From positions 1,240,001 through 1,304,000 of the forward strand of contig JAVTLE010000007.1 of assembly GCA_033439295.1 (NCBI GenBank): a stretch of DNA of 64,000 nucleotides. Direction: 5' to 3'. Below, piece after piece: positions 1 through 64,000 of the stretch; position 1 is the first letter of the stretch; each line of letters starts with the position of its first letter. The notes beneath the pieces were generated by a model. It did no database searches and was not told the DNA's origin. It saw only the letters and a program-made list of their open reading frames with translations. The stretch comes from Deuterostichococcus epilithicus (taxonomy: Eukaryota; Chlorophyta; Trebouxiophyceae; Prasiolales; Stichococcaceae). A program made the position numbers and the translations under genes.

Positions 1-79
1 GAAGTTGTGTGGGCCTGACAGCGGAGTCTTGGCGCCGTGTCAATGCGAGAAGCGAATCTTCATGATGTCAGACCCTCAC

Positions 80-459
80 CCGAGTGTCTCATCCAGCATG
101 GGCGCGATGCGCTGCTCCTCGTTGAATGCCGGCACCACTATCGACAGCGACTTGGTGGCTTCGCTGAAGAGCGACGGCGCAGGCACCTGCGCAGGTGATG
201 CAAGGTTTGAAGCATTGGTGTCTGGGGGCCTGGGAGCTTGGCCATCTCACACCGCTGGCTCCGCCACTTCTGCTCGGGTTCCGACATGCGTATCGGAGAT
301 GCGTGCACGAGGGAAAAGAGGGATTGTCTTCCATGGCCTTGCCTTCTGCAGCGAGCTGGGGTCCTCCAAAAATTGGTCTGTCGATTTCTGGGCGCTTGCC
401 ACATTCAGCGTCGCGAACCACTGCAGCGTCCGGCTTACCGCCCAGGACAGCAGCAGCGA
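80..459 (-). CDS. ALG5: dolichyl-phosphate beta-glucosyltransferase, N-terminal part (partial)
   Basis: ALG5 transfers glucose from UDP-glucose to dolichyl phosphate at the ER membrane for N-glycan assembly. Two exons are visible, 459-343 and 186-80, and the gene runs off the left edge. The first reads ...DQFLEDPSSLQK. The second starts VPAPSLFSEATK and continues SLSIVVPAFNEE, the start of the GT2 fold that is diagnostic of ALG5, then ends in a GTGAGG donor. Joining them gives the family's usual 'DP..L.K.P.PS.F....K.LS.V.PA.NEE' order. The first exon ends at a GC donor (AAG|GCAAGG), and the phase works only with it. The initiator exon upstream of 459 was not found. It diverges from DCP1. Confidence 0.75.
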
Positions 460-1267
460 CTGCAATGGACACGCGGATCACTGATCAGCAAGCTGTTGTG
501 TGATGCATGCATGCCTGCGAGCGAGCGTGCAGCAGTGCATGTGCGTCGTCTGCGGCAGTTGTGTCGCATGCGTCAGCGCGGTTTCATGCAGTCGCCATCG
601 ACTCACTGTCGCAGCGATGACTCCACATAGTAGCCAGCTATCGGACAGCATTGCCTAGTGCACAATGTCCACGCTGCTGCAGAATCGCTGCCGCGCCTGA
701 TGTCCTATCACAACTCTCGACAGACTACATCGTGCAGATGCCCACCGTCGATTGCTTTGCTTATACTCTCGCGTGTCAGCAAGGACCAAAAGCTGTGCTT
801 TGTGCCCGCAGATCAGGGGCTGAACGAAGCTTCAGATCAACTCATCCCGAAAAATAGATTCACAACCTGATCGTGCGCTCTCGCAGAATGAGTACCCGTG
901 CAATCAACACTAGGGAGATCTTTTGTCAGAAGTTCTATATGCGAATGAGCCAGCACTCTGCTCGAAACTCGAGTGTGCAGAGTCTCCAAAGGTGTCTCCA
1001 ATGCAAGAAAGGGGTAGACTGCTCACCCCTCGTAAAACATCTCAAACAAAGAACGTGCTCAGCACTTTGCGAGTCAAAACCAGCGCAAGGCACGCCCTCT
1101 GTGAGTGTCGCCATCTGGCTGTTCTTGCAAATTCCTGGCCGTCGCACACGCTCGCGACGGAGTTTTGTTTGGGCTGGTAGCAGCATCCGTATCGGGATTC
1201 ACGTCTAGCAGAGCTTGGCTTGTGAGTCTGTCGGTTCACGATGCATACAACACACCGCCCTGCGCCT
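460..1267. other. divergent intergenic region ALG5/DCP1
   Basis: This stretch should hold the missing first exon of ALG5 and the shared promoter region. I see no further coding exon, RNA gene or convincing TATA motif in it. Confidence 0.4.
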
Positions 1268-3648
1268 ATGGACAGCAAAGCAACAGAGGAGCTGAATCTC
1301 AAGGTCATGAAAAGGATCGATTCCGCAACGGAAGAGGTGCGCTGGCTGCGATTGCTGTCGGTGACGTGTTGCCGGCTGACTTGAAAACGAATGAACTTCA
1401 ATGCTGTATCCTCTGTGTAGATTCTCGCGTCATCCGGCCATGTCGCGCTCTACGAGTTCAACATGGCTGACAAGAGCTGGGTGAGAGCACCTTGCCTTCT
1501 CGCCTGCTGCCTCCAGGACGATATCAGCACGCGCGTGATGGCGTCACCGTCGCCGTGAAAGTTTGATGCCGCCCATGTAGCTGCTCACGTCCCACATGAA
1601 GCCTTGTGCTTGAGCAGGCGCGCAAGGATGTGGAGGGCTCGCTGTTCCTGCAGAAGCGCAGCTCGGCGCCCATTTACCAGTTCACGATCTTGAACAAGAA
1701 GAGCCAATGTGAGCAGTTTCGACAGGCTTGCTGCAATGCACACATGCTGCAAAGCGCACGGCATCTTCCAGGTGAACCGACGCTCGAGGTGTCACACCCT
1801 AGCTCTGAAAGTCAGAGCTACCGTCTGCTTGCAGGCAACTACTCGGAGGAGCTGTCGGAAGCTTTCGCATTCGAAGAGCAGAACGAGAACTATCTGCTGT
1901 ACCGCAATGTGCACAATGAGGTGCGTCACAGCTGACCTGAATGAAATCGACCCACCCAAGAACAACTGCATCGATGATGAACCGTGCTCCCGACCCTTTT
2001 CTGTCGAGTTATGTGCGTAACGATCGACGACCGTCCTGAGCGTAGTCGGTTGATGGTGAACTGCAGGTGCTGTGCCTGTGGTTCCACTCGGCAGACGATT
2101 GCGCCAAAGTGGCCAAGCTGTTCCGGAGGGTCACGGGCGGCGCAGGCCTTGACAGGGTGAGCAGCATCGAACAGAGCCATTCCAGTGACTGCACGCAGCA
2201 GAAAGAGATGTTGATTGCCACTGGTCCGTTTGGACCACACGTTTCACCATGAGCATGCTGTGCAGGCCACGCACACGCAGTCGGCAAAGAGCGCGCCGGC
2301 TGCGGTCGCGCAGAATGGCAGCCGCGCTGTGGACGACAGCTTCTGGGACCAGGCGGCCACAGGCATGCAGGTGTGTGACCCTTTTCTCGACTGGCGTCTG
2401 GCGCCTCCAAGCCGCCACAGCAGCCGTTTGCTCAACCGAAAGCTGCAGGCATTCTTTCTGGATCAGGAAGCCGGTTGCGAGCTGAGGCATTTGTGCGGGC
2501 ACCGCTGCTGATGCGCCGCCATGGCAGTGCCTCGGCTGGAAACAGGGGTCTGCTCTGGCCAAGGCACGACGCCTGGATCACGCCATGTGCTGCAGGCGAA
2601 GCAGCTGCAGTCCACAGACGCGGCGCTGAACAATGGCGCGGCCCCTCAGACACAACGGCAGCCCTCAGGTGTGATGCCTGTCTGTCCCTGCTGTCCTTCA
2701 ATAGGCGCGGCGCCTTGCAAATCCACCAACTCAATGTGTCGGCCGAGTCGCCTGATGAACGCACGTACTGGTGCAGCTCAGACCTGCCGTTGTCAGCCCG
2801 AGGCTCAAGCTTGGGACTTGATCATGTCCTGCAGCGGCCAATGGACCGCTGCAGAAGCTGTTCTCCAACATCAAGCTGGCGCCGGGCGTGACGCCGCACC
2901 AGTCTGGCGGGCAGCAGCAGCCGCAGCCGCCACAGCAGCAGCCGTCCGTGCCGCTGCCACCGCGAAATCCGATCCCGCCGCCGCACCGCAGCTCTGCGCC
3001 GGCGCAGCGGCANCANCCGGCGGCCCCGCCGCAGCGCCCGCCCGCGCCGCCGGTCGAGCACGGCATGCAGCAGCAGCAGCAGCCTGCGGCGCGCAGTGGC
3101 AGCGGGCCTCTTCTTCCCACATCGCCCGCGCCGACGGCGCAGGCCAGCGGCGCGGCCAGCGGCGGGAGCGGCGCAGCGGGGACGCCCGGCAAGGCCTGCC
3201 CGCCCGCTCGGCCGCCGCTGCTGACGCCCTCCTTCTTCAAGCAGCCCGCGCCCCAGAGTGCGAAGCAGATTGCATGTCTCAATGTCTCAATGTCTTGCTT
3301 TTGTAATCAGACCAAAGTGCCAGGCTGCATGATGCATCGTCAGCCAGATGCATCCTCCCCTAGAAGAACAGATACACGCCGGCTCGGTGCCACATCCACC
3401 TGACCCGCTGCTCCTCTGCAGGGGACTCGGCGACCAGCCCGCTGCCCTTCTCCTTTGGCGGCGGCGCCTCGTCGCAGGCGCCCGGCAGCGGCGGCGGCGC
3501 GGCGGCAGCCTCCACCGACGCAGGCGCAGCCCCGGACGCGACGCGGGCGGCGGTGCGGCGCGCAGTGCTGGCGCTGGCGGAGCAGGAGCCGTTCCTCGAC
3601 ATGGTGGCAGCCGCGATGCGGGACGCCGGCTTCAAGTACCAGGGCTGA
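1268..3648 (+). CDS. DCP1: mRNA-decapping enzyme subunit 1
   Basis: DCP1 activates the DCP2 decapping enzyme in cytoplasmic 5'-3' mRNA decay. Exons: 1268-1336, 1421-1480, 1618-1708, 1835-1920, 2067-2156, 2266-2370, 2855-3257, 3422-3648; all phases agree and give about 376 aa. The N-terminal EVH1-like domain is clear: ELNLKVMKRID, HVALYEFNM, KDVEGSLFLQKR, NENYLLYRNVHNE, LCLWFHSADDCAKVAKL. The middle is Pro/Gln-rich and low complexity, with two N bases in it, then PLLTPSFF. The C-terminus (RRAVLALAEQEPFLDMVA) has the amphipathic pattern of the DCP1 trimerisation domain. The start is the first ATG upstream of the conserved block. The exon 6 to 7 junction is the least certain. Confidence 0.88.
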
Positions 3649-5068
3649 ACATGCGCAACAGGGTGAGCAGGGGGGGACCGACACTTGGCCCCCTGCGCGC
3701 AGCAACTCGCGAGCCGTCGGCGTGCTGCTTTCTGGCGGCTGCTGGTCGGCCTGCCAGTGGCCACAGCCCTGGCAAGCGTGCCGGCGCACATGCCTCGCTG
3801 TCAGCTGCGCTGGCCACCGTTTGCGGCTGCCGTATCACGCTCCAGAGGCTGGGGCACACAGCAAGTTGTTGACCATTAGCAGACAGCTCAGCGGGGGTTG
3901 CGACCGCGTCAGTCAGCGCTGCGCCAGTGATCACGCCGGGTTCAGCATTGCACACCGTACTTCGTTCTGTCAGTTTGCAACAGCGGGTGCGGTCAGCTTC
4001 GGCTGGCGGCAGCTCGTGCATGGGTGCCATTTTTGCAGCGCACACCATGCACAGGTCGGTCAGTCATTTCGGACCAGCTGCATTTCGGCAGGGGTGCAGT
4101 TTGGCAGCGGCATCAGTGGTATTGCCTCGCTGCAAGTGGCAAAGGCTGCCCCCTGCGCCTCTTACTGCGGCTGGGTGGCTGAGAATGGACAGGCAGGGGC
4201 CATTGCCTGCAAGACACGAAACCGCCAGCGGCGGGCCTAGTGGCGCAAAGTTGCAGCAGTACACAAGTGCTGCAACAGGTTAGCCCAGACGCACGACGTG
4301 CGGAGTCGGCAGCCGCAAGTGGTCTGACAAATATAAGCCCCGCCGTAGTCAGCCATCACTGCGGAGGGATGTCAACACGTCAGAACTCCGCCTGCCACCC
4401 GCTGTGCTATGGTTGCAGCGGGCCTTCAAATGTTGTGCCCCCAGGACTCGAGACAGTTCACACATCGTTTGTGTGTCGATCACACCGCCTTGCTACTGGT
4501 GGATATGCAAGGTGCTTACACCAGCCACAAATTCCAGCCCCTTCGACAGGTTCCAAGGTTGCCAAAGCGAATTGATGTTGTAATAAAAATCGGTTTGACA
4601 GCGGCCGGTCCTCTTGCCGCAGTTCGCCAACATTCAAGGTGCACAAGGTGACGTTCTTCAAGCATGTGCCTCACGGCTGGTCCTGCTGCTGTCACACGAA
4701 GGTTGTTGTTCCCACCAGAAACAGAGACAAAACCTCGAAGAATTCCGACTTGGCACAAGTCTTTCAAACGAAACTGTCACAGGCTTCGTCCCTGCGCTCG
4801 AATGCGCGGCCGGCATGCACTGCCAAACACCGCGAGTGGCCAAGGGCAGCACACGAGGAAAGCTGCAGCTGTGTTCAAGCCCAGCGCTCCGAATGCGGTG
4901 GTTGCTTCAGGTCGCACAACGCACACGTTTCCATGCGCTCCTCCCCGCCTGATAGTGGCGGAGCCTCTGGCGTTGACCACGAGGCGTTCAATGCTCAAGC
5001 GGCCCCGCAAGCCTAGTGTCCACAGCCGCTTCGACATGCACCGCGGCTCCAATCCAAGAGCCCAGCTC
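3649..5068. other. convergent intergenic region DCP1/DXR
   Basis: This 1.4 kb separates two 3' ends. Open frames here show no family pattern. TGTAA at 4579-4583 (plus) and its complement TTACA at 4516-4520 (serving the minus strand) are possible poly(A) signals of DCP1 and DXR, but both imply long 3' UTRs. Confidence 0.4.
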
Positions 5069-8000
5069 TCAGGCGGCGACCGCGAGCCGCTTGTCCACAG
5101 CCTCCTTGACGTGGCGCCGCGCCCAGGCGTCAGAGTCCACGATGTCCTCCAGGGTGGGCTTCAGCATGAGGTCCGCCTTGTGCGCCTCGCACGTCGCCTC
5201 CACCGTTCTCACGATGTCCAGGTAGCCGATCTTCTCGTCCAGGAACATCTCCACTGCCTGCGGCAAGACGCAGGAAGCAGAAGTTGAGCCGGTGAGAAGG
5301 TCGAAGGGCAAATGCGTCTCGAGAGGTTCAGAGGAAGGTTCGGCGCCACGGCTGCCTTCACAGGCAGCCGGGGTTCTGGTGCAGGACATGCCCCCAAATA
5401 TGCGCTCGCGAAAGCTACAGTGCAAGGGGGATCTCAGAGGAACTGCACGCTGATGGGGGCTGGCGGTGCTGCAACGTGCTCAAGTGGTGCTTCAGAGCCA
5501 CGCGCGTCTTAACAGCAGTTTGGAAAAGACTGCCAAACGCCTGAAGCAGGTGCGAACCCAAACTCTTGCAGGTCATCCTGTCATTTCCGAAGCATTCAGC
5601 ATTCAGTGTGTCAGGTGAAAGAAAAGAGGCACCTGCTCATTGGCGGCGGACAGCACGCCGGTCATGGTGCCGCCGGTGCGCCCCGCGGCATACGCCAGGT
5701 CCATCGCCGGGTACTTGGCGTTGTCCGGGTGCCTGAAGCGTTGCAGAATGTCCACTTGCTGTGGGCTTTGTCGTTGATGGCATGCTGCGACACCCGGCCC
5801 CGCATGCAACCCGGGGCTCCGCATTGCACAGCCTGGTATGACCTCTGCATCCCCTTTTGCGTCCCCTGGGCACTGCTCGAACCCAAGGCCCCGAATGCGC
5901 ATCCATGCCAGACGCGGGGTGCGCAGCGGCAGTCAATGGCACGCCTGAACGTGAGGTCGCCCATCTTGACGAAGTCGAGGCGCGGCCATGTCTTCTCGGA
6001 GCAGGGCACTCGCTGCGGCCACGACATGGTGTACAGGATGGGCAGCCGCATGTCCGGCCAGCCCAGCTGCATGCACAGGCAGCGCGTAGTCTCAGCATGC
6101 TGTGGTGGCCTTGATTGTTTGGTTTGGGGCAAGTCATGGCTTGTCCCCAAAATCTCACGCCGTGACGGGACCGGCCACCGCAGGGTGGCAAGTGACATGA
6201 ATTGTCATCCAAAATGATGGGTGCTGGCGATGTGAGGGTCGACAGGGCGGAATCCATCTGTTCTGCCCCGACACCCCGCACCTGAGCCAGGACGGAGGAG
6301 TCCTGCGTCTCCACCATGGAGTGGATGATGCTCTGCGGGTGGATCACGATGTCGATGTTGTCGTACGATGCGCCGTACAGGTAGTGCGCCTCGATCACCT
6401 GCGCGCACCGCAGGGTGGGTTCAGCTTTTTATGCCAGGCATCCGAAGGGTTTTGAGCGACCAATGTGTCAAGGCCGCTTGGGGCCACAACAACGACGGGC
6501 ACCCGAGGGGCTGCAGCTTCACGTGCCCCACACGTGCCGGGTGTGCACAGCCGTCAGAGGAGCCTGGTACCGTGCGAGGAATCTCCGCCGCCGCACGGGC
6601 AGGCGTGCCGCAGTGCTGCACAAGCACACCTCCAGGCCCTTGTTCATGAGCGTGGCGCTGTCCACCGTGATCTTGCGGCCCATGGACCAGTTGGGGTGTT
6701 TCAGCGCGTCCGCGACGGTGACTGTTTTCAGGCGCTCAACGTCCCAGTCGCGGAACGCGCCACCGCTGGCCGTGAGGATGATGCGCCGCATGCCACCCTC
6801 CGGCAGGCCCTGTGTCGAAACAAGGATGCTTCATCGAGCCGGCAGCGCTTATTGACCCAGGCAGCTGACGTCCAGTCGCAGCATGCGCTGCCGGAGGCCG
6901 TGAGGGTGATGCGCCGCGTGCCGCCCCCCGGTAGGCCCTGGGTCGAAGAACGCCTTCATCATTTCGGGTGCGAATTCATGTGCGCCGGCGCACCAGTCGC
7001 GGAATCTGCCGCCGCTGGCTGAGAGGAAAATGCGCCGCATGCCGCTCTCCAGCAAGCCCCTAGGCTGAGATCGAGGAATCGTTGCACTGAATTATGCCTG
7101 TCGGCAGGAGCCGTCACGGTGGGCATGGAGCAAGCTTTGGGCCGACAACAACTCAATCAAATCTCCTGTTGTCGCTCGATCCAACATCGGTCCTTCCTGG
7201 TCCAGTATCTGTCCTGCGACCCACACCTGGATGCACTGGAAGATGGCGGAGTGCTCCGAGTCCGCAGGCAGGATGTTGACGCCGTACTTCGCCGCCAGCG
7301 GCAGCACGTAGGGGCCGCCCGCGATGAGCGTCTCCTTGTTGGCCAGGCAGATGTCCTTGCCCTCGCGGATTGCCGCCACCGTCGGCTGCAGCCCCGCGCA
7401 CCCAACAATGCCTGGGGGACATGCACAGGAAACTGTCCCCGAGAGGCCAGGTGGGGACGCAAAGGGCAGTCTGGATGGCTCGGCCTTTGCGGGCGGCCGC
7501 CACCGTCGGCTGCAGCCACGCACACCCGACGGTGCATGTGAGCAGGCACACCGTCTGAGGGGCAGGCGCAGTGGCCAATCACACTGGCTTGCCCTCCCAG
7601 AGGGCCGCAACTGTCGGCTGCAGTACTGCACACCCGAGGATGCCTGGGGCGCAGGCACAGGACACCCCTGACGGGCAGGTGTGAGGGGGTGCTGCAGGCA
7701 TGATGCGTCAGCGGCATGAGAGGCCGCCAGCGTCGGCTGCAGGCCGCAAAACCGAGGATGCCTTGGAGCATGAGCTTCTGAGGCCCGGCGCTTCGTGTAG
7801 CAAGGTGTGGCGGCATCGAGACGCCTGGGCCTTGCGGCCCGCAATGGTTAGCTGACGCACATGGAAGCTGCCATTGTATTCTGGCTGTGGTTCCCGCTGC
7901 AGCCGCGCCCGCCACCAGTGCCACACCGCTGCTGCTGCGGACAGCAGCGGAGCGCTGCTGATGGCTCACTGCAGCTGCATTCTACCGCCCACCCGTGAAG

Positions 8001-9118
8001 ACTGCCTCAGTGCCAAAAATATGCGCTCGCAATTTGTACACTTCCAACAGCTGCCTGCCATTGTTGATCGTTCTTCGTTGTTGGCCAGTTGCTGTACAAG
8101 CCTGGCCTGTTGCTGCACAAGCAGACATGCAGCCACAAATTTCAGACTTCCATGCTTGCATTGCAGCTGCCGGACCCTTACCGGTGATTACCGCCTCGGC
8201 ATCGGGGTGCTGAGCGCACTCCACGGCGCCGGCGTCGCCCAGAACGATCTCCGGCATGTGCCCGCCCTTGAGCCGCTCCTTCAGCTCCTCCACCTTGCTG
8301 GCGTCCCGCAGCGCCACCAGCTTCGGCTTGAATTGCCGCACCTGCGCTGGTGTCCGGGTTTCCGTGCTGCTCGGTGGCAGAGCGGCGATGTCGTGCCAGC
8401 AGGCACGTTGCATGGCAATGCATTGTGCATAGGTGCCTGCTGACCTTGGTGCGCAGAAGGCACTTAGCGTAGAGCTACGCAGCCACATTTGGTGCAGCAT
8501 ATGGAGCCGCTAATTTCAGATGCTCGACAGCGTAGCCGCGAGCTCATGCAGCCAATGGCGGCGCGGAGTGGCAAGCGCGTGCCTGCTCTGCTAGGAGCTC
8601 GACGTTCGAGCCGGCCGCCATTGCCACGATTTCAAAGCGATCTGGGTTCTCCGCGACAATGTCCAGCGTTTGCGTGCCGATGCTGCCTGTGCTGCCGAGC
8701 AGCGAGAACCGCTGCGGCCGCATGTAACAGGAACCGGTTGACGAGGTGCTGGTTTCATGCTGTTGGCGCATTCAGATCTGAGCACCCGCATCTAGCAATC
8801 ATGCATTGCGTCTGCCAACTCTCGGACCGCCTGTCCCAGCCTGGATCGCCCCGTGCCACCCACCTTGGGCCCAGATCGCTGCTCCGCCTCAGGCGGTGCC
8901 ACAGCACGGCCTGGCCACGCAGGCGGTGGGCCTGAACCATTGCTGCCATTGCTGCCCTCTGCACGTACGAGCATTTGACGCTGCTGCTGTCGCCGGCTGC
9001 CCGCGCGCTGGTTCCGGAGTTGAGAGCATTCTCCCGAGAATGGCAGCGTCCTGCCTGACGTGGCGCAGACCTGCTGCGCGCCTAGCTGCATCTGCAGCAT
9101 GCTTCCGAGATGCGCCAT
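5069..9118 (-). CDS. DXR: 1-deoxy-D-xylulose 5-phosphate reductoisomerase, plastid
   Basis: DXR makes 2-C-methyl-D-erythritol 4-phosphate with NADPH and Mn/Mg, the first committed step of the plastid MEP isoprenoid pathway. Exons on minus: 9118-8864, 8711-8583, 8341-8182, 7411-7227, 6809-6630, 6398-6282, 6066-5945, 5732-5633, 5257-5069. They give 478 aa, the plant length. Seen in order: transit peptide, [10 protein letters not shown], Rossmann [25 protein letters not shown], acidic site [39 protein letters not shown], and the [13 protein letters not shown] region. Two introns start with GC (after 8583 and after 5945), and the phase requires both. Introns 3 and 4 carry repeated heads of the following exon, annotated separately. 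Confidence 0.96.
6871..7060 (-). repeat. two exon-5-head echoes in DXR intron 4
   Basis: In the gene sense, 7060-6992 and 6938-6871 are diverged copies of the first ~66 nt of DXR exon 5 (true copy 6809-6743). The translations are [16 protein letters not shown] and [16 protein letters not shown] against the real [16 protein letters not shown]. Both keep an AG just upstream and meet a GT soon after the copied part (TG|GTGCGC and AC|GTCAGC). Used as exons, neither would keep the DXR reading frame cleanly. Confidence 0.85.
7480..7762 (-). repeat. three exon-4-head echoes in DXR intron 3
   Basis: In the gene sense, copies of the exon 4 head (true copy 7411-7363, [14 protein letters not shown]) lie at about 7762-7722, 7646-7589 and 7540-7480. 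The middle copy reads [19 protein letters not shown] after an intact CCCCAG acceptor. The nearest copy reads [17 protein letters not shown] but has lost its AG. The farthest has a 1-nt shift. Spacing is about 110-130 nt. Confidence 0.85.
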
Positions 9119-10064
9119 TGATGCAAAACTCTAATGTGACGGGCGCACAAGCTCGGAAGCAGCTCGTCGATAAGGTTAGCTGTGCGCTAGTTGTCCTAAT
9201 GGCCGCCAAACGAATATGTGGTGGGCTCGCTGTTTCCAGCCAGCACTGTCCTCGCACTTGGGAGACGAGCACCAAAGCGCGAGCAGGTAGGGCTGCTGAA
9301 GCGGGATTTGCCGGACATCAGTGTACAATCATAAGAGTAAACTGACCTGAGGCGTCAGGCCGACAGGAAGGGCACCAAGTGCGCGCGTGAAAGGCGGCGG
9401 CTGCAGGGGTATCGTCAGCGGGGTACAGCATGCGGGAATCAGGGCAATATGCTGTGCACCGAACGGCCCCCTTATAGATACCTGTTTCCAGCCAGGAAGG
9501 CCAGAGATTGGGGAGGTAACACATCATGCCAACTGATTCCTCCCTCGAATAACATATGCCTTTGACATGGTGCATGCTCAACAGATCCGAGTTTGCTCGA
9601 CACGACACAACATAACTGAACTGACGCACGCTGCACTACGTGTGTCCGGTGCAGCATTCAGTCGTTTCACTACTGCTTGCACTTCTTGTCACTCGACCTC
9701 TAAGGCACTACTCATGTCCGGCGCATTTCACATCCATTCCATCCTCCCTCTGGGGGCCGAGATGCGGTTGCCAGATGGTAATGCTACTGCCGGAGGTGTT
9801 GTTGTTCTTGGCACCCCGCCGCCGGGCATTACTGGACGCATTCACCACACCTTCACCACATTACAGCTTGCTGTACCGCACGCGCATGCCATGCGTCCTG
9901 GAGTAGTAGTGCGCTGCGGAGCAATGAGAACACGTTGATGCTGCCCTGCCTGAAGAACAGCTCGCGATTGAACTCGTGCAAGAGCCAGCTGATGCTGAGC
10001 CATTCCCCGTCATCATGGCACCGCACGCAGCACAAGCAGCAACACTTACCACATCTGTGGTCCG
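9119..10064. other. intergenic, DXR 5' side and 3' side of the small membrane-protein gene
   Basis: No coding exon was recognised. TTACA at 9861-9865 (TGTAA on minus) lies about 200 nt past the stop of the gene to the right and may be its poly(A) signal. The DXR promoter should lie in the left part. Confidence 0.4.
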
Positions 10065-10700
10065 TCACTGCTGGCGCGTGGAGGTTTCGATCTCGCCTAG
10101 CACGACCTCCTTGCGAATTCTGTCGGCCTTCTGCTGTGCGCGCTGGTCTGCAGTCCAACAGTAGTGTGTGCCACACACAACATGCAAGGGATATATTTCC
10201 GCTATGCGTGCTTTGGACTGCGTGCAATGGTGCGCCAATGCAGGACATGCAGGCTGAATTGTGTTGAGTTTGCCGCGGTGCAGTCATCAGCTGTGACTCA
10301 CCTGCGATCATAAAGGCGGCTACCACTAGCAGGCCTATGCGGAGCGAGGTCAACACTGCATCAGAATGAGCGCTGCCTTGCCCAAGTATGCACTTATGCA
10401 TCGGAATACGAAGCAGCAAACAGCAGCATCGCTTTCCACCGGCGTCCACTCCCATCCCATGCAGAGGTCCAGCACATGCAAACAGCGTCAGGGCAGCCCG
10501 ACACAACCTGTGGTCAGGCCCCACGTCCAAGGATCACGGTTGACCGAGGCCTTCAGCTTGGCAGCCAGTGACCGCTCAGCAGGCTCCTTCGGAGCTGCTG
10601 ATGGGCTGGCCTGAGATGTGCTGGCATATGAGCGGCTCATCTGGCGGTGGTGGGAAAGCTGCTGCAGACCCAGTCGACCTTTCCCTAGAAGCGCGTTCAT
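10065..10700 (-). CDS. small single-pass membrane protein, probably mitochondrial
   Basis: Three exons (10700-10508, 10355-10302, 10147-10065) join in phase to 109 aa. The start is the ATG giving MNALLGKGRLGLQQL, an Arg/Ser-rich acid-free stretch (SHHRQMSRSYASTSQ) typical of a mitochondrial presequence. Then come DPWTWGL, one hydrophobic helix (LRIGLLVVAAFMIA, about residues 68-82), and a charged tail (QQKADRIRKEVVLGEIE). I do not recognise the family. Size and layout recall accessory subunits of inner-membrane complexes, but that is only an analogy. Introns use GTTGTG and GTGAGT donors. Confidence 0.6.
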
Positions 10701-11075
10701 GCTGAGTTCAGCTGTGCTATGAAACGATGGTGGCCTGCATGTCGGAGGTCTACACAATTTCAACTTTGTGGGTCACGTTATTGGGCGAGGCGACAGGTTC
10801 TATCATTAAGCCGACACGCGACGAGTCACAGACTTCAACCTGGAATACTGTGCAGGATACAACACGCGGTGGTTGCAGTTGTGTCACGCCAGGGCATATA
10901 CAAAAGCTGCAGTGTCAAACGCAACCGCGTCTCTGATGCACACAACTAAGGGTTGGCATGTTCTCCTCAGTTGTCGCTGTGCCGTTCCTCAAGGCAAACG
11001 TTCCTCAAGGAAAGGGGTTTGCTGCCTACAGCACGAAAGGCAGCACCGCATCTCTTTGGTCTCCGCCCAGGCAAA
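10701..11075. other. intergenic, small membrane protein 5' / phosphatase 3'
   Basis: Both flanking genes are on minus. The stretch holds the 5' region of the small protein and the 3' UTR of the phosphatase. Nothing else is recognisable. Confidence 0.35.
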
Positions 11076-14000
11076 TCAAATGTTCTTTTTAGTGTCTGTG
11101 CCCGCTGCCGCGCTGCTCTCTGCCGCGCCATTTTCTGACGGGCTGTTCTGGCTGGCGGCGGGCTTCACGTCCGGGGTGGAGACGCCATCAGACAGCGCCG
11201 CCCGCAGGCGATCCCGCTCGTCCTGCAACAGCGCGAGATGAGACACGCTCAGCCTGCAGTTTCAACAATGGCTGCCCGGCCCGTGGCTGGCAGCAGCCAC
11301 TGCGCAATCCTGCTGCACTGTGCGAGTGCCATCGATGCTGAGACACGGGCTTGCAGTGCGTGTTTATGTTTAGCGCCACAGCACGCGCTGTTAGCCCACC
11401 TCGTTGAAACCGATGCTGTCCATGTAAGGCACGAGGCCGCCATACGCACGCCTGCGCCGATGCAGAACCGACATGAGTGCAGGCAGCGCAAACATGGCTG
11501 ACGCCTGTCAGCTTGGAGCGTCCCTGAATGTTGCTGACGCGCTGCAGCAGTGGCCGATCAAAGCCCATGGAGCCTGTGCGTCCAGGGCGCGTCCCAGCAG
11601 GCGAGGCTGCAACAGTTGTCAGCCGGGTGCTCTAGTCAACAGCACACCATAGGATGAAACCGCAGCAAAAGCGGCATCTTGCAGCAGCAACGAGCAGAAT
11701 GTAAGATCGAAATTTCAGTGCATACACAAGGCGAGGCGCAAAGAAGAGGCGAGGCGCACTCGATGTACTCCAGGGTGGTGGCCATCGCCTCCCGCGGCGC
11801 CGCGCTGAAGGCCTTGACATCGAGGTTGGCCAGCACTTTGTCGTGCTCCAGGCCGCCTAAGGCAAGTGCGACGCCGTCCGCGCCGTCAGACCTGCGGGAT
11901 GCATGCACACTGTACTGCGCGCATTGTGTCCTGCATCTTGTGTCTCGTGTCCTGCTTTAGGAGGACTTAGAGCCACGCGTGCCGTCAGACGGGCATTATG
12001 GATGCCCACATGCTTCGCACTGGTAGCACGGTGTCCTGCTTCTTGTGTCCTGACTCTTAAATATCTGCTCGCAGTTCGTGGAGCAGAAGAGTGCCGCAAG
12101 ATGCACTGCGCTTCCGCCCCTTCACGACGCCGCCAAACATGCAAGCACGCATGCCGGCAGCCAGGCGTCCGCAAGTTTAAGTGCAGCAAGCCCGGGAAGC
12201 CCATGCACCTGTTGTAATCGGAGATGATCTCGTCCTTGGTAGCGCCGCAGGCCGCCAGCACCAGCGCCGCCGTCAGCCCCGTGCGGTCCTTGCCCACCTT
12301 GCAGAAGAACAGCGTCGCCTCACCCCGCTCCGCCGCCGCCCTGATGATCTGTAGCAGCAACATGGGAGCGTGTCACCCCGGATTGGGGGTGTACTGACAG
12401 CTTTATCTCTGCTGCAGAGGAAGAGAAGAGAACGATGTCCTTGCAATGCTCCGCGGCCGCCCTGAAGACCTGCGAGCGCAGGGTGCAAGCATGCCACACA
12501 GCGGGAGCATGTCGCCTTGAAGAAAGGGGGCAGTCATGATGCGCCTGCTCCCCGCTCTCGCTTGCGATGCAAGACACAGCCCTGGCCGCGCACGCTCCTT
12601 TGCTGAAACTGTCATGTGACCATCGAATGCTGGCAATATTGTGGAAGCAGGCTCAGCGTCAGCGGCAGCTCGTCGGCGGGAGCACAGCAGCAGCACACAT
12701 GGCCGCCGTTGACAACGAGCTTTGAATGCGTCTCTCATCCTCGCAACGCACTCGCACATGCCGTCTTGAAGCACGCCAGGCAGCGCCGGGCACCGCTCAC
12801 CTTCAGCGCTGAGCACAGCTCCTGGGTTGCGGAGTCCAGCAAGATTTCGTACAGCTGCGGCAGGCCCCCGGCGTTTACCTCTCTGCAGGGAGGCAGGGTC
12901 CACGCTGGTTGGGGTTCAGGCTGTCGCTCACAGCCTCAGCATCACACCGCCTGGCGGTGTCGGCCTCAGCGGTGGCCAGGGTCGCGTGGGCGCTGTGGGA
13001 CCCATGTTGGACTAGCCAGTCAGCGGGCACAGGCACCAGGCCGGCTTTGCGATCAGCCAGCGGGGGCAAGGATGACTCACTTGAGCACCACGTTCTTCGC
13101 CTTGTCCAAATTCACGACACTCCAGAGCAGAGTGAGGGCTGCCACGCCCCGCGGCAATCGCGTGAACAGCGAACGGTAGTAGCGGTTCCTGTGCCGGCAC
13201 ACCACAGTCAGAATTTCTGCATTCCAGCAGCAGCACGCAGCCAGAAGCTGATGCGACTCACAAAAGGTGCCCGGGGCCGGCAGCCCACGATCATGAAGGT
13301 TGTGCCAGCCGTAGCTGCAAGGACATCACCGCAAAACAGGGGTCAAGGTTCTCAAATTCAGCCTTACAGCATTACGCCTCTGTTTCGACAGCAGCAAGCA
13401 TGCGGGGCAGGCAAACCCTTGAAGGACGAGTTGCAATGCAGAGGAGACTCGGGAGCTCACTTTTCCAGCAGCGCTACATGGTGGACGGTCAGCGAGGGGC
13501 GCCTCGGCGGCGCCGGCTCGTCTCTGTTGTCCGCGCCGTCGTCCACGCCGTCTGTCGCGCCGTTGCCGGCCTCGATGGCGCCGGCAGCAGAGGTCCGCGG
13601 CGCCGCGTCGTAGTTGTTCCGGATGCGGAACGTCTCCCGCTGCGGCCAGCGCAGCACAGCCAGCTGAGCGTCCATGCCCTCTGAATGCAACCTGCCTCCC
13701 TTCTCAGCGGCCCTGCATGATGACGACCTGCCTGCGGTGTGTTGATGCTAGCATGCGCGAACATGGCTGGATGAGCTGCAGGACCTCTCGCTGGGACCTT
13801 CCGGCATGCGCCATATGCCACCAGAGTACGACTCTGGTAGCCGCACGGGCAGCGCACCTCGGCCGCGCCGCCAGTCGTTGCAGAGTTCATGACCTCCGCG
13901 TGCTGCAGCAGCAGGCTGTCCCCATCCTCTTTGCGCTCCACCGCCGAGCGCAGGTCCACCTACGAGAACAGTCCAGACTCCCTTTGCTGAAACATGTGCC

Positions 14001-14709
14001 GACAGTTGCGCATTGCCGAGATGTGCACGCTTTGTGATGCACTCCCAAGTCAGATTCTTCGAGCGGCAGTCCTCGCAGACAATATCCACAGTCCGAAAAG
14101 CTCCGGATGCCTGCAGCCAGCACCAGCGACACACACCAGCTGGCGGATGTTGAGGGTCTCCCGCAGCAGCTCGACATCTGCAGCCGACGCGCTGTTGGGG
14201 CATGCCGATCGGAACAGCAGACCTGCAGCGATGTTGGGCTGCAGATTAGAATCAGGCGTTGAGAATTTGTACACTAATTAGTGGCAGAGCATCGGCCGCC
14301 ACTGCAGGGTGATGGACCAGCAGAGGCGTCCACAGACCTGGCCGTATGTTGGCGCACGCCTCAGCCAGGTCGCGGGCATTCTTCACGTTCTGCAGCTTCG
14401 CCAGGGTCGATCCTGTCTCGACCTTCCGCGGCATGACTGCAGCCAGGCATTGATCACGGAGCTGTGAACGTCCGGCAGCGTCAGCATCCGACCAAATGGG
14501 GTGCATGTCAGTGTGTGTAGCAATTGCGAATGGTCAAGCAGAGCGCTCCCACAGGAGTTCTCACAGGACCACTTGACGTTGTGCTGCTGACCTGTCTGCC
14601 CGGTGTAGGCCGCTGAGGACTGTCGCCGGATGGCGGGGAGCGATGCGCGGACGCCGAACAGGCTGGCTACAGGCTCGAAGCAGCTGTATACCACCCCCAT
14701 CCGTTGCAT
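11076..14709 (-). CDS. protein tyrosine phosphatase, Y_phosphatase3-like
   Basis: Exons on minus: 14709-14592, 14436-14338, 14222-14137, 13959-13858, 13639-13461, 13188-13081, 12882-12801, 12348-12209, 11891-11760, 11451-11400, 11222-11076; all phases agree, about 414 aa. Family landmarks: NVKNARDLAEA, IRPGLLFRSA, VDLRSAVERK, the catalytic loop CKVGKDRTG (C-x5-R with Cys nucleophile and Arg), SDYN, and the late ...LEYIERAYGG...YMDSIGF block. The acidic insert after residue ~160 and the Ser/Ala-rich tail ending GTDTKKNI look disordered. The substrate is unknown; members act on phosphotyrosine or phosphoinositides. The start could also be the ATG at 14700. Introns 7 and 8 carry exon-head echoes. 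It diverges from SYF1. Confidence 0.82.
11970..12060 (-). repeat. echo of exon 9 head plus intron 3' end in the phosphatase gene
   Basis: GTCTGACGGCRCG occurs at the true exon 9 start (11891-11879) and again about 99 nt upstream in the intron (near 11992-11980). The intron bases before each copy also match: CATCC near the acceptor and a CAGGACAC/ACAAGA run further up. The duplicated unit therefore spans the intron 3' end and the exon head. Confidence 0.65.
12430..12482 (-). repeat. echo of exon 8 head in phosphatase intron 7
   Basis: In the gene sense, an intact CGCAG acceptor is followed by VFRAAAEHCKDIVLFSS, matching the true exon 8 start IIRAAAERGEATLFFCK (12348-12300). It lies about 130 nt upstream of the real exon and stops before the catalytic Cys loop. 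Confidence 0.7.
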
Positions 14710-15421
14710 CCGTAATGTAGGTGGCGGCAGTCCCAGCCCCTTCGCACGCCCCGCCAGCTGGGGCGCCGGCAGGCAACTCGAGGCTGGGGCGCCGCTGTGC
14801 GCGCTCTGGCGCAGGCAACTGCTTCTCGATGCCGTTGTGAGCGCCGTCTTCAGCGCTGGATTGTATCAGAAATACTTAAGCTTGCAGAGGATCGTCTGAG
14901 GAGGAGTGGGCTTTGTCTGAAGGCGATGGATCGGCGTCGCAAAGCGATTACGTCGCGTTGGTGGTGTCAGTACTGCAAATAAACGCCTGATCCGCGATCG
15001 GTGGACTCTGCTGAACGCAAGACAATCGGCCTCAAACAAACTCTACAAATTTGTGGAAGGGCTCCTGCGGCATCAGTTGCTGATCCTGGCTTCGGCACCG
15101 CTTCGTGACCTCGGACTGAGAGCAAAAGGGTAATTGATGTAGATAATACTAGGAATAACAGGTGAGCTAATCACACCTGTGCAGCAAGCCAGCGTGCTGC
15201 AGCGCCCCGGCATTTCTGCATGTTTTGCGGTCTGAGAGTGTGACGGAGGCATCATGTTTAGTGCTCGGTCTGCGTAGCATCCTCCACTGTGCGCGGAACG
15301 GCAAACAGCCGTGCTGACTGTCGGCATCATCCAGTCTTTTTTTGTGTGGCGAGCGACATCTCTGGCGCCCAGTGCATGGCACAAGCGTCCTGCTGAGCCC
15401 TGAGGGGCTATACTCTCGATC
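14710..15421. other. divergent promoter region phosphatase/SYF1
   Basis: About 710 bp between two divergent start codons. No exon was recognised, and I see no clear TATA box. Confidence 0.4.
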
Positions 15422-16000
15422 ATGGTGGGTGTCATGGTGGAGCCGGCGCCGGCAGCAGCTGCAACAGCCGCGGAGCAGGCGGCCATTGACGAGCTGCTGC
15501 CCAGCGAGGAGGATCTTCTCTATGAGGAGGAGCTGCTGCGCAACCCGTACTCGCTCAAGATGTGGTGCCGCTACATCGAGGCGCGCCAGGGCATAGTGGC
15601 TCGGCGGCGCTATGTGTTGTATGAGCGGGCGCTAAAGGCGCTCCCCGGCAGCTACAAGGTGCCGACCTTCTCTGGGGCGCACACTTTTCGCTGTCTGCAC
15701 GCCAGGTTGCGAATCCCTTCGCGAGACGGCAATATGCCTCAAGCTGTGTGCTCGCCCGCCAAGTTGGCTGGCTCTGACGGCAAGACTGCTCGATAGGCCG
15801 TTCAGACAGCGGTGCTGCATGAGACTGACTGCGAGTGGCTAATCGGACCAGCCATTCGGCACGGGTGCAACGAATCAGATGCCCCTGTCGCGGCGACGGT
15901 GATTGACAAGGCTTGCCGGCAAGCAGTACGGGAAAAAAGGTCCCGAAGAGCAACTTTGTATAGAGAGGTCCAAGGTCCCTGAGAGCGCCTTTGTATCACA

Positions 16001-16032
<32 letters not shown>

Positions 16033-19000
16033 NNCACACACACACCCAGCAACGTTTCCCACCTCACAAAAATTGAAGTTTGAAAACTCTGCGTTCACAC
16101 TTTCCGGCGCAACTCTGGGGTGCGTCCCTGCAGTAGCAGCGGCTGGCGTGCCGCGGCCTCAGAACACCACCTGACAACCCCTCGCACTCGTCATTGACCA
16201 ACCTTACGTCGCTTTGCCTCACGCAGCTGTGGGCGGCGTACCTGGGGGAGCGGCGGCTGGCCTGCCGCGGCCTCAAGGTCACGGACCCGCGACTGGGCCG
16301 CCTCAACGACACCTACGAGCGGGCGCTGGTCAGCATGCACAAGATGCCGCGCGTGTGGACCCAGTACCTTGAGCTCCTGGCGGAGCAGCGGCTCGTGACG
16401 CGCGCCCGGCGCACGTTTGACCGCGCGCTGCAGGCGCTGCCTATCACGCAGCACGACCGCATTTGGCAGCTGTACCTGGTGAGAGGTCGTGTGCTTCGTG
16501 AGCTGTGACAACGGATGTGTGATAAAGGAGAAGGATACTTGCAATTGTGGCGGTGTCTCGAGGAGGACTCGTATATGTGCGGTGGGGCAGACGGGCAGAC
16601 CGTGCGCAGACGGCCGCAGACTGAATCGCCAGCCCTGCAAAGACGGCAGCATCCTGAGAGATATAGCAGGCGAGAGGAAACATGAAGCCAAAATAGCGCT
16701 TGATTGGCTGGACTCAGACACTGACACCATCCGTGTGCTGCATCGCGCAGAAATTCGTGATGCAGCCGGGCATCCCTGTGGAGACTGCCACGCGGGTGTA
16801 CCGGCGGTACCTGAAGCTGGAGCCGACGCACGTGGAGGAGTACATCGCCTACCTGAAGAAAAAGGTGGTTTCTTTGCCGAGGAGCTGCCGGGGAGCACTT
16901 TTTGGAAAGCGCTGCCTCCATGGTGGTCTGACTGTCCTGTCGCCGGCGTCTCGAGACGCTCCGGATGCGCAGCAGCAGTTTCCTGCCAATTCGAACCTGC
17001 AGCCGCACACTGCCTGCTGATGGGCGCCGCTGAACCCTCGCCCTCTCCTATGTGCGCAAGAGCAGTAGCACCAGGCGGCGAGCCGGCCGGCGGATGCTGC
17101 CAACAGCTTTTCAAGTGCCACCAAACTTCCTTGTCAATCAGTTGCCACCCAACCTTCTCGGCAACTGCCACCCACCTTTCTGGCGTGGGCCGCACAGGAG
17201 CAATGGGGCGAGGCCGCCACGAAGCTGGCGGAGGTGTGCAACGACGAGCTGTTCCGCAGCCTGGAGGCCAAGTCCAAGCACGCGCTGTGGCTGGAGCTGG
17301 CCGACATCTGCACGCGGCACCCGCGCGACGTCGCGCACCTGCGTGTGGAGGCCATCCTGCGCGCCGGCATCCGAAAGTTCACCGACGAGGTGCGGCCTCC
17401 TCCTCCATTTGTTTTGTATAGGGTCCCGGTGTCCGGGCTTCCTCAAGCCTGCACTTGCGCATGGATTCTGAATTGAACTTCAAAATCGACCTGAATTGCT
17501 CTTGGTCTGGCGTGCAGGTGGGGCGGCTGTGGACAAGCCTGGCGGACTACTTCATCCGGCAGGGCCTATTCGAGAAGGCGCGCGACGTCTACGAGGAGGG
17601 CCTCACAACGGTGCGGCCCTGATCGTGTCAACACCTCGCCCTTGAGAATCTGTCCAAGTGCATGATGCCCTTTGTTGTAGAGTCTATGCCAATGCAAGGC
17701 TGGCGTTCACCTCATCACCTGCTGGCCGTGGCACCAGCCCTGCGTCTGTCTCGAAGCCTCGACTGCAAGTGCTCTCCCGCGGGTTCAGACCCACTTGGCT
17801 GGGGCGTCTGGCTGACCTTCTGCCCTGCAGATTTATCCGACTTTTTTCTATCCTTTCCCCCTGTCTCCAGGTGGTGACGGTGCGGGACTTCTCCCTCATC
17901 TTTGACGCGCTCACGACGTTCGAGGAGTCGCTGCTGGCGGCGCGCATGGGCGCCGACGACGCAGAGCCGGAGGAGCCGGAGGCGGGCGGGGACGCTGACG
18001 CCGACGGCGCAGACTTCATGCTGAAGGACCCCGGCAGCGACGTCGACCTGCGGTTAGCCATCCCGCGCTGCCACGACCTCTCGTGTCGTGCTGTCGAGCA
18101 TCGGCCAGAACAGCACCGGTTGGCCCTGGACTGCGCATCATGGCCGTGCTTCCCGGCAGGGCTCCATATTGTGGCGGCCATACATCGGACACGGGCGGGG
18201 GCGGCTGGAGACTGAGGAGAGCGACGCGCTCAGCATCCCTACAACTCCTCGTTGTGTGGCAGCAACTGCGCGACGCATTCGCAGTCACACTCACCCTCTT
18301 GTGCACGGCGCTCAGCAGGCCGGCACAGCTGGAACACTTGATGGGCCGGCGCCCGGAGCCGCTGTCGAGCGTGATGCTGTCTGTGTCAGGGCTGTTCTGT
18401 TCATTTTGTGTGCATACCTGGGAAACGTCAACGAACCCGCGCGCGCACCGCTGCGCAGACTGGCGCGGCTGGAGCAGGTGACGGGGCGCCGCCCAGACCC
18501 GCTGTCCAGCGTGATGCTGTCGGTCTGTTGGGTTCATTCTGTTCGCATTCATAGGACCTGAACGGAATCTTGCGCACCGCTGCGCAGGCTGGCGCGGCTG
18601 GAGCACCTGATGGGGCGCCGCCCGGAGCTGCTGTCCAGCGTGATGCTGCGGCAGAACCCGCACAACGTGCACGAGTGGCACAAGCGCGCCCGCCTGTTTG
18701 CGGGGCAGCCGCACAAGCAGATCCTCACCTACACCGAGGCGGTGCGCACCGTGGACCCGGACAAGGTGCGCTGAGATGATTTACTGATCTGGAAAACGCC
18801 TGTTGATGTCAGGAAACATGAGCGGAAACCTTGGGGTACCTAAAATTGAAGGAAGATGGCAGATGAGCGTCGGGTGGTGCAAAGGTTACGGCACGTCTCC
18901 GGGTGTCCTGCTCGGCGCTTGCTGGCATAAACCCTTGTCGTCTTTTGGGAGGGGCGATGCCGTCTCGAAAGAGCTGTGCAGAGTGGGTGGGATGTCTCCC

Positions 19001-22000
19001 CTTGCGGCAGCGATATCTGCGGCATCAATCACAAGATGGCAATGTCACCCGCCCTGCACAGTCCCAGATGTGTTCTCAGATGATGACGCATGGGGACCCG
19101 CACCTGCCGGTGCTGAGCCAGGCAGCACACACTCTGCTGAGGGGCTGCCCTTTGAGGCCCGTCCGCCACGGCTGCGCAGGCCATCGGCAAGCCGCACACG
19201 CTGTGGTGCGCCTTTGCCAAGTTCTACGACCGGCACGGCGACCTGGCCAACGCCCGCATCATCTTCGAGAAGGCCACCGAGGTGACCTCAGAGCGTGCTG
19301 CTCAGCTGCCGCCCAGGGACTCTCAAATGGCTAGTTGTCATGCAGCCTTCGGCTCGATTCACCAAGTCGCCGCTGGCGCAACGCATCATTGCTCCCCGCG
19401 ACGCATCTCTTTGCGAGGGCCGCAAAGAAGTCAGATGCCAGCCACCCAAACGCCGCAACCTGGGGCGATGAGCTGTTTTTATTACTTCAGATTTCGTACT
19501 GCCCACTGCAGGCGCGCTACAAGTACGTGGACGACCTGGCGTCCGTGTGGTGCGAGGCGGCCGAGATGGAACTGGGCCACAAAAATTTCCGCCGCGCGCT
19601 GGAGCTCATGCGCAAGGCGACCACGCCGCCGGCGCATGCTGCCGGGCGCCGCACGCAGGCCGAGATGGACGGCCCCGTCCAGGTGTAAAGCTCTTCCCAG
19701 GGGTCAAAAGGGAGAGCAAGGGCGCATGAACGGGGCGCGGTGGTGCCCCAAGGCGGCGAGCCTTGCGCGCAGGGCGGCGATGATCTGCAATTCAGTCATG
19801 CGGCTGTGCTTGCCGATGCTGTGGAGCTGCTATGAGCATGGCCGCCCCTGTCGTCTGCTCCTCCAGACCCCAAGTCTGTTGGCCCACGCGACATGCAGGG
19901 GCAGCCGCACTGCAGCCTGAAGCCGTGGAGGCGATGCTGCGACCTGGAGGAGCCGGCTGCGCCGCTCACGCCTCTCGACGGTAATTCAGACCAGACCCTG
20001 ACACTGACACCCTGACACATTCCCACGTCCACATTTTTGCAGGGGCGGCTGTACCGCAGCCTGAAGCTCTGGAGCTTCTACTGCGACCTGGAGGAGTCGC
20101 TGGGCACGCTGGAGAGCACGCGCGCGGTGTACGACCAGATCCTGGACCTGCGCATCGCCACCCCCCAGATCGTGCTCAATTACGCGCTTTTCCTGGAGGT
20201 GGGTCTTGTCCGCTGCCGCTGCCGCGCTGGCGCTGCAACCAGATGTTGCCGCAACACAGCAGTATTGCATGCTGTGCGCCTGCCCAGGACCTCCGTCTGG
20301 CCGCTCAGACGAACCCCACCCAGCAGCCATGGGCGCCTCTCACCTCATGTGCCTTAGCGCATCAGCGCAACGTGCGCGGCAGAGGCGGCTGCAACACCAA
20401 GCACGCCCGGGCACTTCAAGAGCTCGCGACCTCGCCTGCTGTCCGTCATGTGCGTCTCATCGCACATGCAGATAAGCCTGAAGTTGCCGCTTGCTGACTC
20501 CGCCTGCAGGAGAACAAGCACTTCGAAGACGCGTTCCAGGCGTACGAGAAGGGGGTCTCCCTCTTCAAATTCCCGCACTCCAAGGACATCTGGGCGGCGT
20601 ACCTCACCAAATTCGTGGCGCGATACGGCGGCAAGAAGCTGGAGCGCGCCCGCGACCTCTTCCGCCACGCGCTGCGCGAGGTGCGCAGTTTCATGGAACT
20701 CGAAAGTATCAGGGATATGCGGGTATTGTCTGCCCCGCTCAGAATGCAGTCCCATGCTGGGATGAGTGGCTGCTGAAGCGCGGCTTTAGGAAGGGCAAGA
20801 TGTCGAGGTGGCACGCAGCTCAGCATGTTGCACTTCGCCATTCCTACTGCACAACCTGTGCCTGTACATATGTCTGACGTACCCAACAACTGAGATTTTG
20901 TGCTAAACTCAGCCAAGTCAGCGCTGTCGTTGGGCTTGGCAGCCATGATGAACCACACTTGATATATGCCACTACGTGAGTCTTTCACAGGCAGCTGATG
21001 TACAAAATCTTTGTTTTAATTTCTGAGCTGCCAAACCTGGCAGCCTCATTGGTGCCTCCCTCCCATGCATACCCACGTCTTCCCTGTCGTTCGCCAGCCC
21101 TCCCAGCAGCAGCAGGAGGAACCAGCTTCTTGCGCTGTGTCTCGCAGCCCCGCTCGTCAATCGAACATCTGCGGTAGGGCCACATCCAGCAGCGTTTGCC
21201 TGGCAAGTGTCCGCGAGCCTGCCCTGTGGCCGAGCGGCATCGTGACGCCTGTGTGCCGCGCGCGGCACATCGAACACACCCCGCTCCACGCGTGTGTGTC
21301 GACTCTCACCGTCTGCCCTGCCCGCCGTTGCAGACGCCGGCGGAGGCGTCAGCCCCAGTGTTCCTGCAGTACGCCGCCCTGGAGGAGGAGCACGGCCTTG
21401 CGCGCGCGGCGATGGGCGTCTATGACGAGGCGGTGCGCACGGTGCCGCCCGGCGAGCGGCTGCCCATCTACGATGTGTACCTCAAGCGCGCCTCCGACTT
21501 CTTCGGCATCGGGAAGGTGCGGTCTTCGGCAGATGGCGCGGAGAATCGCAAGAAGCCTTTGGGCTGGATGTGTTGTTGCCCAGACAGAGCTAGGTTGGTC
21601 AGGCAGAGCTGGGTCTTGAGGAGTCTCAGGCCTGTTGCCGCGCAGCCTCGAGGCCGTCACGCACATGTGCGCATCGGCATCTGCAGCTGCACGGCACTGC
21701 ACCAGGGTCGCTTGCGGCGGGCCTGACGGCGCATGGGTCACCTTTGGCGCTGCTAGCTCCCTTCAAAAGTGCTGCTTCTGCCGACCAGGTCCGGGAAATT
21801 TACGAAATGGCGGTGGAGGCGGAGCCGCCCTACAGCCTGTCCGATGCCGACTGCAAGACCATGTGCGTGCGCTATGCCAACCTAGAGACGCGGGTGCGCC
21901 GCCGCCCCTCATCAAGTTTCTAGGGTTTATAAGGGTTGGGACGAACTTGCGTGTCTTTCATGTTCTGGTTGTGCAAACTCCAAGGGCCACGGCAGGTTGC

Positions 22001-23563
22001 CGCTGCTCGTGCGGTGTGCTTTTGTGTCTTGATGGTGCTGCAGGCTTGCCTCGTCACGCAGCTGTGTCGTGTGATGTGGCAACCTCCCCTGGCCCCATGC
22101 TTTCGAAGGCTGGTTCTGCAGGAGGTCTATGCCACTGGCGCTGGCCCTGGCCGCCTTGCAGCGCCATAGCCGGCGGGGCACACGCTGCCGTGTCTCTCAC
22201 TCAGGCATGCCGGAATTTCTCGACCCCTAATGCCCTCCACCAGCCACAAACCCTGTCAAAACCCCTGGTGGCAGGTGGGCGAGGTGGACAGGGCGCGCGC
22301 CATCTATGTGCATGCCAGCAGCCTGTCGGACCCGCGCAGCGATCCCGGCTTCTGGAGCGAGTGGAACGATTTCGAGGTGCGCTTCAGCTGTGGTTCGACT
22401 CACAGTCCTCCCGCTGGGGGAAGAGCTCTACTGCTGCCCGCAGGTGGCAACACAATTGTCCCTTATCGTGCATGGCCGTGCCAGCGCCATTGGACAGCAT
22501 GCACACGAGTCGCAGGTGGCGGCATCTCGTGCGCTGCCAGGCTCATCTGCCTGCGCTTTCCAGCTGCAGCCTTTCCTGTTGCACACTCGTGGCAAAACCC
22601 GTGACGCAGGTCAAGTTCGGCAACGAGGACACGTTCAGGGAGATGCTGCGGATCAAGCGCTCAGTGGCGGCGTCCTTCAGCCAGCTGCATTTCAACACCG
22701 CCATCATCGACTCCGCCACCGGGCCCTCCTCCTCAGGCGCGACCTCCCAGCAAACTCTGCATGGGGGTTTCGCACGATGCCTGGAAGCGGTATCCTGGAC
22801 TGTTGCAACCCGCAGCATGCATCACTCGTCACAGTCGCGCAGACGCGACTCCAGACGCGGTGCCAGACTCGATGCAAGGCACCGTTGCGCCACAGCTGAG
22901 CCCATTGATCGGGCAAAAACGCAGGCACGGTGGAGGCGGGCGTCGGCAAGCGCAAGCGCGACGACATGGCGGACCTTGAGGCACAGCTGCCGCCGGATGC
23001 GGCGGCGGGCGGCCAGGCGCCCGGCACGAAGCTGTCCGGCTTCGTGTCGGCGGGCGTCATCCAGCAGCAAGACCAGCCGCAGGCAGCGGGGGCGGCAGAT
23101 GCGGACGCCGCCGCGCCAGGTGCTGTCTGCAATGCTGTCTCATCTCTCGGGCCTCTTGATATCCGGCAAAGCTTGCGAACGGCACACTAGAGTCACAACC
23201 TGCATGTGGTGTCCAGTCCCAGAAGCCACGACCATAACCTTGTCGTGTGTCTTCCTGGGGCTGGTGCGGAGGTGCAGCGTGCCCACAAACCATCGCCCAC
23301 AAATCTCGCCCGTTCCTGCCGCAGCTGCGGCTGCCAACCCGGAGGATATCGAGCTGGACGAGCCGGGGGAGGACGACGAGGATGCGGACGCGGATGCGGG
23401 CGGACCCTCCGTCGTGCAGCAGGCGGTTCCGGACGCGGTGTTTGGCTCCATGGGCGGCGCGGCGGCGGCGGCGGCAGGCGGCGCAGCAGAAGATGGCGGC
23501 GGCGCCGCAGCGCCGATGGGGGCGCTGGACCGCTTCAAGCGGGCAAAGACCGGCGACAGCTGA
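15422..23563 (+). CDS. SYF1: pre-mRNA splicing factor SYF1 / XAB2 (HAT repeats)
   Basis: SYF1 is a scaffold of the Prp19/NTC complex in active spliceosomes; XAB2 in animals also aids transcription-coupled repair. Exons: 15422-15658, 16227-16478, 16751-16864, 17198-17389, 17518-17610, 17871-18052, 18588-18765, 19180-19281, 19512-19682, 20043-20198, 20510-20680, 21334-21516, 21789-21893, 22275-22376, 22610-22766, 22925-23119, 23325-23563; phases agree, about 942 aa. HAT motifs run throughout: NPYSLKMWCRYIEA, RVWTQYLELL, LWLELADICTRHP, LWCAFAKFYDRHG, LWSFYCDLEE, DIWAAYLTKF, FWSEWNDFE. The tail is acidic (PGEDDEDADADAGG) and ends DRFKRAKTGDS. Introns 1, 6 and 9 hold copies of the next exon's head. 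Confidence 0.96.
16002..16046. repeat. (CA)n microsatellite
   Basis: A CA dinucleotide run in SYF1 intron 1 is interrupted by two N bases, so its assembled length is not reliable. Confidence 0.95.
16137..16172 (+). repeat. partial echo of SYF1 exon 2
   Basis: The string GCGGCTGGCGTGCCGCGGCC lies about 110 nt upstream of its near-identical counterpart inside exon 2 (16250-16276, one mismatch over that stretch). A CAG precedes it. The first ~23 nt of the exon are not in the copy. Confidence 0.7.
18319..18518 (+). repeat. two in-frame 60-nt echoes of SYF1 exon 7 head
   Basis: Copies at 18319-18378 and 18459-18518 match the first 60 nt of exon 7 (18588-18647). Each follows an intact AG and stays open: PAQLEHLMGRRPEPLSSVM and LARLEQVTGRRPDPLSSVM against the real LARLEHLMGRRPELLSSVM. 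Each is followed at once by GT exactly where the real exon continues. The intron before copy 2 and before the true exon is also shared (CGCACCGCTGCGCAG). Starts are 140 and 129 nt apart. Confidence 0.93.
19798..19980 (+). repeat. echoes of SYF1 exon 10 head
   Basis: The copy at 19899-19980 starts after GCAG with GGGCAGCCGCACTGCAGCCT and contains GCGACCTGGAGGAG, as in exon 10 (20043 onward). It ends at a GTAATT donor-like site and is open throughout. A weaker second copy starts near 19798 (GCGGCTGT...TGTGGAGCT). Most differences in the strong copy are nonsynonymous. Confidence 0.85.
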
Positions 23564-24330
23564 GGCTGCGGAGGCGGCGCCTCGCCGGCAGGGCTGGCGC
23601 GTTTGCGCGGTGTGGCTGGTGTGGCGAGGCGAAAGCTTCGCAGTGACCCGCGCCTCCTGCCGGAATTGCAACTGCAGCAGATGATCAGGACCAAGGGAGA
23701 CGATGAGTTCATTCGGAAGATGTGTAAGGCCTGCAACAGCCTCCCTGAAAATACTTGCCCACGTAAAGGCCCCAAAGCTCCGAAGGTAACTTCGCGCCGT
23801 GTGGTGCAGACAGCGGCAAAGCTCGTGGTCCCCCCTGCAGCTCAGCACTGCATGCATCGAGCATGCTCGCGAGCTTGTCGGTCAGACAGCGCACGCCCGA
23901 GCAGGATGCCAGCACCAGAAAACCGCCGCGAAATGAAACTGCGGTTTGATCCGTCCCAGGCTTGTCGTCCGCATCAACGACGATCCAGCGATGCAGATGT
24001 AGTGCGCAACTTTGCTGCTCTGCCTTGCATTGTCCGGGACCCGAACTGACTATTTCCCTGCTGCTAGAAGAAGCCCGTCAGCCGGGACACCATGGACGTC
24101 ACAGCGGAAAAATCGAGACAGACATGCTGGTGCTTCACTGCCTCCTCGCGTTCTATGGCGCCCGTCAAGTCTGAGCGATGCACCAAGAGTGAGGCTCCAA
24201 CGACGCACTGTGGGTTGACTGCACCCGACTATGGATGGCCTTTTAAAAGCCGCTGGCGGTCTGCTCTCTAGCACTAAATTCATTTCAGACTCCTGTACTG
24301 TGTCGAGCGGCTGAATGCTCATAATTGCAG
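23564..24330. other. intergenic SYF1 / BAR-like gene
   Basis: The first exon or exons of the BAR-like gene must lie here but could not be fixed. One open stretch from 23680 (ATG, then MIRTKGDDEFIRKM) is a candidate N-terminus. TGTAA at 23723-23727, 160 nt past the SYF1 stop, is a likely SYF1 poly(A) signal. Confidence 0.35.
23723..23727 (+). terminator. putative TGTAA poly(A) signal of SYF1
   Basis: TGTAA is the polyadenylation hexamer core used by many green algae. This one is 160 nt downstream of the SYF1 stop. Confidence 0.4.
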
Positions 24331-26779
24331 TGTTCGAAGAGGCAACGGCCTTCAACACGAAGCTGTTCGACTGCGAGAAACATATCAAGGCGCGCATGCG
24401 CCAACTTATGATACACTCTGCACTGTCTTGGCCTGATGGCGACACTTTGGGAATATAGGCACATCGGAGAGGTATGTGCTCCCATGACGCAGGCCCTGGA
24501 CCAGGCCTCCAACGGTGCTGCGCTGCCGGTTCTCCTCGTGCACTATTGCTGCGCTATAGTCGGTGCCTGGTTGTGTGCGCATGTGAATGAGCTCGGTCAA
24601 CAGTTCTGCTAGCAGAAGTCCCAAGCATCCTGCACGATGATGTAACCTGCTGCACTGATGCAGGCCTGCTCAACACGTCCGAGAAGGTGCTGTCGGGGCC
24701 GCTGCCGCGGGTGCGCGCCTCTGCCTGCTGGCTCGGAATTATTTCAGCGCGAGTGTGCACACATATTTTCCAGAGGCACCCCGCCAGCTGCTGCAGTGTT
24801 TGTATGCGAAGACAATCGCGTGTGCAGCTTCGTGTAGGGCAAACCCAGTCAATTTTCAATGTGTGCATGCGAATGCACTGCGCGCCTACTCTCTGCCAGG
24901 TGTGGGACGGCAACCCTGAAACCGGCGAGGTTTCCCCAGTCAAGGGCGGCAAGCTCGTCGAGGCTGGCTCGCTTCCTCGCTCCAATGTGCGCCTTGGCCG
25001 GCGCCATTGCCGCAGTCTGCAGAGATCAAAAGATGCTAGACAGCCGATTAGAAAATGGAATCAATTCGCAGGCCGATCAGATGAAGGTGGAGGTGTTCGA
25101 CCCCATGGCTGCTTGGCACACCGAGTACAATCGCATCAAGGTCCGCCGACCATTGCCACTACTGCTGCTATGTTTATATTGACCAGCTTGTCGTTATGAT
25201 GCGGCACGGCTGAATGCGCTGCAGCTCACTCAGCGGTGTTTTGAGTCGCCCTTGCCATGGCACTGAGGCGCCGCTCTGTCATCCGGCTGCAAGCACTGCG
25301 AACCACCGAGCAGCAGCGCCTGCAGCTGCTGCAAGCCATAGATCCTGAGTCACTGCTGCCGCTGCGGATCTGTCTGTGCAGAAGCGCGTGGGCGACATGC
25401 AGATGGCCGGCCTGCGGCTGGACGCCGCGCGGCGGGTGTTCTACAAGAAAACTCAGCAGCACCTGAAGCAAAACGTCATGAAGACCGACAACACCGCACA
25501 GCCGCCTCCCACCGAGGACACAGACCCAGCTCTGAAGGGTGCGCCGTTCAAGCTGCGAGTGGTAGCATGCGCGCACGCTCCCGCGCTCGGCAGCTTGCGC
25601 ACAAGACTCCTCGCGCAGGCCCCGTCCATGCCGCACCAGTGCCCCGTCGACAGCAGCCTAATCGGGGCCGGAGTTGGTTCACACTCAAGATTCGCATCTG
25701 GCAGCCCTGAGCAGGCACTTCCCCGGCGCACACACGGTGTGCATCAATTGCTGCGGCGCTTCACGGGTGTGCCTGCACCTGTCAGCCGGGCTCGGCAGCC
25801 GTAGGCCGCGTCACTTGGCGTCAGCCACTCCCCAGCTGCCTGAGCCATCTTGACCTTACTGATGGGCGCAGGCGCGCGGGCGACGTACAACCAGGCAGAG
25901 GAGCAGGTGCATGCAGACCTGACGCACCTGTCGGAGCGCGCGCGCGAGGTGCAGGGCTACCTGACCAGCGCCATGTCCCTTCAGGTTTGCCCTCCCACAC
26001 ACTGTCTCGGATGATTCGTTCAGGGTGCAGGATAAGGGTTGGAGAACCAGCGGCCTGTGAGAAAGCTTGACCTTGCAGTGCCCATGGCAAGCTTCAGGAT
26101 GCTTGCCGGCCGCACATGTCGCTGATGTGCTTGGCCCATGTGAGGCGCCTGCAGGCGGCCTTTTGTGCTGCAGGGTGGCGGCGGTGACAGGATGCATAGG
26201 ACGACGAAGCTCGTGGGAAAGCGACATATCGGCGCCTTGTCGACATCACGGTTGCTTGACTCACCAGTCTGGTGACCCTTCCTGCGCCCTCCCTGCAGGC
26301 GGCCAAGCTCTCCAATGCCGCAGCAGCGCATGCGCCGGCCACGCCGACCGCCGCCGGCGGGCCGGCCCCGCAGCTGCTGTCGACTGTCAAGCAGGCGCGC
26401 TGCTTTTGATAGGAACTGGCCGAGCAGGCTGCAGGGATTTGCAGCTGCGCATTACGCTTTCGTTGCAACAGTGGCACTTGCTCAGGAGTGCAGGTGCACG
26501 TCCTCCAGACAGCAGGGCGCAATGAGTGCTGTGGCTACTCGAGCATGCGCCGGCACTGTGGCGTGACTGCCCTCGCTGCCCGTTCCAGATCAGGTTTGCT
26601 TCTGGGGGCAAACAAGCAGATATGGACAGAATGTGTTGCTCGTGCCGTGCGCGCAGGAGCAGGGCATGCAGGAGCAGGGCATGGCCACCGGTTACCCCTC
26701 TGCGCCGCAGCACCCTGTCGCGAAATATGCAGTGCCCCCTCAGGCACGCCGTACAGCGGCCGGTGTGGCCTCGGTGTGA
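24331..26779 (+). CDS. BAR-domain-like coiled-coil protein (5' end unresolved)
   Basis: Supported exons: 24331-24389, possibly 24459-24471, 24664-24710, 24900-24989, 25072-25140, 25382-25538, 25872-25984, 26299-26394, 26657-26779. From 24900 to the stop all phases agree. Key segments: FEEATAFNTKLFDCEKHIK, LLNTSEKVLSGP, EVFDPMAAWHTEYNRIKKRV, AGLRLDAARRVFYKKTQQHL, YNQAEEQVHADLTHLSERAR, then an Ala/Pro/Gln-rich tail. The order 'F.P...W...Y..I..RV....L.LD.ARR' followed by a long helix is like BAR domains, which bend and tether membranes. That family call is by pattern only. The last intron starts with GC (CAG|GCGCGC). Confidence 0.5.
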
Positions 26780-27200
26780 GGCCGCAGAAGCTGAGTGGCG
26801 TGGCCCCCAACACTTTTGAGCCGTCCTTCTAGTCTCGTTCGCATTGTTTCGGGTTGTACACGCGAAATGAAGGCTGTCAGCCTTGGGTATAGGTCCGTAG
26901 CAAAGGTATGCAAACCCGCACTGCGCAAGCTCCTGGACAACAGTGTGGGCTTGCGGTTGTCGCAGCAGTCCGTTTCTGAACTTCAGTGTACCTATGTATA
27001 TGCGCGGTGATGAGTGTTTTGCAAGCCGACTCAGCACCGTTGCGGATAGCCGTTTGCAATGCGATTCTTTGCAGCTTATTCAAATCGTGCGACGGCCGGC
27101 CACGGGGCATTTGTGGGTCGCTGCAGCATCCGCGGCCCCTTAGCAAACATCCTCTGAGCATCTCACTTGACCAACATGTATGACGAGTCACTCGGGCAGG
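26780..27200. other. convergent intergenic region
   Basis: This lies between the stops of the BAR-like gene and the SWT1-like gene. Nothing is recognisable beyond 3' UTR sequence. Confidence 0.35.
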
Positions 27201-30200
27201 TCACCGCTGCTGCGTCTGCTGTAGCAGTTTGTGGCTCGTCCAGATGTTGAGCACCTCTGCGTCTGCCGCCAGCGCCAGATTGCGGTCGTCCTGCATGTGG
27301 CAGACAATCGCATGGTCACACCTCTGCGGGGCAGGACGAAGACTGGGCCACCTGCCAGCGACTGCCGACACCTCAGAACCTCCATCCCAAGCATTCTGCA
27401 GGCCGCGTCTGCACTGCTGTGAGTCGCTGCTCCGCTAGTGCTGCGGCTGCCAAAGCTGCCATGCTGCTGAGGACACACGCGTCTTCAGCCTCAAGTAAAG
27501 GGTGGGCAAGTCCGCACCGTCAGCAGCGCGACGGCGGCGCCGCCCAGCTGGAAGAAGCGCACTGTGTCCAGAATGCGCACATCGCCGCGCCGTGGCCCAA
27601 GACCCTCCGTTCCCGGCTGCACCGTCTCCTCCTCGCCGCTGCGGGGTGTACAAGGGTTTGTGGGGTTTAAGGAGCATCTTTGAAATGGACGCGCGTTCCC
27701 AAATTTCTCCTCTGATCCAGGCGCACGTCGCTGCGCTGCGGCCTGGGGGCCCTCCATTCCCAGCGCTGCCAAGCACACGAGTAGATACAATCCCAGAGAG
27801 TTCAGATCCCAAAAGGGTTGCAAGGCATTGACGGTCCCTTGAGGTTCGTCTGGAAGGCGGCTCGAGGCAATGTCGGCTGCACGCTCACGGCGGCCGGCAG
27901 CGCTAGCTGGGAGGCGAATGCCTGCTCAAGTCAATAAATGGGGATGGATCGGGACCGGGCACCTGGCCAGGCGCAGGGCGGCGCGGTCGCGGCCGGCCAG
28001 GTCTTCCAGGAAGCGGGACGCGTCGCGGGAGGCGCGCGCCCGGTCGCTGGCCCCCTTCTTCAGCCCATCCAGCTCGTGCAGCACCACCTGCGGGTGACGG
28101 GTCACGTCAGCACAGTGTGCCGCAAGCCGTTTCTGCGTCTGAGCTGGAGGTCCATTCGATATGACCATTCTCGCCCGTCACACCTGTCCGGCCGCCTGGG
28201 TTCCACACAGGCGATCGCCGCACACAGGCATCCCGAGGGGCGGAGGAGATGGCAGCGCCAGGAGACACTGTGATGGAGTACAACGTCAGTGGCTGGCCGG
28301 TGACATGACGGCCACACAGCTGTGCCAGCGCGGCTCACGTGGGGGATGAGCAGCGCGGCGGCGCCATCGGTGTGCCGCAGCCAGGCGGTCAGCGCTGTCC
28401 GCCCAGACACATTCATCAGCACGTTGGTGTCCACAGCCAGCAGGCTGCGGCCGGTCTCACTGCGCGACAGGGGCACACCTTTGATAACATTGACAGATCA
28501 AGTGCAGAAACCGAGATTTTGGAGCATGGCAGTGTAAATCAAAAGGTCTGAAATTTTGCGCGGCTTCGTGCTGTTGGGCGCAGGCTGTCAGGCACAGGAC
28601 AGGCTCGATGTCAGCCGACCAGCAGCTGCAACGAAGCCGCACCTTTTCGAGGGCTTCGCCCAAACATGCGTGCGCCTGCAGCCAGGCGAGCGTGGCATGT
28701 CAGCGAAGGAGAACAATGGGCACACCACACTCATGCGATGCAGCACGTAACACAGCACAATCGCCAAGCCCGACACTGCACAGCGGCGAACGGCACTGCG
28801 ACGCAAGCACGTACAGGCAGGCCGTTCAGCTTCATCCCAGAAGCCTCAGGTCGCAGCACTTTTGGTACCAGGATTGTTTGCCGCTCACCGCTTCATGGCC
28901 CATCCCGCGGCATACTTGGCGTCCGCGGACGGCAGGCTGCCCTTGTAGGGCGCCAGCTTGCCGGCTGCCACCATCAGCTTGTACTCCTTCAGCGTCAGGA
29001 AGTCGCCGCTGCCTGTGAACCACGCAGTTGCAGGAATCAGCCTCGTGGCTGGGTGCCATTGGCCTCTCGTCCTGCAAGGCCGCCTTCGAGAGGAGGAGGC
29101 CCCCTGCCTGCGATTCTTGGCTGACAGCGAGCGTTGGCAGAGGCGAGGCGGCCTGCGCTGCCATGCAGATGGCCCTGCTGCTGCGACCCAGACTGTGTGT
29201 AGAGGTGATTGTTCGTGTCAGTGGACACAGCCACTGCAGGATATGGATCTGAGTGGTAGTGGAGTGTCTTTCTGCATGAACTGATCGGCAGATTGCACTT
29301 ACACTCCCCTTCGTGCAGATGCGTTCCAAGACAGCTTGTACGCACCCGACTTGCGCTGGACCTCCGGCAGCTGCAGCGGCGCCAAGGAGGCCGCACTGGC
29401 CTTCTGCCTGCCGAACGCTGGTGCCTTGACGTCGCCGGACGCATTGCTGCCGTCCGTTGCTGTACCGTTGCCGATGTCCACCGCCTTGCCGATGCCCAAG
29501 CGCTGGATACCGGCTTCGATGTCCGCGACTGCTGCCTTGGCCTTCAGCACTGCTGTCGGCGAAACCTTGGTGAGCGCGCCGGCTGCCTTTCCCCGCTGGG
29601 CAATGCCGCTGCCGCCTCCAGGCGATGTCGCCGCGGCGGCCTGCTGCTGCTTCGAGTTCCGCCGCTGCCGCTTGCGCTGCGCCTTGGACACCTTGCCTGC
29701 CACAGCGTGCAGCTGCTGCGCCGGCGGCGGCGGTCGCTGCGCCGCGTAGTGATGCAGCGACAGCGGGCTGCTGTTGGGGCTGCTGCTGGCGGCGGCGTGC
29801 TGCTGCCGCCGCAATTGCCAGGCCGCGGGCGCGCTGTGGTGGCTGCGCACATGCGGCGGCCAGCAGAGCTGCGGAGGGCCGTGCCACCCAGCGTCCTGCC
29901 GCGGCGCCACTGCGGGGGTGACAGAAGGGCATAGAGACTGTCAGCCGCCACTGAAACCATTTGTGCACACTTAAATACCTTTAGGGCGGCAGAAGGAGCG
30001 TCATCGCGCTATGACGTCTGCCGGCGACCAAATCACGTGATGGAGGGTTAGTGCTAACAGGAGGGCACACCCTGGCCGCTTGGCGGGAAGAACCCAGAGT
30101 AGTGTGCGGGGTGTTGCGGCGGCGGGGGCCCTGGCGGCGGGCGCGGCGGCGGCACCGCACTGACGTGCTGTTGAGCGGGCCAGCCGCCCATTGGCGGCAG

Positions 30201-31514
30201 GAAATTCTGGATCCACGCCGGCGGCGCAGGCGGCGGCACCGAGGGCGCCAGCCACGGCGGCGTCGTGGAACCGGCCCGTCCGCCGCTCAGCCGCCGGGGC
30301 TCCGCCGCTGCGCTCGGCGGCGGCGGGCGCTGTGCGGCCTGCGTGGCGTTTGCCACTGTTGGCTGCGGTACCGGCAGGGGCGCTGTGTGCGCCTTGCGCG
30401 GCAGCGGCTCGACTGCCTTGAGCTCGGGGCTGATGGACCTCCGTGCTGCCACCGAAGACGCCAGCGATGGCAGCAGCTTGCCATCAGCTCGGGCCTCCAA
30501 CCTGTGGCTGCAGTCACCTTCCCCTGCAACCCGCGGCCGCTGCTCTGCCGCCTGCTTGTGAGGCGGCGCCGCCGGCGCCCCAGGCGCGGCGGCCTTGGCC
30601 GGCTGCTGTGCTGCCTTGGCCGGCTGCCGGGCTGGCTCGGCCGGCTGCTGGGCGGCCTTGGCCGGCGGCAGGGCTGGCTTGGCCGGCTGTTGAGTGGCCC
30701 TGCCCGGCTGCTGGGCTGGCTTCGCACTGGCGCTAGACTTGGAGCTGAGGAACCTGGGGTTGGCAGCAATGCGCTGGGCGGTCGCCGCGGTTGACTTGCT
30801 CTTGGCCGCCGGCGCAGCTGGTTTTGACATTGTCGCTGCCGCCGCAGACTTGGGCAGGGGCGGCGCGGGTCCTGCCCTCGGCTGTGCGCATGGCTGCGGC
30901 GGCTTGGCTGCAGGGGCTGTGCCGGGCTGTCCGGACTGCCATTCCGCTGAGAAGCTCTGCCGTGTGCCCACAAAGCCCGGCAGCGGCACCTTTGCTGCCT
31001 GCAGAAGCGCAGTTGACAGCGCAGACGCTGTGGGGGCAGCTGCCGGCACCGCCGCTGTCGGCTGCTTGCCTGCAGTGCTACCTTCCTTGTCGGGCTGCAC
31101 TGGCCTGTCTGCCGCCTTGTCAGCTGGTCGGCTCCCCTGCCGAATCGCTGCTGCCGAGTGCATGGAGATGGCGCCAGGTTGCTTGCGAGCGACCTTTCCG
31201 GCCTTCAACGGCGCCGGCGCCGCGGCCTGTCGGCTGGCGCCAGGAAACGGGGGAGGGCTGTCATCCAACAGGCTGATGGGCGGGCTGCCTGGCGGCAGCG
31301 GCGGGGCCGCCGGCGTGCGGGGCAGCGGCGGCGCACATGCAGGCGTGTCGTCCACCAAGTTGATTGGCGGGCTGCCCGGCGGCGGCGGCGGCGGCGGCGG
31401 AGTCGCCGGTGCCGCGTCACGTGGCAGCGCCAGCCCCGCAAAGTTGATTGCCTGTGGCAGTGCTTTGCTGGCTGGCTGCCGCTGCTGCTGCCTTGCCGCA
31501 GCGTCCTTGTACAT
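27201..31514 (-). CDS. SWT1: SWT1-type PIN-domain RNA endonuclease
   Basis: SWT1 is a nuclear endoribonuclease linked to mRNA quality control near nuclear pores. Exons on minus: 31514-30071, 29909-29303, 29008-28889, 28459-28339, 28087-27963, 27638-27518, 27290-27201; phases agree, about 875 aa. The C-terminal PIN domain is clear: LLAVDTNVLMN (first acidic site), VVLHELDGLKKG (second), RASRDASRFLEDL, DVRILDTVRFFQ, and LLTDDRNLALAADAEVL (late acidic residues). The N-terminal ~680 residues are Pro/Ala-rich and disordered, with two PGSPPI.L.DD motifs and a PAKAAQQPA-type repeat. A YKLSW and EYKLMVAAGK linker precedes the nuclease. The ATG at 31514 is preceded by an acceptor-like CGCAG, so an upstream exon is possible. 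Confidence 0.8.
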
Positions 31515-32298
31515 GCCGACCTGCGACGGACATGCATAAGCTGCTGAGTGTGTGCACGACTCGGCGAAGATAGGATTGCCCAAGGTCGTCAGAAAAGATC
31601 AGCTGTTCAATGATATTGCGTCATGCATTGCAAGAGCCAAAGCACTTGCCTTTCCGGCCAGCGTGCAGGGCCCTTGTATCGGTTTCAGGATGTGTCGCAG
31701 GCTGCCATCGACTGGGCCATCATGCTGCTGCGAGTGAGCTGTGCGAGGCATCGCTTCACACTTGGGGTACACGATCCGGCATCAATCTCTAGGTTTGTGT
31801 ACACTTTTGCTCCAAGGATTGACGACCTGCACTGCTTTTTTCGTCGCGCTGTACAAGGATTGCCTGGCAGAAGGTGCAGTCAGCAGCATACAATATAACA
31901 ATGAGCAACACGCAGGAGCCCAGAAGTATATGCGTTGAGTCTGCTCGACTTGGGGTCATCAGCTGTCACTATTTTCATAGCCGTGTCGTCCCCGCTGCCT
32001 AAACCCTGAGCTACGCAAGGGGGACCAAGCCGCCCTGCGCGTCCCGACAAAATTTCGCGACTGAAACTTAAGCCGAAGCCTCCTTGCAGTGACACCACTC
32101 AAACTGTGTTGGTCGACTGCACCGTCGCTGGGGTATGCGACGCGCGCCCTGCCGAGACGAAGTCCTGACGTGAAGCCCCGGTGACCAAACCCATCCTTGT
32201 TGACCTGCGAACCCACGCCCAGGGCCCTGCTGTGATCTGTCGAGCGGCGAAGGAGCTGAGAGGACGCGACACGCGCGAGAAGACGTGCACCAAGCGGG
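31515..32298. other. divergent promoter region SWT1-like/GATA gene
   Basis: About 780 bp between divergent starts. It may hold a first SWT1-like exon. No other feature is seen. Confidence 0.35.
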
Positions 32299-35200
32299 AT
32301 GTCAAACCTGGAGCTCCTGTCACAGGCAAGAGCCACTGCGCTCCCTGTGCCTTTTCGCGACGCCGGATGCCGCTGCCGCGCTGCAGCCACCGCTGCTGTG
32401 CTGTCCCAGGAGTTGCGTTCGAGGTATACTTGTCCGTGTCGCACAGGAAGCGCAACAGGAGGCGGAGCAGCAACAGCAGCTGGCCCTGCAGCAGGCGATC
32501 CCGCAGCAGATGGCTCCGGTGCCGTCGCCCGCGCCGGCCCCTATCGCGGTGACCCCGCCGCCGCTCCCTGCGCAGGCGCAGCCCCCGCGGCAGGACCTCA
32601 CGCCGCCGGCGCCGCTGGGCTCGGCCTCGTCTTCGCTGGGCCAGCTGTCCGTGTCGGAGCCCGGGCACGGCGCCGACAGCGACCCGGCAGCCGCAGCGGC
32701 GGCGGGGGCGCTGGCCCAGGCCACTGCGCTGGACGTGCAGAAGACGCGGGCGATGATCGCGGCGGAGACGGAGGCCGCCATGGCGCCGCTGGTGCCGCAG
32801 CAGAGCGACGCCGCGCTGGCGCAGTGGCTCGCCAAGCTGCAGGGCACGCTGACTGAGGAGTTGCGCAAGCACAAGGCGGCGCAGCAGGAGCTCAAGCAGG
32901 TGGGCTGAGCAAAACTTCAAAAATTCTAAAAGCAGTAAACTGGCTGGCAGTTGCCACATGGTTGCTTCAGCAGAATGCCCATCAATCACCCTAAACCCTC
33001 ATGCATCACATGGCTTGCTAGCTGCTGCGCTGCAGCCGGCCACGAGGACAGTTGCTGCGGATATGCTGTTGCACAAGCGCACTCAAGGGAGGAGGGTTCA
33101 GGGCTGCTCTTACGTACTCGTCGTGCCCCCATCAGCTTTGCACGTCACCACCCAGCGCTTCACCGATGCATGCATGCTGGGATGCTGGGCCCTGCCAGTC
33201 TTAGGAAATTTCTCTTACACCCCCGATGCTGCCATTCTCCTCGGGCAGATGCTAGCGTGGCAGCTCAGATCTGCAGTCTTAGTTCGACGACTCGGATTTT
33301 GCGGCGGTGAGCGGTGATGAGCCGTGATGTGCGTCCGCCACATGGCCGCCGCAGCAGAGGGGCGCAAGTTTCTCACATCATGACACCCACGGGGGGTGGA
33401 GGCGACAACCATAAAAAGCAGAAACAACAGGGCGTCTCCATGGCAACCCCAGGTGGACAGGGAGAGGGACGAGGCGCGCAAGGCGTACCGCGACGACCAG
33501 CACAGCAAGGAGAAGCAGGAGGCGTGGAAGGGCCGCGTCATCGCGCTCAAGGTGGCGCAGGGCAGGCTGCGCACTGCGCGCGAGGCCTACTACAAGTGCG
33601 CCGCCGACTGTGAAGGGTGCCGTGTAGCGCCCCCACCTGCTGATGCCTCTGCCTGCTGAGTGGGCGCCCAAGGAGCTTGGTGAGATGTGACCTGTGCTGC
33701 TGACCATGTGTGCAGCGGAGCCGCTGCCGAGGCACGTCGGCCGCGTCCGCCCTGCGCTGTCAAGTTGGGTGCCCATAAAGCCAGTGGAAGTTGGAGTTCA
33801 GAATATATAACATGCAGAGTTCACATGTATGTCAAATCCTTGAAATCCGGGGGTGCGCTACACAGGGCATCGGCGGCAGTAGATGTGCTGGTGCGGGAGA
33901 CCAAGGTGCGCTCGGGGCAGTTGTCGCCGGGCGCGCCGGCGGGCGGGGCCAGCGCTGGCGGCTTCGCCAAGCGCAAGCGGCAGGCCGCGCCGGCGGAGGG
34001 CTGCCCGTACTGCAGCCACACCTACACCGTGCGGGACGGCCTGTCCAGCAAGACCGATGATGACGGCGAGCGGTGCGTTCTCTCACCACCCTTCCTCTTT
34101 CCTCTCCATTGCCCTTGCCTCATTGTCGTTGCCGTCTTGCCACCACGCTCGCCTTATCCCTCAGACCTCTCAGTGTCCTCTGGCGACAAGCGGAACAGCA
34201 GCGCAGGAGAGTCTGTCGCGAGGCCCGATTGAAAACTCTGCATTGACGCTGCCACATGTCTGCAAGGGCTGATCCCACACCGGCACCAGAGCAGCGCAGC
34301 AGCGGCGGCATGCCAGCCTCACTATCCTGGTGCCGTGGCACGCTGCCGCTGCCGCTGCGATCTTTTGATTGTGTGGGAGCGTCCAGCTTGGCAGTGCCTC
34401 CCTTCCTTCCCCGGGTCCCCCCCCCTCCGCTCCCATGCCATGTCCTGCACGCCTGAGGCTGAGACAGCTTCCTCCAGGTGCACAGCCTGCAACTCGCCTT
34501 TGTCAAACTGTGTCGCAGGCTGCACCTGCGCAAGTGCCAGTGCCGGGAGAAGACGCCGCCGTGCCGCAACTGCCCCAAGTGCAAGGACAATGCAGACATC
34601 ATGTCCATGACCGACATCCAGGCGCAGTTCTCCGTCTGCCAGCTCAAGTTCCGCTGCGAGATCTGCTCCTGCAAGTGCGCGCCGCCTTGCCTCTCCTCCC
34701 ATCGACCCCTGACGTGCTGCGCTGCTCGTCGTTCGCTGCATTGCACTGCCTCCACATCGCTTGGTTCGTGGCAGCTGACCTTCCTTGCAGTCAGTGAAAT
34801 GTCTTGCATCAGGCAGAAGCCAGACAGCTGCGGCGCGCAGTGCAAGCGCAGCCGGCCCGCGTGCATGCATCTTGTCATGCAGCGGAACCCTACGTGACCG
34901 GGCTGCTGTGCTGCTCCAGGTGCCCAGGTGCCGGCAAGTGGATCGAGAACGACGACGTGTCGCGGCAGTCGTACGCGCAGCGCACCAGTCTGCGCCACGG
35001 CCAGCTGCAGCAGCTGGGTGCGTCACTGTGCCACATGGTCTGTCATTCAGTCCTTTTGCAAGCTCGAACGCAGTGCGCATGTCTTCCTGTCTACCCTGAC
35101 TTGCAGTGGAGGAGAGCGCAGCTGAGGCACAACAATGGCCTTGAGTCGACACTCCAGCGAGCAATGTCGCGACAGATGCCCACTCAGAGCCGGGAGTGAT

Positions 35201-38200
35201 CTTGCTGACATATGCAGCTTCATTGACGGACGCCGCTGCTTTGCAGGCTGGGGCGGCTCCATCAGCGTGTCGGCCACGTTTGGCCCGACGCCGGTGCCGC
35301 AGTATGCGCAGCAGCACGACATGTCGCAGGCAAGCTGTGCACTTTGCACTACAGTGTTCATTCTAGCCGCAACCCCATGCCGTGTCCCTGCTGCCTCAGC
35401 TACCTCGGTGGTTTATCTGTCTGCCCGAAGCGGTGTCGGGCCTTGTTGCAGGCATGTTGCAGCATGTGCATGCAGCCAATCAGGCGCATGCCCCTTGGGA
35501 ATCCTCAGTGCACATGTTCGTTGCCGTTGCAGGGCCAGAGCAAGCGGCCACGACAGAGCCGGCGCACGCTCAAGCGGCTGCCACAGGACATCCGCCACCA
35601 GCTGGAGCAGATGCAGGTGGCCCCTGAGCTGCTGTCCAAGGTGATCTACTCACAACTGATCCTGCCAGCGTTTTGTGGGCACTACCGATGCCCCCTTGGG
35701 CGCTGACACAATGCACATCGCATGCTGTGCTTGAGCGGGCGATATCCCTGATGCATTTTCATGCGAATTAACTCGGCAGCGTCACAGGCGCCGCAAGAGT
35801 GCTGATCCTGGACGATGGTGACCAGCTGCAGGCTTCCATTGGCTTCCATGCTCTCGGAAGATACTGTCTTCCTATTGCTACCTACAAGCGGCAGCACTGC
35901 AGCTTCTGGCTCATGCGACTTGCAACCATCGCAGAGGGGACTCGGCCACGGCGACCAGCAGCTGCCGCAGCAGCACCAGGCGCAGCCAGACCAGCTGTGC
36001 ACCCAGCTGGCGCCGCCGCAGGCGGGCAACTCGGCGGCGCCGGCAGCGGACGCCGGGACACTCACCACCCGGCCCGGCGGCGACGGGCTGACCGCAGCGC
36101 TGGCAGCGCCGACGTCCGCCGAGCGGAGACCAGCGCCCGCGCCCACGCCCGCGCCGCTGCCCATCTTGCCGGACAACGGTGCGTGCATGCTCCCGCAGGC
36201 TGCCGCCATGCTGCGAGAAGTTGCAATGCTCCAAGCGGGCGCCGCCTGCGCATTGCACCAGCTGCTGAAGGCAGCTTGACGATGCTCAGCGACGCCCAGT
36301 CGGCCAAGGAAGGTTGTATCATCCGAGGCACCAATCCCCCTGCAGTGGTGGGCCTGGTGGACGAGGTGTTTGCGGAGGCGGCGGGGCCGGCGGCGGCGGC
36401 GGCTGTGCGCGGTTTCCTGCAGCGCCAGCGCGTCACCGCGCTGGACGACCTGCAGTACCTGGAGCTGCCCTGGCTGCAGGTATCGTTTCTCAGGGTTTTG
36501 TGGTGGTCCCCGCGGCATGCATGGGATTTTCTGCGAAGCATCCAGGCCGAGCAGGCTGCCGGCGACTGCTCCGTCCCTCCTGCAAGGGCTGTTGCGGCCT
36601 GCCCACAAGTCGCGGCGGCTGCAGTTCGGCACTTTGTGCAGGCCGTCGCGTGAGGTCCAGCGCCCAGGCCAGCGAGACACATCCCGGAGTGGGCTTCGTT
36701 GAGTTGGTTGGGTTTTGTCCCTCTTCCTCTGTTTTGCCCCTTTGCTGCTCCGAGACATGGTGCGTCTGCCGCGGGACTGCAGGAGGCGCTGGTGCCGGTG
36801 GGCGTGACGCCGCTGCTGCTCAACAAGTTCATGGGCATGGCGCGGCGCCGCACGGGCGCGGTGTGACAGAAAAGCCAAACCGCATGTACGCAGCCGACGT
36901 CTTTTTGGTAGTGACGCGTTGTCGATGCTGTGGAAGCTGGTCTGGTTGTCTTGCCCTGCTGCGTAAAAGTACGCAACTCCTTCAATTACGTATGGTACGG
37001 GTAATCCGGGCGTGGTATTCATGTGATCTGTGGCTATGCAGTTGCCAGGTGGCTGCTCGTCTGGTCGACGTCATGCCTAAACCCTTGGCAGATCGCGTAA
37101 GCATCGCAAAGCCTCATCAGGCAATTTGTCGAGTGACGCCACCTCACAACGCACCGCCCACAAACTCCCCCACTCCCGAGTCACATATCACGCGGTACGC
37201 AATTTGCGATCATCTAGCAGCAGCAGCAGCAGTCGGCGAGTCGCAGATCACTGCCCGAAGCTTGACGCGTCAGCAACCAGTGCAGCACGCCCCGCGCGCT
37301 TTTGAGCAGACAGCAGAACCAACGCGCAACTCGCGGCCCACAGTGCCTGACACGGCCGGCGATCAGTACATGACCCAGCAGTTTCCGGGCTTGCTGGCCG
37401 CCGCGGCGAAGGGACAGCAGCAGCAGCAGGCGGCAGCTTCGGCCTCGGGCATCGCGAGCATGGGCCTAGCCCTGCAGGCTCTGCCGCAGCACCCGCTGGC
37501 GGCACAGCAGGCCCTCATGGATTGGATCATGCGTGGCCAGAAGCTGGGCGCTGAGCAGCAAGCAGCGCCCATGAGCCCGCGGCACCTGCAACTCGACACA
37601 GCATCGCTGGCTGATGAGCTCAACGGCTGCCCGGCAGCACGCTGCGGCAGCCCCGATCATGTCGTGCCTGAGGCATGCCCAGCCAGCCCGGACAGCGCCC
37701 TGGAGGCCGAGCGATCGCCGGCGTGGGCAACTCCGTGGGATGCGGAAGCTGTGCAGCCGTCTATGCCACAGACGCCGGAGCCGGCCTCCTCCAATGTGGC
37801 GGCGCCGCGTAAGCGCAACCTGCAGGCATACGAGGCGATGCCGATCCAGCCGAGGTGCGCCCTGGTCCGATCCAGCTCTTTCACACCCGCCTCGCGCCAG
37901 CAGAGACACGCAGTCGGTGGACGCGTGGCGCAGCAGCCTGCCATCCTGCCCGTTTTCGTGCGTGCAGCAAACTTAGCCAGCAATCATTGCCGGCCCGACC
38001 AGCGGCATTGACCGGGCTGGGCTGCCAGCCTGGTGCGCCCATCAGGAGCACTTTTTCACCTGCTGACGGGGACGCAGGAGGCGCGCGCCCAACTGATCGA
38101 TATCTGCGGACATCTCCGTATCTTGGAACCTCTCAGCCTTTAGTCTCGATTCGGGAGGATTCGGAGTTATACTTGCCTGCTGCGATAGTCGGCTGACATG

Positions 38201-38800
38201 ACAATATGTTGCTCATCTACAGGACTCACAGGAGAAAGAGCCTGCACCCGATGCGCGCTGCCGAGGCCGTGGCGGACGACTGGGAGACTCGCGCAAGCCC
38301 CGTCCGCGCCAGGTGTGCTCTCTTTCTTGTTCGATCTGCTGTGCACTCGGCTTCTTCCCTTGCATCGTCTGCCGTTGCTTTGGGTGTTGCCGCGGCGAAC
38401 CAGCAGCGCAGGCCCTGCTGCATTTTTCCAAGCATGCTTGGGTGCTGCGAATTGTGCAAAGTGCTCAGGAGCTCTGCAGCATGGTTTTCTTGATTTGATC
38501 CGCTGACGATCATGTGTATTTCCATGCAGTCCGCCGCCCACCATCCGGAAGCACGAGGCGCGCTCGCGGCATTCGCCAGAGCGGATCCACCGAAAGCAGC
38601 CACACGCGGCCAAGGCGGTGCGGAATACCACCGCAGCGCCCGACGGTAGTACTGTGGCCAAGGTGCGATCAGCTTTCTGTGTCATCTACCTGTCTCACCC
38701 GCATCTGTTGATGCGTGCACCTTCCCGCCAGCTGCTGTCTCCACGCCCTGCTGTCCGTGTCTCTAGCTTTGAGAAGCTGCTGGGGCGATGCTCTGCTGTC

Positions 38801-38844
<44 letters not shown>

Positions 38845-39031
38845 ACAGGCTCCATCGACGTCCCAATATATGGGATGTACTGGACAGTTTGCTGATTGCC
38901 TGCTCTGTTTCGTGCTGCAGGAGTGCCACGACTGCCACACTCTCAAGACCCCCATGTGGCGCCGCGTCGAGGGCGTGACATACTGCAATGCCTGCGGCCT
39001 GCGCCGCACGCGGGCTCTGGTGGGTCGCTAG
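32299..39031 (+). CDS. Cys-rich coiled-coil protein with C-terminal GATA zinc finger
   Basis: Exons: 32299-32325, 32447-32899, 33453-33616, 33866-34072, 34519-34674, 34920-35017, 35247-35329, 35533-35640, 35935-36178, 36346-36479, 36783-36860, 37310-37854, 38223-38312, 38530-38662, 38921-39031; every phase fits, about 876 aa. Order: Gln-rich coil, charged coiled coil (RERDEARKAYRDD), CPYCSHTYTV, then a dense Cys block (KCQCREKTPPCRNCPKC, RCEICSCKC), basic SKRPRQSRRTLKR, a small helical block (DDLQYLELPWLQEALVPVG), a low-complexity region, and a GATA finger CHDCHTLKTPMWRR...CNACGLRR. This suggests a nuclear DNA-binding regulator. Two introns begin with GC (after 32325 and 35329). The last exon may instead splice on at 39020 and end at 39204. 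Confidence 0.75.
38803..38844. repeat. (GCT)14 microsatellite in an intron
   Basis: Fourteen perfect GCT units lie in the last intron of the GATA gene, 76 nt before the acceptor. Confidence 0.97.
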
Positions 39032-39841
39032 GCTGCTTGCAGCACTGCTCCTGCTTGTCGCTGCACAAGTGGCAGACAAGGCATGGCGGCGGCGCCCCAG
39101 GCGATTCGAGCCGCGCGCCCAGGACGAGCAAGGACACCAGAGGAGTCGCCTGGCAACAAACCGGCGGCCTCCCACGAGGGGCGCGCTTGCCAGGCGGCGG
39201 CTAAGAGCAAGAGCCGCAGCACCGAGCACAACGCCCGCAGTCCCTGTGGCATGCTGCCGCGGGAACACAATTCCTCAGGCAGCGGGCGGGAGTGGCTCGT
39301 CAAGAACCCCCAAGACCGAGTGATTTGCTTCAGAGTTGGAACGGGATGGCCAGCGTTTGCATGTATCATACTGCCTGTGTCTCATTGAACATTGCTGGTA
39401 GGCGTAGCTTTCGGGTACCTAGACGAGCATGTGGATGCGACATGCACTAAAAATGGACGACTGATATGCTCCTGCGCTGCAGCAGGCAACTTTGCACGGT
39501 TCGGGGTGAGCATGTGGTTTGTGTTGATTGTTGGGGGCGGCGACTGGCAGCTAGCCAGTCTGGGTGTCTTAGGAAGTCGCCCGGTCTGGCGGCTCGCACA
39601 CCGTCAGCTTGCATGAACAACAGAGAGTACACAGCAGTCGAGAGGTTCGGGTGCAGTAGAGATAGACTTGTGAATTTGTGCACTTCAGCAGCAGTTTTGG
39701 GGACGGGTGATGGGCATGTTTAAAACATCCTTGTTGGGCAGCTTTGGAATGGCTTTTGGCAGATTCTACGGTAAAGCACGAAGATGCATATACCTTCTGC
39801 ATGAATACATCCAAAATCCACACCCTGCAACCTGTCTCCCT
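39032..39841. other. convergent intergenic region
   Basis: It lies between the GATA gene and the sialidase-like gene. Its first 173 bases may be coding if the GATA gene uses the donor at 39021. The rest shows nothing recognisable. Confidence 0.35.
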
Positions 39842-42800
39842 TTACACCACTGACTGACAGACTCCGCAGCCAATTCCTAGCTGACAGCAGCTGCCGCCCC
39901 AATAGAATGTTTCGACAGCACGCCACAATGCAGGTGCCGCCTCCAGTACCTCCTGCCTCTCCGTGGCCGCCGAAACCCGCTGCCCGCTGCTGACGCCGTC
40001 GCCCAGCTGTCCCGGCAGCGCCGCCCTGCTGCCAGAGCCGGGGCTGAACTTCCCTGCCAGCGCATGGTGTATGGAAGGTGTTGGGAATACCACCACCAGA
40101 AAGGGCCATCATGCGGGCCGTTGCTACAGCACATCTCACGTCATTGTCGACATCGCAAGAGCAAGGGGCGACTTAGGTACACAAAGCAACACGACCTGGC
40201 ACCATTTGTCGCGAGGTCAACGTGCGGTGCGCCGTCACCCGGTGACTCACCGATGTGCAGGTATGGCGCAACGCCGCCGAGGGTCGCCAGCAGCGCGCGC
40301 CAGCCGGGCACGCGCAGGAAGGTCATGCGATTGCTGTTGTGGTAGCTGCTGGCGCCACGGTAGCTGCATACAGTCAGCGCGGCGCTTTCACTGTCCTCAG
40401 CCGTGGAGGCGGTTGGAAAGCATCACAGCTTCTGGTCGCATGCTTGGGCAATGGGCGCATGTAAGCTCAAGATGCAGGATGATCCAAAATGTCAGGCCAG
40501 ATGGCGGCGAAAGCGCACGCTGTGCGGATGACGACGATCAGATCCTCTCCCTCGAACTGCCAGTCAGCGTACTGAAACCTGCATGCAGGTGCCCGGGGTT
40601 TGAGTTTTCGCGAGTCTCGCGACGCAGCCCGAGCCGCCCCGACAGGCGCTCGGGCGCCCGGGCGCAGACATGTGCACAAAAGAAAGTAATGTGCCTGCTG
40701 AAAGCCGCTGTGCCCGGGCGATCTGCAGTCTGCCTCTGCCATGCAGCAGCATCGCATTTGAAGACGGTTCCTGGTTTCAACCCTGCACAGCGTGCAGGAG
40801 CCAAAGCCGCAACGGCAAACGTTACATTGTGTCAAGAAATACCTACAAACGTGTTGAGGATCAGCGCACCCGGTGTAACGCAGCGAGTCGCCAAAGGTGA
40901 AGCCGGTGTCATCCGATAGCAGCCGCGACACGCTCGTCCTGGACGTGAGCAGGCGGTGAAGTCAGCTTGCATCACAGCAGCTGGACCCGCCTCGCCGAGT
41001 CCCGTGCGGCACCCCTGATCGCTTGGGGACTTGGCTGGTCGGCAGCTGACGACATGCCAACTGCGGAGGCCCCACATTCGGGCGTGATGCACTCGGTGTG
41101 TTGTCACGCAAAGGCAGGGCGTTTGCGAGGCCCGGCCATGGCACAAGGGACAGCACAGGCGGGCCAGTAGGGCTCCCGCAGCCGGGACGCATGCTGCCGC
41201 CGCGGCAGCCGGCACGCACCAGGCCAACAGGTCAGGCGAGGTGAGCAGCTGCAGAATGTTGCGCTGGTCGAAGCCCAGTCCGCTGGCCGTCTGCGGGTTG
41301 GCGAGCGCCACGTACAACCGGGTGACCGGGTCGCGGCGCACCACCATCTTGTTGCCGCCGCCGGGCACGTCCTGCGCGGCAAGCAACCGGCCTTGGTGTC
41401 CAGTATTTACTGTCCGGAACTCTTCGGGGCGCCGTCACAGGTGGTGAAGGCGCCGGCGCGGACAGCACGGACAGCGCGGAGGCATGCTGCCGGTCTCGGT
41501 AGGGTGGCTGGATAAAGCGTCCCATCGCTGTGCCGAGGTACCCACCGGTGCCAAGGGGGCGCAGGCAGAGGCAATTCGATGCGAGGCAAGCGGCGCTGGG
41601 CAAACCACATGCTGGACCAGCTGCCTGGCGCAAAGGTGCTGCATCATGAGCCATGACCAATTGCAGTGCCTTGCACTGGAGCCAGGGACTCGCCAGGATG
41701 CGGTCAAAGACGAGGCTGCCTTGACCCGACGTCAGCGGCGCCTTGGAGCCGTTTGTCGACGCCGCCACAGGCTTCGGCGACGGCCGCCTCGCGGGCGGCG
41801 GCGGCCGCTGCCGCCGCAGTGTCGGTCGNCTGCGGGTAGGCCGCCGCCGCGTCGGCCGCCGCCGCGTTGGCCGCATGCCTGCGGCCGACCGCTGCCCCGC
41901 CCGGTGCGCAAGCAGTCCTGCGGCCGGCTCGGCCGCAAGCGTCGCCCGCGCAGAGCCCGCCGCCGGTGCCGCAACCCTGGTGGATGCGGCGGGCGACGGC
42001 ACAAAGTTCAGCAGGCAGGCGTGGTTGAGGTCGATGTAGTAGCCGCCCTGGGTCTTGATGCGCGGCATGCGCATCAGCAGCTTGACCTTCCCGTCAGGCC
42101 CCTCCACCGCGTTGCCTGCGGGAACGCGCGTCGCAAAACCTTGGTCGGTACAGCCTGCTCCTCTTGCCATTGACTTTTCTTCCGTAGCTTCGCGACTCCA
42201 GGCAACCGTCTGTGGTGGGATGGGGATTGTCTTGGTGCCCGATGTCGCGCGCCTGCCCGCTCACCCGCATGGTGCGTGCAGCTCAGATGAATGGCCAGCT
42301 GTCTCATGCGGAGTCCCATACCTTCCAGATAGCCGGCAATGGGCAGCGTCGGCTGCATCCCTGCGGTCCAGGATGGGTCGAAGGGCAGGGGCCCAGCGAC
42401 GGTCCAGGAGGCGGGGTCCATGAGGTCCGCCTCGAGCGGCGCCGACACCACCACCGCCTGGAAGTCCTGCGGCCACCTGCAGCGAATGCAGGTCTGCAGC
42501 TCAGGCAGCAAGCTCGCTAAAGGCCACTCGTGCCACTTGAGGCCCTTAGTGTTACCAGATCCTGCTGTGAGCAAGAACATGTGAGCAGGTCATGTTCAGC
42601 ACAAGGCGATGCGCCAATAGGCACCGGGTGGGGCAGGTCGACGGCAGTGCAAGCACCTTTTGGGGTTGGCCCAGAACTCGAAGGTGCGCCAGATGCGGCC
42701 GCTGGATTGCAGCAGCGGCGTGGCGCCCGTCGCGTATGTGCCCTGAGTCGGCCCCGGGATGATGACCTACCCAGAAACATGCACGGGCCACCATGAGGGA

Positions 42801-43463
42801 TGTGATGACGTCCTGTGCCAACCGGCAAGACTGCAAAGCTCCACAGGGGTGATGCAGTAGCAGCCAGGCTGCGCTCAGCACTCATGTCTCTGCAAGCGGC
42901 ATGCGCAGCTCACCTGGCGCCGCCATGTCAGGCCGAAATCCGCGCTCCGCGCCAAGCTTATGGCGTTCGCGCCGCGGGTGATGCCGTCGGACGTGGTGCC
43001 CAGTAGGAACACTTCGGAGCCTCTGACGAAAAGATTGCTCCAGTATTGCCCCACAACTGTGGCTGCCGCCGCCCAGGTGACGCCTCTGTCGTGCGAGCTG
43101 TACACATGCGCCCTGTCTGCCACCCCGCCAGCTCCAAAATCATCCTGCGCTGGAGTGAATACGTCAGTGTGGATTCGATATACCTATGAGAACCGCTTGA
43201 CCAGGCAGCGCACCAGATTCCAGCGAGTTTGCAAACATCCTTGGTGGCCTCACTTGCGATGCCAAGTAGGACCCGTTCGGCAAGGCCACTATTGTGGGCG
43301 AACCCACAAACTCTGCCGTGCCCTCAGGCCTCCAGATGATCTCAGAGAGAGGCAGAACCGTGTCGACCAGCGGCGCGCTCTCGACAGAAATAACACGACT
43401 GCCGACCGCAAGCACGAGAGCAAAGCTGAGCAGGACTGCTGAGCAATGCGAACTGCTGAGCAT
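39842..43463 (-). CDS. secreted Asp-box (BNR) sialidase-like protein
   Basis: Exons on minus: 43463-43254, 43144-42914, 42766-42657, 42476-42322, 42115-41976, 41371-41220, 40938-40870, 40578-40519, 40363-40251, 40053-39842; phases agree, about 483 aa. The N-terminus is a signal peptide (HCSAVLLSFALVLAV after M-L-S-S-S). Asp boxes SSHDRGVTW and SADFGLTW mark the six-bladed propeller. Later blocks fit the family: GTAEFVGSPTIVALPNGSYLAS, GKVKLLMRMP, PGGGNKMVVRRDPV, NILQLLTSPDLLAW, FQYADWQFEGEDLIVVIRTA and GASSYHNSNRMTFLRV. It probably acts on extracellular or cell-wall glycans. The catalytic Arg triad and Tyr/Glu pair cannot be assigned by eye. The exon 5 to 6 junction crosses an Ala/Arg-rich stretch with an N and is the least sure. 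Confidence 0.8.
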
Positions 43464-43737
43464 CGAAACCTCTGACTCGCCGCCGAGAGCGTTCAAGATT
43501 CAGCACTATCAGCAGCGACCACGGTGCAAGTCGCTGGAGTTAGTAATAGGCCATTCGTCATATGCCTGTACGAGCATGGGAGACAGTCTCGATTCAACCT
43601 GTTGCTGATCCGCAGCTACTCGTACGTTGCCAAAATCTGTTGTTCGAGAGTATCAAACACAAGATCTCGCTGCATTGCTGAAATCCGCAGCCAAAGAGCG
43701 CTGCTTCCCAGAGCCCAGCACAGCAGCGGTACCCAGA

Positions 43738-45047
43738 TCAGAGCATCTCCAGACCACAGCCATCACTCTCATCCTCGCTGCATCGATTGAGGTCCTCGTC
43801 ATCAAGGTCGCTGTCGGACGGCTCGTTGCCGCTGACGCTGCTACTGTCGCTGCCGCCACTGCCGCCAGCATCCGCCAGCGCCGCAGGCTGCCCTGCCAAA
43901 GGCGGCGCTGGGACCGGGGCGCTGTAGCCTAGGAATGCCAGCTCCTCTGGCGACAGATCCTCTGCGCCTGCCACTGCTGCTACGCCGCCTGCAGCACCGG
44001 ACGTCGCCGGCGCCGCAGCTGGCACGCCGTATTCCGCATCCGCGCGGCCGCCACTGTTGCCAATAGCCGGCTGGCCGCTGTCGTCGCTGTCGCTGCCGGT
44101 GCTGCTGCCGCTGGAGCTGTGTGTCTCGCCACTGAACGAAGGCGCTATGACGTCCGGCGTGACTGTCGCTGCCGATGCTCCGAATGTCCAGCCCTCCGCA
44201 TCGGGCTGTGCGGCGGGCTGCGGCGCTGCGATGGTCTGCATCGGCTCTGTCGACTGCACAGGCCGCTGCTGCTGCATGACCGCTGGTTGTTGCAGCTCCT
44301 GCAGTTCAGAGAGAGCACTAGGCTTTGCACAGTTCGTGCCATATGTGCCGATCGATTGCATTCAAGATGCGTGCAGAGCTGTTCATTGCTGAATGCCCGC
44401 TATCTGCATGCACACGCACCTGCGCATCCAGCGAAGCGGACGGCTGCGCCGGCGCAGCTGCTGTTGCGCCTCGGTTTGCGCCTCGCAAGTGCCTGGACAA
44501 AAGTTCGAGGGTAAGCACCAACACACGAGTCATATCAGTGTGGAGACGCTGCGCCCACCATTGACTTTCCGGCACATGAGCGGTCTGGCCAGATGTGCCC
44601 TGACCTGACGCTGTTGACGCGGCCTGCCAGGGCCTCCAGCCGAAAGGAGCTGCCGTCAAAAAGTAGCACGCAGTCCATGTCGTCCTTGCTGTGCTCGAAG
44701 TTGCCTCTGAACTGCTGGTCTGGCTGCCCAGCATTGCTATTCGGCAGTGTCAGCGCCACCTTCAAAACGCAGCAAACAGGAGGGCGTGGTCACGTCAGAG
44801 AGCGCTGCATGATCTTGCAGGTCTCCTGAGCATCACACAGATCCAGCGTGCAAGCGCGTTCAGAGTTCCAGCTTGCAGTGCGCACCTCGCTGCCTTCGAT
44901 GGAGACCTGTCCCTGGCCTTGACGACCTGCCGACGCGGGCTTGAATTCGTATCGCATGTAGCACAGATCTGCAGGCTGCCCACGCATGGTGCCGCCAAGC
45001 GTCAGCGCGTAGGCCACGTCCTTGCGGGGCAGAATCTGGTCTTCCAT
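43738..45047 (-). CDS. EAF: ELL-associated factor (EAF) family elongation factor
   Basis: EAF proteins bind ELL and stimulate RNA polymerase II elongation. Exons on minus: 45047-44886, 44759-44605, 44492-44420, 44298-43738; 316 aa. The N-terminal EAF domain is recognisable: ALTLGGTMRGQP, LCYMRYEFKPAS, VALTLPNSNAGQPDQQFRGN, DCVLLFDGSSFRLEAL. The C-terminal half is acidic and Ser/Gly/Ala-rich (SGSSTGSDSDDSG, EPSDSDLDDEDL) and ends CGLEML, like the transactivating tails of EAFs. The chosen ATG directly precedes the domain. No ELL gene is visible in the window. Confidence 0.82.
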
Positions 45048-45459
45048 CGGGAATTTGGACCGGTTGCCAGCGAGCAAGACCAAGCCTGCAGCGGCTGCCA
45101 GCAACAAGTTCCAGGGTCAGCTACGCGGGAGGCCGTTCGAACGGTTGCAAACGTGGCTGGCTGCTGCAAATGCGAGAATGGACCTGAGCTGCCATGCGGC
45201 ATCATTTATGCTGCAGTGCTTGAACTCAAAATGAGGGCAGAGCAGTTCCCCAGCAAACGAGCGGCTCTCAGATCTGGATTGTCCTTCCGCAGAAGCCGCA
45301 CAGCTGGACAACTGCAAGCTGCTGCGTGCATGTGAGTGGCACCTTGCATGCGCTCATGATATGCCGCCGCTGCCGTTCGGCTGCCTGATGCTTGTATTCT
45401 CGTGTCCGAGCCTCTCTTTCACAGTACAGATTTCGTTCCCACTGAAGAGTCCTGGCACA
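45048..45459. other. EAF promoter side, left of the retroelement
   Basis: This is 5' flank of EAF. Before the insertion it was joined to the sequence now at 51278. Confidence 0.45.
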
Positions 45460-45464
45460 CAGCC
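45460..45464. repeat. target-site duplication CAGCC (left)
   Basis: CAGCC abuts the left LTR and recurs at 51273-51277 directly after the right LTR, the 5-bp duplication expected of an integrase. Confidence 0.9.
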
Positions 45465-45638
45465 TGTTGAGCCTGTTGTTCTTACAAGCTGACTTAGATT
45501 GAATTCAGTCGTGGTTTGGTCTAAGGTCTCAAAAGTCTAAGTGTCTTGACGAGCAGTCAACGTCTGAGCTTGGCACAGCAAGGGAACTAACCAGCTAGTC
45601 AGACAGGCTAGGTGGGTTAATGGTCCAGGATCGTTACA
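45465..45638 (-). repeat. 3' LTR (left copy)
   Basis: 174 bp, starting TGTTGAGCC and ending TTACA on plus, so the ends are TG..CA. It is the 3' LTR in element sense. Confidence 0.95.
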
Positions 45639-45652
45639 TTCCTCCCCCCTCT
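45639..45652 (-). other. polypurine tract
   Basis: Reads AGAGGGGGGAGGAA on minus, directly before the 3' LTR, where plus-strand DNA synthesis is primed. Confidence 0.88.
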
Positions 45653-45679
45653 AGAAGCTTTGGCGTCCCGCCAAAGAAC

Positions 45680-48600
45680 TCAGCCATTGTTGGCTGCCAT
45701 GCGTTTAGCAAGCCCTTTCGCCATCGGGTTCAAATTCGTAAGCGGCTCCCATGTGTTGTCCTCGGAAGGATATCCAAGCCACTTGATCAAAAACTCCTGT
45801 CGAAAACGGCCTCTGTATTTGCGTCGTCGAAATGCCAGAATGTCCTCGACTTCGAAATAGCCCGATTTGGGAATTGGTATATCCTGTGTAGCTGAGGAGG
45901 CATGCTGCCGAGGTTCAGGTCGACCTGGGAATCTGTCAGTATCCTCAACGTACGGCAGAAGTCGGCTAATGTGAAACACAGGATGTATGCTCCAGTTCTT
46001 CGGTAATTCGAGTTTGTAAGCTGTTCTTGAAATCTTCTTGACGATACGAAGAGGTATCCACTTGGGCTTTAACTTGGAAGCAGGTCCTGCCGTCAAAGGC
46101 GTGTGCTCGGTCGAAAGTCTCACCAAATCGCCTTCTTCAAACTCCATGTCTCGTCTGGATTTGTTAGCGTAATTCGCCTGTCTGGAAATAGCAGATTCCA
46201 GTTGTTGCTTGGCATAATCCATCATCTCAGCTCGATCGTTCGCAAATGCATTCAGAGCTGGAACATCAGTATTGGTCTGGTTGATCAAAGCATCAGGAGT
46301 CCTCGGGTTGTGTCCATATACCATTTGGAACGGTGTGAGCTTAGTAGAAGCTTGCTGCGAACTGTTCATCGCAAATTCCACAGCCGGAAGGAAATCTTCC
46401 CAATCATCTCCATTGTCATTCACAAAATTGCGCAAGATCTGTTCAGCAGTTCTGTTAGCGCGTTCAGTCTGTCCATCAGTTTGTGGATGATACGCGGTCG
46501 ACATTCGAAGCTTAGTACCCAATATTTTGTGAAATCCTTGCCAGAAATGGCTGGTGAATCGTACATCCCGATCTGATACGATTGATGTTGGTACGCCATG
46601 TAGCCGGAAAATGTGATTATAGAACAAGGCGGCCGTACCCGCAGCAGTAATCCTCGTTGTCGTCGGAATGATGTGAACCATCTTGCTGAGACGATCAGTG
46701 ATCATCAATATGGCATCATGCCCTTCCTTGGTCTTGGGCAAACCAGTGATAAAGTCCATGGCCACTGACTCCCAACAATAATCTGGAACATCCAAAGATT
46801 GAAGCAAACCCAACTTTTGTTTATTGGTAGACTTGCTTTGCTGACAGAATCCACACGAGTCGATGTATCGTTTGATATCCAAGTCCATCTTAGGCCAGTA
46901 GAACTTCTCAGCGATTCCTCGTAACGTCTTTGCGAGACCCATATGGCCGCGATAGGGAGGATCATGGAACTCAGATATTATTCGTTGCCGCAAATCATCG
47001 ACGGCTGGAATGTAAAGACGTTCATCCTTGAACCATAGTCTGTCTTTCCGCGTGAGAAACGTCGGAGTAGACTTTAAAAAATCATCGGTATCATAACCTG
47101 ATGCAATCTCCTGCATGATATCCTCGTCCAATGTTTGAAAACTAAACTGTAGGGCCTGAATCTCTGGTTTTCTTGATAGGGCATCAGCCACTACGTTTTC
47201 TTTCCCAGGTTTATATCTTATTTCTAGGTCAAACTGATCCAAGTATGCCATCCATCTTTGTTGTCGGGCCGACAGAAACGGCTGTGTTTGGAGGTAGCGT
47301 AATGGCTGATGATCAGTATAGACAACGATCTTCTTCTCGTGTAGATAGCATCTCCAAATTTGTAAGGATTGGAATATCGCAAGTGCCTCTTTCTCGTGAG
47401 TTGCATATTTTCGCTCCGCATCTGATAATAGGCGGGAATGGAAGGCCACAGGTCGCAAATCGCCATCAATTTCCTGCGACAGTACTGCGCCGATCCCAAA
47501 GCCAGAAGCATCGGTAGTTACTACAAATTGTTGATTTGGGTCCGGGATGATAAGTATAGGAGCTTGTGTAACACGATGTTTCAGTTCAGTGAACGATTGT
47601 TCCGCAATATCGTCCCATTTCCAAGGAACGGTACTCTTGGTCAGCTCTGTCAAAGGCCTTGCAATGGACGCGAAATCCTTGATGTATTTCCGGTAGAAGT
47701 TGGCAAGGCCAAGGAAACTTTTGATATCAGTGATGGATCTCGGGGTAGGCCAATCAAGGATTGCCTGTACTTTGTCTGGCATCATCTTCAGTCCATCCTG
47801 GCCGACGATAAAGCCTAAGAACTCCAGCTCGTGTTTGAAGAAGTCGCATTTGCTCAACTTGGCATAGAGTTTGTTTTCTCTCAATAACTGTAGAACCTTG
47901 GACAGATGCACAATATGATCCTCTGCTGTCTTGCTGAATATCAGTATATCATCGAGGTAAACTATCACGAAATCATCCAGATACTCTCGAAACACATCGG
48001 TCATCAAAGTGGTGAAGGTAGCCGGTGTATCAGTCAAGCCAAATGGCATAACACCAAACTCGAAATGCCCATATCTCGTGTTGAAGCCGGTCTTCTCAAT
48101 ATCATCCGGATCGATGCGAATTTGATTGTAGCCAGATCTGAGATCAATTCTGCTAAAGTATTTTGCACCGTGCAGCCTATCAATCATTTCATCAGCTCGT
48201 GGCAAAGCACATCGGTTCTTGATCGTGATTTTGTTGAGGGCGCGATAATCCACGCACATTCGCTTAGTTGCATCTTTCTTCTTTACGAACAGTATCGGAG
48301 CGCCAAACGGAGATACACTTGGGCGAATGAAGCCTTTGGATAGCAGATCGGTTAATTGTTTCTTCAGTTCGGCCAACTCACTTTGCGAAAGGCGGTAGGC
48401 AGGTTTGCAAGGCGGAATAGCTCCAGGCTCTAAAGGTATCTTGTGATCAATGCTTCTCTTAGGCGGTATGCCTGCAGGTAGATCATCTGGAAATACATCT
48501 GTAAATTTCTTCAGCAATTCCTGGGTCGTCGCTTGATCTTCCTTCTCTTCAAGTGAAGCTTGGGCAAACGAATCATCCGTCTTCGATTGTTCGTTGCTTG

Positions 48601-49273
48601 AGGAAGAATCGTCTTTCAAATTTATTCCGTACAGATGTAACATGCCAAATGGCGAACCATCTGATTCTGATACTGATTTGAAATACTCTCCTTTGGGTAT
48701 CAAATTGCCAAGAAACGGGTTACCTTGTGTTGCAAGGTGTGCAGGAGTTGTATTGAGGATAGCAGCACCGTCATGATTCCTCATAGTGATGGTCTTCCGG
48801 CTCCAATCAATTGTGGGGTTGTACTGCTTAAGCCAAGGCATGCCCAGGATCATCTCATGCTTGCTGTCGGGCATATCTGCTATGAAGAACTTTTGATTGC
48901 ATCTGATGTGAGTAATTTCGCAGAAGGAGAATTGCATAGAGGCATAGGCATTGCAGGTCCTCGAAGTCCTATCTGCTAATTCGACGGTTCTGGTCCGAAA
49001 GCATCTGTGTATGTCCAAGCCCAGTTTGCTTGCCATATCCGGTCGTAAGAAGTTGCCGGATGCTCCACTATCGATCAATGCTGTGATTTCACGTCCACAA
49101 GAATAGATCTTGCATTGTATCGGTTGGCATAAGTCAGGATCTGCAAGGCCAGTTACTTTCGGTGCAGCAGAAGGGTTGCTTCTCTCAATTGTCGGCTCAT
49201 TTGTGCAAGCCCCAACGTCAATAGCCGACGTCGTTAATCCTGACGGCGGGGCTGCCGAAAATCCGATTTCTTA
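45680..49273 (-). CDS. pol: retrotransposon Pol (PR-RT-RH-INT-chromodomain)
   Basis: One open frame of about 1,195 codons, without its own ATG at the 5' end. Domains: aspartic protease LIDSGASGNFL (near 49075); RT with ALNKITIKN, IDLRSGYNQI, FGLTDTPATF (usually FGLTNAP) and catalytic YLDD; RNase H starting TTDASGFGIGAVLS; integrase with the zinc HHCC (HxxxH in RGHMGLAKT region, CGFCQQSK) and DDE acidic residues (MDFITGLP, SDRDVRFTS, QTERANR); C-terminal chromodomain EFLIKWLGYPSEDNTWEP, which defines chromoviruses. The frame is -1 relative to Gag and overlaps its last ~13 codons, so Pol may be made by -1 frameshifting. Confidence 0.95.
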
Positions 49274-50238
49274 TGGTTGGTTGGAGAAAACGGGTTGGGT
49301 CGCCAATCAGATTTGAAGTTCGAAGAGTTCTGGGAACCGTGGCGAGCATCTGCAGGTCTGGTTTGATAGGAGTTGTTGAAAAAACTCGACCTTGGTCTGA
49401 AGTTATCTTGACCCTTGGACTTGTAGTTGCTTGGACCCTGATTTCTGAAAACGTGAGCATTGTTGATCTCCATAGGTACCGGGCCCTGCTGGTGCGAGTT
49501 AGATCTGAAAGGAGTGCGGGACGATTCACCCCACGGACGATAATCAAACTTGGCCCAGTATTCAGCATTATGGTCAAAGGGAAATCCCCTGGAAGCATAA
49601 TCAGCTTGTCGTCGCACAGATTCATGTGTAGATGCAATGTGCATAGCCTCGGGAAGTGTCTTGGGCCCTCGGATCTTGACTTCCTTGAACAACTCGCGCG
49701 ACAAGCCTCGCGTGTAGCGGTCAATCGATTCGACCTCGCTGATATCAGTGATATGCGAAATTACATCAGTGAAATAGTGATTATAATCCAACACAGAGCC
49801 TTTCTGTCTGATGGTAGCAAGCCGGTCTCGATATACCACATTTGAATCGACTGGCTGAAATCTGTATAAGAAATCCTTCTCGAAATTTTCCCATGTATCA
49901 GGCGCGCCAAGGATTATCCTTGCTCCTTCTCGCTGTTGATACCACGAAGATGCCGCATCGTGTAAGTAAGTGCTCGCTACTTGCACCCATCGTGCTTTGG
50001 CCTCGCCGCAAGCCTCAAGGTAATTCTTCATTGCAAATAGAAAATCTCTGGGAATTTCTCTCTTTGATCCATGAAACTTCGAAGGAGAACCCAGCTTTGA
50101 TTTGCTGTTGGATGTACGTCCACCTTGCAACTTTTCCAACTCTTCAATCTTCTTGTCCTGTTCTTCAATTTGTCTCTGTAATATTTGGAGAAGCTGTTCG
50201 GCAGAAGGAAGAGTACCGCCGAGAGAAGCACTCGCCAT
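49234..50238 (-). CDS. gag: retrotransposon Gag
   Basis: 334 aa from the ATG at 50238 (MASASLGG). A short coiled coil (QILQRQIEEQDKKIEELEKL) precedes the Ty3 Gag capsid region (YLEACGEAKARWVQVAS, WENFEKDFLYRFQP, DRLATIRQKGSVLDY). The C-terminal region is rich in Asn, Arg, Gln and Ser. I see no CCHC zinc knuckle; a basic tail may bind RNA instead. Confidence 0.9.
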   Translation of the reverse strand: MASASLGGTLPSAEQLLQILQRQIEEQDKKIEELEKLQGGRTSNSKSKLGSPSKFHGSKREIPRDFLFAMKNYLEACGEAKARWVQVASTYLHDAASSWYQQREGARIILGAPDTWENFEKDFLYRFQPVDSNVVYRDRLATIRQKGSVLDYNHYFTDVISHITDISEVESIDRYTRGLSRELFKEVKIRGPKTLPEAMHIASTHESVRRQADYASRGFPFDHNAEYWAKFDYRPWGESSRTPFRSNSHQQGPVPMEINNAHVFRNQGPSNYKSKGQDNFRPRSSFFNNSYQTRPADARHGSQNSSNFKSDWRPNPFSPTNHKKSDFRQPRRQD

Positions 50239-50266
50239 CTTGATATTAATCCAAAAGGAAGGTCGA

Positions 50267-50947
50267 TCAGATTGATTTGAGCTTGCCCTCCAAAGTACCG
50301 ATCTCACCAATGGTCTTCTTGTAAGTTTCTCGCAAGTTTGATATCAAAAGGTTGACGGCAGCGATAGTCTCGTGCATCAATTGCAATTGGCGCTCATAGA
50401 AATCGTAACCCTTCTTGTATATCTCGATCTTAGATTGCAGCTTATCAATTTTCTTTTGGATGCTTGCCCTCGTCTGTGAGTCGAATTTGTCTGCCCAATA
50501 TCTGATATAATCCAAATCCAGCGACGGCAATGATGCAGTCGGTGGCGGCGGCACAGTGTCAGGTTGCTTGGTCTTGGCTGATAGCGCCTCAAGAGCCTCT
50601 GCAATACCACGCTTGATCTTCGGCAAGTTCTTGGACTTGAATATCTTGAACCGTTGGGTCTCACTTGGGTCTTTAAAGCCAATTGGTCCCTGGACTTGGT
50701 TTGGCTTCTCGGACGGGTTAGTAGCCAAAAACTGCTGGATCGGTTGGGCGGAAGCCTCAAGTCGCGCCTTATACCGAGGGGTCAGAAGTGCCTTCTTCTG
50801 AGCAGCTGCAATCGCGTTCTTGGACGTGTTGGGCAAATGGTGACGCAATGTCCGAAAGGCGCCAGGTGCAAGGCGACCGGAAGCTCTGTGGCTCGACTTG
50901 CGATCAGTGTCTCGTGAAGAGCGGTGCCTGTGCTTCAATAGCAATCA
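50267..50947 (-). CDS. extra ORF between 5' LTR and Gag, coiled coil
   Basis: About 226 codons open, ending 29 nt before the Gag ATG. No suitable N-terminal ATG was found (only an internal Met near the C-end). The N-part is basic (HRHRSSRDTDRKSSHRASGR), the middle has KIFKSKNLPKIKRGIAEALE, and the last third is a heptad-like coil (IQKKIDKLQSKIEIYKKGYD). It could be expressed by splicing, non-AUG start or frameshift into Gag. The family is unknown. Confidence 0.5.
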
Positions 50948-51083
50948 AGGATCACCAATATACCAAAGACATCTAACCTTGGATTGAATCTTGGTCGTTG
51001 TTGAAGAGCGTCTCACTTGGACTGCATCTTTCTTGGTCAAAAGTCAAAGGGATCGAACCGTCCCGGAAGGTCGAAAGTTTCGC

Positions 51084-51096
51084 GGATTGCCCCCCA
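51084..51096 (-). other. candidate primer binding site
   Basis: Two bases inside the 5' LTR the element strand reads TGGGGGGCAATCC. The TGG start matches the CCA end of a tRNA. I could not assign the tRNA. Confidence 0.45.
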
Positions 51097-51098
51097 AA

Positions 51099-51272
51099 TG
51101 TTGAGCCTGTTGTTCTTACAAGCTGACTTAGATTGAATTCAGTCGTGGTTTGGTCTAAGGTCTCAAAAGTCTAAGTGTCTTGACGAGCAGTCAACGTCTG
51201 AGCTTGGCACAGCAAGGGAACTAACCAGCTAGTCAGACAGGCTAGGTGGGTTAATGGTCCAGGATCGTTACA
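51099..51272 (-). repeat. 5' LTR (right copy)
   Basis: 174 bp, identical by eye to the left copy; the 5' LTR in element sense and site of its promoter. Confidence 0.95.
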
Positions 51273-51277
51273 CAGCC
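51273..51277. repeat. target-site duplication CAGCC (right)
   Basis: Partner of 45460-45464. Confidence 0.9.
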
Positions 51278-51580
51278 AGTGCCGCCAGGCACGACATGCC
51301 ACGTTGCCCCGGAAGCAAGCCTGGCTTCTGCATGACAATGCTGCAGCAGTGGACAGTGCAAGAACACAGCACATTTCGATTGCGTGCTGCAGTGGTGCAC
51401 TTGAGACCTATCGCCGTAGATCACATCATCTCATGATGTCGTGTATTTGTTCCGCCGTAAGATCCGCCACTGTTTCAGCTGCATATAATCGTGTCCCGAA
51501 TTGCGAGGATGCCCCACAACGTCGAACGCATCAGGCATCGCACAACCTCTGCGTGCCTCTTCGTACAAATCCAGGCAGCC
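51278..51580. other. GST promoter side, right of the retroelement
   Basis: About 300 bp of 5' flank of the GST. With 45048-45464 it made up an original divergent promoter region of about 720 bp. Confidence 0.45.
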
Positions 51581-53548
51581 ATGGCTGAAGAGTGTGTTCT
51601 GTACTGGGGGCCTGGCAGCCCACCATGCCTCAGGTGAGACCACGCACTGCCCAGCACCACACATGACGAGTTTTACCCGCTAGCCAAGCGGGCAGGGTAC
51701 AACAGACTTGGCTAACTCGCAATGCCTGACCGCAGGGTCCACATCATGCTGCACGAGAAGTAACTGTCATACAGAAGTCACATCCTCCTGTTCTCGAAGG
51801 GTGAGTGAAAGTCCGCCTGCGAAGATTAGCAGCACGAGCGGCTAATGGTTGTGCAGCTGAAAATTTCCAAAGGCACTACCTCTGCTGCTGATGCTGACGG
51901 GGCGCCAGTTTTGGTCCTGTTGGTATGATTCTTGCAGCGTCTCGATTCATTCTGACACATGAATGCACCTTGATGAATGCTGATGTTTATGTGCTATCTG
52001 CAGGCGAGCACAAGAGCGACCTGATCATGGGACTGAACCCGCGCGGCCAGCTGCCGGTCTTCGAGGATGGCACGATCGTGCTGCCGGACTCGCTCGCCGC
52101 CATCATCTGGATCGAGGAGCAATACGGAGACAGCGGCGTGCGCCTCATGCCACCGCTGAAGACGTCGCAGCGCGCCATGGTAGGTGGTGAATCATGGTGC
52201 ACATGCGTTGACGCGTCCCACGCAACCTCGATGACTGTGTCAGGCTGCATGTTGTTCGGATCTGACGGAGCGACCTGGTGTAATGTAGTTGCAAGCCATC
52301 CTTGACTGTCATGGTGTGTGCGTGTGCTGACCCCCGATCAGGGCGCCACGCAGGCCTGCCGAGACGCCGCCGTGGCGCATCCATTGATTATGGGCATCCA
52401 CCAGAGCCATGACAGAATCGCCTGACAAACCGCCTTGTGCCTTAGTGTGACTCCTCCCGCGCGACGTGCGGCTGCAGGTGTGGCAGCGGCTGGCGGAGTC
52501 ACAGGTGCTGGCGGGCAAGGCCGTGGACGCGTTCCACACCAAGGTTGACGGCAACGCCAAGATGCCCAAAGGTGCGCAATAATAAGTAGACAATTCTGCC
52601 CGCCTTTGCGGTAGTGTGTTGTGCGTAGTAGCGCGGGCCGCTCTCAGCGCACGGGGTCCGCCTCCCTGTAGATGAGCGCGCTGGCCAGTGGCCTCTAGTC
52701 TTGCGGCACAGGCGTGCGGCCGCAGCAGAGGAGCGTGTATCTGATGGAAAGCGCCTGATGGAATGCACGCACCAGGGTGCATGCGGCGGCACCGCGGCGG
52801 GCATTATGACTCATCTGCTGTAGCTGCGGCGACATGATGGCTGCCTGGTGCACGCTGCGACAGCAAGTATTGATCATGTAAGAGGATGTCGAAGATTATA
52901 CGATATGGCGAGGTGGCTGCTGCTCAAGAGGAGCGCAGCAGCACTCAAGAAGCTGCGCAGTAGTACAATGCAGGATCGTGGCTACCGGATGCGACTTTAC
53001 ACTGCGATGGCAGTGCAGGCGAGGAAGTCTTCAAGGAGCAGATCCTCCAGCTGCGCACTGAGCTGGGCTACTGGGAGGGGTATCTGCGCAAGCATCGCTT
53101 CGTGGCGGGCGATGAGTACACGCTGGCCGATGTCGGCGCAGGTGCGTGCGGTCAGTGATACTCATCTTGACACAGTATCAGTTTGGGACTGGCCAGTCTC
53201 ATCAAGGGAATAAGTCGCTGGCAGCTGCATGCCTGCCGCCAGTCTGCAGGCAGTCGCCAATCCATATATGCGCGAGCCCAGACAGCCGGCTGAACCCAGC
53301 ACCTGCAGCAGCGTCCAGGATGACGTCCAGGTGGACGGCTCCCTTCTTATAAAGAATTGGGTGACAGTGCCTGCCGTGCAGTGCCCTACTTCATCTTCGC
53401 CCAGCGGTGCGGCGCCTCCTTTGTCGACTTCCTACACATCGCCAAGTATGTGGAGGCCATGAAGAAGCGCCCGGCGGTGGCGTCGGTGCTGAAGCAGCAC
53501 GATGAGGCCGGCGCAGCGGCCCCCAGCGTCTTCGGCGGCCTGATTTGA
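51581..53548 (+). CDS. glutathione S-transferase (in-frame TAA or mini-intron)
   Basis: GSTs conjugate glutathione to electrophiles. Exons: 51581-51633, 51736-51800, 52004-52179, 52478-52571, 53019-53141, 53382-53548; 225 codons plus stop. N-terminal thioredoxin-like domain: CVLYWGPGSPPC, VHIMLHEK, FSKGEHKSD, LNPRGQLPVFEDG, LPDSLAAIIWIEEQYG. C-terminal helical domain: ELGYWEGYLRKHRFVAGDEY, TLADV, YFIFAQRCG, KYVEAMKKRPAV. Exon 2 contains an in-frame TAA at 51761-51763 (HEK, stop, LSYRSHILLFSKG). Either it is a nonsense codon or the 15 nt GTAACTGTCATACAG (51760-51774) are spliced out. The retroelement lies just upstream. Confidence 0.85.
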
Positions 53549-54165
53549 GGAGCTTCACTGGCCGATAGTGCTTGGCAACGAATAATCACCTGAGAGGTTG
53601 CTGGGCTCTGGCACTTGCGGCGGCGGTGTTGGCGGCGCTGTAACATTACAACAAGGCCGGCACAGTGGCTGCCGGTGTCTGTGGCCTGATCTGAGCGAGC
53701 AGGCTTCAGGCATTGCCGGGCCTGGCGAATCACCACAGCGGCCGCGGCGCCACAAGAGCTGCTCCCTGCCGTCAAGGTTTGACCGGTGTGACGGGCCTCG
53801 CGTGAACATGAGTGTTTTCTGCTGCCTATTGCCTCTGATTCTGTGATCAAATCCGGAAGGTGCGTGCATCGTGGTGACGCGATGTAAACCTGCCGGTTGG
53901 AGTAATCATTTTTAAGGTTCGAAGGAAGCTTTAAAAAGCCAGAGCCACACACACACAGCAACTGGCACTGTTCGTCAGACTGCGACGTGAAAACAAGGCT
54001 GCATGAGCAACGGCACTTCCAAGCGCACTCGCTAAGGTCGCTTTGAGGAAGTACATGGGCGGCAGCGGCTGCTGTCGCTGCAGGTGTATCTCTGCCAGCC
54101 TCAGGCTCATATGGCGGATAACTGCGAGGCTCGCTGCCCTTCTTGCTTGCGCCAGGTTTGCCGGC
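53549..54165. other. convergent intergenic region
   Basis: It lies between the GST and membrane-protein paralog 1. No gene was seen. A (CA)-type run at 53947-53959 is too short to matter. Confidence 0.35.
53639..53643 (+). terminator. putative TGTAA poly(A) signal of the GST
   Basis: TGTAAC lies 91 nt after the GST stop, a usual distance for green-algal poly(A) signals. Confidence 0.5.
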
Positions 54166-55857
54166 TCAGCAAAAGCCAAACAGGATGACCTGCAGTGTAG
54201 GCAGTGAAGACACGGCATCCTCCATCAAATTGATGAGCATTCATTTCTCTATGCATATACGTGCCCCAGCTGCACTGCGCCCTCAGCCCCTCACTCACAC
54301 GGGACACGCTTGGCAATCCTCTCTGCCGTGCCGCTTCCACTGAGGCTAACAGCCGGACAGCGAGCACTGCCTTCGAAAGAGGTAGGAACACCAACATACA
54401 GGTACATCATCACACGTGGGCAGGCCGCAGGACCATATTCTGCTTAGGGGAAAACACACCCTCCACATGAAGATCAGCGCCGTCACGGCCAGCGCCAGCA
54501 CCAACGCCAACACGGCGACCACGAACGCCCATGCGTTGGTGCGCAGCAGGGCACCGGGAATGGGAGAGCGGCCCGCCAGCGCCCTGCTCCAGTCGCCCGC
54601 CCACCGCTCCCACATCTGCGGCCCAGGCGGCGACCTATATCAGGCCGTCCACACCTCTGCACAAGGACATGTGCAGCGGACCTGGGATTGGGCAGCTGCT
54701 ACAATGAGCGACGCCCTAGCGGGTCCATCTGTTCAGGATGAGCAACAGAGCGCGCTGGAGAGGCGCATCACAGACACGTGAAGCGCCATGCTGACCGAGA
54801 CACACCGCCTGCATTCCCTCGATAGTGCCCTCAGACGCGATGCGCGCCGCCTGCCGGAAATTCTCACTGCAGCCGACCTCCGCGTAACCTGCGGCAGTCG
54901 TAACGATGAGATGTGTAACTTGACACCTGTTTGGTGACCCGTTCTGACCACCAGCTTGCTGTGGCGTCAAGCCGAACGTCAAGATAGGGGATGTCGCAGC
55001 TCAGGAGGTGGCCTTTGTGACCGTGCAAATGTACCGTCAATGACGCTGATGGTCATGGCACGGATGAATGCGCACCCCTGATGCATGAACACCAGCCACA
55101 CGCAGTGAGTTAGCAACTCTTGGAGAGGGGCTATAAGTCATGCAGTCAGCTCGGTGGTCCAGTCGACATCAGGCAGCACAGCTAATTGGCGTCACAGGCG
55201 CACCTGAGGCGTCGTCAGTACCTGCATGGCAGGAAATTTGTGGCATCTCAGTCTTCGGCTGTCCTGCTCGCACACTGTAAGCATGTTGGTGCTGGACCAA
55301 TGGCGCTGCGCGGGAGGTGTGCTCAAGCAGAATGAGTCATCCTGCATTGGCAGTTGCGCCGGTGACGCTCGACATAATTGCGATCTGAAGCCCATACCTC
55401 GATGAGCTCCTGTGTCCCATACTTGCTGCTGGCGGTTGCAGATTTCGCAACCTTGCCAACCGCGGTGCCAATAAGGCACCCCTCGTCTTCCCGCACCTGA
55501 ACAGTAATGCAACGAACCTCCTGCCCGGGCTCAGCTCAAGGAGCACCACAATCTCCTCTGCGCTGCACATGATGGATGGCAGGTCTGATATTGGGTTGGT
55601 TGGTAGATTGGTGCACCTCCCTCGAAACGGGTTACTTGCCTGGTGACTCACGCACATTGCCGCGCTGCATGCAGGAGCAATGAGCACACTGCAAAAGGTC
55701 ATGCAACAACGGATCAATGCATTGACACCTTCAGCTCCACACGCCGCTTGACGCTCTGATGATCTGCAAACATTATGTGGCCCTCCAGTTGCGGGTCTGC
55801 GGCGCCATGGCGAAGGTCTGCAGAGCCCCCCTGGGCGGAGTTTTCACGACCGCCCAT
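54166..55857 (-). CDS. tail-anchored membrane protein, tandem paralog 1
   Basis: Unknown family. Exons on minus: 55857-55729, 55520-55398, ~54877-54806, 54615-54460, 54189-54166. Starts MGGRENSAQGG, then EGHIMFADHQSVKRRVELK, EVRCITVQVREDEG, KSATASSKYGTQELIE, CSENFRQAARIASEGTIEG, ERWAGDWSRALAGRSPIPGA and a helix AFVVAVLALVLALAVTALIF before a very short tail (VILFGFC). No signal peptide is seen, so a C-terminal anchor facing the cytosol is likely. It aligns exon by exon with the gene at 56756. The third exon fits phase only if a GGAG acceptor (exon from 54877) is used rather than the better CGCAG at 54888. Confidence 0.5.
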
Positions 55858-56755
55858 GCTGCTGCAGCCAGTAAATTGCCTGCTCGACTCTCTGCTCATG
55901 CTGCTTATGCACCCATGTGCCCGCTGGTTGGCATGTCGTTATGGCGAACTGATAGCCTGCTGATGAACCCAGGCTTGCAGCTTATCTGTCTGACTGTTCC
56001 GGCTGTGTCAAACACTGCCGAGGGTGACACAGGCCATTTGCATTGCCAAACCTCGCTTTTCGTGCGACAGCGAGGAGGTGCGATCTCGACCGCCGCTTAA
56101 GAAACTGATAGTCAGATTCGACGGCACAGCCCACTTATAGTACGTATATAATCACAAAAAAATCTCAGGATTACCACGGAGTGTCCGTTCATGGGAAAGC
56201 AATGACCACTTTGAGACGACAGCAGAACCGAACACCTAGGCATGCACTGCGGTTCGCATCTCCGTCCCACTTGAGTAGGGTAGAACGAAGGATGGAGCGA
56301 GCAGCACAGGAAAAAATGTGCTGTCAACCCGACAGTGCTTTACATCCACCCAGATCGATGTCCCGTTGCCCTGGCCATATATTTGCATTGCCTTTCGAAA
56401 ATCCATCGCTTATACAAGGCCGACGGCATGCCAGCAGTCGTGGCAGCGTGTCAGTCACGCACGTGGGTTGCCGCATCGTCAGTTGCCGAACAGGAGGATC
56501 TGCACATTGCACAACACGACATCTCTGGACAATAAGGGTTTGAGCAAACGATCACTAGAGAGTGCTGCCACTCTTGTCGCACTCATCACACGCAGCTCAA
56601 GCACTCGACATTATGCCGGCATGTGCTGCGCGGTGAGCCTGTCAACACCGATGCATCCGTCGCAGTGAGCAAGCTGCTGCTGACGAGGAATGGAACAGCG
56701 CGGCTCGCCACAAGGGAGGCATCCTAGGGCAACAGTAGAATAGGAAAAGGTTTCT
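55858..56755. other. intergenic between tandem paralogs
   Basis: About 900 bp holding the 5' flank of paralog 1 and the 3' flank of paralog 2. It contains a short AT-rich stretch near 56140-56165. No gene was seen. Confidence 0.35.
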
Positions 56756-58128
56756 TTAGGTGTGTATGAGCCGCGCCTTCCAGACGAGCAGCAGCAGCCC
56801 GACCACCAGAGCCAGCATCGCAGCGAGGCAGGCGATGAGCAGCGGGCCGGCGCAGCGGCGCACGACTTCCGCTGATGGGTGGCTCGCCACGCCGGACAGC
56901 ATGCTGCCCAGGCTCAGCATCCACTTCTCAGACGCCTGCGTAAGCCAGGTAGCACCCCAGATGGTGGAGCCGCAACTAGAGGACAATGATCGTATTCAGG
57001 TTGCATGCCCGGTTCACCGTGCGGACAGCGCTGGAGACGATGCAGGGTGGCGCCGAGAGGGTTTGCGCACATATTGTGCGGCCAGGGGCCGGCAGCACTC
57101 TGGTTGCATCGCGAGGCGAGGGGATCTTACCTCGATTGAGCCAGATGTGGCGCCTCGCGCGCCCATCTTCGCCGCATCGATGAACTTGTCTGTCGTGCTG
57201 ACGGTCAGATAGCCTTCGATCACCTGCGGACCAAATCAGAGATTGAAGACGCCGCATGAGGTCCACTGCATCACCAGTGAGGTTTTCTGCAGAGGAACAA
57301 CTTGCTGCTATTGACAACTATTGACAACACACAACAGAATAACGACTGGTCCCTGCCGTGATGTTGGCGTCGTCAATACACATTGCCAGAATGATTAGCA
57401 AGCCTTTGAAAGCACACACCGTTGCAGCCAGAGTGCGGACGAATGCGCGGCCCTCAGGCGACGTCAGCAACTGCACAGCCACCAATCGACCATTATTAAG
57501 TTCGCGACATCGACAGTCAGCCTAGCTATGCGCGTCCGTCCTCTGCGCATACAGCGTCAGCGTGCCAGAAGACACGAAATGCAACGACGAAGAAGTAAGC
57601 TGAGCAGGAGGTAGCAAGTGCTTCTGCACGCATGACAGTCATGGGTTGCGCATGTGCAGCAGGGACCGCGCACCTCGACAATTTCCTGAGTGCCGTGTTT
57701 TGCGCTGACAGTGGTCGCATCAGCGGCCTTGCCGATGATGCTGACGTTGCTGCCTGGAAAGCCGCGCTTCTCCTCAGCGATCTGCGAGGCATGTGCAACC
57801 AGTTCTTATCAGCTCCAGCGTGGCTCTCAAACCAGCGAGGCTCTCAATAAGGAAAATAGCACTGCCTAAAACCCTAAATAGCCTTGACAGGGACGGGGCG
57901 ACCGAAGCAACCGACAGAGGAATTATGGATCAAACTTGACCCGAACCGACTCGCCTTGTCCTCCACACGCTCCCGAATACGCGCGTGTTCCGGGAAAGAA
58001 ATCGGCTCCTCCTGCCCCAGGGCTGTTGCACTGCCCACGGCGTCGGTCCGCAGCATTGCAGGCTGCAGATGCGGCGTCATTCTTGCGTGAACTAAAGCGC
58101 GCAGTCCTGCGATGCAGAATATTTTCAT
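56756..58128 (-). CDS. tail-anchored membrane protein, tandem paralog 2
   Basis: Four exons on minus (58128-57955, 57781-57674, 57223-57131, 56935-56756) join in phase to 184 aa. The first intron starts with GC (AAG|GCGAGT). Segments matching paralog 1: EEPISFPEHARIRERVEDK, KAADATTVSAKHGTQEIVE, VIEGYLTVSTTDKFIDAAK, EKWMLSLGSMLSG, and a C-terminal helix LLIACLAAMLALVVGLLLLV ending KARLIHT. The N-terminus could start at a later Met (about 58080 or 58053). Function unknown; a beta-rich cytosolic domain on a C-terminal anchor is an inference. Confidence 0.55.
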
Positions 58129-58886
58129 GGTTGGGTGGGTCCATAATCAGAGTTTCCCAAGGCGCAAGGCGAAGCCGCCGAGCTGTGTAGCTGCGCGATC
58201 GCATTTCAGAATCGCAAATCAGGGTCGACAAGGTTGTGCTTTGTTTCCGACAGCTTCAAGCTGACTTCTAACTGCACAGCGGCCGCTTGGTGCCGAGATA
58301 GAATGAATCAGCCAGGCAAGAATCTCCTGCTTGCAAGCTTGCGCACAGGGAAGTTCCGAAAGTACGCGGTGGCGGTGATAAGGCATCGTACCAGATGTGA
58401 TTCGTGAGCAGCACGGCGCCGAGCTGCACCGCTGGTCAGAATCGCGGATGATAGGGAGTGTGTTATCTGAAACGTGTCAGGGCGAGCAGGTCGGCTTTTA
58501 CGCGGCCAAAACGGTTGGACGTGAAGGCTTGCTTTTCACATACGCTACTCTCCAAATTGAACGCGCCGCACCAACACCAAAATTTACGAAGCGATCGAAA
58601 AGTGTATTGAGAACGTGCAACTTGAACCTGAACGGCGAGCTCTTATTGCTGTTCAAGACGAGAGACGAGGGATGATCTCAAGATTTCACACCCCTGCCGA
58701 AGCTGCAGCCTACAGGCCTTTAGCTACAAGTCCTACCATCCTCTCTCTCTGCCTTAGCCAGGTTCTAGCGAGCTCCATACAACGCTGCACTGCAGCCCTG
58801 CACTTGACACCCGAACACGTCCGACGGCAAAATTGTTGCGCCGGCATGCGTTCGGCGCAGCGCGGGTGATAGTTCCAAGTTCAGCC
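58129..58886. other. intergenic, paralog 2 5' side / SAC3-like 3' side
   Basis: No coding exon or RNA gene was recognised. Confidence 0.35.
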
Positions 58887-61800
58887 TCACAAGGCACACA
58901 AGTCCCGGAGTCGAGCCGTGAGACCTCCGGCCGCATCAAGCTCCGCTGCCACTGCCGCCTCCAGCCCTGCATCCGAGACATCGCCTGCTGCTGCCGCCGC
59001 TGCAGGGCTGCTCGCTGCTGGCTCGCTGCCCGGACCTGTGGCGGTCAAAATGTCCTTCAACACCCATGCTTGTTGGCTGTGTTGCACAGCACACATCAGT
59101 AGCGCGCCGCCTGATGGAGCATCTGTAGCCCAAAGCTGGTGCATTGACACGTGTTCCTCGGACAGGCTCCACTTGCAGGCCAGAGGCAACATCTGGACAG
59201 TGTGATTGTTACATCTCCCAACATGGCCCGCCTGCGCATGGGGCGCGAGGCTCAGGAAGTACAGCGTGCCTGACACGGCATGCAGCAGGCGGCTGTGGAA
59301 GTCGCGGCCGCGGCTCGCCTCCGCCGTCAGCTGCCTTTCCAGTGCGTCCAGCGCCGCATTGCCAGGCGTGGACAGCCCCGCAGTGGGGCTCGCGCCCCTC
59401 ACCCCCGGGACCGCGGCTGCCGAGATGCCGGTCACAGGCTGCTGCGGCGACGCCGGCTGGCGCAGCGGCGACGGCGGCAGCTGCTGTGACGGCGTGAAGA
59501 ACGGCTGCGAGCCCGGCGTGGCCGCCGATCCCCCAGCGGCGGCCTGCCGCAGCGCGGACGGCGTGCCGTTCTGCTGCTGCTGCTGCTGCTGGGGAGGCGT
59601 GGCGTCTGCGCCCAACGGCGTGCGATAGGCATCGCCTGCAAGCCAGGCTTGCAGCAGCTGACCGTTGAGGGTGAGGACAGCTTCGATGGACCATCAAGCT
59701 GAAAGTGATGATGCAGGGCACGCAGAAGAGAAGGTGGCATCAAGCCCGTCGTTCAAGTTGGGCTTTCGACTCTTGCAGAACACACTGGTTCTGACGCAGG
59801 CGACCGGTGTGCGGCACTGCGCAGAAGCACATCCAGCAACTCGAAGCACACCCGCTACGCACCTGGAGTGCTGAACATCGGCGACACGGCCTCGAGCGGC
59901 GGCGACGCCGCAAACTTTCGCTTAATGCCGACTGGCGTAGACATCTGCTGCGCGCCCTGGTGGCCCGCCGCCCCCGCGCCGCCCGGCAGCTGCGGTTGCC
60001 ACGCCGCTGGCCCGTTACCTGCACAGCTGGATGTGGTGAGCTGCACAAACAAGATTCAGCACAGCAAGGGCGTATGGTCTTTGAAACAGCATCGTCGAGG
60101 CCCAGGCATGAGCCGAGGTGTGCCTGCGAGGTGCCGAGCCGCAGGCCAAGAAGGAGCAAGAGACACGCCAGCGGGTCAGCAGGCACCTATGAGCTGCAGA
60201 GAGAGGTCCGCCTCCACAGCCTGCCGAGGCGGCAGCACGACCGGCGGCTGCCTGGGTGCCGCGAGGCTGCCCAGGCGAACGCCGAATGCCGCCTCCAGCT
60301 GCTGCTGCCACGCGCCGCCCGCGGGAGGCCGCAGCCCCAGCACGAGCCGGCCGATGTACTCGTCCACTGCATTGTCTGCACACACAGTTGAGAAAAAAGT
60401 GCTCTCCTGGCCGGTCGCCAGTGTAATGCAATCAGGAGCTCAACAGAGCGTTGGCAGCTGAGGCTGGATGACAAAGCTGATGCTACTGTGCCACAGGTCG
60501 AGCTTGTAAGCAGCCCACTGTTGTCTACGAAATTCTGCAAGAGGGCTCAGCCAGCCAGCGCGGCTCTCACCTGCCGCTGCGCCGTCCAGCGCTGGTGGCA
60601 GCGCCGCCGCCTGCAGCGCCGCCGCAAATGCTGCCTCTGCCTCGGCGGCATGCCAGTCGCCAGGCGCCGCCATGGGTGGCGCCCGGCCGCTGTGCACGGT
60701 TTCCGATGCGGGCTGCCGGCCAGCCGTGCGGGGGCGCTTGCCGGTGGCGCCGCCGCCGGGCTCACGCNGGGGCATCGCAGCGGCGAGCTCCGGCGGCGGC
60801 CAGCCCCACTGCGCGGGTGCCGAGCGCCTGGCCGCGCTGCATGCCGGCCCATCACAGCTGAACGTCAGAGCGATGATGCGCTGGTCTAGTCTTGCGATAA
60901 GGCACACCCTGTCGCTGTTGCATCGTGTGGGTGTGAGCAGCCCTGCGCCCGCAGTGCAGGGGATGCAGGGCGTGTGACAATAGACACGGTGGGCATGGCG
61001 GTGGGCAGGACCTCAGCTGACAGTCGGCGGTGCGATACCAAACGGACCTGATGCGGCTGAGCGTTGAGCCAAGGGCGCCGTTGAAGGCAGCAAGCCAGTC
61101 GGGCAAGCCTGGTCCCCAGGCCCCCCGTAGCGGCGCCAGCGCAGCTTCCACCTCGGTGCGCGCCGCCGCCTCCAGGCTGCCCACCTTCCAATGGTTTGAA
61201 GGGGGGTCTTTAGAGGTTTGAAGGCGGGACAAGGTCAAAACGCACCGCTCGACTCCCGACCGGAGCAGTGATTGCACCCCCTGGCGTGCCAGCAGGTGCA
61301 CGGCCGAGGGACAGGTAGCACAACGGCACAGCAGGAGCGTCATGTGTGCGGCTGCTGAGTATGCTGCGCATAACGAAGGGCCTCACCCAGAGCGGCGGCT
61401 GGGGTGGGGCATGCGCCGCGAGCCACGCCAGGCCCTCCAGCAGCACGGCCTCCGAGGGGCCAGCGGCGCTGCTGCCGCCGCGGCTGCCGTCGCCGTGCGA
61501 GCTCAGCCTGGCGACCTTGACAGCCGAGATGCGCACAGTGCCCCCGCTGCCGCTGTCCTGGAGGCTCCTGGCCACTGCCTCACCGACCGCCTCATCAAGT
61601 GCCAGGCTGCTGGTGCCATTCTGAGCGCCGCCGCCGTTCTGCAGGCTCAGGCTCCCGCTACTGCCACCGCTGCTGCCGCTGGCTTCTGCGCCACACGTCA
61701 GCACCAGCAGCGGCACCGCGATGGCTGTGGCGGCAGCCGCGACGGCCGCACGCAGGGTAACCGCCAGGTCGCCGGCGCTGACGCTGCCGCTGTCCGCCAG

Positions 61801-63977
61801 GACGATAATGCCGGACGCGCCGGCCGCCGCGTGGTGCAGCAGCTGCCGCTGTGCGCCGCCGCCGCCGCTACAAGCGGCCGCGGCGGCGCCGCTGACGTCC
61901 CGCACGCACAACCGGAGCAGGCTGCTTGGCGCGCCGCGGAGCCGCACCGGCGCTGCACACGCCATAAGCACCTCGCCTGCAGCACCACGATGCCATGGAG
62001 GGCTTCAGCGGCACGCAATGGACAGTGCAGGATGGATCGTCATGCAGAAAATGAACAGTGGTTGACGCCAATGAGGGTGCACCCCCGCCCGCTCGGCCAC
62101 CACCGCCGCCGGCACTGGGCCGGACATGCAGTTCTGAGTGGACAGGCGAGTGCCTGCGACAGAAGAAAGGCTTGCATTGACACATTCTGGAACGCAGACC
62201 TATTCCGCTGCAGAAACAGCCTGGCACGCCCACCTGCTGCCGGCGAGTCCTGCTCTTCCGCGGCCTCACGGCCGGGCCCGGACAGCTTGGCGCGCAGCCA
62301 CTGCGCTGCAAAGCCAAGGCCGCTGCCGCAGGCCGCCGCCGGCTCGGCCGCCAGCAGCAGCTTGCACAGCAGCTCGCGCGCTCCCGGGCTCGCCGCCGCC
62401 AGGCCGGGCGCCAGCGCTGGCACGACGTCTGCTGGTCGCCACAGCGCCTTGGCGCCTGCGGGATGGCGAACCGCCGGCGCCGCCGGCGAGCGAGCCTACT
62501 GAGTAGCAAAACGGGACGGCCGAATGACTGGTGGCGCGAGTGACCTGCTCCCCTATGCTCGCATGCATCCGACAGGCTATTCACAGACATCCTGCTGCAT
62601 GTCTGCGAACAACGCGGATGAGAGGCCTGGCGCCGAGCGGGCTCAGCATGTGTGACTGAGGTGCCACCTGGCGGGGCCCGAGGCCGGGCGGCGGGCCGAT
62701 CCAGTGGCCGTCACTGACGGCCCGCTGCGGCCGCCGAGCCAGCGGCGCGCCCAGCCGTACGGCCGCCAGCCGCAGCGCCGCCCTATCGCCGGCCGCCCGC
62801 GCTGCCGCGTCCGCCCACAGGTGCGCCGCCAGCCGCAACCGAAGGCGCTGCTGCAGGCGCCGCACCTCCGCTGCCCGCGCCGCCGCCAGCGCCGCCTGCA
62901 TACGAGGGGCGCCATGTGTCGGATGTCTCCGGCCTGGAGCGATCACAGGCTTGCGACTGTGGTCCCTTCCATCGTCGCTGCATCGCTGCCGCACCAGCCA
63001 TCCGTGCCGTGCATCCGTGCCGCAACCGAACACGAACAGCGCCTCATCCTCCTGATGAGGTGCCCGTTTCGACTGCAGCCAAGGATATGCTGCCGTCCCA
63101 GTGGCGGGCTGTGCGAGTCGTGCCACGGTTTCGTGTCGCCCAAAAGTGCGATGCTGTGCAGCGCGCTGACCTGGCGGGTGCGCTCCCGCTCCTCTGCGGC
63201 ACGGCGCTCAGCCGCCGCCCTTGCCGCCGCTGCTTCCTGCTCTGCCTGCCGCCTGGCCTGCGCCGCGGCCTCCCGCCGCTGCCGCTCCTCCTCCCTGTCA
63301 GGTGTTCTCAGCAGCGGTATGTGAGCTGCAAATGGGGTGAGCACAGCACCTTGATGCGAGGGCAGCCACCGGCCACGATGCGGCCACACACAGCAACCGA
63401 CAAGCAGTCCGAGAGGTCTGCACACTGGCAAGCAGCGTTTGTTGGTCCCAATCATCCGTTAGAGATGTGCATGCACACCTCCAGTGCATACTTGACCCAC
63501 CTGCGCTGGGCCTCGGCCTCCTGCTGCCGCCTCCTCGCCGACGCTTCCAACTCGGCGCGCCGCCGTGCCTCTGCCTGCCGCGCCGCCGCGGCCGCCTGCT
63601 GCCTGGCGGCGACCTCGGCAGCCACGGCTGCTTCCGCCTGCTGCTGCTGGATGCGCTGCTGCTGCTGCTCCACCCGCTGCGCCGCAGCTGCCTGCTCCTG
63701 CCAACATCGCCAGTACAATGCGTTGGCTGCAAGCTGTGACTTCCTGCAGGTTTGGTGCTCTCGCGAACAGCTTCTGGCTGACCTCCAGGGCCGACTGGCA
63801 ATGCAGGTCGTCTTCAAACGTGGCCACTGTTCGTCCTCTGCTGTGCAAACGATCTTGGGAATGCGAACTGGAACAGACCTGCTGCAGCTGCCGCCGCCGC
63901 TTTTCGACCTCTGCCGCTTGTCGCTGCTGCGCATCCAGCGCCGCCGCCCTGGCAGTCTGCTGCTGCGCCGCCGCTGC
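58887..63977 (-). CDS. SAC3/GANP (MCM3AP)-like protein, C-terminal part (partial)
   Basis: Visible exons on minus: 63977-63879, 63697-63501, 63294-63171, 62895-62668, 62447-62234, 61976-61387, 61184-61048, 60857-60571, 60375-60187, 60018-59863, 59635-59270, 59035-58887; phases agree, about 911 aa. The 5' end lies beyond the window. Order: Gln/Ala-rich coiled coils (RVEQQQQRIQQQQAEAA, REEERQRREAAAQARRQAEQ), a helical block (RRLQQRLRLRLAAHLWADAA), a Rossmann-like block (GASGIIVLADSGSVSAGD, AIAVPLLVLTCGAEA), LLEGLAWLAAHAPPQPPLW, DNAVDEYIGRLVLGL, basic GIKRKFAASPP and an acidic coil end. This order resembles the region after the SAC3 domain in GANP, an mRNA-export factor, but the SAC3 domain itself is not in view. 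One intron uses GC (after 59270). Confidence 0.5.
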
Positions 63978-64000
63978 CTGCAGCGATTCAACCTAGGGTT

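Follow-up and report, generated by a model that had tools for sequence, protein, structure and literature searches.

Worn copies of exon edges recur in introns of the alga Deuterostichococcus epilithicus and may stem from short tandem duplications across splice junctions

Tandem duplication across a splice junction is a known kind of event. In the potato RdRp gene, as described in PMC4974935, a tandem genomic duplication spans an intron-exon boundary; its unit consists of the 3' side of an intron and the 5' side of an exon, and the splice site is inherited. Worn copies of exon edges are present in introns of Deuterostichococcus epilithicus. In potato, the mRNA retains part of the copy, and a new intron is formed, whereas in the alga one copy is wholly intronic, many genes are affected, and donors are involved as well as acceptors. 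With respect to the potato type of unit, which has both intron and exon edges, many algal copies contain an exon edge with its splice motif, and the intron part is clear in 3 of 34 spacers. The AGGT type of tandem-duplication intron gain is also a small direct duplication that alters intron structure and leaves the protein unchanged, but there a new intron is built of exon copies, whereas in the alga introns already present lengthen, with a spacer that is not copied from the preceding exon. Small tandem duplications formed in break repair (PMC8355091) are likewise short and direct; they are introduced there as insertions of <100 bp with no tie to splice sites, and the breakpoints in the alga are unreadable, given the age of the copies. 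Introner elements (PMC3443670) similarly remodel green-algal introns, but the algal echo lacked a common mobile sequence in one genome query. Among the papers listed in the literature searched, which took in the Coccomyxa genome paper in part, none described exon-edge echoes in introns or echoes of the frequency and size seen here.

We screened 204 kb of two D. epilithicus contigs (C1 and C6) with predicted gene models. These contain 403 introns, and removal of exons shorter than 20 nt left 378 exon starts (heads) and 372 exon ends (tails). The 600 nt of intron adjoining each exon were searched; an alignment score of at least 16 was counted as an echo, and a score of at least 18 defined a stricter set. 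At a score of at least 16, 24/378 heads were echoed in their own upstream intron and 15/372 tails in their own downstream intron, with 0 to 3 matches in each control. No head matched the reversed intron or length-matched other introns at this score (0/378 in both), and none matched its own downstream intron (0/114; this test and that of tails against upstream introns were restricted to exons of >160 nt). Approximately 1 in 12 introns in the sampled stretches carries a worn copy of the adjacent exon's edge. The stricter set included 22/378 heads and 11/372 tails (C1, 14 heads and 10 tails; C6, 8 heads and 1 tail). These data support a recurrent exon-edge process across both sampled contigs, beyond an accident of three genes. 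The introns with echoes are also longer (median, 423 nt; n = 22) than the others (227 nt; n = 356). Heads outnumber tails (Fisher's P = 0.19, 0.07, 0.08, 0.28, and 0.03 at thresholds of 16, 18, 20, 24, and 30, respectively), an excess that tandem duplication leaves unexplained.

The echoes were first noticed in a window, the whole 64-kb stretch of DNA analyzed, in three genes encoding SYF1 (a pre-mRNA splicing factor), DXR, and a phosphatase. The features are as follows.

15434..23563, + strand: SYF1 gene model, 17 predicted exons
16113..16161, + strand: echo of the SYF1 exon 2 head (exon start, 16227); bases 1 to 49 copied, 40/49 identical, offset 114
18460..18519, + strand: first echo of the SYF1 exon 7 head; 54/60 identical, offset 129, intron tail duplicated as well
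18302..18379, + strand: second echo of the SYF1 exon 7 head (exon start, 18588); offset 269, part of the intron tail in the match
19899..19966, + strand: echo of the SYF1 exon 10 head (exon start, 20043); 54/69 identical, offset 144
5069..8996, - strand: DXR gene region as predicted, fused with the phosphatase by the gene finder
6868..6937, - strand: first echo of the DXR exon head starting at 6809; 58/71 identical, offset 128
6993..7059, - strand: second echo, again of the exon head at 6809; 82%, offset 249
7464..7770, - strand: about three diverged echoes of a DXR exon head (true start inferred at ~7411), near 7464-7535, 7572-7643, and 7691-7766, from repeat offsets
12448..12468, - strand: short echo of the phosphatase exon 8 head (exon start, 12348); 19/21 identical, offset 121
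27721..27764, - strand: further echo, outside the introns noted earlier, of the head of the exon starting at 27638; bases 22 to 64 copied, 33/44 identical

We take the DXR exon to start at ~7411, a position set by eye from the reading frame and the DXR consensus; two exons in the DXR prediction (7504-7509 and 7861-7934) are apparently spurious. Each 80-nt exon head was compared with its own upstream intron and with 2,000 mononucleotide shuffles of it. The SYF1 heads scored 31 (intron 1), 48 (intron 6), and 35 (intron 9), values reached by 0/2,000 shuffles. The DXR head at 6809 scored 43, which none of 2,000 shuffles equaled, and the head of the ~7411 exon scored 38, above all shuffles, with its start placed at 7417, which wrongly takes in six bases of the intron. 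The highest shuffle scores for these five introns were 16 to 18. Phosphatase intron 7 scored 17 (P = 0.001; 2,000 shuffles), and an above-shuffle echo was not supported for phosphatase intron 8 (score, 11; P = 0.10; 2,000 shuffles). Six of the seven introns listed in the sequence-only reading therefore stand, and the seventh does not. That reading had also held that copies lie only upstream and that exon tails are not copied. Its proposed comparison of upstream introns with controls gave the head counts reported above, and its suspicion of a process wider than three genes was borne out. Tail echoes were indeed absent among the predicted exons of the window, but strict polarity fails over the 204 kb, in which tails are echoed downstream at the frequency given above.

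The best offsets listed above (114 to 144 nt) and the steps of the DXR intron 3 array (~108 to 124 nt) agree with the one to three copies spaced ~100 to 140 nt apart that had been described. Repeat pairs in the 204 kb, scanned after removal of pairs with low trinucleotide complexity, peaked at offsets of 100 to 160 nt, where shuffles gave 0; the same scan found no inverted repeats at offsets of <300 nt. Head offsets were 98 to 168 nt in 16/22 cases, and tail offsets were 90 to 131 nt in 10/11. Most copies reach the acceptor, as had been claimed: the alignment started at exon base 1 to 4 in 16/22 heads, the exon being the query, so that no alignment could begin before base 1. In multicopy arrays, the nearer copy was the more exon-like in 9/11 untied steps, with 2 ties (by eye, weak copies counted). 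The acceptor AG was kept in 10/22 echoes (expected, 5.8%; P = 1.5e-7) and read AA in 3/22, and in tail echoes each of donor bases +1 to +3 matched in 6/11. Differences were spread almost evenly over codon positions (heads,.19/.165/.25; tails,.17/.18/.21), and SYF1 and DXR homologs align over the real junctions and contain no echo peptide; a coding internal repeat or alternative exon was rejected on these grounds. The named proteins nearest to SYF1 are trebouxiophyte (best, 69% identical). Protein homology supports the view that, in SYF1 and DXR, the coding copy is the one adjoining the rest of the exon. The tail echo of eS19 (a 93% identical pair) also fits protein homology, with chains that lead from the true exon into the following one, the second piece giving a weak 5-bit match.

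We lean toward short tandem duplications that repeatedly span splice junctions, with one copy of the junction staying in use. Tandem duplications, mostly 90 to 150 nt long, would recur in the genome. Where one spans an intron-exon junction, the gene would keep using one junction copy and the other would become intron; use of the downstream acceptor would leave a head echo upstream, and use of the upstream donor would leave a tail echo downstream. Repeat events at the same junction would shift older copies outward and lengthen the intron stepwise. The intron-intron part of the duplication would fade beyond recognition while the exon-intron part stayed readable, so that the array would come to resemble copies of the exon only. 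The data show direct repeats, unit size, both junction types, a splice site in many copies, near-even decay, longer introns, and a few arrays in which the intron part is doubled too; the duplication step, the use of splice sites, and the cause of the rapid fading of the intron part are inferences. The objection that ordinary tandem duplication could not give polarity is not supported, since acceptor-spanning units yield head copies upstream and donor-spanning units yield tail copies, as among the 372 tails and in eS19.

The fate of the intron part bears on this reading. Similarity ended ≤12 nt past the acceptor in 15/16 single-step heads, and tails looked similar by eye. Tests were made on 34 spacers (21 heads and 13 tails), three others (1 head and 2 tails) being too short. 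Spacer homology was not detected (z not above 2 versus shuffles) in 31/34; two further tail spacers stood out (z = 3.1 and 4.9) when spacers from elsewhere served as the comparison. The intron part is clearly duplicated in three arrays, i.e., SYF1 intron 6 (head; z = 8.5), the c6 gene0 exon 18 intron (head; z = 3.4), and the c1 gene3 exon 15 intron (tail; z = 9.7). In DXR introns 3 and 4 and near C1:598650, too, long matches extend across the spacer.

These observations leave some room for an exon-anchored process that acts at both exon edges and repeatedly places copies of the edge, with its splice motif, typically 100 to 150 nt away in the neighboring intron, or holds such copies similar to the exon, as the intervening intron turns over; we regard it as a doubtful alternative. 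Its narrower form, in which only the exon edge and splice motif are copied (e.g., by RNA- or chromatin-guided repair) and an unrelated spacer lies between, seems unlikely. The early end of similarity and the undetected spacer homology favor such copying, as do the eS19 flanks, which by eye share only GTGC. However, intron sequence is plainly present in the three arrays and in more by long matches, the spacer of a young carrier-gene pair gives a weak signal (P = 0.005 in one test; z = 0.8 in the shuffle test), and the echoes occur in direct orientation only, which templated insertion would not force. We know of no mechanism for it.

Plain tandem duplication followed by ordinary neutral decay alone would account for the size, direction, both polarities, splice-site inclusion, and arrays, but equal-rate simulations disfavor it, and we consider it improbable. 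With equal neutral rates, intron-tail similarity beyond 17 nt persisted in 63 to 94% of the cases detected, depending on the settings (30 to 44% with a 2-fold-faster intron rate and 18 to 26% with a 3-fold-faster rate); the observed value was 1/16 single-step heads. The earlier remark that the copies mostly lack the intron tail is upheld, and simple decay simulations do not reproduce this absence. Within the favored account of recurrent duplications, short-range exchange between exon and echo might keep the exon-derived part similar. Mismatches were not clustered as conversion might give (Stouffer, 1.24), and identity did not depend on the distance between copies (rho = -0.04; n = 49), so that such homogenization is a guess. 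A similarity gradient along the copy was not seen.

Staggered break repair, in which overhang fill-in would double the exon edge and filler, sometimes telomere-like, would form the spacer, appears quite improbable. Of four telomere-like tracts in the 204 kb, the two strongest form the spacers in two pairs that are among the youngest, and CCCTAAA reached P < 0.05 in 6/22 head spacers, but its mean P was 0.52 over the 22 head spacers and 0.51 over 37 gene-model-free spacers, and random overhangs are not expected to end at splice sites. Among 30 telomere-like loci, of which one at a contig end (L016) and one already known (L022) were left out, 2/28 had flanking direct repeats (score, ≥18), versus 6.3% of 2,940 random sites; telomeric filler as a general spacer source was rejected on this lack of enrichment. 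An upstream exon-head echo was present at 2/9 acceptor-side loci, one being the known case. The words beside the tracts were CAGG (116) and CACG (76; many subtelomeric) downstream and CCTG (116) upstream; set beside the other two counts, that of CAGG indicates no special tie to acceptors.

Other sources were also rejected. Sequence upstream of head echoes was no closer to the end of the preceding exon (mean, 6.6) than to intron tails of other loci, which served as the control (mean, 7.1; 99th percentile, 11), and this speaks against a cDNA-like (processed) origin. Nor did the spacer match the end of the preceding exon (mean, 6.5 versus 7.1 in the control), as AGGT-type gain (next exon head plus previous exon tail) would require. 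Introner elements were set aside because no similar sequence was found across loci, by the latter control and by one genome query, in which the SYF1 intron 1 echo and spacer matched only themselves and their own exon. Selected decoy acceptors, proposed earlier, or a regulatory function could explain echoes that lie near the used acceptor and in some cases retain AG, but this is highly improbable given the decaying echo acceptor (AG missing in 12/22), the near-even decay over codon positions, and tail echoes with no acceptor.

Intron lengthening, and the cell's tolerance of a second splice junction, are rarely seen in the act. If the rate in the stricter set held genome-wide, the alga would offer thousands of natural splice-site competitions in which the loser is known, and a size-specific duplication process would be open to direct measurement. 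An exon-anchored process, if true, would give a trebouxiophyte-like alga a way of lengthening its introns that has so far gone undescribed. As it stands, the pattern looks like intron growth by small duplications that recur across the splice site.

Diverged intronic copies of the edge of a neighboring exon (echoes) are real and are present on both sampled contigs. From the 46.8-Mb genome (21 contigs), we analyzed 204 kb, consisting of the window (C6:1240001-1304000; C6 is JAVTLE010000007.1), C6:1200001-1240000, and C1:500001-600000. A self comparison of these 204 kb, made without gene models, revealed a peak of direct repeats at offsets of 100 to 160 nt (12 pairs at 100 to 120, 16 at 120 to 140, and 7 at 140 to 160 nt). 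Dinucleotide shuffles yielded no direct repeats at 100 to 160 nt, and the same comparison detected one inverted repeat in total (offset, 300 to 500 nt). Gene models were predicted from sequence only with a self-written hidden Markov gene finder trained on the analyzed sequence, which at convergence gave 437 exons and 403 introns (mean predicted length, 281 nt) in 34 genes, with the splice consensus CAG/GTGCG for donors and YTGCAG/G for acceptors. Model errors included the merging of phosphatase and DXR into one gene, a misplaced DXR acceptor, and spurious exons called in DXR, in eS19, and in an IF-3-like gene, where an echo was mistaken for an exon. The SYF1 and DXR models agree with solved homologs at most junctions concerned. 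The SYF1 protein of the window has a top protein match of 69%, and its nearest named matches are from trebouxiophyte green algae (Myrmecia bisecta, 64%; Coccomyxa viridis, 63%; Micractinium, 63%).

When exon starts (heads; first 80 nt) were aligned with introns, 24 of 378 scored at least 16 against their own upstream intron, compared with none of 378 against reversed introns, none of 378 against length-matched other introns, and 3 of 378 against the reverse complement. Among exons longer than 160 nt, no head reached 16 against its own downstream intron (0/114). The upstream placement of head copies claimed in the sequence-only reading was thus borne out, as were six of its seven introns (phosphatase intron 8 failed). 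Its further claim that exon ends (tails) are not copied is contradicted: 15 of 372 tails reached 16 against their own downstream intron, with controls at 0/372 (other introns), 2/372 (reversed introns), 1/372 (reverse complement), and 0/123 (upstream introns; exons longer than 160 nt). That impression arose because the window alone holds no tail echoes. The echo process is therefore two-sided, and its arrangement, with heads echoed upstream and tails downstream, is that expected of junction-spanning duplications. The excess of heads is modest (22 versus 11 tails at score 18, Fisher P = 0.07; 12 versus 3 at score 30, P = 0.03), with 14 heads versus 10 tails on C1 and 8 versus 1 on C6. In the eS19 tail echo, which lies past the donor, 50 of 54 bases are copied; solved eS19 chains run from the real exon directly into a second piece, which matches a later predicted exon's sequence weakly (5 bits).

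The 67 repeat pairs with offsets of up to 400 nt comprise 27 of head type, 11 of tail type, 22 in which predicted exons hold both copies, and 7 purely noncoding, where pairs rather than arrays are counted and gene-model errors shift some pairs among classes. The window also holds these features:

30539-31403, minus strand: direct repeats within one gene's predicted coding sequence; their offsets (63 and 87) are each divisible by three
45683-50343, minus strand: Ty3/gypsy-type retroelement (gag, protease, reverse transcriptase, RNase H, integrase, and chromodomain matches) within a low-GC stretch (45 to 50% GC)
53472-53549 and 53621-53695: two copies of a direct repeat (72%; offset, 149), the first of them inside a small gene model, in its final predicted exon; either a tail echo or an error in the model could account for it

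Most copies do begin at the acceptor, as the sequence-only reading had stated, with 16 of 22 head alignments starting at exon bases 1 to 4. In register with the true acceptor, echoes match at positions -1 to -5 in 13, 13, 12, 11, and 11 of 22 cases and slightly at -7 to -20 (0.321 versus 0.23 to 0.31, mostly about 0.26, for shifted controls); beyond -20, the 22 heads show no such match. The echo acceptor dinucleotide is AG in 10/22 and AA in 3/22, and donor bases +1 to +3 are each matched in 6 of 11 tail echoes. Echoes decay as noncoding DNA, since differences are spread across codon positions (.19/.165/.25 in heads and.17/.18/.21 in tails). Echo-bearing introns have a median length of 423 nt, versus 227 nt for others. 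In arrays, the copy nearer the exon was judged by eye to be more similar in 9 steps and less similar in 2, with 2 further steps tied. Neighboring copies in array L003 (near C1:512770-513256) are 151, 109, and 133 nt apart; such uneven spacing, also seen in other multicopy arrays, suggests frequent indels in the intronic part.

A tandem-duplicated unit would make the spacer between echo and exon similar to the sequence beyond the echo. Clear similarity was found in 3 of 34 spacers (SYF1 intron 6, exon 18 of predicted gene c6 gene0, and, for a tail, exon 15 of c1 gene3), and in DXR introns 3 and 4, as well as around C1:598650, the spacer is crossed by long matches. The other 31 had no z above 2 versus shuffles; two tails among them exceed other-locus spacers. 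In duplications simulated with equal neutral decay and run through the same pipeline, similarity extended no more than 17 nt from the acceptor in 6 to 37% of cases, versus 15 of 16 observed single-step heads. The limit at the splice site is thus sharper than equal-decay simulations reproduce; a threefold faster intron rate gave 74 to 82%. Mismatches along echoes are unclustered and copies farther apart are no less identical, so there is no direct sign of exchange.

Four telomere-like tracts occur in the 204 kb, the two strongest (C1, about 578460 [L009] and 535935 [L005]) each forming the spacer in one of the youngest exon-edge pairs. Interstitial tracts of this type are common genome-wide (116 matches to CTAAACYCTAAA with CAGG within 30 nt). 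No link to echoes is claimed: flanking repeats are not enriched at such tracts (2/28 loci at a score of at least 18 versus 6.3% at random), and spacers taken together do not resemble telomere repeats (mean P values, 0.52 and 0.51). Near the starts of contigs C4, C7, C9, C11, C12, C13, C15, and C18, the telomere repeat is followed by recurring CCCTTG(A/T)CCCAGCCACG, in steps of about 2.2 to 2.3 kb on C11.

No literature match among those listed describes exon-edge echoes as a genome-wide pattern. Related papers describe a tandem duplication across an intron-exon boundary that produced a new intron in potato RdRp (PMC4974935), intron gain through tandem duplication (reviewed in PMC3443670), and break repair as a source of small direct duplications (PMC8355091). 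Most likely, the echoes stem from short duplications that span exon-intron junctions, occur repeatedly, and make introns longer.
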